Source: Branchiostoma floridae
Lineage: Eukaryota; Chordata; Leptocardii; Amphioxiformes; Branchiostomatidae
Reading direction: 5' to 3'
Length of the DNA stretch: 64,000 bases
Assembly: GCF_000003815.2 (NCBI RefSeq)
Contig: NC_049986.1
Coordinates: 18,409,049 to 18,473,048, forward strand
Positions 1-64,000 of this stretch are shown piece by piece (positions within the stretch are counted from its first letter, which is position 1; each line of letters opens with the position of its first letter). Below the pieces are notes generated by a model. That model worked only from the letters and a program-made list of their open reading frames with translations. It did not search any database and was not told the DNA's origin. Position numbers and translations under genes: made by a program.

Positions 1-900
1 TATAACTAGGTCAAAGGCCAGGGACGTAACGACAGTAACGTGACTGCAGCACGGGACAGCTCCAACACGTGGCCCCGCCTTTAGTTGCATTGTCATCCCG
101 CCATAAATTGCCTCAAGTTCACAAAGAGCTGTTGGTCAACTTCGTTGGAATAGGTAAGATTACCCAGAATGTGCATCCCAAACGATCTATAGTCTGTCGT
201 CTCCCTGACAGCTGCGGTTAAAGTCCGTACAGATAATTTTTGACAAAGAGCTAGCATATACCTTAAAGATCTTATAAGGTTAGCTTGTCTAACGTTATCT
301 GGAACAAAAGATATATAACAGTTACCTAGATTTTGCCTTAGACGTAGTTGTCTTAACAGAAATCTCTACTCTTTAAATGTTTATTAATATTTTAAAACTA
401 AATCACCACTTTTTTGTCAGAGATAGTGGTACGTCCCAATTCACTGCTTTAGTTAATCTCCAAGCAGATGTATGGCGCCCCCAGGTTCTTTTGCAAGTCA
501 AGTTTACAGTAGTTAGTCTGTGTAATGCAAACTCCGCTGTCCAGGGCTGTAACTGGCCCCTCCCCGCGGGGCCCGGGCCGGCGGATGTTGGGAGGGCTGC
601 TACAAGCGAGATTTAATCAGGCTAAGTTACATTCACTCTGCTGTACAATATGTATGTCTCTGGTGGTGCCCACAGTTCCCATTAGAACTTTTATTCAGCT
701 CATACCAGTTTCTTCTTCATCTTCTTTCATACTGCCTAGCCTCTAATTCAAGAGATTATTGGCAGACTACGCATGAGTTAATTACAATACAAGTGACCGG
801 TACAAATATAATAGACATGGGAAAAAGAAGGGATAATGCTAAGGAAATGAAAACAAACTGATTTGTGTGTGCAAAAGACAGGACAGGTGAATTAAGTGGG
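1..900. other. No gene recognised
   Basis: AT-rich sequence with only short chance open frames of under 80 codons, none with a family resemblance or a convincing splice context. The stretch around 540-600 is locally GC-rich, but I see no coding signal in it. Confidence 0.5.
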
Positions 901-2300
901 TTAATCTTCTTCTCTTGGCTTAATAGGGTGGGTTAATAGAACATATATATATATATACAAGACGTGTGGGGGTGGCTCAATGCAGCAGGGTCCTCCCCAG
1001 CTCAGTTTTGAACTGGGAGAGAGACCCCGCCTCTGCCACACCAGGCTTAAGTCCATTCCACTCTCTGATGGTCCGAGGGAAGAACGAGCCTGTAGTAGTT
1101 GTTCCTGCACGCGATGGCCTGCAACTTTTGTGAGTGATTGGTGCGGCGGGAGCATCGAGCCACCGGGACAAGTATGGTCGTGTGAGGTACATACATGATG
1201 TTGTTGATAATTTTGTACATGGTGACCTGGCGGGCAATCTTCCTTCTAAGTTCTAGGGACTGCCAACCAAGGTTGTGGAGCATGTTGGTAACTGAGCTTG
1301 TGCGTCTGTAATCATTAAATACATATCGGGCAGCTCTTCGTTGCACCATCTCTAGGCTACTCACCTGGGCCTTGGTGTGAGGGTCCCAAACACTACAGCC
1401 GTACTCGAGAGCTGGCCTAACCAGCGCCATGTAGGCTCTCTCTTTGGCCGCAGCGCTGAATATCCTCAGGCATCGTCGTAACATACCCAATGTCCTGTTA
1501 GCTTTTGATGTGGTTTTTTCAACGTGTTTGCCCCAGGTCAAGTTGGAAGACATATGAAGGCCAAGATATTTTGTGGAACTTACCTTGGTCAAGGGGTGTT
1601 GGTGGAGGGAGTAGGGAAATGTTATCAGGTTTCTGGAGGCTGGGACCGACATTACTTCACATTTGGACGGATTAAACATTTAAAGGCCACAAGCCAAGTC
1701 TTCTCCCATTAACAGATGCTATTTATGTCATGCTGAAGTTTTTCACAGTCATTCTTTGTCTTCACACTCATCAGCAAAATACAATCATCGGCGAATAGTC
1801 GCACTTTTGCATGTGCAGTATGTGATGGCAGGTCATTAATGTAAGCTAGAAACAGTATTGGCCCCAAAACTGTTCCCTGGGGGGCGCCAGAGGTTACAGA
1901 TACAGGATTAGAGCGCTCTCCATCTAGCACTACTGTCTGTGAACGGCCCTGAAGGAAGCTCTGGATCCAGGTTAAGGTTTTGCCTGTAATGCCATAAAAC
2001 TGTAGTTTGTGTATCAGCCGTAAGTGAGGGACCTTGTCAAAAGCTTTTGCAAAGTCCATGATTATAAGATCAGTCTGAATCCCATTTTCCCTGTTATGTG
2101 CCAGGTCATCCGTAAGTGACAAGAGTTGAGATTCACATGACCTACTATGTCTAAACCCATGTTGGAGATCATAGAGAATGTTGTTGGAGTCAAAGTGATT
2201 CATCATAGTACTACCCCAGTAGCTATAACGTGTTCCATGATTTTAGAGCATATACATGTCAACGAAATCGGTCGGTAATTTGCTGGGTCTAGGCAGTTCC
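901..2300 (-). mobile_element. Non-LTR (LINE-type) retrotransposon, 3' part, decayed
   Basis: On the minus strand three adjoining open frames read as consecutive parts of one reverse transcriptase. About 2300-2210 gives the fingers motif ANYRPISLT. 2206-1709 holds the core, with the motifs GFRHSRSCESQL, DFAKAFDKV, SGAPQGTVLGPILFL and the catalytic FADD. 1679-1047 and 1237-977 give the thumb and C-terminal part, ending in a PRTIREWN-type motif. The pieces lie in different frames and are separated by stops, so this copy cannot encode an active enzyme. The 3' side reaches a TA-repeat near 940-958. The motif order fits a CR1, L2 or Jockey-type element; the exact clade cannot be settled by eye. 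Only the 3' part of the element is present, as is usual for 5'-truncated LINE copies. Confidence 0.9.
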
Positions 2301-2471
2301 CTTTTTGCTGTGTGGCTTCAGTGTACAGAGGCTTACTGCCCCTTGCAAATACTCACTCACTCATTATTGGCAGGGCATTGTCGCTCTCTCTATTGCAAAT
2401 ACAATGAAATTAAACTTTTAAAGGCAGCATTTGTTTTTCTTGTGACTACAGACAGTCCAGGAAAAATCATC

Positions 2472-4595
2472 ATGATTGTCCGCCACACCGCAGAAGAACC
2501 CCTAAACCCTGTCCCACAAATCCCCACCGTTAAGGGGAAGGAGATCGTCGCTCCCGGCGACGGTATGGGCTACTCCGCGTACGAGGTCGTGCTCGGAAGC
2601 GACGGTAACGATGTGTTGGAGTACGGAGGACCAGGGTGCACCAGTAACCACATGTACTACTGCATGAAGGGGAGCGGGAAGTGTGTCCTCGCCAACGGAA
2701 AGGAGATCTCCGTCCCCGCCGACTTCTTCATGGGCTTTTCTTCTGCTGTCAAGTGCAAGGTCAGTTGTTTAGATAGATGGTGATGTGTTTTTTTTTTCAC
2801 TTAAGTATTAACCCATCTGTTTCTGTACTGAATTAAGTAGCTGGTACTGCTAGTTCACCTTTCCACCTAGTTCCAAGGGGTACTAGTAACTTATATCCGC
2901 TGTTAGTAAAAATAAAGTATAAATAACCCATTTTTCTTAATATAACGGATATAGGTTACCCCACGGATAAAGGTAAACTAGTGTTAAATGGAAATTTTTG
3001 CAGATTACTGCTTCGGAAGCCACACGGCTGTTCTGTGTGTTCAGCAAAGATAACGAGCCCTCTGAAGACCGCGTTGTCACCAAACCGCTCTCTGAGGTGA
3101 TCGGGACCGATAGGGATGTGGACTGGGGAAGCGGCTTCAGCAGGAGGTACCATAACAATCTGTCTGATATTGTCTGAGTCTACATTATAGCCTGGCAATT
3201 TACATTGTAGCTATTCTACGTGTGGTTCTGATGTATATTATAGTGTGTAGCTGTAACTTCCCCAAACTAAACAACACACAGGAAAATAACATAATGCAGA
3301 ATTCAGTTTTGCAGTAAATTACACAAAAATAGAAAGAAAGGATATACAGTATATTGAATTGGAGTTTGTTTTGCTTGGTCAACATTTTTCTCTTCTCCCC
3401 AAGCCCCACAAACGTACACCAAATATTTTAAGGTGGTAAGGGCACAGCAATTAGATTTGTTGGTTCTTGGACTTTTTCAAAATTTGTTTGACTTGAATTT
3501 GAAAGACAAGATGAAAACAAAGTAAAATGACCAGGTGCATGCCTTGGTGCACTGAGTGAATACAAAATGTACAGTCGTATGCTTGTCATTCTTGAGAAAG
3601 ACGAACAAAGCAAGTCTCAACCATCATCATTCCATATTCGATTGATATGTCTGCTTGCCATACATGTGTACTTTCATGTTGAAATGTCCAAAGAATCAAG
3701 GAAATACTGTAAATGCAGAAATGTTCGCAGTGGATTTATGTTTGTGGTTTTCGCGGTGGCCACTTCACCGTGTGGTCTACATAAATAAACAAACTAAACA
3801 CGCATCTCCATTTTTCCTGGAAGGTTCCTGCTGAGGGATGACAAGTTCGGAGTGTCGGTGACCTTGACCTCCGTCTTCACCCGCCCTGAGACTGTGAACG
3901 GGGTCCCAATGTGGTACAAGAATCACAAGGAGACTGCCTACTACATCAATGGTGGGTGGACATCTGCATTAAGATAGGGTGTCATACCGTTTTCCTTATA
4001 ATTAAATCATCTTCAGAGTTCAGACGTTTTAATTCATGGATAACTACTTTATTTCAATGCGAGAACAATACTTCATAGTCACAATTGCAAACAAAAGATG
4101 TCAAACAAACTACTCCTTACCTTTGGGGAATAGTATCTTTAGGTTGCTAAGTCTGTGGATAACAAAGTTCCTTGTACCATTAATTCCAACCAACATTTTG
4201 GTGACCATCTGTCACCTTTCTCAAGGCAATGCTGATGACTGATATGGTTGGAAATTTATGTAGCTTTAGTCAGTTTTGTCCTGAGGGTGACAGACGGTCA
4301 CTGAAACGTTAGCTTGAACAAAACGCTTAGTAGCTGTGTGCAAAGAACATCCTTATCCAGACTCCTTACCTTTTGTTTCCTTTCCCAAGGCAACATGACG
4401 TACCAGTGGGAGGAGGGGAAGCAGGAGGCATCGTTCCGGCCCGGCGGGACGGCCTTCATGATGAACAAAAACGACCCGCACCGCGCCCTGCCAAAGGAGG
4501 AGTCCCTGAAGCTGTGCGTGTTCTACCCAGCTCTGGTCGGCAACGAGAAGCACAGCTTCGATGGGGGGTACTCAGTCTATGGTGCAGCAGAGTAA
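2472..4595 (+). CDS. Ectoine-synthase-like double-cupin protein, four coding exons
   Basis: Coding exons are 2472-2759, 3004-3146, 3824-3951 and 4390-4595, all GT-AG with matching phases (0, 2, 1), giving 254 residues. An acceptor at 2451 suggests a 5' noncoding exon upstream. The start MIVRHTAEE matches the usual EctC opening (MIVR). Both halves look like EctC. Residues 60-110 contain MYYCMKGSGK...NGKEISVPADFF...RLFCVFS. Residues 174-240 contain WYKNHKETAYYINGN...RPGGTAFMM...DPH...LCVFYPALVGNEKH. Bacterial EctC is a single cupin of about 130 residues that closes N-gamma-acetyl-diaminobutyrate to ectoine. This protein is about twice that length, so it is probably a fused duplication. Glu180 and His217 align with EctC metal ligands, but the tyrosine ligand position is Phe209, and the N-terminal half has lost the site. 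No ectA or ectB homologue is in the window. The substrate is unknown; the family call is strong, the enzyme activity is not. Confidence 0.85.
2831..2990. repeat. Small inverted-repeat element in intron 1 of the EctC-like gene
   Basis: A degenerate left end (AGTTCACCTTTCCACC) and a right end (GGTTACCCCACGGATAAAGG) are inverted relatives. The same ends recur at 20366-20810, 23070-23265 and 55326-55400, so this is one copy of a dispersed MITE-like family. Confidence 0.6.
3704..3785. repeat. Dispersed repeat (ACTGTAAATGCAGAAA-type)
   Basis: The block from ACTGTAAATGCAGAAATGTT to GGCCACTTCACCG is repeated, diverged, at 7680-7757. It is noncoding and lies in intron 2 of the EctC-like gene. Confidence 0.6.
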
Positions 4596-6234
4596 CCCTG
4601 TCCTGATGGCTTTGCTTTTCCCTACGGGGCAACCTTCACTGGACTGAAGCATGTTTGCGGTGTACCTGTGCCCTGAGTTGGATATGTGTCACCACTCACA
4701 CCACTCACTATCTGGTCTATCGTCCATTTACCCTTAATTCTATGATGGAAATATCATGTTAAATGTGTGATACTGGCTTTAGGAGGAAGAATGATAATTA
4801 ATCTTGCCTTAGGTATGCAGTAATATAGTATGCATACAGAGATACAGCTTTTAGGTTTAACTTAAAAGAATCGAAATCTTAGAATGACCAAAGTGAAGGG
4901 GTTTATATTAAATCTCCTTGGACCAAACTGGAACTCCCTCCTTAATGGTGTACTTAACTCTTGCTTTTTCCTACATGTTCCCCCTTAACAGGGGATTCCT
5001 GGACTAATGTGCTTCCCAAAAGTAACTCAAGCTGTAACTATACTGTTAACGATGCAGAGTAAATCTAGTCCTCCCCTGCTAAGGAGAAGAAGGGTAGAAC
5101 TGAAGTTCAGTGGCATAGAAACTCTATTAATGGTGTACTTGAATGGCCCTCCTTGTAAGACTTTTAAATTATGGCAGAAAAACGTAAAACATTCCTACTT
5201 TCTCTCTGCCTTTGTCAGCAAGTCACACTAATAGAAGTTATGAGAGATGAGAAGAAATGTGGACATGGCACATTCAAATGCATATCTCGCAGGCATTGAC
5301 TTAAAAAAAGATCTTAAATCAGATACACATTATACTGGGTATGTCAGCAGAATTAAGAAAGGTCAGGATTTCACATGATCACAAAGAGTTAACCATTTCT
5401 TATAGTCTAATCAAACACTAACTTATCAAAAATCACACCATTGTCAGATTGTATCCAAAGAATTTTATTCCAAGATTTAAGGAATTTAGTAATGTACCTT
5501 CTCTGCTGGAATAAAACATTGTCAAACAAAGACTCTTTATCTAGCTATCATTATTATATAGTAAAGGCACCATAATTCTTGCATAATGTTTCTGCAATAG
5601 AAGAGGACTAAACTTACATGATTGCCCCTGATGAAAAACATGGTAGACAATGAATGACAATTAACTATTCATTTATTTATTATTAACATATTTTTTGTTA
5701 CATTAAGTATAACAGACATAATTATTGCAACACCTGATATGAAAGTTATCAAAATTGCATTAGATTGGTTTTTAATGTGATTTTATCCTTCTCAAATACA
5801 ATTCAAGTCTTTTGGATATCACATACACAATGTAAGTCACTGTTGCTTCATGACCATAATTCTTAGTAAATCATTGTCTCATTGTCACAATTTGGTTCCC
5901 ACTTTAATCTTAACATTCCTTAACATCTTAACCTTCAATTAAGGTTAGACATCCAGGTAATAAGATACACCAAATGGTAGTCAAACAAGCACAACTTAAT
6001 TAACAATGGTTGAAAAATTAATCAATACAGTAGCAGTAGAATTACAATGGACCAAGGTTTGAGAATTTTACATAACTTGTAGGTATTTAATTACGAATTA
6101 AGCAAATTAAGACAAACAAAAACCAGAGAATTAAAGTCAGCCTTTGAGAGAGGAGAATGGAGATTTTTTGTCCAGAGGCTGACTACTTACAGGCCCTGTG
6201 GCCTCAGGGTGAGAAGAAGTAGGGGAAGGTGGCC
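4596..6234. other. Intergenic/3'UTR stretch; candidate poly(A) signals
   Basis: This AT-rich stretch lies between two convergent genes. AATAAA at 5510-5515 on the plus strand would give the EctC-like transcript a 3'UTR of about 0.9 kb. On the minus strand, AATAAATAAAT at about 5671-5681 lies downstream of the most distal serpin cassette and could end that transcript. No other coding signal is seen. Confidence 0.45.
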
Positions 6235-6374
6235 TCAGGCCATCGTAGGCTGAGACATGCGTCCAAAAAACAGCACAGAGTTGGAGCTGTTTTCCCTGAT
6301 GAGGAACAGGAAGGGATGGTCGGCTATGAACTCCTGGGGACGGCGTGGCATCATTCTCGCCCTCATCATTACCC
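6235..6374 (-). CDS. Serpin terminal-exon cassette 14 (most distal), intact; P1 Arg
   Basis: The acceptor lies just above 6374; the exon enters in phase 1 (G+GG = Gly) and ends in TGA at 6235-6237. The loop reads GVMMRARMMPRRPQEF, then the conserved strand FIADHPFLFLIREN and the serpin C-terminal block NSVLFFGRMSQP. Counting 17 residues from the first hinge Glu in the constant exon puts Arg at P1 (R-A-R|M-M). The length (45 residues plus the split Gly) matches the intact sister cassettes. It has a stop and no donor, so it is an alternative last exon. Confidence 0.88.
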
Positions 6375-7010
6375 CTGGAACCAAACGTAGCTTTGTTTGT
6401 TTGTTTGTTTGTTTGTTTTTGGAAAGATCTGTAATACGATATCAAACAATCAAGCACTGGTTCCAATGATCATGCTGCTTTTTCATTGCGAATTAAAGTA
6501 AAATTTGGACATGAAAATATTTGGACTTAAAAACCAGGACTGTCTCCAACTTACAATTTTTGTTCATCCCACATGTTCTTCGGGAGCCCAAGTTCTTATT
6601 TGTCATTCTTAAATGTTTTGTTTTTAGCTTATAAAATACATTTTGATAAATTTCATGCAATGAAGTTCAAATGTTACGGATGGAGAGGGTGAAATTTTAA
6701 TTTGTTAAACAAGCAAATTTCAGTCCTGGAATGGAGGGATTGGTCTTGCAGACAGCCCTGGACTGAGTCTCACACATTTTCTAAGACTTGATTGTTTCCT
6801 TCTGCAAATTACAGTCACTGTGACTTCTGCCACATTCATCAGATAAAGATTGAACTGTGTTGATTTAAGTCTATTTTTTTATTCTTGCCACAAATCAAGG
6901 TGGCCTCTGCAATAAAAAAAAACTAGTCTAGACCTCTTTGAAGCAATGCCATCTGTAATTAGAGTTTAGACATTATGATTAATAGAACAATGGAAGTACA
7001 TGGACAGTGG

Positions 7011-7124
7011 ACACAAAAAAGAGGACAGAGTTGGAATGTTTATCTCTAAGGACAAACATGAAGGAGATGTTGACAATGAGTCATGTAGGAGGCTGAGGCA
7101 TGGACCATCACCACGTTATTACAC
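7011..7124 (-). pseudogene. Serpin cassette 13, heavily decayed
   Basis: An acceptor-like TTTCAG precedes 7124, and the relics MPQPPT, IVN.SFMF and SNSVLF are still readable, but frame stops appear after four codons and again at the start of the conserved strand. The C-terminal Gly-Lys/Arg-Met block is lost. Left over from the same tandem expansion as its neighbours. Confidence 0.75.
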
Positions 7125-7446
7125 CTGAAACCAACAAAAGTATCCTTGTTTCACTTTCTTTACATTTTTTCAGAAAGATCTACACAAGACCAAATACCTA
7201 AGATCTTGTCAAAAAGCTTAACACGTTAAGGTTATTTATGTACAAGAACTGCCTCTTCTTTAAATCCATCTGATAGGGTTTGTTTATTTGTTTGTCGATT
7301 AGTGTTGAAATACATCCACTACTGTTGCAATTGCTGGAGTCCTCTTCCATGGAGTTGAATGTTATAGGATAGTTTGTATTCAACTTAACAATTTTTTAAT
7401 CTGACTCGGTCTTTTTGACTGAATTTATCTTAATTAAGCTCTTGCA

Positions 7447-7580
7447 TCAAACTGGTTTCTGCATTTTTCCTAAGAAGAGGACAGAGTTGGTGCGGTTGTC
7501 TCTGATGAGAAACAGGAAGGGGTGGTCGACGATGAAGGGTGTTGGAGGACGCGGCATTGCTCGATTCATCATCATCACAC
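7447..7580 (-). CDS. Serpin terminal-exon cassette 12, intact; P1 Arg
   Basis: Acceptor TTTCAG, then G+GT (Gly), and an open frame to TGA at 7447-7449. The loop is GVMMMNRAMPRPPTPF, followed by FIVDHPFLFLIRDN and the C-terminal block TNSVLFLGKMQKPV. P1-P1' by count is Arg-Ala. It is nearly the same as cassette 3 (15842-15978) in the loop, so the two may be recent duplicates. A minus-strand AATAAA lies at 7283-7288. Confidence 0.88.
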
Positions 7581-7679
7581 CTGAAACCAAATATGCCAAT
7601 ACTCCGTGATTTTGTACGAGCTTTTAGAGAGTCACTATTTACTAAATATGAGACCTTGTGGAAAAGGTTCTGATTCATG

Positions 7680-7757
7680 ATACTGTAATGCAGAAATCTT
7701 TGCGTTAGTTTTATGTTCGTGGTTTTCATGATGGCCACTTCACCGCAAACTTACAAC
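7680..7757. repeat. Dispersed repeat, second copy
   Basis: Diverged copy of the 3704-3785 block (CTGTAATGCAGAAATCTTTG ... GGCCACTTCACCGC). It lies between cassettes 11 and 12. Confidence 0.55.
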
Positions 7758-7889
7758 CACAGCAAACATTTTTCCATTATAGTATGTGACTAAAGTTTAT
7801 GACACTATAGAGAACTTAAAGCCACCACAAACACTCCATTCTCCCACTACCGCAAACTTATTATTGTTGGGTGGTCACATGCCCTGTAC

Positions 7890-8054
7890 TCAATTGGGCT
7901 TCTGCATTTTTCCTAAGAAGAGAATAGAGCTGGTGTATCCTTTGAGGAATAACAGGAAGGAAAGGTTGCTTGTGATGAGAAAAAGTAAGGGATGGTCGAC
8001 AATGAAGGTTACTGGAGGAGGCGGCAGCCCAAAATCTGCCTCAATCAATTAGAC
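7890..8054 (-). pseudogene. Serpin cassette 11, decayed (early stop and frameshift)
   Basis: The acceptor CCAG is present, but the frame hits TGA after three codons (L-I-D-stop). Later segments (PPPVTFIVDHPLLFLI and the end SSILFLGKMQKPN) sit in another frame and are split by an internal repeat of about 30 bases. It resembles cassette 10 most closely. Confidence 0.75.
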
Positions 8055-8233
8055 CTGGAACCAAAAGTATCTGACTCACTTTGTGTTTTTGTTCAAGCTT
8101 TAAGAAAGTTGCAAGTTACTAAATATATGAAAACTGTGGAAAAGATTCTGATTTCAAATTAGATCATTCAAATTTGGTCATCACAAAATTTCAAATCACT
8201 CTTAAATCTCCAATTAATTCATTGTGTGTTGCA

Positions 8234-8365
8234 TCATGGCTTCTGCATTTTCCCTGAGAAGAGAACAGAGTTGCTGCTGCTGTCTGATGAGAAACACCTG
8301 GAAGGGATGGTTGGCAATGAAGGTTGTTGGAGGACGCGACATCCCAAAATCCATCTCGATCAGAC
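8234..8365 (-). pseudogene. Serpin cassette 10, frameshifted in the last third
   Basis: The first half is open and distinctive: GLIEMDFGMSRPPTTF then FIANHPF, which would place Phe at P1. A CAG-repeat slip replaces the normal 12 bases after FLIR with 10, shifting the frame so that the end NSVLFSGKMQKP is read out of frame. Translation would then run to a stop about 20 codons later with a non-serpin tail. Confidence 0.72.
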
Positions 8366-8601
8366 CTCAACCAAATGATTGTATCTGACTCATGTTGTGT
8401 TTTGTACAAGGTTTAAGACTTTAAGAGATGTTGGGCATCGCATTACCCCGCCCGCCAGGGATGACAGATGATGATGATGACTAGATATGAAAACTTGTGG
8501 AAAAGATTCTGATTTTCTTTCTTTTAAATCAAAATCATTCAAATTTGTTGCAAATCACTTGAGAATCTCAAAATAATTCATTGAAAAGATTGAATGCTTC
8601 A

Positions 8602-8731
8602 TTAATGGGTCTTCTGCATTTTGCCAAAGAAGAGGACAGAGGAATCAAGCACAGAGATGAAGAGACACGGAGAGGGATGGTCGACGATGAACGGTGTTGG
8701 AGGATTGCTCGAGTTATCATCATCATCACAC
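8602..8731 (-). pseudogene. Serpin cassette 9, frameshifted
   Basis: The acceptor CCAG and the opening GVMMMITR are intact, but a 1-base frame change before the PPTPFIVDHP segment disrupts the rest, and the conserved LIRDN block is replaced by unrelated residues. The end LFFGKMQKTH is still recognisable in the shifted frame. Confidence 0.72.
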
Positions 8732-8942
8732 CTGGAACCAAATATATTAATGTGTCTGACCAAATGTCATTTTGTGTTTTCGTACAAGCTGTTCAGAAAA
8801 AGTCACAATTCACAAAATGCAATAAAAAAACAGGTGGTGAAGGTATTGATTCTTTATCTATTTTATTCATTATCAAATCATTTGAATTTGGACATCATTT
8901 TTACAAATTTCAGTATCTCTAATTAAATCATTGTGTGCTGAA

Positions 8943-9074
8943 TCAAACTGGCTTCTGCATTCTGCCTAAGAAGAGAACAGAGTTGGTGCAGTTGTCTCTG
9001 ATGAGAAACAGGAAAGAATGGTCAACAATGAAGGGTGTTGGAGGACGCGATCGATCAAGTCATTATCATCACAC
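8943..9074 (-). pseudogene. Serpin cassette 8, frameshifted with early stop
   Basis: The acceptor and GVMIMT are followed by a TGA. Relative to cassette 7, two bases are missing just before the RPPTPF segment. Downstream, FIVDHSFLFLIRDN and NSVLFLGRMQKPV remain open in the shifted frame, so the decay looks recent. A minus-strand AATAAAA lies at 8861-8867. Confidence 0.75.
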
Positions 9075-9278
9075 CTGAGGAACCGAGTGTGTTTGACTCA
9101 TTTTGTGTTCTTATAAGAGCTTTTTGGAAAAGTCACAAGTCATAAAATATAAGACAAACACTAGTGCTGAAGGTGCAAAGGTACAGATTCTTTATTGCAT
9201 GATTGAATCATTCAAATTTGGACATCACAAAATTTCAAATCACTCTTAAATCTCAAATTAATTGATGTGATTAATTGA

Positions 9279-9409
9279 TCATGGCTTCTGCATTTTTCCT
9301 AAGAAGAGAACAGAGTTGGAGCGGTTGTCTCTGATGAGAAACAGGAAGGGACGGTCGGCGATGAACTGCGTGGGAGGACGCGGCAACGACCTTTTCATCA
9401 TCATCACAC
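9279..9409 (-). CDS. Serpin terminal-exon cassette 7, intact; dibasic P2-P1 Lys-Arg
   Basis: Acceptor CCAG then G+GT (Gly), open to TGA at 9279-9281. The loop is GVMMMKRSLPRPPTQF, then FIADRPFLFLIRDN and NSVLFLGKMQKP. Counted from the hinge, P2-P1-P1' is Lys-Arg-Ser. Of the intact cassettes this is the one expected to suit a trypsin-like or dibasic-specific protease best; that is inference from the residues. A candidate minus-strand AATAAA lies close downstream at 9191-9196. Confidence 0.9.
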
Positions 9410-10435
9410 CTGGAATCAAACATGTCTGTTTGTTGTTCGGGCTTTTAGAAAGATTCACACAGCACCAAATAATCAAGCACCAGTTATATTGATTCTTACT
9501 ATAATTTCTTTATTGCAAATTAATGCATTTTATGTTGCTGTCCAAAAGCTGCTGTCATACAACTACATCTTACTGTTCCATCAGCTATTTGCTATCCTTG
9601 ATCAATAGGTGTGATCAGTTATTGAGCAATATACTATGTATACAAATAATTTGTAAATCATTAATTTGATGTAATTTGTCACAAGGCATACATGTAGTTG
9701 ATAGGAGTTCCTTACACATTTGACACCCATCATAGTAAATTACTTAGTATTAGTACATGGTCTTTGTTAAACTAGAAAAAAGGGCAAAGCTTAAAAATAA
9801 GCATAAAATGTAGTTTCCTTGAGATAAGTAATTCACAGTATCAAAGGATGCTAATATAAGGGGGCCATCTAGCAAAGAACTTTGGTAACAACTTTGGAAC
9901 AGTAATCATAGTTGCATACACACACGTTCCCACACACATACATGTACACAGTCACATATTACATGTACGTAAGGCTGCTATCAAAGACTAATGACCCCAA
10001 TGCTCAGATGACGTACGGTGAACAGCATGAAACTACTAGTAATAAACTAACTGATCTGACCATCAAATCAAAGCCACCTTAAGTGAATTGCACTAATTTT
10101 TCCTATCAAACACGAGTACTGATAACTTGCAATGGATGATCATCTATTAGTCATGACTTGTAACACACAGCAAGAAAAAAATGCAATTAGTTTGAGAACA
10201 CTTTCCTGACATTCATATACAATCCAACCACTTCAAGTTGTGGGTCAATCTAGAATAGCAGACATCACAGCTATTGTAATACTAATCCATCTTTTCAATC
10301 CACAACGTCTTTTCTCTCATCCCAAATCCATATCACCCAACATCATCAGTTATCAGAGATTTTTTACACGATAATCATGGTGAAGTTTTATGATAACAAA
10401 TGAAAATGGAGACAAATCTGCAGATTGCTAGCATT
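9410..10435. other. Spacer between serpin cassettes 6 and 7
   Basis: AT-rich noncoding DNA without a cassette relic that I can recognise. TTTATT on the plus strand near 9508 is a possible poly(A) signal for cassette 6. A short CA/CACACA run lies near 9917-9950. Confidence 0.4.
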
Positions 10436-10548
10436 TTACACAGCTGGGTTGTACATTTTGCCATAGAGGAGAATAGCATTAGATCTGTTGTGTCTGATGA
10501 GGAACATGAAGGGGCGATCTGCGACAAACATCGGAGTCGGCTGCTGTA

Positions 10549-11026
10549 GGGGTGACGTAAGCATTAGCGCAGGCGCCTAGAGCCCACGGTGAGAGATCGC
10601 AAATAAAAACAAGGCTTTAAACCATTGAAAAGCCTTTCTTGGTGGGATTTTATGCGAAATCTGGGCATTTTGGGGGTGGCTGCAGTAGGAAAGACCCTAC
10701 ACTGGTAGAATTAGTTGTAAAAAATGACCTTTCTCCATCGAGGGGGTTTCCGCACCCCCCTGAAATAGTGGTATCGTCGCCAGAATGGTGTTTTCAGCCA
10801 AATGGGCCAATCCAAGGGCTCTAATCAGGGGGGTGTATCAAAAGATTAGCCGTATAGAAATTCTTGCCAAGGAATTTGCCGAGACTGGATGTAGTAGGCT
10901 ATCATTTGAAGGTAAGTTTGTATGGCTTGAACTTTTTATTCTTGAGATAATTGCATATTTGTTTCCTCAACTCTCCCATTGGAACGCATGTATTAGTGGG
11001 TGAAATTCTAATGTCATCGTCTCCCC
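10549..11026. repeat. Terminal direct repeat, left copy
   Basis: Matches 12427-12904 base for base except for one G/A difference that I can find (near 10779). The first four bases to its right are also TGTA, which makes the exact repeat edge uncertain by four bases. Confidence 0.9.
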
Positions 11027-11246
11027 TGTAGTGATTCAGGTAGGCATGGATTAGGCCATTCCTGTTCATTTTAAGGGCTTTTTTGTCATGGATCTGTTAC
11101 CTGAGCAAGGTATAGGGTTCAGGTGACTGTCATTTACTTGAGATTTCCCCATTTTTTTGTTATTTTTGGCTCTCTTCCTTGTTTTTTAGCCATCCCTCCA
11201 ATCAGTGCCAGACTGCAGACCAGGGACAGTGTACAGAGGACTTGAT

Positions 11247-11970
11247 NNNNNNNNNNNNNNNNNNNNNNNNNNNNNNNNNNNNNNNNNNNNNNNNNNNNNN
11301 NNNNNNNNNNNNNNNNNNNNNNNNNNNNNNNNNNNNNNNNNNNNNNNNNNNNNNNNNNNNNNNNNNNNNNNNNNNNNNNNNNNNNNNNNNNNNNNNNNNN
11401 NNNNNNNNNNNNNNNNNNNNNNNNNNNNNNNNNNNNNNNNNNNNNNNNNNNNNNNNNNNNNNNNNNNNNNNNNNNNNNNNNNNNNNNNNNNNNNNNNNNN
11501 NNNNNNNNNNNNNNNNNNNNNNNNNNNNNNNNNNNNNNNNNNNNNNNNNNNNNNNNNNNNNNNNNNNNNNNNNNNNNNNNNNNNNNNNNNNNNNNNNNNN
11601 NNNNNNNNNNNNNNNNNNNNNNNNNNNNNNNNNNNNNNNNNNNNNNNNNNNNNNNNNNNNNNNNNNNNNNNNNNNNNNNNNNNNNNNNNNNNNNNNNNNN
11701 NNNNNNNNNNNNNNNNNNNNNNNNNNNNNNNNNNNNNNNNNNNNNNNNNNNNNNNNNNNNNNNNNNNNNNNNNNNNNNNNNNNNNNNNNNNNNNNNNNNN
11801 NNNNNNNNNNNNNNNNNNNNNNNNNNNNNNNNNNNNNNNNNNNNNNNNNNNNNNNNNNNNNNNNNNNNNNNNNNNNNNNNNNNNNNNNNNNNNNNNNNNN
11901 NNNNNNNNNNNNNNNNNNNNNNNNNNNNNNNNNNNNNNNNNNNNNNNNNNNNNNNNNNNNNNNNNNNNNN
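11247..11970. other. Assembly gap (N run)
   Basis: 724 undetermined bases inside the LTR-like element. Any apparent open frame crossing it is meaningless. Confidence 1.
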
Positions 11971-12426
11971 TGGGGGGGGGGTGTTCCCCTATGGAGGGAT
12001 CCTAGACCAGGTGAATGTTGTGATTTAGCCTTGCAACACTCTTTTTCATTCTTTTTGCCTTTTCTATGATTGTCCCTATCCACACGAGTAGTCATTATAT
12101 ACCTTTCAGGGCCCTTGAATAGACTTTAGGCTTGCCTTGAAAGTGTCTAGAAAGGGGATGTAGGAGTCTAAGTGAAGGGAACAATGTCTCCATTAGCTTA
12201 GGTGACCAACTTTTGGCTTTATTCACTTGTTTCTGTCAAATTCCACCTGTAGCCAGCATCCCTAGCCCAGGTCCACAGTGCAGGCCTGGCACAGGTAGGT
12301 CATCAATCCCCAGGGGAGTGTTTCTTATCAGAGGTCTTTGATATTGATGGTTTTTACTTCACACCCCTACCCCGCAGTGGGTGACATGATTGACATCTGT
12401 CAATTGTGAACTTGAATTTACTAGAA

Positions 12427-12904
12427 GGGGTGACGTAAGCATTAGCGCAGGCGCCTAGAGCCCACGGTGAGAGATCGCAAATAAAAACAAGGCTTTAAAC
12501 CATTGAAAAGCCTTTCTTGGTGGGATTTTATGCGAAATCTGGGCATTTTGGGGGTGGCTGCAGTAGGAAAGACCCTACACTGGTAGAATTAGTTGTAAAA
12601 AATGACCTTTCTCCATCGAGGGGGTTTCCGCACCCCCCTGAAATAGTGGTATCGTCACCAGAATGGTGTTTTCAGCCAAATGGGCCAATCCAAGGGCTCT
12701 AATCAGGGGGGTGTATCAAAAGATTAGCCGTATAGAAATTCTTGCCAAGGAATTTGCCGAGACTGGATGTAGTAGGCTATCATTTGAAGGTAAGTTTGTA
12801 TGGCTTGAACTTTTTATTCTTGAGATAATTGCATATTTGTTTCCTCAACTCTCCCATTGGAACGCATGTATTAGTGGGTGAAATTCTAATGTCATCGTCT
12901 CCCC
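12427..12904. repeat. Terminal direct repeat, right copy
   Basis: Partner of 10549-11026. Its right flank, TGTACCATAGCAC, is the 5' part of serpin cassette 6 on the minus strand. Confidence 0.9.
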
Positions 12905-13191
12905 TGTACCATAGCACATTGCAACATCATCACCACCCCTGCAAATAGAAAGCACCCTTTCAAGCCTTTTAATATAGCGCTGATTGGGATCCCTCTGTGT
13001 AGTAAAGTACTGGCAAAGACTAAAGCACTCACATCTCGACACACCCTAGCCTTATATACAGGTCAATGCACTGTCAACAACACAATATGACTGTACCACG
13101 GGTGCACCCTAAGACAATAGATCATACAGCTGAAGGCTGTTCTTTCTTATTGAACACCAACTATACCTACATTAGACAACACATTTGTGTA

Positions 13192-14258
13192 ACGGGGGCC
13201 ACCCTAAGATGCCCCCTGTCCTAAGATGCCCCAATTTTTTGCCGATCATATTATATTAAGTACGCCGTGTTTGTTGCCACTGACTATGATGATTAGAAAG
13301 GTAAATAAGCCAAGTCCAAACAAACAGCTTTTTTTGTCTATCAAAAAATATTTACACATATTCACTTCCCTTTTTTTTGAAGACAGAATTTTCACAATAA
13401 TGTAGGTAGCGTCGAATCACTGTGCTCACCTGTTACTAAGTATTGGTGGCTCGTGTCCATAAATATACAACCAGTACAAAACAGCCACACAACTGTCATA
13501 CACATAAGAAATAAAGCTTCACAAAACACTACAAATATTGGTCTTCAAATGTTTGTTGAGAAGAAGACTGGCCATAGAAAAAACAACATAAGCATCACTG
13601 CCGTTGTTTTCCCCAGGGAGTGTGGCCCCGCAGATGGTAGAAGAAGCGAACGCCCAAAAGATTTGTTGCTCTAACAAATGATCCGTACTGTCTATAAAAA
13701 TGAAACTTCACAGAGTGATGTCGAATATGTTTCCCAATACGTACGAAGAGTTTTTTCGTGATTTTGACGTTGTTGTTTTTCGTAATGATTTTGTTAGCCG
13801 GGCCGCCGCATTCAGTGCATTTCGCTCATTTCCCATGAAGACCTGGATGGTGAAAGATTTAGCCCTCCTCGCGGGAGACAAGAAGCACACACAATCACAA
13901 TTCTACTGTCAAAAGAAAGCTAATATATCATAGAAATAAAATGTGTATTTATTGTTATCTGAATTGGTCACCAGCTTCCGAAAAGACAAAATTGCAAAAG
14001 GGGGGCAAGTTAGGGCGCACTGTCTAGCGCAGCACAAAATCAGAAGTTATATTCACGAAAACGTCCTCAGTGTTTGCCACTTGTAACTAGGAGGGTGAAG
14101 GGTTCATGAACCATATGAATGCAGTCCTTATCCTATGTTCTTAAGATAAATGTGTTAAAGATTCATTGATCAAAACTTGACCACTCTCTGGCAACTAGTG
14201 ATGGAGCGCCATGAGTTCGAGCGCATAAAAAGGGGGGGCATCTTAGGGCGGCCCCCGT
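13192..14258. mobile_element. TIR DNA transposon, non-autonomous, about 1.07 kb
   Basis: The ends ACGGGGGCCACCCTAAGATG (13192 on) and, inverted, ACGGGGGCCGCCCTAAGATG (from 14258 back) form a terminal inverted repeat of about 27 bp with one mismatch, flanked by TA on both sides (13190-13191 and 14259-14260). A TA duplication fits the Tc1/mariner group. The interior has no transposase that I can recognise. It sits in the intron between serpin cassettes 5 and 6. Confidence 0.75.
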
Positions 14259-14496
14259 TATAACATTGTTGAGTAGAAGACTGGCTGATATGTACATGCA
14301 AATGTATGTCCAAACATTCTTTTATCAGTTGTCTGTAGATAATGGTAAGCTAAGACTTTACAAGACTGTCAAATGTATAATTAGCATAGTACAATGTCAT
14401 ATATTTTTGTGTTCCTTTAAAGCTATAAGCTGCTGAAAGGCCCGGTTTCTTTGATATATGAATAAGCTAAAAACAAGTTTAAAAAAGCTGCAAATG

Positions 14497-14741
14497 TCAA
14501 ACAGCCTCTCTCGTTGGTCTACAACAGCAATAGCCTGGGTACCATCTGGATAGTAGTTCGCTACTTTGCAGTTTGGAATCAGACTTTAGAGATGTCAAGG
14601 CTCCCAGACGGATAGCAGAGAATTTGCCATAGAAGAGAACAGAGTTAGAACGGTTGTCCCTGATGAGGAACAGGAAGGGATGATCGACTTCAAAGGAATG
14701 AAGATCTGGATCAATCGCACCGCTGAAGCCGCAGCCCACAC
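14497..14741 (-). CDS. Serpin terminal-exon cassette 5, open, with a transposon-derived C-terminal tail
   Basis: Acceptor TTGCAG then G+GT; open to TGA at 14497-14499. The loop is GVGCGFSGAIDPDLHSF, unlike all the others, then FEVDHPFLFLIRDN and SNSVLFYGK. After FYGK the usual short serpin end is missing and the frame runs on for about 38 residues (FSAIRLGALTSL... to ...TREAV). That tail starts inside a fragment of a repeat also found at 61312-61468, so a mobile element has replaced the normal C-terminus. P1-P1' by count is Ser-Gly. Whether a serpin with this tail folds is open, since the lost residues lie beyond the core strand. Confidence 0.72.
14539..14620. repeat. Truncated MITE fragment (same family as 61312-61468)
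   Basis: One end reads GTACCATCTGGATAGTAGTT and the inner part contains GGATAGCAGAGAA, both matching the 61-kb copy. It overlaps the 3' end of serpin cassette 5 and provides its tail codons. Confidence 0.65.
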
Positions 14742-15061
14742 CTGCAAGCAAAAAACACACAGGTGCACTCACTGCAGCATGTTTTTGCACTCTAAGTACA
14801 CTGACATAGTTTCATACTGAAGGCTAGCTGAAAGCTGTTCAACAAATCATACTATTACTAGAGATTTTTTTAAATGTGAGCAGCGATATTTACTGCATGT
14901 ATGTGTAACCCTCACAAGAAATGGCAAATAAAGGATAAAGGAAGTCAGTGAGTGAGTGTGAGTGTAGAAAAATCACACGTATGGAGGAGTCAAAATTGTA
15001 GTTCTCAAAAAAAAAACTTACACCCTTGCAAATATAAAGTCTAAAAAGGTGGTGTATACGA

Positions 15062-15201
15062 TTAGGCTTCAGGCTTGTACATTCTGCCTAAGAAGAGAAC
15101 AGAGTTGGAGCGGTTGTCTCGGATGAGAAACAGGAAGGGATGGTCGGCAACAAACTCTGGAGGACCTTCAAGGTCCAGGGCACATAGCATCATCACCACA
15201 C
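15062..15201 (-). CDS. Serpin terminal-exon cassette 4, intact; P1 Cys
   Basis: Acceptor TTACAG, G+GT, open to TAA at 15062-15064. The loop is GVVMMLCALDLEGPPEF, then FVADHPFLFLIRDN and NSVLFLGRMYKPEA. By hinge count P2-P1-P1' is Leu-Cys-Ala. The acidic stretch after the scissile bond (L-D-L-E) differs from the Pro-Arg-Pro-rich type of the distal cassettes. Confidence 0.9.
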
Positions 15202-15841
15202 CTGTAATAACAGAACACTTTTTCAAGACTTCAGGCCGCCAGAACGAAAATGTTCTAATGTGTGTCTTTTTACCTTGAGATCAACGGTAAGGACATAAAA
15301 CACCTTTTCAAGTCTGTGCCAAAAAAAACCCACAATATTCTCACAATGACGGTAGACTTAGTCTAGCATATAGGAAATATCATATTATATACACTCACAC
15401 ACTCACTCATGATGAACTCTACAAGCAAACAAACCCCTTTCAAATCTTCTTAGGTTATACACACTGCACAGGTCACCATACTTGAATACTGGCATACTGG
15501 ATGGTTGCACTGTACATGCTCAAGTCAGTGTCTATAGTTACACACATAAGGCTTTCATATTCAAGCCAAGCTCAAAGCTGTGGCTCAGCATCTGTTACCA
15601 AGGATTTCCATGCAAGCATATAATAGTAAACCTCAACATTGACTACAAGCACATTTGATCCTTACAACATGAGGAGTAATGGACAAACAATCGGTTAGTG
15701 AGTGGGTGAGTGTGAGTATAGAAAGCAACTGGCCAACACCTGGTGCAAAGCAACAATGGACTCTAAATTGAAGACCTTTAATGACAATCATGAAGTTACC
15801 CTTGAAAGTATGAAGATTGTATAAAAAGGTGGTGTTTACAA

Positions 15842-15978
15842 TCAGGCTTGAGGCTTGCTCATTCTGCCAAAGAAGAGAACAGAGTTGCTGCGGTTGTCTT
15901 TGATGAGAAATATGAAGGGATGGTCAGCGATGAACGGTGTGGGAGGGCGCGGCATACATCGATTCATCATCATCACAC
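15842..15978 (-). CDS. Serpin terminal-exon cassette 3, intact; P1 Arg
   Basis: Acceptor CCAG, G+GT, open to TGA at 15842-15844. The loop is GVMMMNRCMPRPPTPF, then FIADHPFIFLIKDN and NSVLFFGRMSKPQA. P1-P1' by count is Arg-Cys. Its loop is nearly that of cassette 12 (Arg-Ala), although the two are 8 kb apart. Confidence 0.9.
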
Positions 15979-16170
15979 CTGGAACCAAATGTGTCTGACT
16001 CATCTTGTGTTTTTGTACAAGGTTTTGGACAAAGTCACAAGTCACTAAATATTTTTTAATTGATGGTGCTGAAGGTTCTGATTCTTTATTTAATAATCAA
16101 ATTATTCAATTTGGAGATCACAAAATTTCAAATCACTTCAGAATCTCAAATTAATTCACTGTGTGTTGCA

Positions 16171-16304
16171 TCATGGTTTCTGCATTTTTCCTAAGAAGAG
16201 GACAGAGTTGGAGCAGTTGTCTCTGATGAGAAACAAGAAGGAACAGACGGCAACAAACTGTGGAGTATCTTCAAGAACTAGAGCACATCACATCATCATC
16301 ACAC
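16171..16304 (-). pseudogene. Serpin cassette 2, in-frame stop at the loop
   Basis: The acceptor TTTACAG and total length (2+44 codons) are normal, but the frame reads GVMMM-stop-CALVLEDTPQF. The TGA falls where cassette 4 has a Leu codon. Downstream the frame stays open to NSVLFLGKMQKP, with the ADHP motif changed to AVCS. Use of this exon would give a serpin that ends inside the reactive loop. A minus-strand AATAAA lies at 16085-16090. Confidence 0.8.
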
Positions 16305-16894
16305 CTGTAAATTGTAATAAGAAATCACCTTGATGTATTTCAAACCTTCAAGCCAGCAAAGAGCTAAAATGTTCTGACTCACAATCCTTTTACCTAATGA
16401 GACCAAAAGTCAGGCTATAACCTATATATACATGTACACACTCACCCATGGCCTCATATACAATGTGTTAGAAAAAGATTCAACAGTTATTGATGGAATG
16501 TTAATGTGCAGCTGTTGGGACATTGGCGCTCTGCCATGGGGGGAATTCATGAACATGACTGTGTTAACTGCCTTTTCAAGGGGCACAATGTCAGGGCGTG
16601 GTGGGCATCAAATACTGCGCCACACAGACATCTCACAATGTGTCAGATGCTGATGCAAATCATAAGGACTGCATTGCAAAGAAGAAGATCTGACAGGCTA
16701 TTTCCATGGTCCAGCCAAAGGGACTGAGAGAGCAGGGGTGTAAATTGTAAAGCAACAGCATGCTTGTACTTGTACTCAACAAGTAAAATGCCCAAGCTCA
16801 AAGCAACAGATGTGGGAAAAGCTTTCAAGCCTTCTGACATTGCTGAAGTTGTTGAACAGCCAGAAGCTGTAAAATGAAAGACCTCAGCTTTGAT

Positions 16895-17034
16895 TCAAGC
16901 CGTGGGGTGTGAAAGCCGTCCACAGAAAAGCACAGAGTTGGACAGGTTGTCTCTGATCAGGAAGAGGCAAGGGTGATCCACACTGAACTCCAGAGGTGGG
17001 AAGAGTGGTGCAGATTCTGTCACCATGAGAACAC
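16895..17034 (-). CDS. Serpin terminal-exon cassette 1 (proximal), intact; P1 Glu
   Basis: Acceptor TCTAAG, G+GT, open to TGA at 16895-16897. The loop is GVLMVTESAPLFPPLEF, then FSVDHPCLFLIRDN and NSVLFCGRLSHPTA. By hinge count P1-P1' is Glu-Ser. This is the cassette nearest the constant exons and the most diverged in the C-terminal block. An acidic P1 would point away from trypsin-like targets; that is inference. Confidence 0.88.
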
Positions 17035-17631
17035 CTTAGAACCACACACAAATCACAACAGCCAACCTCAGACCTAATTGCTGGTGTTTCTTAAGTACAG
17101 TCTAACTTCATATTATAATGTAGAGTATGTATGGCTATTTGGTATATTCAACCCAAATGTATTTTACCCATTCCTCAGCAGTACAATAAAGAAAGAGGTT
17201 AGAAAAAGTTAAATATTAAAAGCAAAAAAAAGCAGCACAACATCAATGACAACACAACAGGCAGAGCTAGAAACAGGTCTGACTGAGAAAGACTCAAAGA
17301 CAAAATGCACTTCCTCCAGTTCTATTGGTGAAGCTTGCCACACAGAGCACGAGGGAGCCATCATGGCAACTGGAGCCAAGAACTCAAGGCGGGTCTTAAG
17401 CTATTCACTCAGGCAGGTACATACATGTACAGTATGTGTAGTATACCGGTATGTATGGATGCATGTGAGACAGCTTGTTTCAGCCACAGAGAATTTGAAC
17501 AAGCATGAGGTGCATGCTGGTGGTTGTTGTAAGTTGGCACAGAAGGGGGTTTTTGGACTTCCCATATTGATGTCTCTAATAAACCAAGTATTCTTCATAA
17601 ATACACTTATGAATTTCTTAACTTATTTGAT

Positions 17632-17758
17632 TCCTTTCTTTCTTCCTTCCTTCCTTCTTCCTTCCTTCCTTCCTTCCTTCCTTCCTTCCTTTTCTTCTTC
17701 CAATCATTCTTTCTTTCCTTCCCCTTCCTTTTTTTCTTCCCCTCTCTCCTTTCCTTCA
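17632..17758. repeat. (CCTT)n pyrimidine microsatellite
   Basis: A long run of CTTC/CCTT units on the plus strand, in the intron just after the serpin hinge exon. On the transcribed strand it is a purine tract. Confidence 0.95.
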
Positions 17759-17812
17759 CATGTCCCCCTTATGATAATGAAGATACTAATAATGATTACA
17801 GTAATACAGTAC

Positions 17813-20800
17813 CTGTGGCAGCGGCAGCCTCTGTCCCTTCTTCGTTGACCTCCACAAAAGCCTTGTGCACGACAGCAGAGATGAAGAGATCCTTGCTTCC
17901 TGACATGCCAGAAAAATCTGCTGCATCGCTGAAAGCCTCTCCCATACCCATCTTCTTCAGGGTGTCACCTGCATTTTCAGTCACAATTGAAGATAAACAC
18001 ATTGTTATTTCTCATTGATATTTCTATGACAATGTTGTTTGCATGAATTGTTATTGTTATATCCTTCTCATAGGTAAGCCCTCTTTTACAGTGTTGTGGG
18101 TTTGCACCATGGAGTGTTAGAACGATGTACAGGCCCTATTTCTGAGTGTTATACTTAGCACCACCATGGACAGGCCTGTTTCTGAGTGTTATATCTATCA
18201 TCATGGCAGGCCCTGTTTCTGAATGTTACATTTTGTATATCTAGCACCATGGACAGGCCCTGTTTCTGAGTGTTACACTTAGCACTATGGACAGGCCCTG
18301 TTTCTGAGTATTATACAGCACCAAGGACAGGCCCTGTTACTGAGTGTTAAAAACTCCAAGGACAGGCCCTGTTTCTGAGTGTTATATAGCACCAAGGACA
18401 GGCCCTGTTTCTGAGTGTTATGTCTAGCACAATAGACAGGCCCTGTTTCTGAGTGTTATAGCACCATGGACAGGCCTGGTTTCTGAGTGTTACACTTAGC
18501 ACCAAGGAAAGGCCCAGTTTCTGAGTGGCCTAGCTGACCATGTGTCCCTTACTTTAAGGTAGAGTAGATCCTTTGACAAGCATAAAATTCTGAATCACCA
18601 GGGATGCTACTAGACCACATGTGGTCACAGTCTTCAACTGTGACCTGTCTGATAGCAATTTCCCACCTCAAAATACCTTAGAATTCCCAATTCTAATCTA
18701 AAGTTATCTAAAAGAAAACTACACACCATACACGGGGGAAGGCCCCCTTTCTACACCGCCCCCCCCTCCTTAGCTGGTTGCTCTGTTCTCTTCCAAGTTT
18801 TCCAAGAAAACCCCCTGGTCTCCTTGTCACAGACTTACCCAGCCCAAACTCCTGCTCCAGTTTGAAGCGGGGCAGCAGCAGGTTGACCTTGGTGCTGTAC
18901 ATCTTGCTGCTGACAGTCTGCAAGGTCGCTGCTGTCAGAGAGGACTCCAGGTCCTTAATGCCCTCCACTGTAAGAACAAGCTAAGAACTTTAATTCTAGG
19001 CACGAATACATAGATGGGGTTCATGTGGCATAACTGTAGGGTGCCGGATCTTTCCCAAGGACTCCGACTTATCGATGGAATGGCAGCATGGCATTTTTTC
19101 AGAATAAGACTCTCCCATGGACTATTACACTTTGATGTAGGGGGTTTCTAATACTTAATTGCGGTCTCAGTGGTTCAGGGTTTTAGCCAGCTCGAATTTT
19201 TTTTCCGTCAGCCAATTAAAATCGTCGCAAAAACAGCAAAAATTAATTAGAAGGACTGAACTGAAAAACAGGTTTTAATGAGATTGGGCGCGAAAGGGCG
19301 CCGACACGCATTGTCAACAATCCTAACAATAGCAAAACAAACAGTATGTGGCTTTTACGGCCGTGGACAGCGTCCCCAAGCCGCCTGGAGCTTTCACCAA
19401 GGATTTTTGTCCGTCAAAGTTGACGGATTTGTTTTATAATTTTTCCGTCAGACGCAAATTCCGTCAATTGACGGAAAAACGGACGCTGGCTAGACCCCTG
19501 CAGTGGTTTTTTAGTGGGTTTATAACACCTACTTCATTGTTTCCCGAGACAGAAGGATGCCAACAAACAACCCAAACTCACCTGCATCTGGCAGAAAGAT
19601 GAGCATGCTCAGCTCCTTCTCCACATAAGGCAGCTCCAAGACACGACACTTCAGATCCTCGAAGACGCCGTAGTTGAAGTTGGCCTCTTTTCTCATCATC
19701 TTCACCTATATCCCGACACGTTTTTAATAAACTATGGTCAAAATAAACTTCAGCATGGAAAACAGCACTGTCCAAAAGGGTTTAAGATGCTGTTACAATA
19801 AGAATGGAACTACATTGTATTCAGACAAACACAGCAATGCGGGAGTACATATTTTAATGACACATTACACATGTACGTATATATCAAATTGTTTTTGTTC
19901 GTATTTGTTTGTATTGCATAACCTATAAACTGCATTATGGCATAACACAACGTTTGTACTTTTGTACTGAACAGTAAATGACCTTGGGAACGGTGAAATG
20001 CTTCAGACACTCTTCAACGAGATCTGCTCAGTTTCAATGACGAAAGGTGAGTCGATGCTGCCTGAAACGTCTGACTATTTCCAAAATCATATTCAGTTCA
20101 GAGTATTACTATTCGGTGTACAATGTATCTTATTACCTGGATGTCTGACCTTCATAAACAAATGAACAATTTACCTTGACTTTCTCATTATTGTTGATGT
20201 TGAAGTCCCGGTCGCGGGTCATATTTGCATCAAACTGCTCGTCCCAGTTCCCCTTGAAGTAGATGGCATTCACCAGGACTAACCTACAACACAGCAGCAG
20301 TTTCACACGTCATTCTACAAGTTGATTAAAGTTTCTACTGTAACAATAACTATAATGCTGAATCACCTTTATCCGAAGATAACCTATATCCGTTGTTTGT
20401 ATAAAAGCGTATTTAGGGACATGAAGTTGACGGACGGTGGTTTCAAATCGGAACATTTTGAAACTGTTGCAAATTTGAAACCACATTCCGCAGATTTAAT
20501 ACTCCTAAATGTGCTGCTTTTTAAGACAATGGATAAAGGTCACCCTGCGGAACTAGCGTTACATCATGAAAAAAGGAGAACTACAAAAAACGCTAATTCA
20601 CCTTTTTTGTTGGGTAACCTAGATTCGTTGTTTTGAAAAGCTGGGTATTTAGAGATTTCAGGTCAACGACGTGGGTTTCAAATGTCAACATTTTCAAGAT
20701 ATTCCAATGAGAAACTACCTTCCATTGACTTAACAGTCCCCAAGTACCCTATCTTTATATACAATAGATATAGGTTACCCTACGGATAAAGGTGAACTAA

Positions 20801-22844
20801 CGTTAATACATTCTGACACTAGCAGCTGTTTAACTGTTTGTTTTGTTAATTTCCTGACAATTTTTTTAAATTTTTTTGTCAAGACAATTGAAAAGATAAG
20901 ATGTGATAGTGGTATCACTTAATGATTAAAAGTTACAATTATATCGCCAATAAGGTTTCATTCTTAGGCCACATCAATTCAATTTCTTGGTTCACAGATT
21001 CACTCGCTCCTATTTTTTGGAAAAAAAAATAAAAATAAAAATTACCACTCAGCAAGTTTTCACCATTAATGAAACCTTTCATCAACTTTCAGATGTAGCA
21101 AATTGGCCTTTATATCATAAGCTCCTTAATGTGTGGGTACAGGTGCTGTTTGCACAATAATAGTGTTTTTGTACTTTTTTCAAGTTGAAAACTTTTTTTC
21201 TTTATGTTTTGGATTAGCCGTTACCTATACCCCAACCATTTTACAATGTTCATTTTTATTTTTATTTCGCCCTTTCGCTCCGTGTGGCCTTATATCAGGA
21301 AAAAAAACTACATACCTTGTCATTGCATCCACTGCTCCGGCCGGGATCAGGTCTTTGATCTTGTTCTTGGTTTGCTCCTCCACCCACTGGTTGATGGTTC
21401 CTCGAACCTGCTCAGCTGCGCCCTGCAAAATGTAAGTGGATTTTGATAAGGTGAAGATACTATGGTGTTTGCAGTGTGGGCTTTGAGACGAGCTATAAAT
21501 TAATTCCTGATAGAGAGAACTTGTTTTACACAGGTGACAAAAAAATCATTGAATTTTCTTTTGGAGGTAACAGTCATTCTATAATTATCTGTATCTATAT
21601 AGCCGAACACACCAGCTTCGCAGGCACGCAGTGCGGCAGCAGCTGGATATATTACACCGAAGGACCCAACAACATTACTGGACATTTGGAGGGATAAATC
21701 TGACCTTGAAGTCCACAGCAGCCAGCTCTGCCCCGTAATTCTTGTTGGTGGCATCCAGGAAGTCCTGTAGGAAACTGTAGGTCTGCTCCCCGTACAGGCG
21801 GTTTGCAGTCTGCAGGGTGTACTTGTCACTGTGGGCAAATATCACGTGTCATTCTACAACATACACATGACACTAGTTCGCTTATATATGTTGTCTTGAA
21901 ATATAGGGTGCTACAAGTTGAGCTACAGGGACATCCAAATTTGTATGTTAGAACACATGAATTCAATAGCATATATGAATACAGTACTAGTAGAAGGCAG
22001 TCAATTGCACAACAGATTACAACAGATTACTGCACACTGTTAATTTCACGGAATCTGCAAATCCCAAACCGGTTCGGCCCTTCGCATTATCACACCCAGG
22101 GATAAACAAGTCCACTAGCCCGATTGTCCCGGGCAAGTAAAAGTGCTGTTCGGGCAAGCAGAATTGCTTCCCCACTTGCCCAACGGGCAAGTAAGAATTT
22201 CCAGATTTGACCCGCTCAAATTACCACTGAGTGTGACAGCACATGGGGCTGAATGCCGGCCTATATTGACCATGTCATTTTTAAGCCAGTAGAGACATCG
22301 AGTTTGTTGTTGTTGCTGTCCTCGTTTAACGTCTATTATTTTGCAAGACGTGGTTTCTTAACAAAAGTGAAAATTTATGAAAGTGAAAACACATAGAAAA
22401 ATGTCATTTAAATTTCGGGCATTAGTGACAATTTGGTTCGGGCAAGTAAATTTTTAATGTACTTGCCCGATAGGACAAGTGAATTTTTGAAAACTTGTCT
22501 AACCCTGCACACCACCTTGATAATTGTACAAAATATGCTGGCAAATAAGGTGTGCAATCAAGCGACTTCTACTGTACTTCTAAAGGCCATTACTTAAAGC
22601 CAACCTTGCATACAGCTGCTGGTGCAGTTTGGAGAACGTGCCGTGCAGGGTGTCGTTAGGCATGTCCCTGGAAACACAGCGTCCCCTTCATAGCGCCCTC
22701 CGTGCTGCCGCGAGCGCCGAGGGACGTCATGGCCAGCGCCACGGAGATGCTGTACGGCGAGAAGAACACGTTTCCGCTGGTTCCGCACAGCTCGCGGTAC
22801 AGGTTCAGCGCAAACTCCGTGTTCGCTGCACTTAGCTTGTCCAT
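17813..22844 (-). CDS. Serpin, constant region (seven exons), one apparent frameshift
   Basis: Exons in order: 22844-22605, 21828-21705, 21422-21316, 20283-20175, 19705-19582, 18967-18839 and 17968-17813. All have GT-AG borders and matching phases. They encode about 330 residues, and with one cassette the protein is about 375, normal for a serpin. Hallmarks are the start [16 protein letters not shown], the block [28 protein letters not shown], the breach motif [48 protein letters not shown] and the hinge [11 protein letters not shown], which ends exactly at the last donor (17812-17811). The short Ala-rich hinge predicts an inhibitory serpin. There is no signal peptide and no KDEL end, so it is probably nucleocytoplasmic, like clade B. 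The start codon lies one base after an acceptor, implying a 5' noncoding exon. One extra base near 22666-22668 (C-run) breaks the first exon between FQ and [10 protein letters not shown]; it could be an assembly error or a real lesion. Confidence 0.9.
18106..18530. repeat. Minisatellite, unit about 35-40 bp
   Basis: About ten imperfect units built on GGACAGGCCCTGTTTCTGAG plus a TGTTA-TAGCACCA spacer. It lies in the intron between serpin exons 6 and 7. Confidence 0.9.
19176..19500. mobile_element. Non-autonomous hAT-type element, 325 bp
   Basis: The ends CAGGGTTTTAGCCAG and, inverted, CAGGGGTCTAGCCAG are flanked by a perfect 8-bp duplication CAGTGGTT (19168-19175 and 19501-19508). An 8-bp duplication and CAGGG ends are typical of the hAT superfamily. 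It lies in the serpin intron between exons 5 and 6 and has no coding capacity. Confidence 0.85.
20366..20810. repeat. MITE-like inverted-repeat element, two nested or tandem copies
   Basis: The left end CACCTTTATCCGAAGATAAC and the inverted right end (GGTTACCCTACGGATAAAGG) bracket a region that contains a second left-end-like block near 20597. Same family as 2831-2990 and 23070-23265. It lies in the serpin intron between exons 3 and 4. Confidence 0.65.
22097..22507. mobile_element. Non-autonomous TIR element, about 411 bp
   Basis: The ends CAGGGATAAACAAGT and, inverted, CAGGGTTAGACAAGT are flanked on both sides by CACACC (22091-22096 and 22508-22513). The interior repeats GGGCAAGTAA-type motifs several times in both orientations. 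The ends look hAT-like, but only 6 bp of the expected 8-bp duplication match. It lies in the serpin intron between exons 1 and 2. Confidence 0.65.
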
Positions 22845-24662
22845 CCTGAAAAGAAACAAATCCATATTCATCATTTTAAATCCTCAGTAGGACCTTAAAG
22901 ACAAGGAAGAGGGTAGAAACTGGGAACTGTCACCTGAAGCCCAGCAGCATTAATTCATCAATATATAAAAAAAGATCACTGAAATCAAACAGGTTATGAG
23001 GATCCCTTTGCTTTCCTACATGGGAAAAAGAGTTAGACCTACTATAATCATAGTGGATATCTAACGCTTAGGTTCACCTTTATCCGCAGGTATCCATTGT
23101 ATTCATAAAATCTGAGTATCTAGGGCTATCAAGTAAAAAAACTGCAATATTTTGGAAATATTGTGACTTGAAACCACCATGTATTGAATCCAGTGTTTTT
23201 TTTTAAAACAACAGATATAGGTTACCATGCAAATAATGGTGAACTAGCATAATTGATTACACCTTTAACCCTGATGGTTCAATCTTTCCAACCTCAGCAT
23301 TCCAAGTAGCATTCCAATAACCAGCCACCACTGCATGCATACCTGCAAAGCTATCAACTGTGTAATGTTACAATTAAGATATGCAACTCAGAAGAAAGCT
23401 TTAGTGTAGTAGAGTCATAGCAATTAAAGCAAATGAAGCATGACCTTTTAATATTGAATATCAGACAGGTGGTTGCTTGGGACCTGGGTATCTACAATGT
23501 AAGTGCAGAAAGGAAGGAAAGGGTTTGAACTTAAAGATGATTTAGACCTGATAGGACCGGCCCCTCCCTTGGCTTGCTGGACTTGCTGTTCCATGGTGAA
23601 TTATGTGAACCACAGTTATAACTCGCTGCTTTCCTAGTCATAACAAGTAAAAAAGACAAACTAGGTAAAGGTAGTCTCATAGCCTTTTTGAGGTCGTAGG
23701 TGTAGTAAGTTAATATTTATCCACTGTGTCTACGGCTAATAATATTCTAGTGTAATTCCTAATGTGAGGCAGCAAGGGAAGTTTCATGAAAGCAGATGTG
23801 ACGTAACTAAAAAGTGTAACAGTACAGATTTTGTCCCTCTGCTTTTCTGAACGCCCGTTTCTTTCTGTTAATTATTAGCTACCTGCATGATCAAATTGAC
23901 TGATAGTGTTACCGTCGATGCTTGTATTCGCGTTACACATTTTCAGACTACCATATGGGATCATCGTGACTTTATTGCAGCCTTAATGGCCTTTCATGTT
24001 CAATATTTTTGTTGCTTTGCTGGGTTGGCTTACAAATTTAAGTTTGGGCAAATAAGATTACTGTATGTGAGTGATGGGTTGGAAACAGTGCAAATCAGGC
24101 AATTGAGACGAACTAAAAATTTTCAACAAAAAAAACATAGAAACCGCCATGGAGCCATCCAGAAGGTGACCAGCACATGAGACATAAGCACAAGTTCCTC
24201 TTTTTAAGTGTAAAACCATACAGTCTGGTTCCTCATACATGTATTACTTTTAAACTGTAAACATTTAAGGTTTAAGGATGCCAGCAAGGTATTTTATTTC
24301 TTTGCAGGATCTGGAGTCAGTCAGTAACACCCTGGTTGAATACACATCAATCTGCAGTCATGTGATGGCAATAAATTGGACATAACTGACGTTAGACTGC
24401 GTGTGGGGGGAGGGGTGCTGAAATGATCAAGCTGATTACAGTTCAAGCATTCAGGTCCTAGTCGTCCTAGAGACAGTTGTGATGTCTGTCAGAACTCTAT
24501 AAATAAGAGTCTAGATAACATTCAATGCGCTTCACTGCAGTCTGGGTGCAGTCTGGGGTGGGGCAAAATTGGTTCACTGCCAGGGATCTATGACAATGGC
24601 TGACTGGGGGAAAAATTCTAAAGTTATGGAGTCTCTACCCGTTGCTTGAGTCTCTATAGTCA
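22845..24662. other. Upstream flank of the serpin gene
   Basis: This should contain the serpin 5' noncoding exon(s) and promoter, but I cannot place them by eye. A copy of the MITE-like family with ACCTTTATCCG ends is at 23070-23265. Part of a SINE-type repeat (TTATCCACTGTGTCTACGG) is near 23690-23740. No coding exon is recognised. Confidence 0.4.
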
Positions 24663-24813
24663 CCAAGCAGACCCTACGGTGCCTTAGAGATAGTATCAAA
24701 GCTGGCCAAGGAGTGTAGCCTGCCAAAGGGTCGTTAGTCAAACGGGCACCTCCGGGTGTCGCTATACTTACCAGCTTTGATACTATCTCTAAGGCACCGT
24801 AGGGTCTGCTTGG
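24663..24813. repeat. Palindromic MITE with 43-bp arms
   Basis: The left arm (24663-24705, CCAAGCAGACCCTACGGTGC...) is the exact inverse of the right arm (24771-24813), around a 65-bp loop. A related copy lies at 28582-28701. The scaffold breaks 23 bp further on, perhaps because of this hairpin. Confidence 0.85.
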
Positions 24814-24835
24814 AGACTAGAGTCTCTACCCGCTT

Positions 24836-25025
24836 NNNNNNNNNNNNNNNNNNNNNNNNNNNNNNNNNNNNNNNNNNNNNNNNNNNNNNNNNNNNNNNNN
24901 NNNNNNNNNNNNNNNNNNNNNNNNNNNNNNNNNNNNNNNNNNNNNNNNNNNNNNNNNNNNNNNNNNNNNNNNNNNNNNNNNNNNNNNNNNNNNNNNNNNN
25001 NNNNNNNNNNNNNNNNNNNNNNNNN
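24836..25025. other. Assembly gap (N run)
   Basis: 190 undetermined bases next to a strong palindrome. Confidence 1.
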
Positions 25026-25322
25026 GCGCAGTGACATGCAGAACAGAAATATTTGGGTAACCAGGTTCCAGCTGATTGACAACGCCTCTTTGCGACTATA
25101 TACAAAACTGCAACAAAGACAGTGAAGACGTTGGTATCGAGTATTAGCTTTAGATGAATCTTTAATAGTTCCCCCTGTTGCAACTTATGATAAGTATAAG
25201 ATCGTTAGCAGGCTTACAAGATCTTAAGTTCTTCTTTCTTCTTTTCTACTGCTCAGCCCCCTTGACGGGGATTAATAGCAGTGCGCATGCTTTGTTAAGT
25301 TCATCGTCTGATTTTCGCCTTA

Positions 25323-26187
25323 GGCCACGTTGATTTGATTATATGGATGACATCCGCGCTCGCACCAATTTTCGGCCATTTCCAAAAAAAAAAAAAAGTT
25401 TTCGACCACACAATAAATTGTGCAAAGCAGCTGTAAAATGAGCACAAATATTCCGTAGATTGAAAAAAAAGTATCAGAAAACAGATACCTAATGCCACAG
25501 AATGCCAAAATGAATCTAAAGTCAAAGAATAAGATGTGAAAGGACAGACAGAAAAAAAATCTATTGTTGGTTGGGGGAGGTACCAGTACAGAAAATTCAG
25601 GTCCAGAGGATCATTTCCAGGTCCGGACATGAACCTGGACCTGATTGTCTGTGGAAACTTGAGAACTGGCAATACTCAAAACAATGGTAATTGGTCAATT
25701 TTGCTACAAAGGAATCTGTTTGGTGTATTATTGGACTCCCACTGCATTTTAAAACCCTATCTCCATGTAATAAAGGCTAACTGTCTCTGTACCTTTGACT
25801 GTAGAAACTTGGTGCAATTGACTATAAACTCTACTTGACTTCGCTCTTGTTGTCTTCTTGGCCCCCCGGTTAGACCCCAAATCGCTGCCGACATAGTTTG
25901 TAATTGGCGAAACCTGTTCCTCTGGGTTTTTTTTCAGGTCTGTTTTTTTTTCGGATTGGTCCAAGAAGAAAAAAATGTTTTGCACCCATATGATGTACTG
26001 GTCACTACACCTAACTGTTGGTATACCATACTATGTGTGTTTAATCCTATGTTCAACCTTCCTGGCCACTTTGATTTCATACTGAAGGCAACTTTTTTTT
26101 TTTGCCAAACTTTTTTTTTATTCGCTCGCTCGCATCAGTTTTGGAGTTCCCGGAGGATGTCATCCATATAATCAAATCAACATGGCC
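25323..26187. mobile_element. TIR element, 865 bp, TTA duplication (Harbinger-like)
   Basis: The ends GGCCACGTTGATTTGATTAT and, inverted, GGCCATGTTGATTTGATTAT extend for about 33 bp with one mismatch and are flanked by TTA (25320-25322 and 26188-26190). A 3-bp TTA target fits the PIF/Harbinger group. No transposase is seen. Near 25575-25640 the interior carries a piece related to the 33646-34055 element (TACCAGTACAGAAAATTCAG). Sister copies are at 40687-41208 and about 59097-60870. Confidence 0.8.
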
Positions 26188-26199
26188 TTATTCCAGCTA

Positions 26200-26570
26200 A
26201 GGTCTAGTCTTTTATTGCCTTTGCCAAGAAGATTGTTTTTCGTTGACGTTTGTCTGTGTGTGCTTGTCTGTAGACAGCATAACTCGAGAAGCTATGGATG
26301 GATCCTTGTGATATTTTGTAGGTGGGTAGGGGTTGGAATAATGAAGGTCAAGTTCGATAATGGATCCCTAGCGGCTTTCTAAGGTACCGCAGCAGAAATT
26401 CCGGGTTTGCTATCTCGTGTCCTTGACATGCTATGGTCGTAATTTTATAGCGATATTCAGTGGTAACGTTGTAACGTAATACATGTAGCTCTTGGGCAGA
26501 CAGTGAGTGGTGTAAGTTTGGGACCCCTAGCGGCTATTTTGAGCTGCAGGGGCGGTTTGTATTTTAGGCT
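26200..26570. repeat. Dispersed repeat block, related to 59570-60640
   Basis: Contains, in order, AACTCGAGAAGC, a GTAGGTGGGTAGGGGTTGG box, AAGGTCAAGTTCGATAATGG and CTAGCGGCTTTCTAAGGTAC. The same boxes occur in the same order, several times and on the other strand, at 59.6-60.6 kb. It is noncoding as far as I can see. Confidence 0.65.
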
Positions 26571-26799
26571 TTGAAGGAGAATAACTCAATTGGGGGTTAA
26601 CGGATCGTAATGATTTTTGGTATTTTTGAATAATAGTTAAAGTAGTAACTCTTCTCCATGTACCATATAGGGTAGCTACATGTACATTTGTGTACCTCAC
26701 CTCAACTCACCCCGTTTCACCTTACCTCACCTATTCCTCCATCTTTATAGCTACATGTACGTACAAATGAAGGCACCGACAAAAAGAATCGGGAAATTG

Positions 26800-26990
26800 G
26801 CCAGGGGAGCCAGTTCACGCTACGCGGCCGGCCAACTCTTCTGAGCAAATCTCCCCTTGCATATTATTCTCCTTATAACAGTCAGCGTAGTACATGGCTA
26901 CGCTGTCGGCCAACTCCCCTGGTAGCAAAACTACTCCAATGCATGGCAAATTATTCTCCCTATAACAGCCAGCGTAGTCAGTCTGGTGTA
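26800..26990. repeat. Imperfect direct repeat
   Basis: Two copies of a segment running from GGCCAACTC...GCA through ATTATTCTCC.TATAACAG to CAGCGTAGT, starting near 26829 and 26908. No function recognised. Confidence 0.55.
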
Positions 26991-28520
26991 ATCCTCTCCT
27001 CCTCCAACTACTTGACGGTCGTAAAAGAGGGACTCCGACAGATGCGTTTCTGGCGTGAGTCCAAACAATCTGAACACAAGGAGAAGCGCTTGCGGCTTGA
27101 TGCTATTTTCTCCAGGGAGCCGTACCACGGATTGGCGAAACACTCCGATTTGTTTAACGGCCTTAATTTGGTATCAGTGATGCATTCGTAATGCTATGAA
27201 TGTTGACATATATCTTTTACTTCCTTGTACTGGAGCAAAGCTGTTCAATGTAATTTTACCGTGGAGGTGCATCAAGCAGCAAATGCCTCAACCTAAAAAG
27301 CCCTCAAGTATTGTAAAACGAATGTGTTACGACTTTTTTCACGCACAGAAACAGATTTGATTCCTTGCCCAAGTTGGTTCAATTATTCTTAGCTTTTCCA
27401 GTCCCTAATTGATTTGGACACCAGTGCATGTCAGTACTGTTTGCCTGTCACGAAAGACTGTACATTTGCCTCAAGTAGTCGTCGCTTTAATAGCTTAAAG
27501 CTAGGTAGAAGAGTGATGCACCAAACCAGAGGAAAGCTCATCAAAAGGGACGGAGCTGATGTCTGAGAACGTGTGAGGAGAGTTCTGAGTCCCAGGGATG
27601 GCATGTTTGCCTGTCACGAAAGACTGTACATTTACTTCAAGTAATCGTCGCTTAGCTTATTGCTCGCTAGACGAGCGACGTGCCTTTAGCAGCAGAGGAC
27701 ATCCCATCTAAAAGGACGGATGTGAAGTCTGAATTGAAACTCAAAGCGTGAGGAGAGAGTGTCAGTCCGGGAGGATGACCCTACAGTTGGCCACCTTCCC
27801 GTCAGTCGCGGCGTTGAGTCACGAGAGGGTAGATGTTATCGCCGCGATCTCAGCCTCCGAGAGCCGGAACTCCAGTGAGTTGATGCACGTTCTGATAACA
27901 TTGTGTAACTGTGGGGTTAAAGTGCCCCCAAATTACTAAGCTAACGTATCCGGGCCTTTTATAGTGTTGGGTTAGTAAGCTGGCGGGCCCGGGTTCGAAT
28001 CCCAGGAGCCAGGGCGGACTGTTTCTACTCGTCTCCTCTACAGCTCAGGACCTACAAATCCAACACCATGACAGGTGTTAGACCAAAAGGCCCGGACCCA
28101 TTGGCCTAGTCAGTTGGTGGAGCTTGAATCCCACTGTTGCAATCGTCTTGATTTCTGGGGTATGTTATATTTTGTCAACAATGCAAGCCGTGAAAACGGT
28201 GATATTTTTTCAGCACAATGCTGGAATGATGTAAGATATTAAAGTTAGAAGTAAAACTTGCAATATAAGGTATGAAACGATTATTTTTTCGACACAATAG
28301 AAGATAAAAATGAAATTCATAGCGCAATGCAAGATAGGAAAATCTTGAAATTCATAGCACAATATAATAAAACTGTGAAATGTATAGCAAATACAATAAA
28401 ATCGTGAAATCTATAGCAAGATACCATAAAACTGTGCAATTTATAGCACAATAGTTGGTAGGAAAACGGTGAAGTTTATAGCGCAATATAAGATATAAAA
28501 ACGGAATTTATAGCACAATT
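26991..28520. repeat. Gene-free stretch with direct and tandem repeats
   Basis: Two copies of a 55-bp segment beginning GTTTGCCTGTCACGAAAGAC lie at about 27439 and 27606. B-box-like sequence (GGTTCGAATCCC) near 27991 and an A-box-like TGGCCTAGTCAGTTGG near 28102 look like tRNA-type SINE debris. From 28180 to 28515 a degenerate unit of about 33 bp built on AAAACTGTGAAATTTATAGC is repeated about nine times. No gene is supported. Confidence 0.55.
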
Positions 28521-28581
28521 ACCTTCGGTTGTCTTTCGCTGCCCAAGATGAGTATTTGTGTTCTCTTCGCTGCTAAGTAAT

Positions 28582-28701
28582 CTCGAACCAGATCCACGGT
28601 GCGTAATGTATAGTATCAAACTTCCCGTTTGACTCCCTTGGCCGGCCACACTCCTTGGCCAGCTTTGATACTATCTTATGGCACCGTAGGATCTGCTTGG
28701 A
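28582..28701. repeat. Palindromic MITE, second copy
   Basis: The arms AGATCCACGGTGCGTAATG... and, inverted, AGATCCTACGGTGCCATAAG... share ATAGTATCAAA with the 24663-24813 element; this copy is more diverged. Confidence 0.7.
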
Positions 28702-29147
28702 GATTAAGTGACACCGGCCTCCTGTTGAAAGGAAGGAAGGGATTTCCAGAGTAGCCAACCATAGTTTTACCCCTAATACCCACTAATTAGTAACTCCGAA
28801 AGTCGTTTTTCTGGTCAAACCACCACTGGTCCGTATCCTGGCTTCAACTATCTACTAACAGGGGGGAAACGAAATGGCAGAAATTTAAAAAAATGAAATC
28901 CTCATTGATCATTTGCTTGAGACATCAACATCCATGTGAATATACTAGAGAAGAAGACAGGCATCTGTTTGGCAAAGTTGTCCACCGGAAGTGAACGTTT
29001 TTTTTATACCTGAGTAAAAAAATGTGACCAACCTGAAGTGAAATGCCCTCGCCTTTTGTCCAGCGAGTGTGCACTAATCTAAAGGAAAAACGTGTGGTTA
29101 GCTGAAGAGTTGCAGCCAAAGAGAAAAACAACAGCACATTTTAAAAG

Positions 29148-32100
29148 ATGCTGCGTTCAGCGGCGATCGGGACTGCGGGAAACATTGGCATGAACAATGT
29201 GAACGACCTGTCCAGGTTTGCACGGGCCGTGGAACAGGGGAAGGACAACTATGAGGAAAAGTCATCGATAGGTAGGCACCTTTTGAAATGTCGTCTGATT
29301 ATGACGTAATGAGCCATACAGCACCTGTTATGGGTAACGTCTTGTTGGAAATGAAAGTGTGACATGCAACGATATTTGCTGACGAATTTTAGATGCAAAT
29401 GTATCATAAGTTAACAGAAACTATACCAGAATAGACACTTTATACATGTGGTGTTGTTCCAGGAGAATCCACCAGGTTCCAACATTGTTTCAACGACACT
29501 AAACATGTTTTCCTGTTTATTCAAAGTATCATACGGTCAGATAGATTTCTTTTGTGTATTTTGTCTTAATTAGCCTTCTTCAAGAACAATTTTGGGCAAC
29601 TTGACCCATTCGCAATGATCTACAACACACCACATGTTTGTGAGTAGAATGATTGATTTTAAACAGCATCCGCCTCAAGCGTTAAATGCAAAAAAAGCTA
29701 CACTAAGCGTGAACGTTTTGTAGCATGCAAAGTGATGCAAACAAGTCATGACTTTTGTAAAGAAAAAAGCAAAAGTGGTCTGTAAACGTCAACTAAAAGT
29801 TGATCTAGGATAGTCCTATTGTTGTTTCCGGTAAACAGACCAGTACTTAGTTGGCCTCCTTCGTGGTCTTCTCGTGCGTGGCGCTAGCGCTGTCGGTTAC
29901 TAAGAATTGTTGGGGAGAGCGCTTCGGGCACAGACAGTGACAGTCTTCATGGCAGATGTAAAAACCTGGCCCATATGTTGAAAATCGCGTATCAGCGTTC
30001 CTTCCAACAATAAATATAATCACTAACACACGTGTAAGGCCGCAATGGAGGCTATAGTTCAGTACAGTACATTCCTGATGTCCTTCTCATGCATGGCTTG
30101 TCAAACTAACAACGACCTCGTAACACATCTGAAAACAGGTCAAACTACTTTCGATGAATAGATGCGCCATCAAAATGTTTCGTTGTCACAATGGCGATTT
30201 CATACATCATTGGGAAGACCTTATATATCTTGTCAAGTGCATTGCCGCCACTTGGGATTGTTTTTCCACGGGTCATGGATCCCCAATAGATCTAAATACC
30301 GTCACGTAAAGAATTTTATTTATCTGGGCCGGGGCTCTTGCTCCCTGAGGCAAGAATCCCGGCCCTACACGATATTTTTTGTGGTAGGATTTTTGTACTG
30401 AGGTAATGACAGAAGCGACAGTGTTGACAAGGACCTTCTTTTGTACTGAGGTGTTCAAACAAGCGACTGTACATGTCGACAGTAATTTTCTTTGAGTAAA
30501 AATAATAGGAAAAGGACAGTGTATCAGTGCACTCAAGTTTTACAACATATATCAACAATGCCACCGGCTTAATATTTGACGTTTGACATAATTGAGACCA
30601 GGCAAAATAACAAACAAATGCCAGTGACAATTAAAATTAAGTATGTTCTAGGAAAAGGTTAGATATAGGAGCATAAATACGAATGAAGGTTTGCGACGAA
30701 TATCCCTTCACCAATATATATAAAACAGAAGGACTATACTCTATAGATATACATGTACATATTCAGCACGTATTTATCATAATTGCAGAGCTAGAAATGC
30801 ATAAACAAACTCAATTCCACAGTACCAAAAACCTCTAGGAGTTCGGTGTAGTAGTGATACCTCTGGGAGTTTGGAGACTTTTATTCCTGCAACACTTAAT
30901 TTAATCGAAGTTGACAGTTCAGCTGCCTGACAAATAAATCTGTGTCTAAATCGAGGTCATGCGTGCTCGTGGCGTGACGAAACATGTAAATACCGGTGTT
31001 GTACCGGCTCTGTGGATCAATATAACTGACAAATAGGAAGATTACAAATTGACAACAGAGGGACTTAGGTCAGCGGGGATTGCACAGATCAAATGACGAT
31101 ACCCTTTGTTACTTATGTTAGTCACACATGACCGTCTTCGGGCGTATTGTTGTGATATTAATTTGAGGGATGATTGTCAAGTGAATAAACACAATAACAC
31201 TACTTGCCATGCCCAAAACTTTATTTTTGTTTTTCCAAAAAGAAGCTACCTGGCATTTACACATTTTATTCACTACATCAAAAGACAAGAATGGGTAGAA
31301 CACATTGTTGTAGCCAGGGAAAATGAGATATCTTTTAAGATATCTTTTAAGATATCTTTTAAGATATCTCATAAAAAGAACTGGAAGTCATTTCCTTTGA
31401 TTTGAATGATTTTCGTTCTTTCTTGTTTGGTATTCTCAGTGCTACAGCATAATGTATATTTTATTTGTTTCTGATTAAGATTATTTTCTCATTGTTGTCA
31501 CTTCTACATAGCGAACTTTGATGCACATGATTCTTATTCAGTTTCTTTTCCACTTATATGAGTTTATATATTGATCAGATCCGTGGTATATTCCTTATGA
31601 TTAGCATGGTATGTTATTTTGTCCTTCTCGTGTCGTTGTAGCTGTTATCTATGTGAGAATGGAAAAAATAGATAAATTGATTGATTGATTCTAGCCCAAC
31701 GCAAGCTGTCCAGGTTGAGGAATTATAGCGTGATCAGCGATGGGAGTGCGGGTGCCGACTCCGATGATGAGGACGGTCGTGGCGGTGTGGGGATAACTTC
31801 CCTGCTGGGTAGAGTCGTCACGGAAGGTTTGTTTGTTTGTTTGTCTAGCTGTACAGATTTATCTGGTCCACTTATGGACCCATACTCTTATCGATAAGTT
31901 TGGTGGGCTCTTTTACGTGCTTGAGGTGTGGACCGGCGCCATTCAACGTCCTATCTGACGTCCCTAACCTTAGCTTACCTGACAAAGTTTCGGTGGTCAC
32001 GTGACCTTCCTCAGCTCCGGTTATGAACAGAGGGGGAATACAAACTGAATTACGTTTGGGACGGCATTTTCACTGCTGCAGCGCCACCTACATCGGCTAT

Positions 32101-35100
32101 AATTAGCGGTGAGAAGTAGATCCAGTCATTCTACCCTGACTATGGTGTCTGATCGACACCGAAGTGTCGGAAGTGAGTACTATTTTGTTTGTGTTGGAAG
32201 AACTTTACAATATGAGTATTAACCAATCTGATGAAACTATTTACGAATTATCTTCTCTTTCTGACGTAAACAGGCCTGCGGCACATTCACCAGCCTGACA
32301 GAAGGATCCGGCTGAACGTGAGCGGTCTGAAGTTTGAGACGAAAGAGAGTCTTCTGTTCCGCTACCCGCAGACTCTCCTGGGGAACTCCGAAAAACGTGC
32401 GGAGTTCTACTGTCCGGATAGCGACGACTTCTTCTTCGACAGACACCGCCCGAGTTTTGAAGCCATCTTTAGGTAAATTTAAATGCTGTGTATAAAGTAC
32501 AAGTGAATGGTGTGCGTAAAACATGGGATGCTAGTTTTCTAGTCGTAATGAGAACGTACACGTACAGTGCTACAAAGCCCATGATTTCTGACTAAGCGCC
32601 ATTGCCATTGCAGTCGCAGTCAAGTAATGAAAGCTAGAGGCTGATTATGAGAGCAATAAATACCCTACTTCATACGATACCGTTGATGGCAGAGGTACAA
32701 CTGATTCATTGTTATGTTTACCCCAGGTACTACCAAACAGGGAAGCTGATACGCCCCTCCTCCGTTCCCGTTGACGTGTTTGTAGACGAGATGAGGTTCT
32801 TCCGACTCGGGAGCGACATCATCAGCACCTACCTGGAGTCCGAAGGGTTCATCTTCCCCAAACCCATCCGCGAGAGCGACATGCCGCCCGAGGGACATCG
32901 TCGCACGATCTGGAGACTGATGGACTTTCCCGAAAGCTCGATTTTCGCGAAGATCATAACACTTATGTGTGTAATCGTAATATTCGTCTCCATCTTTGTG
33001 TTCTGCATGGAAACTCTACCCGACTATCGGGACCAGGAGGTCCTCATAGGCCACGACAACAGCACTAACACAACAGCCATAGAACGTGCGACGCAGAGCT
33101 CGTTCTTTCAGATAGAGACCTTCTGTGTGGCCTGGTTCTGTATCGAGTTAGGTCTTCGCTTCTACGCCTGCCCGAAGAAGCTGGTGTTCATCAAGGACCT
33201 CCTGAACATCTTCGACTTTGTGGCAATCGTTCCCTACTTCGTGACGCTGCCCCTCATCATTGCGAACGTCTCCATTCCGGGAAACTCCATCGTCTTCTCC
33301 CTCCTCAGGACCATGCGGCTCACCAGGGTCTTCCGCATCATGAAGCTCTCCAGGTAGGGATGGGTCATCATCATCATCATCAGTCACTTTGTTGTGTCTA
33401 TAGTCTTTGAAAAGTCCTATAGCTGCATTCAGTCTTTCTTCATCCTTTTCCATTGTGCATTGAATCCAGCAAGCTTCGTTAGCTCTTGGACTTTTTTGCT
33501 GTTGTAGGAAGGGCTTGACCTCTGTGCTTTTAGATATGCTTTCAGCAAGCTAAGCAGGTTGACACAATGTCTTCCCTTGCGTGCCTTGAATCTGTTGGAA
33601 CCTAAATTTTAGTATGGGCTTTTTGTGCAGGTGTGTCTACATTCATAGGGGTGGGTACCGGTGCAAAACCGTTTTTTTCTTTTTACACCAGTCCGGAAAA
33701 ACCGAACCTGAAAAAAAGTCCGTGGACCGGATGTTGAATCTATTAGAAAATAAACAGATTATGTGAAAAGGAATTCACACGTTTTGGGGCTTACCGGTCG
33801 AAGAAAAAACAACAGCGAAGCAGAGAAGAGCTTATAGTCATTTCTACAATGTCTTAAAGCAGTTAGTCTTGCAGGATATTAGAACGCCAACGGGAGTCAA
33901 ATGCTCCACAAAACATACTTCTTTTTAGCGAAATGGACCATTTGAGTATCGTCTATTCACATGTTCACATACCGTATCAGGTTCAGGTCCGGACCTGGAC
34001 CTGATCCTCTGGACCTGAACCGGACCTGAATTTTCTGTACCGGTACCCATCCCTGTTCATGACCGGTGCATGGCCGAGTGGCATGGGTAGAGTGTTCACC
34101 TTGCATTCGGTAGGTCGTGAGTTCGATCCCCGGCCGAGTTATACCAAAGACTTTAAAAATGGTACATGCTTCTTTCTCTGCTAAGCATGAGAAAGAGCAT
34201 GGAAGTTAAACACCTCACTACCAGCGGACCAGCCCCCTGCTGTAGTGACTTGCACATGTTTGGCCTAAGGGCTACTCGAAATGGAGATGGGCGCCACCTC
34301 TAAGCATCTGCACAGATGTACGGGTAACTTTAACTTTTTTTACCCACCCCTATCTCCAGGCACTTCAAGGAGCTGCAGACGTTGATGAAGACTGTTCGCG
34401 CCAGTATCGGCGTGCTGGGGATGATGGTGTTCTTCATGCTGACCATGATGGTGCTCTACGCCAGCTGCGTCTTCTTCGCAGATATGGACGCACCGGACAC
34501 GTTTTTCGAGAGGTAAACGAATTGTATTTTTAATCTTTAAAAAGATTTGCAAAATTGCCATTATCTTTACCTTCTTCACTGAGAAGGGAATATTTTGGTT
34601 CCTTTTCTTTTTCCCCTTCTCCTCTCCTTAAAAAGATAAGGTTAACTAGAAAGGCCGACATTTGCTTGAGAGCAAATACAGCATATTTCAGCCATCTCCC
34701 TCCCCATGCAACAATAGGCTATTTCAAAATCACCCATTTGAAAAATCACTTTTACTAATGACGGTTTAACCCAAAAATGAGTCTTACAAAATTCCCCCGT
34801 TCAAGAATGGACTCCAGTGCACCCTATGTGAATTTGCACAATAGACCAGTCCAGAAATACTCCCACTGAAACCTTGGCCTTTTGAATAAGAAACCAAATC
34901 CAAAATTGAATTTAGCAAAAAAGGTCCCAGTGCATAAAAAGGTATAATAGACCAGTCTAAAAACACTTCCACTAAAATTGAATTTTGAATCATCACCCGT
35001 TCAAAACTGAATTTGAAAAAATCCCCCTTCCGTGTGCAAAAAATGGACTCTTCCATGTAAAGTAGAGCAGTCCAAAAATACATCCGCTAAAATAGGACTT

Positions 35101-36246
35101 TGACATAATCACTGAAGTCCAAAAAATGGATTTAAAAAAAAAGCCCCCTCTATGCAAGAATGGACTCTTCCAGAACACCCATGTAAAATTGCAAATTAGA
35201 CCAGTCCAAAAATAACCCTACTGAAAGACTTTGACAAACTAGAAGTCACCAAAGTCCAAAATATGAATTTTGAAAAATCCCCCCTCCGTGCGAGAATAGA
35301 CTCTTCCAGCACACATTCTGTAAAATTGCAAAATAGACCTGTCCAAAAATGCATCCACTGAAAGACTTCACCAGTCCAATGATGAATTTAAAAAAAAAAA
35401 CGAACCCCTCCGTGTAAGAATGGACTCTTCCAGATAACACCGGGCTCGCTGATTGGCTGCCACCCCCCCTCTTTAGGATATAGATTCAGGCTAAGTGATT
35501 GGTTACCTATCTAATTAGATTAAATAGACATATATGCCAGTAGGTCCAATCTGCAGCTGGGGGTCAACGACCTTAAGGTCATTGACCCCCCTGGCTATTG
35601 GAAAATGACAAAAAAATCCCCAAATATATCATTTTGACGTAGTCTATGACAAAAATTATACATGTGTCATTTGAATAAATATCTAGTGCACCCTTTTACC
35701 AAAATTTAGGTCATTTGGTTTTAAAACCAGAGCACAATAGCCAAAAGTGTACTTTTTGGTCATAAAATGGCCAAATAATCGCAAAATTGAGCATTTTATT
35801 GTACCGTATGCCTCAAGCGTTATTGAATCCATGTGCGCATATGTCTAGGGCACTCCTATACTAAATTTCAGGTCATCCGGTTCTAAAACCAAGGTACAGG
35901 AGCCAAAAGTGTCCTTTTTTGGTAAAAAAATGACCAAAAAATCGCAAAAATAAGTATTTCGTTATACTGTACACCAAAACTGATATTGAATCTATATGGG
36001 GGACTTATCAAGGCACATCTGTACCAAATTTCAGCTCATTCGGTTATAATACCAGGGTACAGGGGGCCCAAATATACAGTTTTGGTCTTAAGATGACCAA
36101 AAAACCTTAATAAAATCATTTAAGAGACAGATATGGAAAAAATGAAAAAAACGTCCGAGGGTATTGGCCCACTCTACCCTTGTGCCAAATTTCAAGTCAT
36201 TCGGTTGAGGAACAAGGGAGATACCGTGTTCTGAAGATTTGACAGG

Positions 36247-36277
<31 letters not shown>

Positions 36278-37203
36278 AACATTACGAATACAATATATGT
36301 CACCATACCTATGGTATGGCTGAAATATAATGACCTGGATCAGACGGCTGTAACCATGGTTCATGGAAGTATAGCAGACATGTAGTGGTGTTCGATTACA
36401 TCATGTAGCAAGTGGCAGGTCTAAATGGGCTAGTTACCACATACATGTGAATATGAGTGTGTTTGATTAGGAATAACCATGTCTGCTTCAGTTTAGGATA
36501 GACCACATGAGGTAAACATAATGTAATAGCTTGAAAATGCTACCTTTCTAGCCTGTTGCTAAATCAATAAGTTACCACGTTGTCGAAAAAGTATTCAGCC
36601 ACGTGAATTACTTGTGCATCTGTGTTGAACACCATTTTTCAAACATAACGTTAAAAAATATGATTACACAAAGTTTAAAGGGAAAATTGTATATTTCCTT
36701 TCAGCATCCCTGATGCGTTTTGGTGGGCCCTCGTTACCATGACTACCATCGGCTACGGCGACGCCTACCCCCGGACCCTGGCGGGGAAGTTGATCGGCAG
36801 CATGTGCGTCATCACCGGCCTACTCGTCATCGCTCTGCCCGTGCCGATCATCGTGGAGAACTTCAACAACTTCTACAAGAGGGACAAGAACATGCACATC
36901 GCGGAGGAGTCGGTCATGGAGAAGTCGGCCATCGATGAAAGCATCAGGAACTTCTGGAACAACGTGAAGAAGCGTTGTGCGTGTAGCTGGGTGGGAAGGC
37001 GACTCGGCCGTGCGGGTAGGAGAGTCCAGAGGTTCTGGAGCGGAGAAAATGGCGATCTTCATGCGCTAGACAATTATGGAGAGAACCACGTGTCGTCAGC
37101 CTCGAGGAAGCGCAGCAAGAGACGACGTCAGAGTTTGGCTAGCAGCAGTTTGATCGAGTTGGATCATGAGACAGTAGTGTCTGTGATATCCTCTGATATT
37201 TGA
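29148..37203 (+). CDS. Voltage-gated potassium channel alpha subunit, Kv1 (Shaker) type
   Basis: Exons 29148-29271, 31695-31826, 32274-32472, 32727-33353, 34360-34512 and 36705-37203 join in phase to give 577 residues. The T1 tetramerisation domain is at about 95-190 ([29 protein letters not shown]) and lacks the zinc site of Kv2-Kv4. S1 is about 226-247, then a loop with two N-glycosylation sites (NST, NTT at 263-268), S2 279-297, S3 309-329, and S4 with charges R346, R349, R352, R355, K358 and R361. S5 follows, then the filter MTTIGYGD (424-431) and the S6 hinge PVP (457-459). The cytoplasmic end is Arg-rich and finishes SSDI, a class I PDZ-ligand pattern. Four subunits should form a plasma-membrane delayed-rectifier or A-type channel. 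The filter has Ile where most Kv1 channels have Val. The first two exons are less certain, being supported only by frame and splice signals. AATAAA at 37982 may end the transcript. Confidence 0.9.
31326..31370. repeat. Palindromic microsatellite
   Basis: Four units of GATATCTTTTAA in Kv intron 1; GATATC and TTAA make it self-complementary. Confidence 0.9.
33646..34055. mobile_element. hAT-like non-autonomous element in Kv intron 4
   Basis: The ends TAGGGGTGGGTACCGGTGC and, inverted, CAGGGATGGGTACCGGTAC make an imperfect terminal inverted repeat. The interior near the right end repeats TCAGGTCCGGACCTG-like motifs. An exact 8-bp duplication is not evident. A related fragment is inside the 25323-26187 element. 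Confidence 0.65.
34060..34345 (+). repeat. tRNA-derived SINE
   Basis: A pol III A-box (TGGCCGAGTGGCATGGG) at about 34070 and a B-box (GAGTTCGATCCC) at about 34118 are spaced as in a tRNA. They are followed by a unique body and a tail of TAACTTT repeats. It is inserted directly before exon 5 of the Kv gene, so its tail abuts the polypyrimidine tract of the acceptor. Confidence 0.8.
34780..35430. repeat. Imperfect tandem repeat, unit about 125 bp
   Basis: Roughly five units, each with AATAGACCAGTCCAAAAATA, a CCCCCTCCGTG box and GAATGGACTCTTCCAG. Kv intron 5; noncoding. Confidence 0.85.
35620..36215. repeat. Diverged tandem repeat, unit about 150-190 bp
   Basis: Four units, each with an ACCAAATTTCAGGTCAT box, CGGTTnTAAAACCAG-GTAC and GCCAAAAGTGT, then a TTTTTGGTnAnAAAATGACC box. 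Kv intron 5; noncoding. Confidence 0.8.
36245..36282. repeat. (GAAA)n microsatellite
   Basis: About nine AAAG units at the end of the tandem array in Kv intron 5. Confidence 0.95.
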
Positions 37204-40200
37204 TTCCTTAAGAAAGAAATATACTATACATGTCTGTAGATAACTTCATCAGGTTGTTAATTACTCAGTATAGTAAGATTCTTCAAACACAACCAAACTT
37301 CTGACAGACACCGAAATGTTGGAAGTGGGTACTACTTTGGTCGTGTTTTAAAGAATCTTATAATATTAACACTATAAATACTTAACATAAAAGTTAATCT
37401 ATGTCGGTAAATGAGATTATGAATTAAGACAAAACTTTAATACAAGAACAACACTTGGAACTTCAGACGGGGGTGATACAAGTTATGTTACTTACGATGT
37501 TTTCCTGGTGTCTCTAGCGTCACGTCGCGGAAGTAAACAGCTAACGGAGTCCTATTTCTTTTAAGAGTTAGTTTTGTGACGTCTTGTCACCATTCATAAT
37601 AGATAAACACATTGTTCCTGTATACATATAGAAAGAAACATTTACTACCGTTATCATGAAGGGTGCTTGGAAAACGTACGTTCACGGTGTATCGTGCACG
37701 GTTTATCTATCTTGTGGTGCCCACTGATATGCAATAAACAAATTTAATGTAGCACAGGAGCAAAATAAGCTGGGTGGTATAATCAGAACTGACACTGTCA
37801 AATAATCCATCTCTTCAATGAATACAATTGTAGGGATTTCGATGTTTGTAATATCTACATTAACATAATGTGTCTTCATTTGTGCCTTTGGGATCTGGCT
37901 TGGTCCATATACCTCTAGTATGTGGTGAAAAAGTATATACATGTATCAAGCATTTGAGCTTGTCGCATTGCATTATCTATCAATAAAATAATGTTTAACC
38001 TAAAATGAATGCTTTACCTTTATCTTAGAATTTACAACTACATGCAATTTGTAAAGTATTCAATTGATTTACTGGATTTAATCAAGATTGCAAAAAATCG
38101 AGACAAGAACATAATGCTAGATTTTCATGTTCATGTATTGCTGTGTTGTTTGAATTGATACACAAAAATAGTCTTCAACGTCGGACAACACCAACCTGCA
38201 TAAGTTTAGATAATGCAGCATACTACAAAGGTAACAAAATATATAATGCTTCTCTTGTAGCCCATACTGTGAAAGTACATAAGCAGCACCTACATTATTA
38301 TATACAGTACTAGTGGACTACATATCAAATACATGTATCCAAGTCATAGCAGCTCATACTAATACATACAATATCTTAATACTATGTATTTGTTTTTCTC
38401 AGTAACATGACAAATATGAATTAAGCATCTAACAAACCCTGTCTTGGTGTACACATGGTATTGACATGCAAATAGTACCTTTGATACCACACAGTACAGA
38501 CAACATTAATAGTGTGATACACAGAGTTACTATCTGGAATTCAGTACATGCAACTTTGTATATTATCTATTTTTGCATTGACGAATACATTAAAGGTCAC
38601 CTACATTTTGTATGACTGAGGTAACTATTTCTGAAGCAGCTCCAATGCTAGATAAATGTATACATATAGAATACAACACGGTGTATTCCGTATCACTGAA
38701 GGTATCAGCCCGACTGCGGGTCGGATCGCCTTTCGGACCTGTGCGATATGGAAACGTACGGCCCGGTCCGGAACACCCGTATCAAACGTTTTTGCGTCAC
38801 AGGTATGACATAAAACATAATATTAATTGCTGTTATAAAAAGTATGATAACAAGAGTATACTGGCAAGAAAGCTATGGATATGGAATACAATACAGTAAA
38901 ATGAAATATTTAAACTTTGACATAACACATGACATAACACATTATTGTAAGATGGGCACAAAATGTTAAATATCAGCTCCAACCTTTAGATACAATGCTA
39001 CAATGTGTGTCAGTTAGCTGTCTAGAGTGCACATTGTATTGTTCCTGTTGCAATCTGAATAAAGTCGAAGTCAATGTGTGTCAAAACAAATAAAGCACAT
39101 ATCAAGTCATAACAACACATATCAAGCCTTTGGGATTCTTCCTTGACTTAATCTCATACCAGTGCAGGCAAAGACTTAGAATTGACTTGGAACACTCCCC
39201 TCAATAATATACAAGGAGACAGGTAATATCTCATAAAGAATTGCTCCAGTTTGTCAAAGAATGATTGCCCATAAATGTGTGGTAAGGCAACAAGTGAAAA
39301 AGTAAAGCACTTACAACATTCACAAAAGATGTCTGACAAAACACATCTGGAAGAAAGTCCGACAGATACTGTGGTGGAATATGAAAATATATAAAGTCCA
39401 ATCGGATTTGAAAGATAACTGGAACAATATAGGTCCCAAATTTGAGTCTCCGTACCTTTCATGAGAGGTCAGTTGTAACCACCTTTGTATGGTCAAGACT
39501 CAAGACTTTTCACTGTATGATCCTTATAGCTGCTCTTGGTGGTTACATGATTGATACATAAATATGCAGTAGATATAAAAGTGTCAACTGTCCATTTCTA
39601 CAATATATACATACACTTCTCTGTGCAGATTATGAAGCCTGCCTCTTTTGCACTTACTCCTACCCTGTAGCTGCAACCATTCAAATTTCACTGTGCAGCC
39701 TTGAGAGTGAAGGTAGCAGAAAATTGCACAAGTGCATATGACAGTACAATGCATGAGACTACTGTTCAAAGACCTTGGTCTGTACTTGACATTCAACTTT
39801 CACTGAGATTTGTTAGCACGACAATTGCATAGTTGCTCACAGACCATGCAGGTCTTGAGTTTTCTGTATATACACACAAATGAGTGTGTTAAATTTGACT
39901 GTCATCAGATTTAAGTCAAACCTCGTCATACCCATGGAGGCTGACATTTGGAATCCATTCAGAAGAGTTTGGAGTAAAGGTCCCAGAGAATTGCACCTGT
40001 ACATACATACTTTCAGACAGACACAAGTGACCACCTCTACAATACCACCTGGCCATTGATATACACTACAAGTGACCACCTCTATACACATTAAGACCAC
40101 CTGGCCATTAATATGCAGTACAAGTGACCACCTCTATGTCAGGACCACGTGGCCAATGTGACTACATAGTTATTGTGGTTAACAGATTAGATGATATCTC

Positions 40201-40356
40201 TGACTGACATGAGCACTGAAAGAATCCTGTCAATAGTAACCAGCTGTCCACATAGACCAGATATTCCTGGTCCCTAAAATGGTCTTCTCTTTCATCTTCC
40301 AATGGTCTTGTTGAGTAGTTCTGACAGTACATCAGTGTAAGACTTGAGTCTACTGC
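37204..40356. other. Intergenic, between two convergent genes
   Basis: AT-rich, with no gene recognised. It contains the probable Kv 3'UTR up to AATAAA at 37982-37987 and the likely 3'UTR of the TMEM268-like gene on the other strand. A GACCACCTCTA / ACCACCTGGCCA motif is repeated about four times at 40028-40155. Confidence 0.5.
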
Positions 40357-43300
40357 TCAGACTTCAGTGTGGAATGCTAACTTCTCTATGAACTGACAGA
40401 GACAGAGCCCCTTGTCTGTGTGCCTCTGCGCTTGCGGGGTGCCCAGGCCCCCCTTCACCAGGAACTTGATGTACTTGCTGCTGTATGTCAACAGGAACTG
40501 CTTGGCAATTTCCTGTAAAAATGGAGAGAAGAAAAACAAGTGCTTTTAAAAAAAGCTGGCATTTTGCCAAGGTTTGCGTGTGTGAATGTTTTTTTTTCTA
40601 GTTATCAGAATGTCATATAGATAGAACACAGTAACTAAACCTGATATGGGCACATGGAGAGATTCACAAATATGCAAATGACATTAGGCCACAGCAAGTA
40701 AATTTTATGGATGACATCAGCGCGCGCATTAATTTTCGCCTGATTTCAGAAAAAAAAACAAGAATTTTTTTCTTCTGCAGGGATGGTCAACATGACGATA
40801 AAGTATCAAAATCAGCAAATATGTTGGGTTGTAGCCTAATAGTTGTACTTGCAAGGTACCCGAGACTGTAGTTGTAGAAATGAAACTTATTGGATAGTTG
40901 TAAAAGTGACACCAATATGGAAGCTATGAGTGTGGTTACCAACTTTGTTGGTGATGCCAGTCTACTACACTAGTGCCACTTTTACCACACCAGTACATGT
41001 CTTAAATACAGGAATGAATGCCTTGTTGGCTCTGATACCATGTTTTGTCCCTTTATTTCTTTTTATAACAGTCATCACAACTTTATGATGCCTATTTTTG
41101 AAGATGTAGCCATCTTGTTTTTTCACCCATCTTGTTTTTTTTCCGCCCTATCGCACTATTTTTGCAATCTGCAGAGGATGTTATCCATAAAATTTACTTG
41201 CTGTGGCCTTATGTCCAGAAATATGAAAATGAATATGTTTTGTGAAAATTTTTGTCATACAGTATGCAGATATTTTTGAGAAAATCAGTTTGTTCTTGTG
41301 TAATTCTGTGATATAGATGTTGTATGGGCATTTTATGGAAAGTTAGAACGACATATAAGCAGAGTATCGCTCGTCTCACGGTTCGTTCATTCAAATATCC
41401 CAACATCGAAAAAATGTAGAACAGGTGCAAAGGTGAGTTTTAATGTTCTATACAAAAGTATTGTTAATTAGTATTTCAATGGATGTAAAAATTAGTATTT
41501 TAATGGATGTAAAAAAAGAAAAAAAAGAAGGTTAAAAAAAAATTGCCTCCCCGGAATCGAACCGGGTGCATTGGTTTACAATGCGCAAATTTTCCCACTG
41601 TGCTAGAGCGACCATGTTGAAGCAATGCCTGTTTTAACAGGTATAGAAATGTTTGGCATGGATTGAACAGGTCCGTTCATTCCAACGGCGACTACTCTGG
41701 CCACAAGGCATTTTGCCGCTAAGGCAGCAAAATGCAAAAATTTATGACTTTTTTCATAAATTTTTCAGAGTAATACTAGTGGACTCATCATGAACTATAT
41801 GAAGACCAACACCCATGCAAATAGAATAAACTAGGTTACAATCAATATTAAACTTGGACACGAAGATCCACTAACTTTTCTCTGGTAAGAGCAGTGTATA
41901 CACAGCCTACCTTTTTGTAAGACGCATGTACATGTACAGTCTAACCTAGTGACACACCCATATACACCCAGCTTACCCTTTTGTAAGACTCAGGTACATG
42001 TGTACATGTACATGTATACACCCAGTCTAATTATACCTAGTAAGTCACTAACACTCAGCCCTGCCTTTTTGTAAACCAATTTACATGTACACCCATCCCT
42101 TTTTGTAAACACCTGTACACCCAGCCTTACCTGATAGGACCCATGCGGGGTGAACCTGATAGACTGTATTGTTGGTACCTGTACACCCAGTCTGACCTGA
42201 TAGGACCCATGTACACCCAGCCTTACCTGATATGACCCATGTGGGGTGAACCTGATGGACTGTATCGTTGACCCGGAGATCTCCACTTCAGTCTCTGATT
42301 GCGGCCCCGATGTGCTGCTGACCGACGACAGAAGCGGCGACTCCTCGTCCGACACCCTGCTCTCGCGCTCTCGCCGGTGTCTGATCACGGTCAGGGCCTC
42401 GTAGGACAGGCTGCTTTCCTGGGAGTTGGAGACACACTTTCAGTAAGATTTTGACTCTCTCAGAATACTTTGACTTTAAAGGGGGTTCAAATTACAGTTT
42501 AAAGAAATGAAATTTGCTCTGTTTTCTCATAGATCAGAATAGTTGGAATGTCAAAAAAGAACACAAACCTCTAAATCCTCTCTTCCAGCAATACATAGCC
42601 TGACTAAAATTGCGCTCCTAGCGGCTGGCCTTACAGTTGCCACCACCAGCCAGAAAAGATTGTGTAAACACAGGCTAAGCAATACAGAGCTTGAGAAAGC
42701 ATGACAGCTAATTTTTCACAGATGGATTTGCATGTAAGCCTAGAGGTTCACACCAGGATTTATATTCATCCTCCGTGCAACAGAGGGAAAAAAAACTTCC
42801 CAGGATTCGGCTGCAAAAACAACAGCTTAATAACATCTATACAGCTGTTGAGTGGCGTTGGAAGGCATTGTGACTAAGAGCTAGTGCACACAAGATCGAG
42901 AGGTCACAGGTTTGATTCCTGCTATTCCTCGCTAGACATTGTGTCCATGGGAAATGTACATAACACAATTTTCTTTGCTTGTCTCAGGTATGAAAATGGG
43001 AACCTGACTTTGGTTTGGGAGGTAAGAGGTGATGGAAGGGAGAGTGCTGGGCTGCACCTTTCAATGCCATGCCCTCAACACAGTGGACAACAGCAAAAAG
43101 CAACCCACTGCACTTGCAGCCTCAAAAAGGCTACGGAACTATCTTTACCTTTACCTTTATCTCTCTCTCTCTGTCAGTCAGTCTATACAGACTATGACAC
43201 TTGTCTACGCAAAAGAAACCCAAGCGACAGAGATGACCACAATACAAAAGTGTATAAATTAAATACAAAATGAATAAGCTTAAACGTTGCATCTTAACAA

Positions 43301-46300
43301 TTACCTTTACCTTTACCTTTATAGAGCTGTAAATAAAGTACCCACCAGGTATCCGGGAGCCAAGTGCCCAGCTTCATCATGTTCCTGTAGAACCTCAGCC
43401 AGCCAGTCCTGACAGAACACAACAAAACAGTCCATGTACATGAATATATTCACGAATGTTTATACCTAATAGAACCAATAGTGTAAATGACATGCTAGAC
43501 CCAATATGTTGACTTATCCATACCTATAGATATCCGTATATTATGTTAGCCCCTATTGATTATGTTAACTAATTTGTTAAGCTTTATCCTATACCTCTAT
43601 TTTGTACTTTGCATAATAGTTGTTGCCATACAATGTATCATATACAATTGTCGTGCAATAAAGTTCTCTGTAACACACTGTCATAATGTTTATGCCTGTC
43701 ACACAGTGAAAAAATCAATCGGCCAAGTTCTACATGACAATTTGGCAGTAGTACGCCTGGAATTCTATCAATTATCATTAGCAATACTTAGATATTAGCT
43801 GATGTTCCTATGTACCTGAGACCTGCCCAATCTGAGGGGTACATTTCCAGGTAAAAAAAATATGTTTAAGTCTATGGCAATCGTTAAATTTGGCAAGTTG
43901 AATGTTCTGTCAATAATCAAACACGGTCAAGCTTTTGGACTGAGTGACAGTGGAATAATGGTCCCTGTCACATGCACAGAGTTTGTGGACATTTTCCAAG
44001 AGTAACTCTGGGAACCAGAACAAAAGGTCAGGTGATGTAACCATTGTTACCCCTACCACTACTTTCACATGGCTGTACATGTATAACAAATCAGGATGTA
44101 TTGTGTACAAAGAAGGCTTTCCACCATATGCTGAATAATTTATAAACTCGTGACAGTCACATGAAAACTGGTAGATTCCTTAAAGGACACATCCATGCAA
44201 GCAAACTATGTTTGGGAATCACTAGTATCCACTTTTCAGTAGCCAACAGTTTTTTTTTTCTTATTCACCATTTACAGTGTGAAAACGGCATAGAATGGAA
44301 GCAAAATCTTACTAGGTACTTACCATACAAGGCTCTGCATCATAGTACACAAAATGTAGCTGTGGTTCCATTCTGTTAAGGACATTCTGTTACATTTTGT
44401 TTCTTACTCACTCACTCACTTACTGGTGATGATTTCAAAATATGAGAGAATGATGTGTAATAAGTTCTTTAGAAAAAAAGATTAAGAACTTAAACTCAAA
44501 ATGCAAAAGCTTTCAATACAATTCCACTTGGAACTCTCATTTATCGTTAGTCTTTTTGATTAGTCTGTTGTTGTAGGTTTTCTTGTATTAGCTTCTCCGT
44601 GTACATACAGGTTTTTCTGATTGTAATAAAAATGTTACACAAAAGAACATCCTGGAGCTAGTAGGAAAAAAAGACCTGGACTTTAAGTGAAGTCAAAGAC
44701 TACGGCCTATTCAGTGTATGTTTCATAAAGGATACAAAGATATGGTTGCAGCAGTGTATCATGCCGTCAGTCATGCCCACAAGCAGTCCGTGGTTGATGA
44801 ATGTCTCGTTGATGCTGGCCAGGTGGATATCTGTGTTCCTGTCAATCTGACATGGGCAAGCAAAAATGATGTTAAAGCCTCAGTACAAAACAATAAACCC
44901 TAAAACATGGCTTGTTCAATGTCTAATATGTAGGCCAGATGGATGTCTGTGTTCCTGTCAATCTACATGTAATATGGACAGAGGAGAAGGTCAGCTTTAC
45001 ACTGAAATAACTCTGATCAATCCTAAGCAATTGTCTGTCTGTGTTCCAATCAATCTAACATGAACAAGCAAGGAGGTTAGCCTCAAGCAAAACAATAAAC
45101 CCCAAAATTCTACTTCACTAATATATTGAGTGTTTGACATTGGTTTGGATGTACATCCAAACTAATCTGTGCCTTGAAACAAGAATTTAACTTTTACTAA
45201 AAGCACTTTCAAATTTTTATCACATTAAGCTAGGCTAACGCAACTACGTTGTACAATATAAATACTGAAATATATACAGTCATGCTATCACAGACACAAT
45301 GCTATAACTTACAGCAGTTGCTATAGATGAACAGTTGCCAATGAACAAGAATCTGGAATAACTTCACTTGGAAACAACAAATACAATCAAAAGAGAACAT
45401 CAGGCCCTGACCTTTTTCATCTTCCAGTGGATGAGAAAGAACAGCAGTGCGACCACGGAAGCCGAGGCCACCAGCGCTATCAGCATGATGAGAGGCAGGC
45501 TGAGGTTGGGCAGGTACTTGTACAGGCTGGTCACAAAGTCGGACCTGTATGTAATCAATCTCTTTAATGTCTTTGAAAAGGACTTCGAAGAACGGTTATA
45601 CCATAACAGACTGACAGCCAATGTAGACTGATTGTACAAATTTCCTACTAATATTTTGGAATGAACCCTGCATATTGTTAGACTACTCCATGTTTGATCA
45701 TAGTAACATACTAGTATTGTACATATTCCTAGACTCTTCAGTATTTTGACAAATGTACTACATGTATCTGTCTTTTCTGACTGTTCCACTACCCATGTAC
45801 TGCATGTGAAGTTACCCATGTACGTAATTCGTCCAGACACACCAGTATACGTTATCCCCCCATGTGCAATAGTACTTGACTCAAACACTAGTCTTAGTAT
45901 TTATATTTGACAAATGTACTAAATAAAAGTTGTTGTTTTTAATAAATGATAATAAAAAAAGTCTGACCACAGGATGAACAGACACAGCATGGCCATGAAG
46001 ATGGTGAAGGCTGTGGAGTAGAAGAAGATGTAGGTGCGCAGTTTGGGGTCGCCCAGGATACTGGCGATGGCTGCTGAGACGTCGTCACTAGGAATCTGTA
46101 AGAGTAAAAAATGGTTTAGACTCAGGCATGCGTCCTTTATTCCTTTATTCAGATACCCTTTAGCCCTATTTAGGGCTCGTCTACCAGGGTTCAAATGAAA
46201 TGAAACATACATATTATACAAACACAAATATATACGCAAATACAAGTATATATTATATATGACAGATCATAATAGATAAACAATCATAAAAAAAATTATT

Positions 46301-48322
46301 GACTTGCGAAGACATGGGGTCATTTGTCAAGGAATTATTTGGAACTTTTCTTAAAATAACAAGAAATTGGACATACTAGACAACCTTATACTGGGGAGTA
46401 TATTCTCTGACAAGCATGAAATTCTGATTGACCCGGAGCAGCCATACTGCGGCACGCCGCAGCACGTCATTTTTGTTTTTACACAGGCAAAAAAAGCATC
46501 CTAGGTAACGTTACATGCGCAGCACGTCAAACATTGTAGAACATATGCAGGACAAGTCATTTTTTTGCCTTGTGTAAACCGGTCAGGTGAGGTGAGGTTG
46601 GGTGAGGTAAACCGGCCCATAGTCTTTGGCTGAATATACATGTACATGAATATACATGTACATCAGAACAGCTGTATAAAAACATGTTTCCCTTCCAATT
46701 TGCTCTACCATGTCATTTTAAATTGCTGTAATCTTGCTACAGGAAATTACAGAGTAGAGCCACGTGACAGTGTAATCATGGCACCGGGGGTCTACCAGAC
46801 AATTTCACTTAAGGTCAGGCCATAGCATAGGGGCAGTGGGTTGTTATCCACTGTGTCTAGGGCACAGTATTGGAAGGTGAAGCCCAATCCCTCTCCTTCC
46901 ACCACCTTTAACCTCCCCAACCAAAGACAGGTACCCACTTTTACACCTTGGTGGAGTGAAGAAAGTCGTGTGAAGAACCCAAAACACTTACTGAAAATAG
47001 TAGGGTCTTTCCTTGTGTGAGTTGATCAAATATTTTTATCTATGTTCTGATATGCAGCTTGTACTCCTCAGTACAAACCTGGTGTGCTACGCCATGAGGC
47101 ATTTTACCAGGTATGCAATACCAAAACAAACAAACAAACCTGTATTCTTGCATCATGCAGCTCCTGTATACAGTGTTGCAGATCAAACTCTGCCCGGAAC
47201 AGTGTGTTCTTAGACGACAAGGTGGTGATGACTTGTCCATTGTAATACCCTACAAACAAGGCATGGAAACAATTAAAATGAATGAACGTTTTGTAACCTA
47301 TGGTGGTGATGCCAACAGAAAACACAACAGAAACTACCACAAACTGATATGGTGCCCAAAGTTTCCAGTGACTGTGTGTGGAGTCACTGAGTAACCAAAG
47401 CTGTTGTCTGGAACAACGTACCAGAGGATGCATTGTCAATGTGCTTATATAGATAGTGTACGTCTCAATGAACAAACTTGAGTTCCTCTGCCTTGTAGTC
47501 GATAAAGCATCAGAAGGATGACGGCTGAGACTCAACGATTATCGGTTTTGACCTTTAATTAAAAGTCTTTATCAGAATCAGTTCCTTTGCCTTATACTTA
47601 CGTGCATTATAAGAGACGTAGGTTCCACAGCTGCTCATAAACTCATCAATACTGTCTTCACTCAGCTTGGACCGGCCTGAGAACTTAAGGTCTGGAACAA
47701 GAACACATCAGAGTAAATCTTAGCAATGCTGACGAGGAGTGATAGATGCCATAAATGTAAAGATATTGGAACAGATGCCATTGAACCAAGCAGAGTCTAC
47801 AAGCAAAATTTGACCCTCAAAATGCAGGGAATAGCATTTCAGAGGGTCTAGATTTCACAATTTTCCAGGACCCCCCGAGGATCGTTACAAGTGCCTTCTG
47901 TGCTCAACAGGACTGGGGACGAAAAAAATTGAGGCTGACGGAAACACTGGATCAGGACAGTTTGGCTCGACGCCTAGGACAATTTATACTAATACTGTGA
48001 ATGCTGAATGCTTTGGCTCTTTACCAACTCTGCCCATCGCTAATCAGACCAACTCTGTCATGTCTGCTCAACACCCTGGGGAACACTGCCCGACAAAATA
48101 ACCCTAACCACAACAGATCAAGCCAAATTGTCCTGATCCCAGAACTGTCTAGGTGCTAAAATGTCCACCACTCAAGACTGAAACAATAGTGGATGTACCT
48201 GCGTCGTCCTGTGAGTCGGTTAGGTGCGTTTGAGCGCTGGTGTAGAAACTGCTCTCCCCATTACTGATAGTGATACTTGTGGACCTGGGGGACAGGTAGT
48301 CTTCTTCTTCTGATGATGACAT
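40357..48322 (-). CDS. TMEM268: TMEM268-like two-pass membrane protein, ten coding exons
   Basis: Coding exons in order: 48322-48199, 47691-47602, 47249-47140, 46095-45968, 45544-45412, 44846-44736, 44359-44324, 43408-43346, 42418-42227 and 40512-40357. All phases match, giving 380 residues. A 5' noncoding exon ends at 50165. Landmarks are an acidic start MSSSEEEDYLSP, YYNGQVITTLSSKN, FDLQHCIQELHDARIQIPSDD, a first membrane segment at about 130-151 and a second at about 166-189, HLASINETFINHGLLVGMTD, LHFVYYDAEPC, an acidic SDEESPLLSS stretch, and the end KYIKFLVKGGLGTPQAQRHT ... CLCQFIEKL. The order and motifs match vertebrate TMEM268, whose molecular role is poorly known. The 36-base exon is set by phase and by alignment to that family. 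Two exons have partial duplicated edges next to them. Confidence 0.88.
40687..41208. mobile_element. TIR element, 522 bp, TTA duplication (Harbinger-like)
   Basis: The ends GGCCACAGCAAGTAAATTTT and their inverted partner match over about 30 bp, flanked by TTA on both sides (40684-40686 and 41209-41211). It shares ATGGATGACATC and the G/C-rich GCGCGCGCA box with the 25323 copy. It lies in the last intron of the TMEM268-like gene. Confidence 0.82.
41541..41617 (-). repeat. tRNA-like sequence (pseudo-tRNA or SINE head)
   Basis: On the minus strand the A-box CTCTAGCACAGTGGG and the B-box/T-arm CCCGGTTCGATTCCGGGGAGG are well spaced, with an anticodon-arm-like hairpin between them (GCATT...AATGC). 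The 5' and 3' acceptor strands do not pair, so I do not call a functional tRNA. Confidence 0.55.
41930..42226 (-). repeat. Tandem copies of the 3' edge of a TMEM268 exon with its donor
   Basis: Directly downstream of the exon 42418-42227, the block encoding TIQSIRFTPHGSYQ plus the donor is repeated in whole or in part two further times (42128-42180 and about 42192-42215), each again followed by a GT donor-like site. Further down, related TACACCCAG / CCTTTTTGTAAA units continue to 41930. Confidence 0.75.
42850..43165 (+). repeat. SINE-like insertion
   Basis: A tRNA-type head (AAGAGCTAGTGCACACAAG ... GGTTTGATTCCTGC) is followed by a body with ATGAAAATGGGAACCTGACT and a tail of TTTACC repeats. 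It lies in a TMEM268 intron. The open frame of about 129 codons across it is SINE sequence, not a gene. Confidence 0.65.
44860..45065 (-). repeat. Two decayed copies of the 5' edge of a TMEM268 exon
   Basis: The start of exon 44846-44736 (acceptor plus codons for IDRNTDIHLA) recurs near 44935-44965 and in a shorter form near 45030-45060, upstream of the real exon in transcript order. Only the 5' edge is repeated, so these copies could act as decoy acceptors. Confidence 0.7.
46815..46990. repeat. SINE-type dispersed repeat
   Basis: Contains GGGTTGTTATCCACTGTGTC and CAAAGACAGGTACCCACTTT. The same boxes occur at 48394-48610, and parts near 23690 and 58700. It is in a TMEM268 intron. Confidence 0.7.
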
Positions 48323-48393
48323 CTCTGCCTCAACCTGCTGGGTACAAGCAGCAATAATTAATAATAAGGTTAAAAATGATATAGCCTTTTCGA

Positions 48394-48610
48394 AGCTGTA
48401 GGTTCAGAGGGTTGTTATCCACTGTATCTAAGACATATTGGAGCTAAAACCTCTTTTTCCACCACTTTTTACTTCCCTAGCCAAAGTCAGGTACCCACTT
48501 TTTTTACACCTGGGTAAAGTAAGGGAAGTCTTGCTTAGTGTCTTTTGCAATGGCAAAATATCAGTGGCATGTCAGAGGATTGAACTCCCTCTGGGTTCTG
48601 GGCTAAAAAA
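48394..48610. repeat. SINE-type dispersed repeat, second copy
   Basis: GGGTTGTTATCCACTGTATC, CCAAAGTCAGGTACCCACTT and an inverted-tRNA-like end (TTGAACTCCCTCTGG). It is in the first intron of the TMEM268-like gene. Confidence 0.7.
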
Positions 48611-50164
48611 AACATTATACATGCCAACACGACACCACAAAAGAAACAAACAACAATTCTCTTAGAAACAATTTCTGCAGACAGACCCTTGTTTGCCCAC
48701 AAACATTATGTAAACACTTCTGGATCATCTTACACAGGTTAAACCCCTTTATCTGATCAGGAAAATTTTTGTATGAGATATAATCTACTCCACCTCTGGG
48801 GGCATTTTTTCCTAAGTTAGAGTGTAATTATGATACTGTCTGCATGAATTTTGCCAATTTGAGCCATTTTCAGTTTATGAAAAACTGAATACTTCAAAAT
48901 GGAGGAGATTATTCTGGATGGGGTGACAACAATAAAAACACTATATATACGACTATACAGGTAAAATGAAAGGAGTACTGGGGGCATTTAATTTACTGTC
49001 CCTTGTTAATTAGTCACCTCCCCTTCCTGTATACTTTAGAAAAAGGGACATAACTTTTAAAAGATTTGCAATGTTTACTTTCTATTTGAACACAATCAAT
49101 AGACTTTTAATCCAGGTGGTCCTGGTGATTAGAATATAATAAAACATATTTAACATACAAAGACATCTGACTCAGTATTTCACACATCGTTAACTCTTAT
49201 TATTCATCACCACACCCCATGGAGCAGACGATTAGATTTCCCAATAGTATTACATGTCTTTACAGCTTGCAGGGGTCTATGCAAAAACTTTGGTGAAAAA
49301 ATCAGGGTCAGTAGGATCTTCTCTTTTCTTTCTTTTTCAAAACTATTTTGGCTGAAGTGATCCAACAAATACTCGTCATCAATGTTAACTGAAGTGCATC
49401 AGGACAGCATTATATTTTAATGTTAAATTGTAGAATTTGTACAAGCACAATTTTTTTATTTCAACAGAAATGCAGACAACGTGTTGGAAAACGATTCTAC
49501 AACATTTTAATCATTACTAGTAGAGGTCTGATAAAAAATGTTATGTCCCTTGCCAGCGTAACCAAAAAAGGCTAGGGTCAGCAGGATTTTGCTATGGTTA
49601 AGTTGGTCCAGTAAAACTGAAAACACAACACGATCGTAAGTGAACCAATCCCATGAAACATTAGATGGCCAAAAATCCCTCCCATGACCTTACATTTTAC
49701 AAATAAGGAAGAATGCTGGTGACAATCCATGATTCTCCACAGAACAACGATAATCTGTTGATTCAGTCTTTCCAGTTGGTTGATTGCTCTGACAGCTTTT
49801 ACTGTTCACAAATGCCTTCTGTTCTCTTAGTCTTAGTCAATTTTTTTAGATCCAATTTTTTCAAGAAAATTGTGATGACGAATTCAATGGATAACCCTGA
49901 ATAAGGACTGAAAGCAACATGGTCCCTTACAGTTTGTATGTTTTGACGGTAGGGTGTGTACAACGCACACAGACTGACTACATAAACACGCCCAAATTAA
50001 CACTGATAACAATCATTGATGATAACGAAACACATACAGACAAAATTATGGAGTGTAAATTTGGTCCCAAAGCTAAACTGAACTTCGTGAAATTTCAAGA
50101 GTCACATAACTGAAATGGGTATATGTTAGGCCTCCTTGTCTTAACTTAAGTGAACCGTACTCAC
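48611..50164. other. First intron of the TMEM268-like gene
   Basis: AT-rich, with no exon or repeat of note that I can support. The stretches near 48780-49060 and 49500-49650 have no strong features. Confidence 0.45.
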
Positions 50165-50165
50165 C

Positions 50166-50722
50166 AGTTGTGGTCCTGAGACTCTGTTAACGAAGACGCC
50201 TTTAATAGATTCGGAGATACAAGCTGTGATAATTTCCTTACAATGTTCTTAGACGTCACAACAAATCTTGAAACTGATGAACGACATCGATCACGTCGTG
50301 TGCGGCCATGCAGTCCCAAAATGTCGATGAGTCAAGGTTCCACTCGCACGGCTGTGTGTACTTAAAGCTTCCTGCCCGAGGCGTCCGGTTTCAAGGCGTC
50401 GCAAATACCTGAAGGACTGGTAGGAGTCGTAAGTAACTCCGCCCCCCTCCCACCTTAGAAGTAAGAAGGATGTCGCGTTTGAACGTCTTCTGCAATGCCA
50501 CTTCAATAAATCCGTCTTCAATACGCTCCCCGTCTTGAGCTGCGTCTTGGCGTTGGATTCAAGCCACTTATAACTGATAAAGACGGAGCATAAACGGGCA
50601 CAAACATCTAGACGTGTGCCCAAACCTGTCAAACATGGAATACTGCAGTTAACGACTAAAACGCTAGGCGCGCTCTTGGTAAATGTGCGCGCGCATATGC
50701 GGAAGTTTATGTTTTCGAAAGG
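50166..50722. promoter_or_regulatory. Shared divergent promoter region of TMEM268-like and DOK-like genes
   Basis: The TMEM268-like 5' noncoding exon (donor CTG|GTGAGT at 50165) runs leftwards from here, and the DOK-like start codon is at 50723 going right. The interval is richer in CpG than the flanking introns (ACGTCGTGTGCGG, GGCGTCCGGTTTC and similar), with no TATA box that I would commit to. The long minus-strand frame across it is probably chance. Confidence 0.5.
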
Positions 50723-53700
50723 ATGGCGGAAAACAAGGTTGTGTTCAAGGTGCGAGTTAAGTTTGAACCTACCTTTGTCTGTTATTTGTGTGGAAAGTAA
50801 CTTATGCCATTGCTCCCCATAGTTCCAGTTAAATAAATGGTCCTCCTGTATAGCAATAGACGGTTTCACGAACACGTCAGGACCTAAAAAGGTTTGAAGA
50901 TCATAAAGATTAACGTTACCTAATGTTTATGCTTTTACACTGTGCTTTGGAGGACACCAATCATACCATGATGAATAGATTAAGGCCAAGTATCTTAACG
51001 ATTCTGCAAGCAAGCATTTTTTTTGTGGTATGCACAGGCCAGTGAGAGACCTGTTTTGTCAACCATTTCTTTTTCAATTCATAACTTTCAAATTCCCCAA
51101 TTTTCGATCAGACCGCAAGTTGAAGTCTGCATGATTGGGGGTCATTCTATCAACGTAGGGCAACTTAAAGATTTGATTTTTGAGACGGTTTCCTTTTCCT
51201 CCTTACCAGGGCTGGTTAGAAAAATGTAAGAACGTTCAGAATCCGCAGAAAGGCTTCCAACTCAAGCTGAAAGGATCTGTGTCCTGGAAGAGAGCTTTCT
51301 GCATCTTGCATCATTGCCATGGCAACAGCACATTGCACTGCTTTGATGATGAACCAAAAGAAGACACAATACCTAAAGGTAAGATTGGGTCAGATGATTT
51401 GTTTGTGTGGGCGTCTGAGTGTCTGTGCTTTCTGTTGTGCAGTTTTTGCATGTTCTAAGCCAGAGGGACACTGCTTTTCTGTCTGAGGGGGTGCTGTCTG
51501 CCATCTCTGATAGCCTTGTTCGAACCTTTTGTGCAAAGCGAGAGAGAATGGTTTATTATTGCCATTGACATTAAAAACACTTGCAGCACATTTACAAATG
51601 GCTGAATTGTCGTTTTTTCACACTCAGTACTTCAACCTCTAACTCAAGTTAACACTTTTAAAATGATCGAGTCACAACATAACATCTACCGTTTACAATA
51701 ACTGGTCAGTTACTATACAAAGAAAGATTCGCTAGTATTCACAAATTACCCTTAGTCTTGGTTCAGGAGCTTTACACAGTACGGTAATGTGCTATTAGCG
51801 AAACGAGCAGTTCTACACCGGAAGTGAGAGAGTTTGTCTTTGTTTCTTAGAGACCTATCATGGGTATCCCCTCGTCTAGATGGAAGCCAATAACTGAATC
51901 TTTCAGAGTTGACAAGAGTTCGTGCAAACCGTAGGCATAGATTGTCCCTTCTACAGTCTAGTCGACAAAGACCCGAAGTGTTCAGTGCACTGTCGTAAGT
52001 GACGTACTCCCGTCCTAGTATAATTCTCAGAGCCCTCTTCTGCACGCGTGAGAGCCTACTGTGATATGTGCTAGTATAAGTACATGTAGATATATGATCC
52101 TAATCATACAAAAAAATATGTCTTAATTGCTCCAAAAAGCAGTTATACAAGAACTGAATTTGATCTGGGAAATGGTCAGAGTAAGATCTTTCATGTAGCA
52201 TCCACTACTTTTTTTGTAAAAAGACCTTTCATCAGTGACTGACAAAAGATAGTGGATGCAATCTGGAATGTCTGACCATTCCCCAAAATCATATCCAGTT
52301 TCTTGTCTATCTGACAAATCTTATTACCAGGATGTCTAACCTTCATCAACATATGTGTCCTGATTGATAACAGGAAGCCTGAGCCTGGGTCCTTACTACT
52401 GTGTGTACAAACGTGACGGCCAGGTGAAAGGCAGGACGCAGGTGTTTGATGTCACCACACCTGCAGCCACCTGGAGACTGGCAGCTGCGGACCAGACTAG
52501 CCTGGACCTCTGGGTGCACCATCTGCAGATACAGGCTAAGCTGAGGGACGACTTGCCTGGTGAGAAGCCAATTAAGGATTTGGGGTAGCTCATCCTTAGA
52601 TGTGCCTCCCATGATTGTTGATGGTTGTTGTTGAGGACAGCGCAAATTTTTGGTACTGCTAGCGGGCACAGAAATGACCTTCATGCCATAAGAGACTGAT
52701 CCATATGCCATATTGCAAATCAGCATTCCCCTCTACATTCACCGCCAGTGCTCTTAGAAGTCTCAGGGAAGGAGGCTGATTCAGGGCTCCAAGACATGAT
52801 CAAGGTGGCACTGTAGGTCTGAAGATAGTGTTAATCAACCCAAAACAAGCAATTTGAACTAGAATATCGAAGTTTGAAAATTGATAGGTTGGTGCTGAAG
52901 TCATAAAAATAGAATCCTTACACTGTATTCCAATCCTACACTTTTCACTGCAGGACAGTACTTTACAGTGAGACCGGCAGTGTCTGAGAGTGCAAAGAGA
53001 ATCGGTGCTCAGGGGCAGCAGTGTCTGCTACATGTGTCTCAGTGGGGCATCACTCTGGCTCAGGAGGTGAGCATAAACATATTACTGTAAATGTCAATGA
53101 TAAAATTAAGCAATGTCATATGAATGGGACTTTTTGATACAATGAACCTGTAATACAGTACAGTTAACAATATAATCTTTCTTTCCTTCACCACTCAGTG
53201 AGCTAAACTGGTCCAATAGCACGAGTTCTCTTTGACTTCCAACATGTTGAGACATGTTCTGACTGTACTTGAATGTAAGATCATATGCACTTACCAACAA
53301 GCTTTCGATCAACTGAAATACCAACTTCCAAGCATCTTTGACCCTTTGCTGATGTCACACTTCTGGTCTAAATGTGTTATAAGCTCTGGGTCATTACAAC
53401 TTGAAAAGGGTCATAGGACTGATCGAAAGGTTGTTAGTAAGCGCTTTATTTTTGTGTACAGCTATAAAGTTTAAAATAGTATCATAATGTTCTGACTGTG
53501 CTAAGATGATGTTCCACCCAGGTATCCAGGTGTGTCCTGGCCCAGTGGCCCCTGAAGAGTCTACGGAGCTACGGAGCAGAGGATGACGGGAGGTTCAGCT
53601 TCGAGGCTGGTCGCCAGGCCCCCATGGGTCAGGGTGTGTACGTGTTCCACACCCACCCGGGTCAGGAGGTGTCCATCGACGCTCAGGTGGACACGTTTGT

Positions 53701-56700
53701 ACAGCAGCAGGCAAAGATGGCAGACCAGGTAGGAAACTGAATTCTGTTTTTCTTTTCTAAGCTAACAGACATCTTTTCTGCCCAAAGACTTGCCTAAGTT
53801 GGTGGAGGCCAAGGTGGTGGACCAGGTATGAAAATGGAGATTCAACAATGAGTCTTTTCTAAGCTACTGAACTGCTGTTCTGTCTAAAGACTAATGCCTT
53901 ATAGTATTATACTGAATAAGTCCATCAAAAGAGTTGTCTCATACTTTTGAATGAGGATGTAATGCCAGTGGCCCAATGTATGAGACAGCTAGACCTTATG
54001 GCATCAAACCTCTGCACACTAGGAGTGCCCCAGTGTGTTTGCCTACAATACACCAATGGGCCAGGGTGTGTACGTGTTCCACACCCACCCGGGTCAGGAG
54101 ACGTCCATCGATGCTCAGGTGGACACGCTTGTTCAGCAGCAGGCCAAGATGGCGGACCAGGTAGGAAACTGGAGATTCACCTGAATTCCTTTCTAAGCTA
54201 ACAGACACCTTTTCTGTCCAAAGACTTATCTCATACTGTAATACTGCAATGTAATGATAGAACAATATGTTAAGCCCATCTTCACGCATGTGTACAGCAG
54301 CCGGCCAAGATAGCAGATCAGGTAGGAAAATGGAGATCAACTGAATTCGGTCTTACTTTTCTAAGCTAACAGACGTCTTTTCTGCCCAAAGACTTGCCTC
54401 ATATTGTATTATTAGCCCATCTTCACACTCAGGTAGACACATTTTGTACAGCAGCAAGCAAAGATGGCGGACCAGGTAGGAGATGGTAGATTCACCTAAA
54501 TTCTGTCTTTCTTTTCTAAGCTAACAGAGACGTCTTTTCTGCCTAAAGACTTGCTTAATACTGTATGTTAAGCCCATCTTGAAGTTAACACTCAGGTGGA
54601 CACATTTGTACAGCAGCAGGCCAAGATGGCAGACTAGGTTGGGAACTCGCTGTATATTCACCTAAATTCTGTCTCAAAAAGTTTCTTTTCTAAGCTAATA
54701 GTGCTTTTCTGTCCAAAGACTTGCCTCATACTGTATTTTATTTGTATGTCCACCTTCCCTGCATACCTCAGACTGAGCATTTTTTTGGGAGCTTAGTAGT
54801 GCAATGCTGATTTGCTTATTGGCACAGCTTTGTAGCCAAGCTTTATGTATTGTAGCCAAGCACACTGGGTCAGTCCCACTCTGAGGCTCTTGCGTGCAAA
54901 GGTTTTATGCCATAGGCTTGCTCATACACTGGGCCACTGACATTTACATCCCCATTCAAAAGTATGATGCAACTTTTTTCCACTCATGTCCAGATCTGGA
55001 ATGGTTTGATGGTTTGGATGGTTTGATGCTCAACAGCATCAAAAGGATGTAACATTTTATCTAGTGTAAATGTCTATGTTCAATGAATAATACATGTACT
55101 ATCTTTAGATTGAACATAATCAGAAATGTTGTACTTTGGTGTCACTTGTGTCTTATACGTATTGTGTGTTTTTTACCAGCAGGAAAAAGCTGGCAGGTCT
55201 CCGACCAAACAGGAAACAGCTGTCAGGAGGAGAGGAAGTTCAGCCCAGGAACCTGACCCTGACATGTGCTCAGAATATGCCACACTCAGGAGGATGACCT
55301 GTCATAATACTGCAGGTAATGCCAGTTAACCTTTATCTGTGGGGTAACCATGGCCAATATCCGTCGTACATTTGAAAACCTGGTATTTAAGGATAACAAG
55401 GCAATGGTCTGTCAGGGGACTTCAACCCGGGACCTGGGCTTCCGGGCCAAGGACCCTACCATTACACCACAGTGATGCCACTTTGTAGTATATTTGTGTT
55501 GAATTGTTGACATTTGGCTAATTCACTTGTCCATGCATGTGTGATGTAGTGTCAGAATGAATGAATGAGGAAATGAGATGAATGAATGAATAATTGAATG
55601 AACTACAAATGAGCAATTGAATGACGCATTACCAACATGCCCCTCATCGACAGGCTGAATTACATATTTATACAGCTAGATAATATCAGTTGAGTCACCC
55701 ATAGTGTGAAACTTGAGAGCATGATAAAAAGACCTATTACAACTGGAACAGTATCTTCATGTGTTGCTTACATTTTGTTCCAATGATGCTCAGTAAATTA
55801 ATAAGAGTACCAGCTTTAATTGTGACACTTGCTCTATGTTTGTTTTCTAGTCTCACCTGTGGATGGCAGGAACCAGTCTAGTCACCTGTCTTTCCCACAA
55901 GACACTGGGGCAGGGCTTCTCATTGGCTCCTCTGTTAGCCAATCGCAGCAAAGCTCATCAGCTCAAGACCCAGCATCTGTTGGCCGGTCCAATGTTGTCA
56001 CCATTCCACCTCCTTCTTCTTCTTCAGACTGTACCAACTCTACATATCTTGCCATGAAGGCAAGTTGGTCTCCAAGAAGCTCCACAACTTCTCAGTCAGT
56101 GTCTTCCGAGTACGAGGCCATGAGCCCGCTCTCTTCTGATCATTCTTCACCTTTCCAGTCCCTCCCCTCCCCTCCTGGGAGAAGTGGTAGCTTCCAGGAT
56201 GTTTCTGTTTTCCCCATGTCACCCCTGTCCAATAAGAGTAACAGCTTCGACGACGTTTCTGTGTTTTCCCCAACGTTATCACCTAGCGATAGCAGTAGCA
56301 GCTATACGGCAGGCCAGCTAGCTTCAGACAATACCACTCAAACAATGACCACGCACAAAAGGTCGGCCTCCATGGGTGCAGGAAAACCTGGAGAGAATCC
56401 TTTTTCCTTCCCAACCCATCCTACAACTTTGTCTCTTTCTTCCACAAATGCTGAGAGCAGACCAGTACTTCATAGATCACACAGTGAGGGGAACATCCCC
56501 CCTCCTTTCACAAACCTTGCCAGCAACTCCCCTCCTAAACTCCCGCCAAAGGGTGTCGCCCTTATGGGGAGGGCAATGATGTCACAGCGGAGTCTTCCAC
56601 CTATCCCAGCATCCCCCCTGGATGCGAACACCATGCCTTTCCATTTCAATGAGAGACTCAATTCTTCAGGAAGCCACGAGTATCAGTCGTTACTAACACC

Positions 56701-56965
56701 AGAGCAAACACAGAGACTCAAAGAGGCTGAGAGTAGCTACACGGAGGTAACTCATAGGACAAGGTCAAATCCTGAAGGACAAGAACATCTACACACTTCA
56801 CCTCATGCTGAACAGTCTGTAAGCACTGTGGGAGCTGAACACACCTTGGAACAAGTTATGCAGACAAGCACAAAGGTCAAGTCACCAAAGAGCATTAAAG
56901 GACTGGTCTTCACAAGAAAGACCAAAACATTTGTGAAAAGATCAAAGTCCTCAGAAGGAACTTGA
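50723..56965 (+). CDS. DOK-family adaptor protein (PH + IRS-type PTB + tyrosine-rich tail)
   Basis: Exons 50723-50749, 51210-51378, 52374-52559, 52954-53066, 53522-53728, 55183-55315 and 55851-56965 join in phase, giving 649 residues. The start MAENKVVFKGWLEK is in a good context (GGATGG) and opens a PH domain (about 5-125: WKRAFCILHH, GPYYCVYKRDG, DLWVHHLQIQ). The PTB domain follows (about 129-235: GQYFTVRPAVSESAKRIG, GQQCLLHVSQWGITL, WPLKSLRSYGAEDDGRFSFEAGR, GVYVFHTHPG). The tail has tyrosines in SEYATL, STYLAM, SEYEAM, HEYQSL and SSYTEV. Two of these are YxxM (PI3-kinase SH2 type). It also carries a PPKLPPK SH3 ligand and ends basic (KTFVKRSKSSEGT). DOK proteins are membrane-recruited substrates that damp receptor tyrosine kinase signalling, in part through RasGAP. 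The layout fits DOK1-3 better than DOK7; the exact orthology is not settled. AATAAA at 57863 probably ends the mRNA. Confidence 0.9.
51752..52080 (-). mobile_element. Non-LTR retrotransposon, 3'-terminal fragment
   Basis: A minus-strand open frame starts in MQKRALRIILG and reads ...CRRDNLCLRFARTL...FSYWLPSRRGD...RTARFANSTLPYCVKLLN, the typical end of a CR1/Jockey-group second ORF. Nothing upstream in frame belongs to it, so it is a short 5'-truncated copy in DOK intron 2. It belongs to a different family from the 0.9-2.3 kb element. Confidence 0.85.
53790..54780 (+). repeat. Tandem, decaying copies of the 3' end of DOK exon 5 with its donor
   Basis: After exon 5, the end of the exon (QQQAKMADQ plus GTAGGAAA donor and about 60 bp of intron with TTTTCTAAGCTAACAGAC) recurs near 53795-53826 (partial), 54049-54160 (long), 54280-54321, 54420-54475 and 54585-54637. 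The last copy has the final CAG replaced by TAG and a weak donor. The spacing is about 160-190 bp. Confidence 0.85.
54023..54160 (+). CDS. Candidate extra DOK exon (5b), symmetrical phase 0
   Basis: The acceptor CTGCACACTAG at 54022 and donor CAG|GTAGGA after 54160 bound 138 bases (46 codons) open in phase 0. They read ECPSVFAYNTPMGQGVYVF, then the same HTHPGQE...QVDTLVQQQAKMADQ as exon 5. Because both ends are phase 0 it could be inserted after exon 5, or used in its place for that segment, without a frame change. The first 11 residues have no counterpart in exon 5. It could equally be a dead duplicate that happens to be open; changes against exon 5 are few and mostly conservative. Confidence 0.4.
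55326..55400. repeat. Fragment of the ACCTTTATC / GGGTAACC MITE-like family
   Basis: TTAACCTTTATCTGTGGGGT and CAATATCCGTCG match the left end of the copies at 20366 and 23070. It lies in DOK intron 6. Confidence 0.55.
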
Positions 56966-56992
56966 ATGCCATTCCCTGTACCCTTCTTCCAT

Positions 56993-57475
56993 TAGCACTG
57001 AAGGGCCTTTCCTCTCCTTAGTGCTGAAGGACCTTCCCTGTCCTTAGTGCTGAAGGACCTTCCCTGTCCTTAGTGTTTAAGGACCTTCCCTGTCCTTAGT
57101 ACTGAAGGGCCTTCCCTGTAGGGCCTTCCCTGTCCTTAGTACTGAAGGACCTTCCCTGTCCTTAGTACTGAAGGGCCTTCCTTGTCCTTCATGCTGAAGG
57201 GCCTTCCCTGTCCTTCGTGCTGAAGGGCCTTCCCTGTCCTTCGCGCTGAAGGGCCTTCCCTGTCCTTAGTACTGAAGGACCTTCCCTGTCCTTAGTACTG
57301 AAGGGCCTTCCCTGTCCTTCATGCTGAAGGGCCTTCCCTGTCCTTCGTGCTGAAGGGCCTTCCCTGTCCTTCGTGCTGAAGGGCCTTCCCTGTCCTTAGT
57401 GCTGAAGGACCTTCACTGTCCCTAGTATTGAAGGACCTTTCCTGTCCTTAGTACTAAAGGATCTTCCCTGTCCAC
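56993..57475 (+). repeat. 26-bp minisatellite in the DOK 3'UTR
   Basis: About 18 units of CTGAAGGRCCTTCCCTGTCC + TTAGTA/TTCGTG, starting 28 bp after the stop codon. Each unit contains GAAGGRCCTTC, a near-perfect inverted repeat, so the transcript would carry a regular series of small hairpins. Confidence 0.95.
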
Positions 57476-57862
57476 TTTATATCCCTGTCTAAATCTTTTG
57501 AAAATATGTTGATATCAGTTCACAAGATATATTTATCAAGAGACTATGATATTGTATAACTTACTCCACTCACAAGTAAGAAGATTCTTGATATGCGATT
57601 TTTATGTGTCAACCTCAGAAACAAAGTACCTGTATATAGTTCATTCTGAAAAATAATCCTGTATATCTATAGAAAGCTTATCATGGTGACAAGAATTTAG
57701 TGTAATGCCAAAAGGATTTATTGAAATTAGATGTTTAAAGCTGCTTCGAACATTTAATTGAAATTTTATATGTTGCCAACAAGAAAATTGTAAGTGCCAT
57801 TTGATATCTATGCAACAATTTACTAGTGGATATGTGTTCAGTGTATGAATATTTTAATCGGG

Positions 57863-57868
57863 AATAAA
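57863..57868 (+). terminator. Candidate poly(A) signal of the DOK-like gene
   Basis: AATAAA about 0.9 kb after the stop codon, followed within about 20 bp by a T-containing stretch. It is the best-placed signal after the minisatellite. Confidence 0.55.
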
Positions 57869-57869
57869 A

Positions 57870-59096
57870 TCAGGAATTTGAAAAAAATTGTGTTACGTTT
57901 ATCTAGTAGGTTTTATATGTGTGGATATCAGTGCTAAAGACCATATATCAAGGACATCTCGATTATGTTCAATTTGTAAAATACAACATACTTTATTCAT
58001 TATTCAAGTTTATCATACATTACACTTCACATGTGACTCCAAAGGATGCCTTGGTTTACAATTTTCAGCCAATTTTTCATTATTAATCAATGCTTAGATC
58101 AATGCTTGTTGACCAACATTTCATTTCATGAAATCAAAGTAGGCATGAAGTACTGTCGCCACACGATAGGTAAATGCCACTGCACTATAGGTAATACCAC
58201 TGCACTATACACGTTATAGACTCAGAAATTAGGTTTGAACTAGGTACAGATATACAGGTAGGCTCTACTTCAAATGATGTTTGAATATCTTCAAAACATT
58301 TAAATACTATACATATGAAAGTTTCTTTCCTCTAATTCTTTGGAATACATATCGGAATGTATGAAGTTTGTGAATTGTGTCATACTGATAATCAATGGCA
58401 ATCAAAATTTGATCGTGCAGCACAAGGTACATTGTAACAACCGTATACACAAAAACTACATCGTGTTTTCTAGGAGTTTTACATGACTCAAACGTACATT
58501 TTAACAATAAGTTTTTTTTTGTCAAATACAAGACACAACAGGGTATACTTTGGAATTTAAAGGAGAGTAGATGTGCAGTAATTTCATGTGACATACTCAA
58601 TCAGTATAGTACTATAGTCATGTATTTTAAATAAAACCCAGATTCCGAACATATCAAAGGCTTTGCAAGGAAAGGGACTGGTTCCGTCTTTCAACACAGT
58701 GTACTAGACACAGTGGATAACAACTCACTGCCCCAATGGCCTCTAACAAAAGTCTTTAAAACCGTTCCCATACCTTTCAGCGCATGGTGGCAGCGCTCAT
58801 TTCCGTTTTTATACAGGGTTACTACACGGAAGGCTGCTCCAGGGATAGCGGTCCCCCAACTTTAAGTATTATGTAAAGGACTATCACAGAATGTTTTCAC
58901 ATTCATTGCTTAATAATCCGTTTGTTCAGACATTCTACGTACAGAAGTAATACTACATGAACGAGTAAGTACATACTTAGAAATCCATTACCAAAACCAT
59001 AAGGCAACACAATGTTGTAAACAAGAATGCTAAGTTGTTGCTAGATTGAATTTGCAGATGTTTTTGTTTGTTTTTGCAAACATGTAGATTTGATAG
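57870..59096. other. Intergenic
   Basis: No gene recognised. A piece of the SINE-type repeat (CACAGTGGATAACAACTCAC) is at 58705-58740, in the opposite orientation to the 46.8-kb copy. Confidence 0.5.
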
Positions 59097-60870
59097 ACCA
59101 AACTGATTCGATCGTATAGATGGCATCCGGGCAAATCAATTTTCGTCCGTTTCCCACTCCAAAAAAGTTTGTAAATGGAACAAAGAAGCTGCAAAATGAT
59201 CAAATATACACCATAAATGTAAAAGAAAAAAACATCGGAAAATGGATACTAAAGATAAGATGCCTACTGTCCTTCAATACAAAGTACTAAACTAGAGTTC
59301 AACGAACCCATCTCTTCGCCAAATAATCATGCCTTTATTTAAGACTTTAAGGTCTTATTCATGTATTACTAAATAGCAAATGACTGCATGAACTGTGTTC
59401 CTCACATGCAAACACACAAACATTACCAAAACCAGACTGTGACCTGACAGATGACCTGGTAGCATCCCTGGTCAATCAGAATTTCATGCTTGTCAATTTA
59501 GACTTTGTCCCCAGTGTAAGGGCGTCCTCCAGCAAACCATCTGTATAACAGCTGTGTCCATAGATATAGGTCAAAATGAGATATATAGAGCACAGTTTAT
59601 TTCTGTTAATAAGTTTTGCTGCAGTACCTTAGGAAGCCGCTAGGGGGCCCACAATCATAATTTATCTTCGTTTTCCTGACCCCTACCCACCTACCAAATA
59701 TCATCAGGATTTTTTCAAGGCTTCTCGAGTTATGCATTCCACAAACAAAAGGACGCACACACTCGGCCCACTACCGTCCTAACGGAAAATGCTACGTCAA
59801 CTATTTTCGAACACAACCTTCTTTTCCGCAGCCGCTACTTAAATACTAAATATCATGAAAATCCATACACAGCTTCTTGAGTTATATGCTGTTGGCATGG
59901 ATTTATGAACTTTCCTCATTAATTATGCAAATAAGCTACTGATTTGCATAATTAGTATTACATTGTATAAGTCATCACTCATTCTATCTACATACCGAAA
60001 ATCCTGATGATCTGTTTACACGTTCTCAAGTTATCCTCGTCCAAAGTTTGAACGGAAATCGGTGCCTGCAGTTCCCAAAAAGCCGCTAGGGGGTCCAAAC
60101 TCACAGCACTTACTCTCTGTTTCAAGGGCTATCTACTACTCAAAAATCATGACCACAGCATGTCCAGAACACGAAGTGCCAAAATTAAAAGTTTTGCTGC
60201 AGTACCTTAGGCAGACACTAGGGTGCCCATTATCGAACTTGACCTTTGTTTTCCTAACCCCAATCCACCTAACAAATATAATCAGGATCCATTCAAGGGT
60301 TCTCGAGTTATCTTGCTTACAGACAAACGCACTTACATACAAATCCCGCTACAGCACCATAGGTAAGAGCCAGGTAAACCATTTTCGCACTTGACGTTCC
60401 TCTCCAAAACCGCTACACACCTACCAAGTTTCGTGAAAATCGCCCAGCTAGATTTTGACTTATGCTGCCAAAAACAAACCGCAAAAAACATACCAAGCTC
60501 GCTGCAGTACCGTAGGAAAACGCCAGGTAAACCGTTTTCAAACTTGGCATTCCTTTCGACAACTGCTACACACCTACCAAAAATCACAAAGTTCCATCCA
60601 CAATTTCTCGAGTTATATGCTGTTGACCTACATACAGACCCAAGTCAAGCAATCTCATACTCTTCTTGGCGAAGAGAATTATGCCATGCACCTACTCTTT
60701 GCACATTGGATACTTAATATTCTGAGTGTTCAGATGTCATCTGTCCATTCATCCCGACCTCTTATCTTCCAATAAAGGCAACATTTTTTGGTTCAACATT
60801 TCTTTTTTCCCCACACGCTCGCATCAGAGATGGATGTCATCCATACGATCGAATCAGTATAGCCTTTGAT
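59097..60870. mobile_element. TIR element (Harbinger-like family), enlarged by internal repeats
   Basis: The left end (CAAACTGATTCGATCGTATA...GATGGCATCC, followed by TTTTCGTCCGTTTCC) and the inverted right end (ATACTGATTCGATCGTATGG) pair with each other and share layout with the copies at 25323 and 40687. A TTA duplication is not clean here. The interior holds the multi-copy repeat 59570-60640. No transposase is seen. Confidence 0.65.
59570..60640. repeat. Multi-copy diverged repeat, several units of about 100-200 bp
   Basis: Successive units each show GCAGTACCTTAGG (or CAGTACCGTAGG), a CGCTAGGGGG/CCAGGTAAACC box, a TTCCTnACCCCnACCnACCTA box, AAATATCATCAGGAT-type sequence and TTCTCGAGTTAT. 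At least four units are visible (59624, 60075, 60197, 60340-60540). One or more copies are at 26200-26570 on the other strand. Apparent open frames of 80-110 codons here arise from the repeat. Confidence 0.75.
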
Positions 60871-61012
60871 ACACTCTTGGCAAGACCATCTTAGTCTTCG
60901 TCAAAATACAAAACAGAAACGTAGACATGCAAAGAATTTGATCTACTCACAGTAACTTTCGTATGAACAGAAATGATGATTTTGCTTTTTGTTAGCCCTT
61001 CGAGTCGTTCAC

Positions 61013-63816
61013 TTACTGAGCAGGATTCAGTTCTTCCTTTATCTCCTTGTCACCGCTCTTGTCGTACAGGGAAAGCTTGCTGAGACGTTTGGCCAGAGAC
61101 GGTTTCTTTTTGTGCTTCTTCTCTGTCTCCTCCTTCCCAGGTGTGTTCATGTTAGTTTCGCTCTGAAACTTGCCCAGGCCCTTCGTCGGGTGCGGGGACA
61201 GAGCCGGTGGGTGCGCGGGCGAGCTGAGGGATGAAAGTCAAACACAAGAAAAAAATGAACATTTCTAGATTCAATTCTACCTAGAATTCTGCTTCATTCC
61301 ACGAAGCCTGTGTACCATCCGAATAGTAGTTCGCTCCGACGTTTATTATACACTATATTTTGTCGCCTCTCGCTCCGACCTTTATCATACACTATCTACA
61401 GTCGCTTCTCTGCTATTCCGACAGGTAGAAGAAGCGAACAAAAGAGCGAACTACTACCAGGATGGTACCGGTGCTACGAAAAAACTAGAACATTTCTCAA
61501 TTGATTTCGATCATCAGGGTCCCATGTGATGGATTTCCTCTTAAGATCAAGACCTGAGATGTATCTGAATCCCTTTATAGCTCTCTTGAGTGTTATCCTT
61601 CCCAAGAAATGGCATATGAAATACATTTCATGTGCATGCAGAATTCTAACATAAATTCTCCAGTATTCTCTGGTATCACCTCTACTCTACTACCTCAAGC
61701 TTACGTTGGTTGACTACAGCAAACAAATAGCACTGTCCCAAACGTCATCCGATGGGCGTCTGTCAGATGCGTAGATGCAAAAACAAAGTCTAACGTTCCT
61801 AGGAAATCAATCTACAAATATTAGTCTGAACCTACCTGGTCTCGATGGAGACTCTGCGACCCGGGGTTGTGTCCGGTTGACCAGGCAGCTTGCGATCGTA
61901 AAGTGACTCCTACAATGCAAATAAACAAACAAAAACAATGTTTTCGCTCATTGTGTCTGATTTCTGTCTGAATGTAACCAAATTTTATTCAGCAACATGT
62001 GTCAGCTAATAAGCTCTGGAGACTGGCAGCTTGCGTAGTCCATTGGTGAGAGATCTTGCGTGCCTCTGGACCAAAAGGATGGGAGTTCGAATCCCGGCTG
62101 TGTCTCTCAAGACTGAGTATCATCCTCCGCAGTGACTGCTAGCTCAATCCTTTCGCTTGCTAATCACGGGGTCTGGACCTACATGGTTAGCAGCATGCAC
62201 GCATTCACGGTACTGGAAATGGTTGCAGTCCGTCGGACGGGGCATTAAGCCGTGGTCCACTGTTCATTGTGCTTGCCGAAAAAGGCTAGGGGAATATTCC
62301 CCAAACAACGAACCTATTGAACCTGTACAGGCGCGTCTGTCTTCTCTGTCCCTTTTGTGCCTCTTTTGTCATGGAGGTAATAATATGTGTTGGAATGAAG
62401 AGGTAGCTAGCATGCTACCCACCTCTCTCTGTGGCGGCAGCATCACTGTACCGTTCACAGGCGGCGGTTTCTCGGCAGCTCCGTTCGGCACTCCACCGGC
62501 AGCCCCCAACAGAGCCCCAGGCTGGTTCTCAGCCCTGCAACACCAAGTTTAGAAATCACAAACGATATACAAATGGTATAAATTATGAGTTTCTCTCTTT
62601 CTGTCTGACTGTCCCTGGCTTATTGCGTCCGATGCTGTATGTATGCATAGGTTCTGTATCAGTCGATTGTAATCGAACATTGCTGTTTGTTACGTTTATA
62701 AAGGTTGGACATCCAGGTAAACAATATTCAAATACCATTCAATCTCTACAACTGGATAAAAAACCTAAATTTACTTCCGGACGTTTTGAGCGACATCTAT
62801 CACTCTTCTTCAGCGTCACTAGAATGAACTGGTAGAACAATTCAATACAGCTCACTAGAAAAGCTGGTTGAACTTGTATATATGTACATGTATATATCAC
62901 ATGTTCATTCATATCTTTAGAAAATACAATCATATAAGAAATTGCGAAGTTTTTGGTAGAAAAAGTTCACAGACTAAGACGTGGTCGTTGTCGTATTATT
63001 AAGATCCAGGATACGCACACGACAGACGACTTCCTGATGATGGCGGACTGGTAGTCGCTCTTGTCCGGGTGTCTCCTGTAGGCCGGCGGGCCTGGCTGAC
63101 CGGCTGACGCCGCGCCTTGTGCAGCAGTACTGAAACAGAGAGACGAACTATTTACTTACATGCAGATTTTTTTCATGCCTCCCTGCCTCAACCTCCCTCC
63201 CACTCTACCTCCGTCCCTCCATCCATTGATACTAGTCCAACCCATCCAGACATATCCACTAGTGGCAGCTGAAAGCTGCACACTGGTAAAATGATGGGAT
63301 GTTTATATTTAGACAGATGAGAACAGAGGTACAAAGGAGGTGACCTGGAATCTATTCCTTACTTCAGTTCGTTCCAGCAATCGCTTAAGGCAGAATCCTC
63401 AATCGGGAAGCGATGTTAAGAGCAAACAGAGCTAGAATAGAGGACTCTCAGGCAAACATACAGAATATCATCGTAATCCATCAAGAGGTTCTTGAGTTAT
63501 GACTACAAAAATCCGAAAACACATACACACAGCCACACCCAAAACTATATCTCATATTCATGGAGATAACAGCGAGTTTTCGTTTGACCCGCGTACCCCA
63601 TTTCCTTCTCCTCCAGATGCTTGTACAGGTCGGTCAGCGCCTCGTCTTCGTCCGGCGGGATGCAGTTCTTGTTATCGTAGATAGGCTCCTCGCCCTGGGC
63701 CGCGCCCTCCCCGCCGGGGGTGTTGGGCGGGGGCCTGGGGCCCCGGGAGCGCTGGCCGAACTCACGGGTCAGCAGGTCGTAGCTCTCCCCGGCCCCGCCT
63801 TCGGTAGCCCTGGTCG
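61013..63816 (-). CDS. Unidentified protein, 3' part (six exons visible), runs off the right edge
   Basis: Exons in order: 63816-63597, 63129-63019, 62534-62423, 61909-61836 and 61223-61013, with phases 1, 2, 2, 0, 2 at their starts all consistent. At least one further 5' exon must lie beyond the window. About 240 residues are visible. They are Pro/Gly-rich and look disordered, with tyrosine motifs GESYDLLTREF, EEPIYDNKN, ESLYDRK and LSLYDKS. There is also an acidic segment PPDEDEALTDLYKHLEEKE, YRRHPDKSDYQSAIIRKSS, and a basic end KKHKKKPSLAKRLSKL...EELNPAQ. I do not recognise the family; a cytoplasmic tail of a receptor or scaffold is possible. The donor of the second exon (GT|GTGCGT) is weak. 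The stop TAA overlaps a strong donor-like site (CA|GTAAGT at 61014), so a longer form is conceivable. Five exons are listed; a sixth is implied upstream. Confidence 0.75.
61312..61468. mobile_element. Short TIR element (MITE), 157 bp
   Basis: The ends GTACCATCCGAATAGTAGTT and, inverted, GTACCATCCTGGTAGTAGTT continue into TCGCTC, giving a terminal inverted repeat of about 25 bp. The interior repeats CGCTCCGAC and TATnATACACTAT. Fragments of the same family are at 14539-14620 and, smaller, near 13635-13655. Confidence 0.8.
62025..62350 (+). repeat. tRNA-derived SINE
   Basis: A-box-like CGTAGTCCATTGGTGAGAG and B-box GGGAGTTCGAATCCCGGC are correctly spaced, then a body with CCGTCGGACGGGGCATTAAG and a tail region. 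It lies in an intron of the unidentified minus-strand gene and extends almost to the exon at 62423-62534. The open frame of about 130 codons here is SINE plus antisense of that exon. Confidence 0.7.
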
Positions 63817-64000
63817 CTGGAGGGATACACCAAGACAAGGCAATTAGAGATGGCAGCCCCTTACCTTAACTCTCCAAGAAGAGGTTGGTCGGGAAGATTG
63901 TGTTCTTTTTATCCCGTTTTCTGTCCGCACTAGCGACCAACCGGACAGAAAATGGGAAAAAGGTAAACGATGATAAAAAACGTCAAATTTTCCCTACAAA

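Follow-up and report, generated by a model that had tools for sequence, protein, structure and literature searches.

In the lancelet Branchiostoma floridae, a serpin gene on the minus strand of a chromosome joins a single constant body to 14 tandem exons, each encoding a reactive loop and the C-terminal tail, and we regard it as highly probable that the gene operates by choosing alternative last exons for a shared inhibitory body, the splicing of these exons being predicted. The locus lies in a stretch of 64,000 nucleotides (C8:18409049-18473048, hereafter the window). The evidence consists of the anatomy, the phases, the splice dinucleotides, the constraint on the clean loop exons, the chimeric patterns and the decay, all of them read from the sequence. 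The mechanism is already known from insects and nematodes, and its occurrence in a chordate would be new within the scope of the open literature.

One serpin body and an array of loop exons

The constant part is laid out in seven exons running from 22845 to 17813 (Table 1), with AG/GT borders everywhere and compatible phases. It supplies serpin sequence through the hinge up to P8, and its last exon carries a canonical inhibitory hinge, GTEAAAAT. When the part spliced after the frameshift in exon 1 is joined to cassette 12, it matches the Pfam Serpin family (PF00079) with 377 bits, and the gene thus combines serpin sequence with the small-residue hinge at P15-P9 that together mark an inhibitory serpin. 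The best relatives of the same joined sequence among solved structures are leukocyte elastase inhibitor (SERPINB1) with 315 bits and Serpin B3/B4 with 298 bits. Between 22900 and 32600, a scan for hydrophobicity and donors, simple enough for a weaker or more distant signal exon to escape it, found no upstream exon that would add a signal peptide in phase. The gene appears to encode a leaderless, SERPINB-like serpin, the likeness being one to solved structures; the protein may be intracellular, and its inhibitory activity, target proteases and any immune role are putative. A degenerate minisatellite with units of ~36 bases occupies 18114-18532, in the intron preceding the last constant exon.

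The constant exons are followed by 14 loop-and-tail exons (cassettes), whose starts match the listed ones in all cases. AG stands immediately before each of the 14 starts, and every cassette begins with GT or GG, restoring Gly with the G of the donor; the clean ones measure 131-140 bases. The original prediction, which held that seven constant exons stop right after the hinge plus G and that 14 tandem loop exons of complementary phase follow, is borne out in these borders and phases, and our count agrees with its inventory of six clean cassettes, one with an altered tail, one split and six decayed. It had also named what would speak against it, namely cassettes belonging to separate full serpin copies; within the window, a complete serpin copy for each cassette is ruled out by the single constant exons. 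When the peptides of the constant exons and open cassettes served as tblastn queries against the window, each constant exon had one convincing place and none fell between cassettes, while the seven other cassettes were recovered with E values of 1.5e-6 to 2.8e-18. One set of constant exons is thus followed by several loop exons, and the array, judged by its sequence, is not a product of chance. The possible 15th cassette is a weak candidate, sharing a repeat family with other cassettes at 63-71%.

Table 1. Exons of the serpin gene in window positions; on the minus strand, each exon starts at its higher coordinate.
Feature	Position	Strand	Remarks
Constant exon 1	22605..22845	-	start codon 1 base inside; leaderless; one-base frameshift
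Constant exon 2	21705..21828	-	AG/GT-bounded, compatible phase
Constant exon 3	21316..21422	-	AG/GT-bounded, compatible phase
Constant exon 4	20175..20283	-	AG/GT-bounded, compatible phase
Constant exon 5	19582..19705	-	AG/GT-bounded, compatible phase
Constant exon 6	18839..18967	-	AG/GT-bounded, compatible phase
Constant exon 7	17813..17968	-	hinge + G at donor, position 352a
Cassette 1, clean	16895..17034	-	predicted P1/P1' Glu/Ser
Cassette 2, decayed (in-frame stop)	16171..16304	-	putative chimera: cassette-4-type loop, cassette-7-type tail; end by alignment
Cassette 3, clean	15842..15978	-	predicted P1/P1' Arg/Cys; putative chimera: cassette-12-type loop, cassette-4-type tail
Cassette 4, clean	15062..15201	-	predicted P1/P1' Cys/Ala
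Cassette 5, open, 80 residues, tail altered and extended	14497..14741	-	predicted P1/P1' Ser/Gly
Cassette 6, split	10436..12938	-	head 12938-12909, tail 10547-10436; repeat-flanked insertion with assembly gap 11247-11970
Cassette 7, clean	9279..9409	-	loop MMMKR/SL, predicted P1/P1' Arg/Ser
Cassette 8, decayed	8943..9074	-	small deletion, stop; end approximate
Cassette 9, decayed	8602..8731	-	frameshift; end approximate
Cassette 10, decayed	8230..8365	-	indels; end approximate
Cassette 11, decayed	7896..8054	-	indels, stop; end approximate
Cassette 12, clean	7447..7580	-	predicted P1/P1' Arg/Ala
Cassette 13, decayed	7018..7124	-	stops, tail lost; end approximate
Cassette 14, clean	6235..6374	-	loop MMRAR/MM, predicted P1/P1' Arg/Met
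Possible 15th cassette relic, tail only	5597..5641	-	tblastn E 0.19 alone; repeat family

Elsewhere in the window, exons resembling those of a voltage-gated potassium channel lie on the plus strand at 32638-37203, the first with an Ion_trans match, the second and the type of channel being assigned by eye; reverse-transcriptase-like open frames on the minus strand at 1047-2242 were likewise recognised by eye.

Predicted exon choice and constraint on the cassettes

In the mechanism that we propose, the donor at 17813 would be joined to one of several acceptors and the transcript would end in the last exon so chosen. As each cassette begins at P7, it would bring everything from there onward, bait loop and C-terminal strands included, so that the same trap would be fitted with a different bait and each choice of cassette could be directed at a different target protease. 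The anatomy supports the earlier claim of a one-scaffold, many-loops serpin like the arthropod genes, with the splicing itself predicted. At the 3' ends the signals are not uniform: two of the six clean cassettes have AATAAA no more than 200 bases from the stop, and cassettes 1 and 4 have neither AATAAA nor ATTAAA within 600 bases of it; therefore, 3'-end formation is not accounted for by the model. As regards a possible shared 3' exon, GTAAGT is present within 50 bases of the approximate stop in cassettes 4 and 14 out of the seven open ones, and cassette 3 has a GTAAG further on. The pyrimidine content of the acceptors, 9-12 of 17, does not separate clean from decayed cassettes.

These uneven poly(A) signals and a pyrimidine content blind to the state of the cassette would suit a locus that uses no more than one or two cassettes and keeps the remaining clean ones as silent duplicates whose decay is still to come. 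We hold this to be rather unlikely, since all six clean cassettes are open despite differing from their nearest open relative at no fewer than 32% of synonymous sites (at least 32% in each), with dN/dS between 0.20 and 0.47 in the five for which it could be calculated. Pooled over the seven open cassettes, the tail (21 pairs) has a dN/dS of 0.22 and the loop (the 9 of 21 pairs with equal loop length) one of 0.35, from pairs that are not independent and, in several cases, have saturated synonymous sites. Relative to the nearest open relative, the pooled ratio is 0.31 for open cassettes and 0.49 for the six decayed ones, leaving out cassette 6 and with cassette 1 lacking a calculable ratio of its own. 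The contrast between open and decayed cassettes is in the expected direction but modest, decayed cassette 8 having a ratio of 0.21, open cassette 4 one of 0.47 and open cassette 5 one of 0.59. Overall, the clean cassettes look constrained.

As assembled, constant exon 1 is closed. Translation from its start codon meets a stop at codon 63, the result of a one-base frameshift near 22665; serpin sense is kept on both sides of the shift, with the downstream text in another frame. A genome search for a second copy of exon 1, with which the frameshift could be checked, returned only a paralogue fragment 75% identical. Because the remaining six constant exons are all open with every splice dinucleotide intact, the lesion is probably either an assembly error or a young allele. 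The frameshift could also mark a dying locus, which formerly offered many loops and is now a pseudogene with relic cassettes, and the decay of 6 of the 14 cassettes and the interruption of one by a young insertion would fit; we nevertheless consider this improbable, given the intact state of the other constant exons and a text that is still serpin beyond the frameshift. A neutral simulation also bears on this point. In it, 43 codons remained stop-free in 76, 56, 40 and 32% of runs at 10, 20, 30 and 40% divergence, and when indels were added at a rate assumed to be one tenth of the divergence, the exon remained intact in 20, 4.7, 0.8 and 0.1% of runs, respectively. Measured against its nearest open relative, each of the seven open cassettes has diverged by between 13 and 40%, which speaks against neutrality, though weakly for the closest pair, cassettes 7 and 12, at 13%.

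A merger by the assembly of several serpin genes or haplotypes into one array is hardly credible: the window does contain two assembly gaps (11247-11970 and 24836-25025), but the first sits inside a mobile insertion, the cassettes are too different from one another for haplotypes, the constant exons are single, and when exon 1, one cassette and a block of cassettes were searched for in the 513-Mb, 431-contig assembly, the array came up once, plus weaker paralogues.

Turnover in the array and a paralogous array 1.7 Mb away

Cassettes 2 and 3 appear to be reciprocal chimeras whose parts meet at the border between loop and tail. The loop region of cassette 2 is closest to that of cassette 4 (55 of 77 positions identical) and its tail to that of cassette 7 (112 of 134); in cassette 3, the loop region resembles that of cassette 12 (59 of 72, with cassette 7 close at 59 of 74) and the tail that of cassette 4 (116 of 150). 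A breakpoint permutation test on five triples, chosen after the alignment had been seen and with overlapping members, gave 0 of 1000 permutations in each, and in three control triples the observed value was reached in 97, 13 and 7 of 1000. Four of the five triples place the switch at the DHPF segment; note that the breakpoint of cassette 2 varies with the parent used, lying at column 161 or 248. Over 409 contiguous bases, the stretch from cassette 2 to cassette 3 matches that from cassette 7 to cassette 8 at 79%. The simplest reading, with which this match is consistent, would be that a tail-intron-head block of the cassette-7 kind was placed inside a cassette-4-like exon.

The insertion in cassette 6 (10548-12908) is bounded by direct repeats of ~483 bases that differ at 1 of 483 positions. 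It belongs to a multi-copy family, with at least 41 matches including the two of the window (40 of 237 candidates scored), and some copies stand in tandem at a spacing of ~1.18 kb. When the insertion is taken out and a single copy of the five-base duplication TACAG is kept, its flanks give a continuous frame of 46 residues, and cassette 6 therefore appears to have been open until recently.

Taken together, the decayed copies, the recent insertion in cassette 6 and the chimeric cassettes lend support to the birth-and-death of loop exons that had been proposed for this locus. Cassettes would be added when blocks of exon plus intron are duplicated in tandem, recombination within the exon, where loop meets tail, would put loops on new tails, and decay and transposon insertion would remove cassettes from the set. 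Such turnover might help the gene to track changing proteases, as the original prediction supposed. As to monophyly of all cassettes, a protein tree of 14 rows (the seven open cassettes, the tail of cassette 6 and six paralogue last exons) left most deep nodes at low support.

A paralogous array stands 1.7 Mb from that of the window, with four tandem serpin last exons on the plus strand at C8:20127682, 20130521, 20133366 and 20135998 (spanning 20127682-20136189). Each has a 339c-type acceptor followed by hinge, loop and tail, and constant exons that end at the matching point lie upstream, beyond an assembly gap at C8:20115144-20126051. From P6 onward the loops read VVVRLL/SADSW, VVSRVL/SLNDW and VVSRVH/SLKFW. 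Copies 1 and 2 match exactly in the stretch compared. In any other pair, between 4 and 12 of the 42 loop bases differ, the neighbouring sequence being mostly 0-5% different; for copies 1 and 3 the differences are 11 of 42 in the loop, 11 of 1017 upstream and 2 of 111 in the tail. Fisher tests of the loop versus upstream, hinge and tail combined gave p values of 1.2e-10 (copies 1 and 3), 1.1e-9 (1 and 4) and 0.026 (3 and 4), and copies 3 and 4 alone are not convincing evidence of loop divergence. In a closer alignment, the 60-base segment that holds most of the loop shows 9, 13 and 7 differences between copies, the other aligned segments mostly showing 0-5 apart from one downstream of copy 4 with 9; copy 4 is not alignable beyond ~190 bases upstream. 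We discarded a large downstream divergence between copies 1 and 3 seen in the first alignment (198 of 1245 bases): the nearest ~700 bases differ little, and by the closer alignment much of that difference is misalignment or lies further out. These comparisons, made in one assembly, are a strong hint of divergence focused on the loop, and a patch of gene conversion would look alike.

Further serpin pieces were observed in this region. Tandem 156-base repeats of the serpin C-terminal strands occur on the minus strand, inverted with respect to the four last exons, at C8:20134292-20134870 and C8:20136936-20137268, a hinge preceding only the one at C8:20137092-20137268. Five tandem pieces resembling serpin exon 2 (SFRHDFLMD...), 123-134 bases apart, lie on the minus strand at C8:20156667-20157251.

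Junction position, predicted loops and known serpins

In an alignment to alpha-1-antitrypsin (394 residues, with E342 and M358), the last base before the loop intron is the first of codon 352 (352a), at the end of the hinge with one extra G. The six other introns map to about 106b, 147c, 181b, 217c, 257a and 300a in one alignment with two sites at gaps; 147c sits at such a gap and may correspond to 148c of antithrombin genes. The position 352a is held in common with the vertebrate group V3, which includes PAI-1 and neuroserpin (PMC2746811 and PMC4476131, excerpts). In lancelets, group L1 has no loop intron and groups L2 and L3 have 339c, the sets being 75c/176a for L1, 86b/151c/223b/283c/339c for L2 and 73b/125b/175c/339c for L3; additional serpin-like lancelet sequences are mentioned there as unresolved (PMC2746811). 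Compared with these sets, the window gene belongs to none of L1-L3, and its six mapped introns other than 352a are unlike any listed L1-L3 or V3 position.

Counted from the hinge, the predicted P1 residues of the clean cassettes are Glu, Arg, Cys, Arg, Arg and Arg in array order, the assignment being less sure in cassettes 1, 4 and 5, which carry one extra residue before the shared tail. The loop of cassette 7 resembles that of lancelet Spn-1, NMMKR/SL, and a serpin at C12:22051159 of the same genome ends NMMKR/SL...KDEL. Spn-1 of B. floridae is described with the loop NMMKR/S at P5-P1' and a KDEL end, the same loop being reported in B. lanceolatum, whose orthologue inhibits proprotein convertases (PMC2556349, excerpt). 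A convertase of the secretory pathway as the target of the cassette 7 form is doubtful because the scan found no signal peptide, and trypsin-like targets would be equally possible. Bfl-Spn-1 thus shares with the window gene its genome and, at P5-P2', a loop nearly that of cassette 7, but differs by its KDEL end, its signal peptide and its introns at 75c and 174a (PMC2556349, excerpt; ~176a in the later PMC2746811).

Loop-swapping serpins have been reported from insects and nematodes, with no mammalian example known in 2009 (PMC2770083, excerpt), and splice variants of sheep SERPINA1 arise by exon skipping (PMC3751836, excerpt). Among the matches listed from the open literature, titles and the beginnings of abstracts showed no chordate serpin, from lancelets or otherwise, whose loop exons are alternative. 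In Drosophila Spn4 (Spn42Da), alternative 3' exons put different bait loops on one core, an arrangement like that of the window gene; that gene differs in its number of loops, four in D. melanogaster, and in forms that either carry or lack a signal peptide, and the available part of the source describes no decayed array (PMC2770083). We would give somewhat less than even credence to a broader picture, in which one lancelet chromosome carries two loop-exchange arrays, one joined at 352a (window) and shuffled at the border of loop and tail, the other at 339c (C8:20.13 Mb) with loops driven apart amid similar surroundings, either parallel to the insect genes at the same nucleotide position or descended from a common bilaterian ancestor.

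The closest likeness is to the insect serpin-1 type, where a constant scaffold is again combined with alternative C-terminal loop exons: Manduca serpin-1 has 14 copies of exon 9 (PMC5691223, excerpt), and PpSerpin-1 of Pteromalus is joined to its loop exons where the hinge ends, with one G added, and has 21 C-terminal forms (PMC10513286). For this type, expression and, for some isoforms, inhibition have been demonstrated (PMC10513286, excerpt), and exons are suggested to have been gained and lost at a high rate in the insect clade (PMC10513286). One form of PpSerpin-1 carries a signal peptide and is secreted, whereas our simple scan found no upstream exon for such a peptide here, and the window gene departs from the insect genes in its phylum and in a scaffold closest to SERPINB among solved structures. 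With intact, chimeric, freshly interrupted and decayed cassettes side by side, the history of the lancelet locus is visible, and a chordate case with a hinge-plus-G junction makes it testable whether insects and lancelets reuse one ancient socket or repeated the invention.
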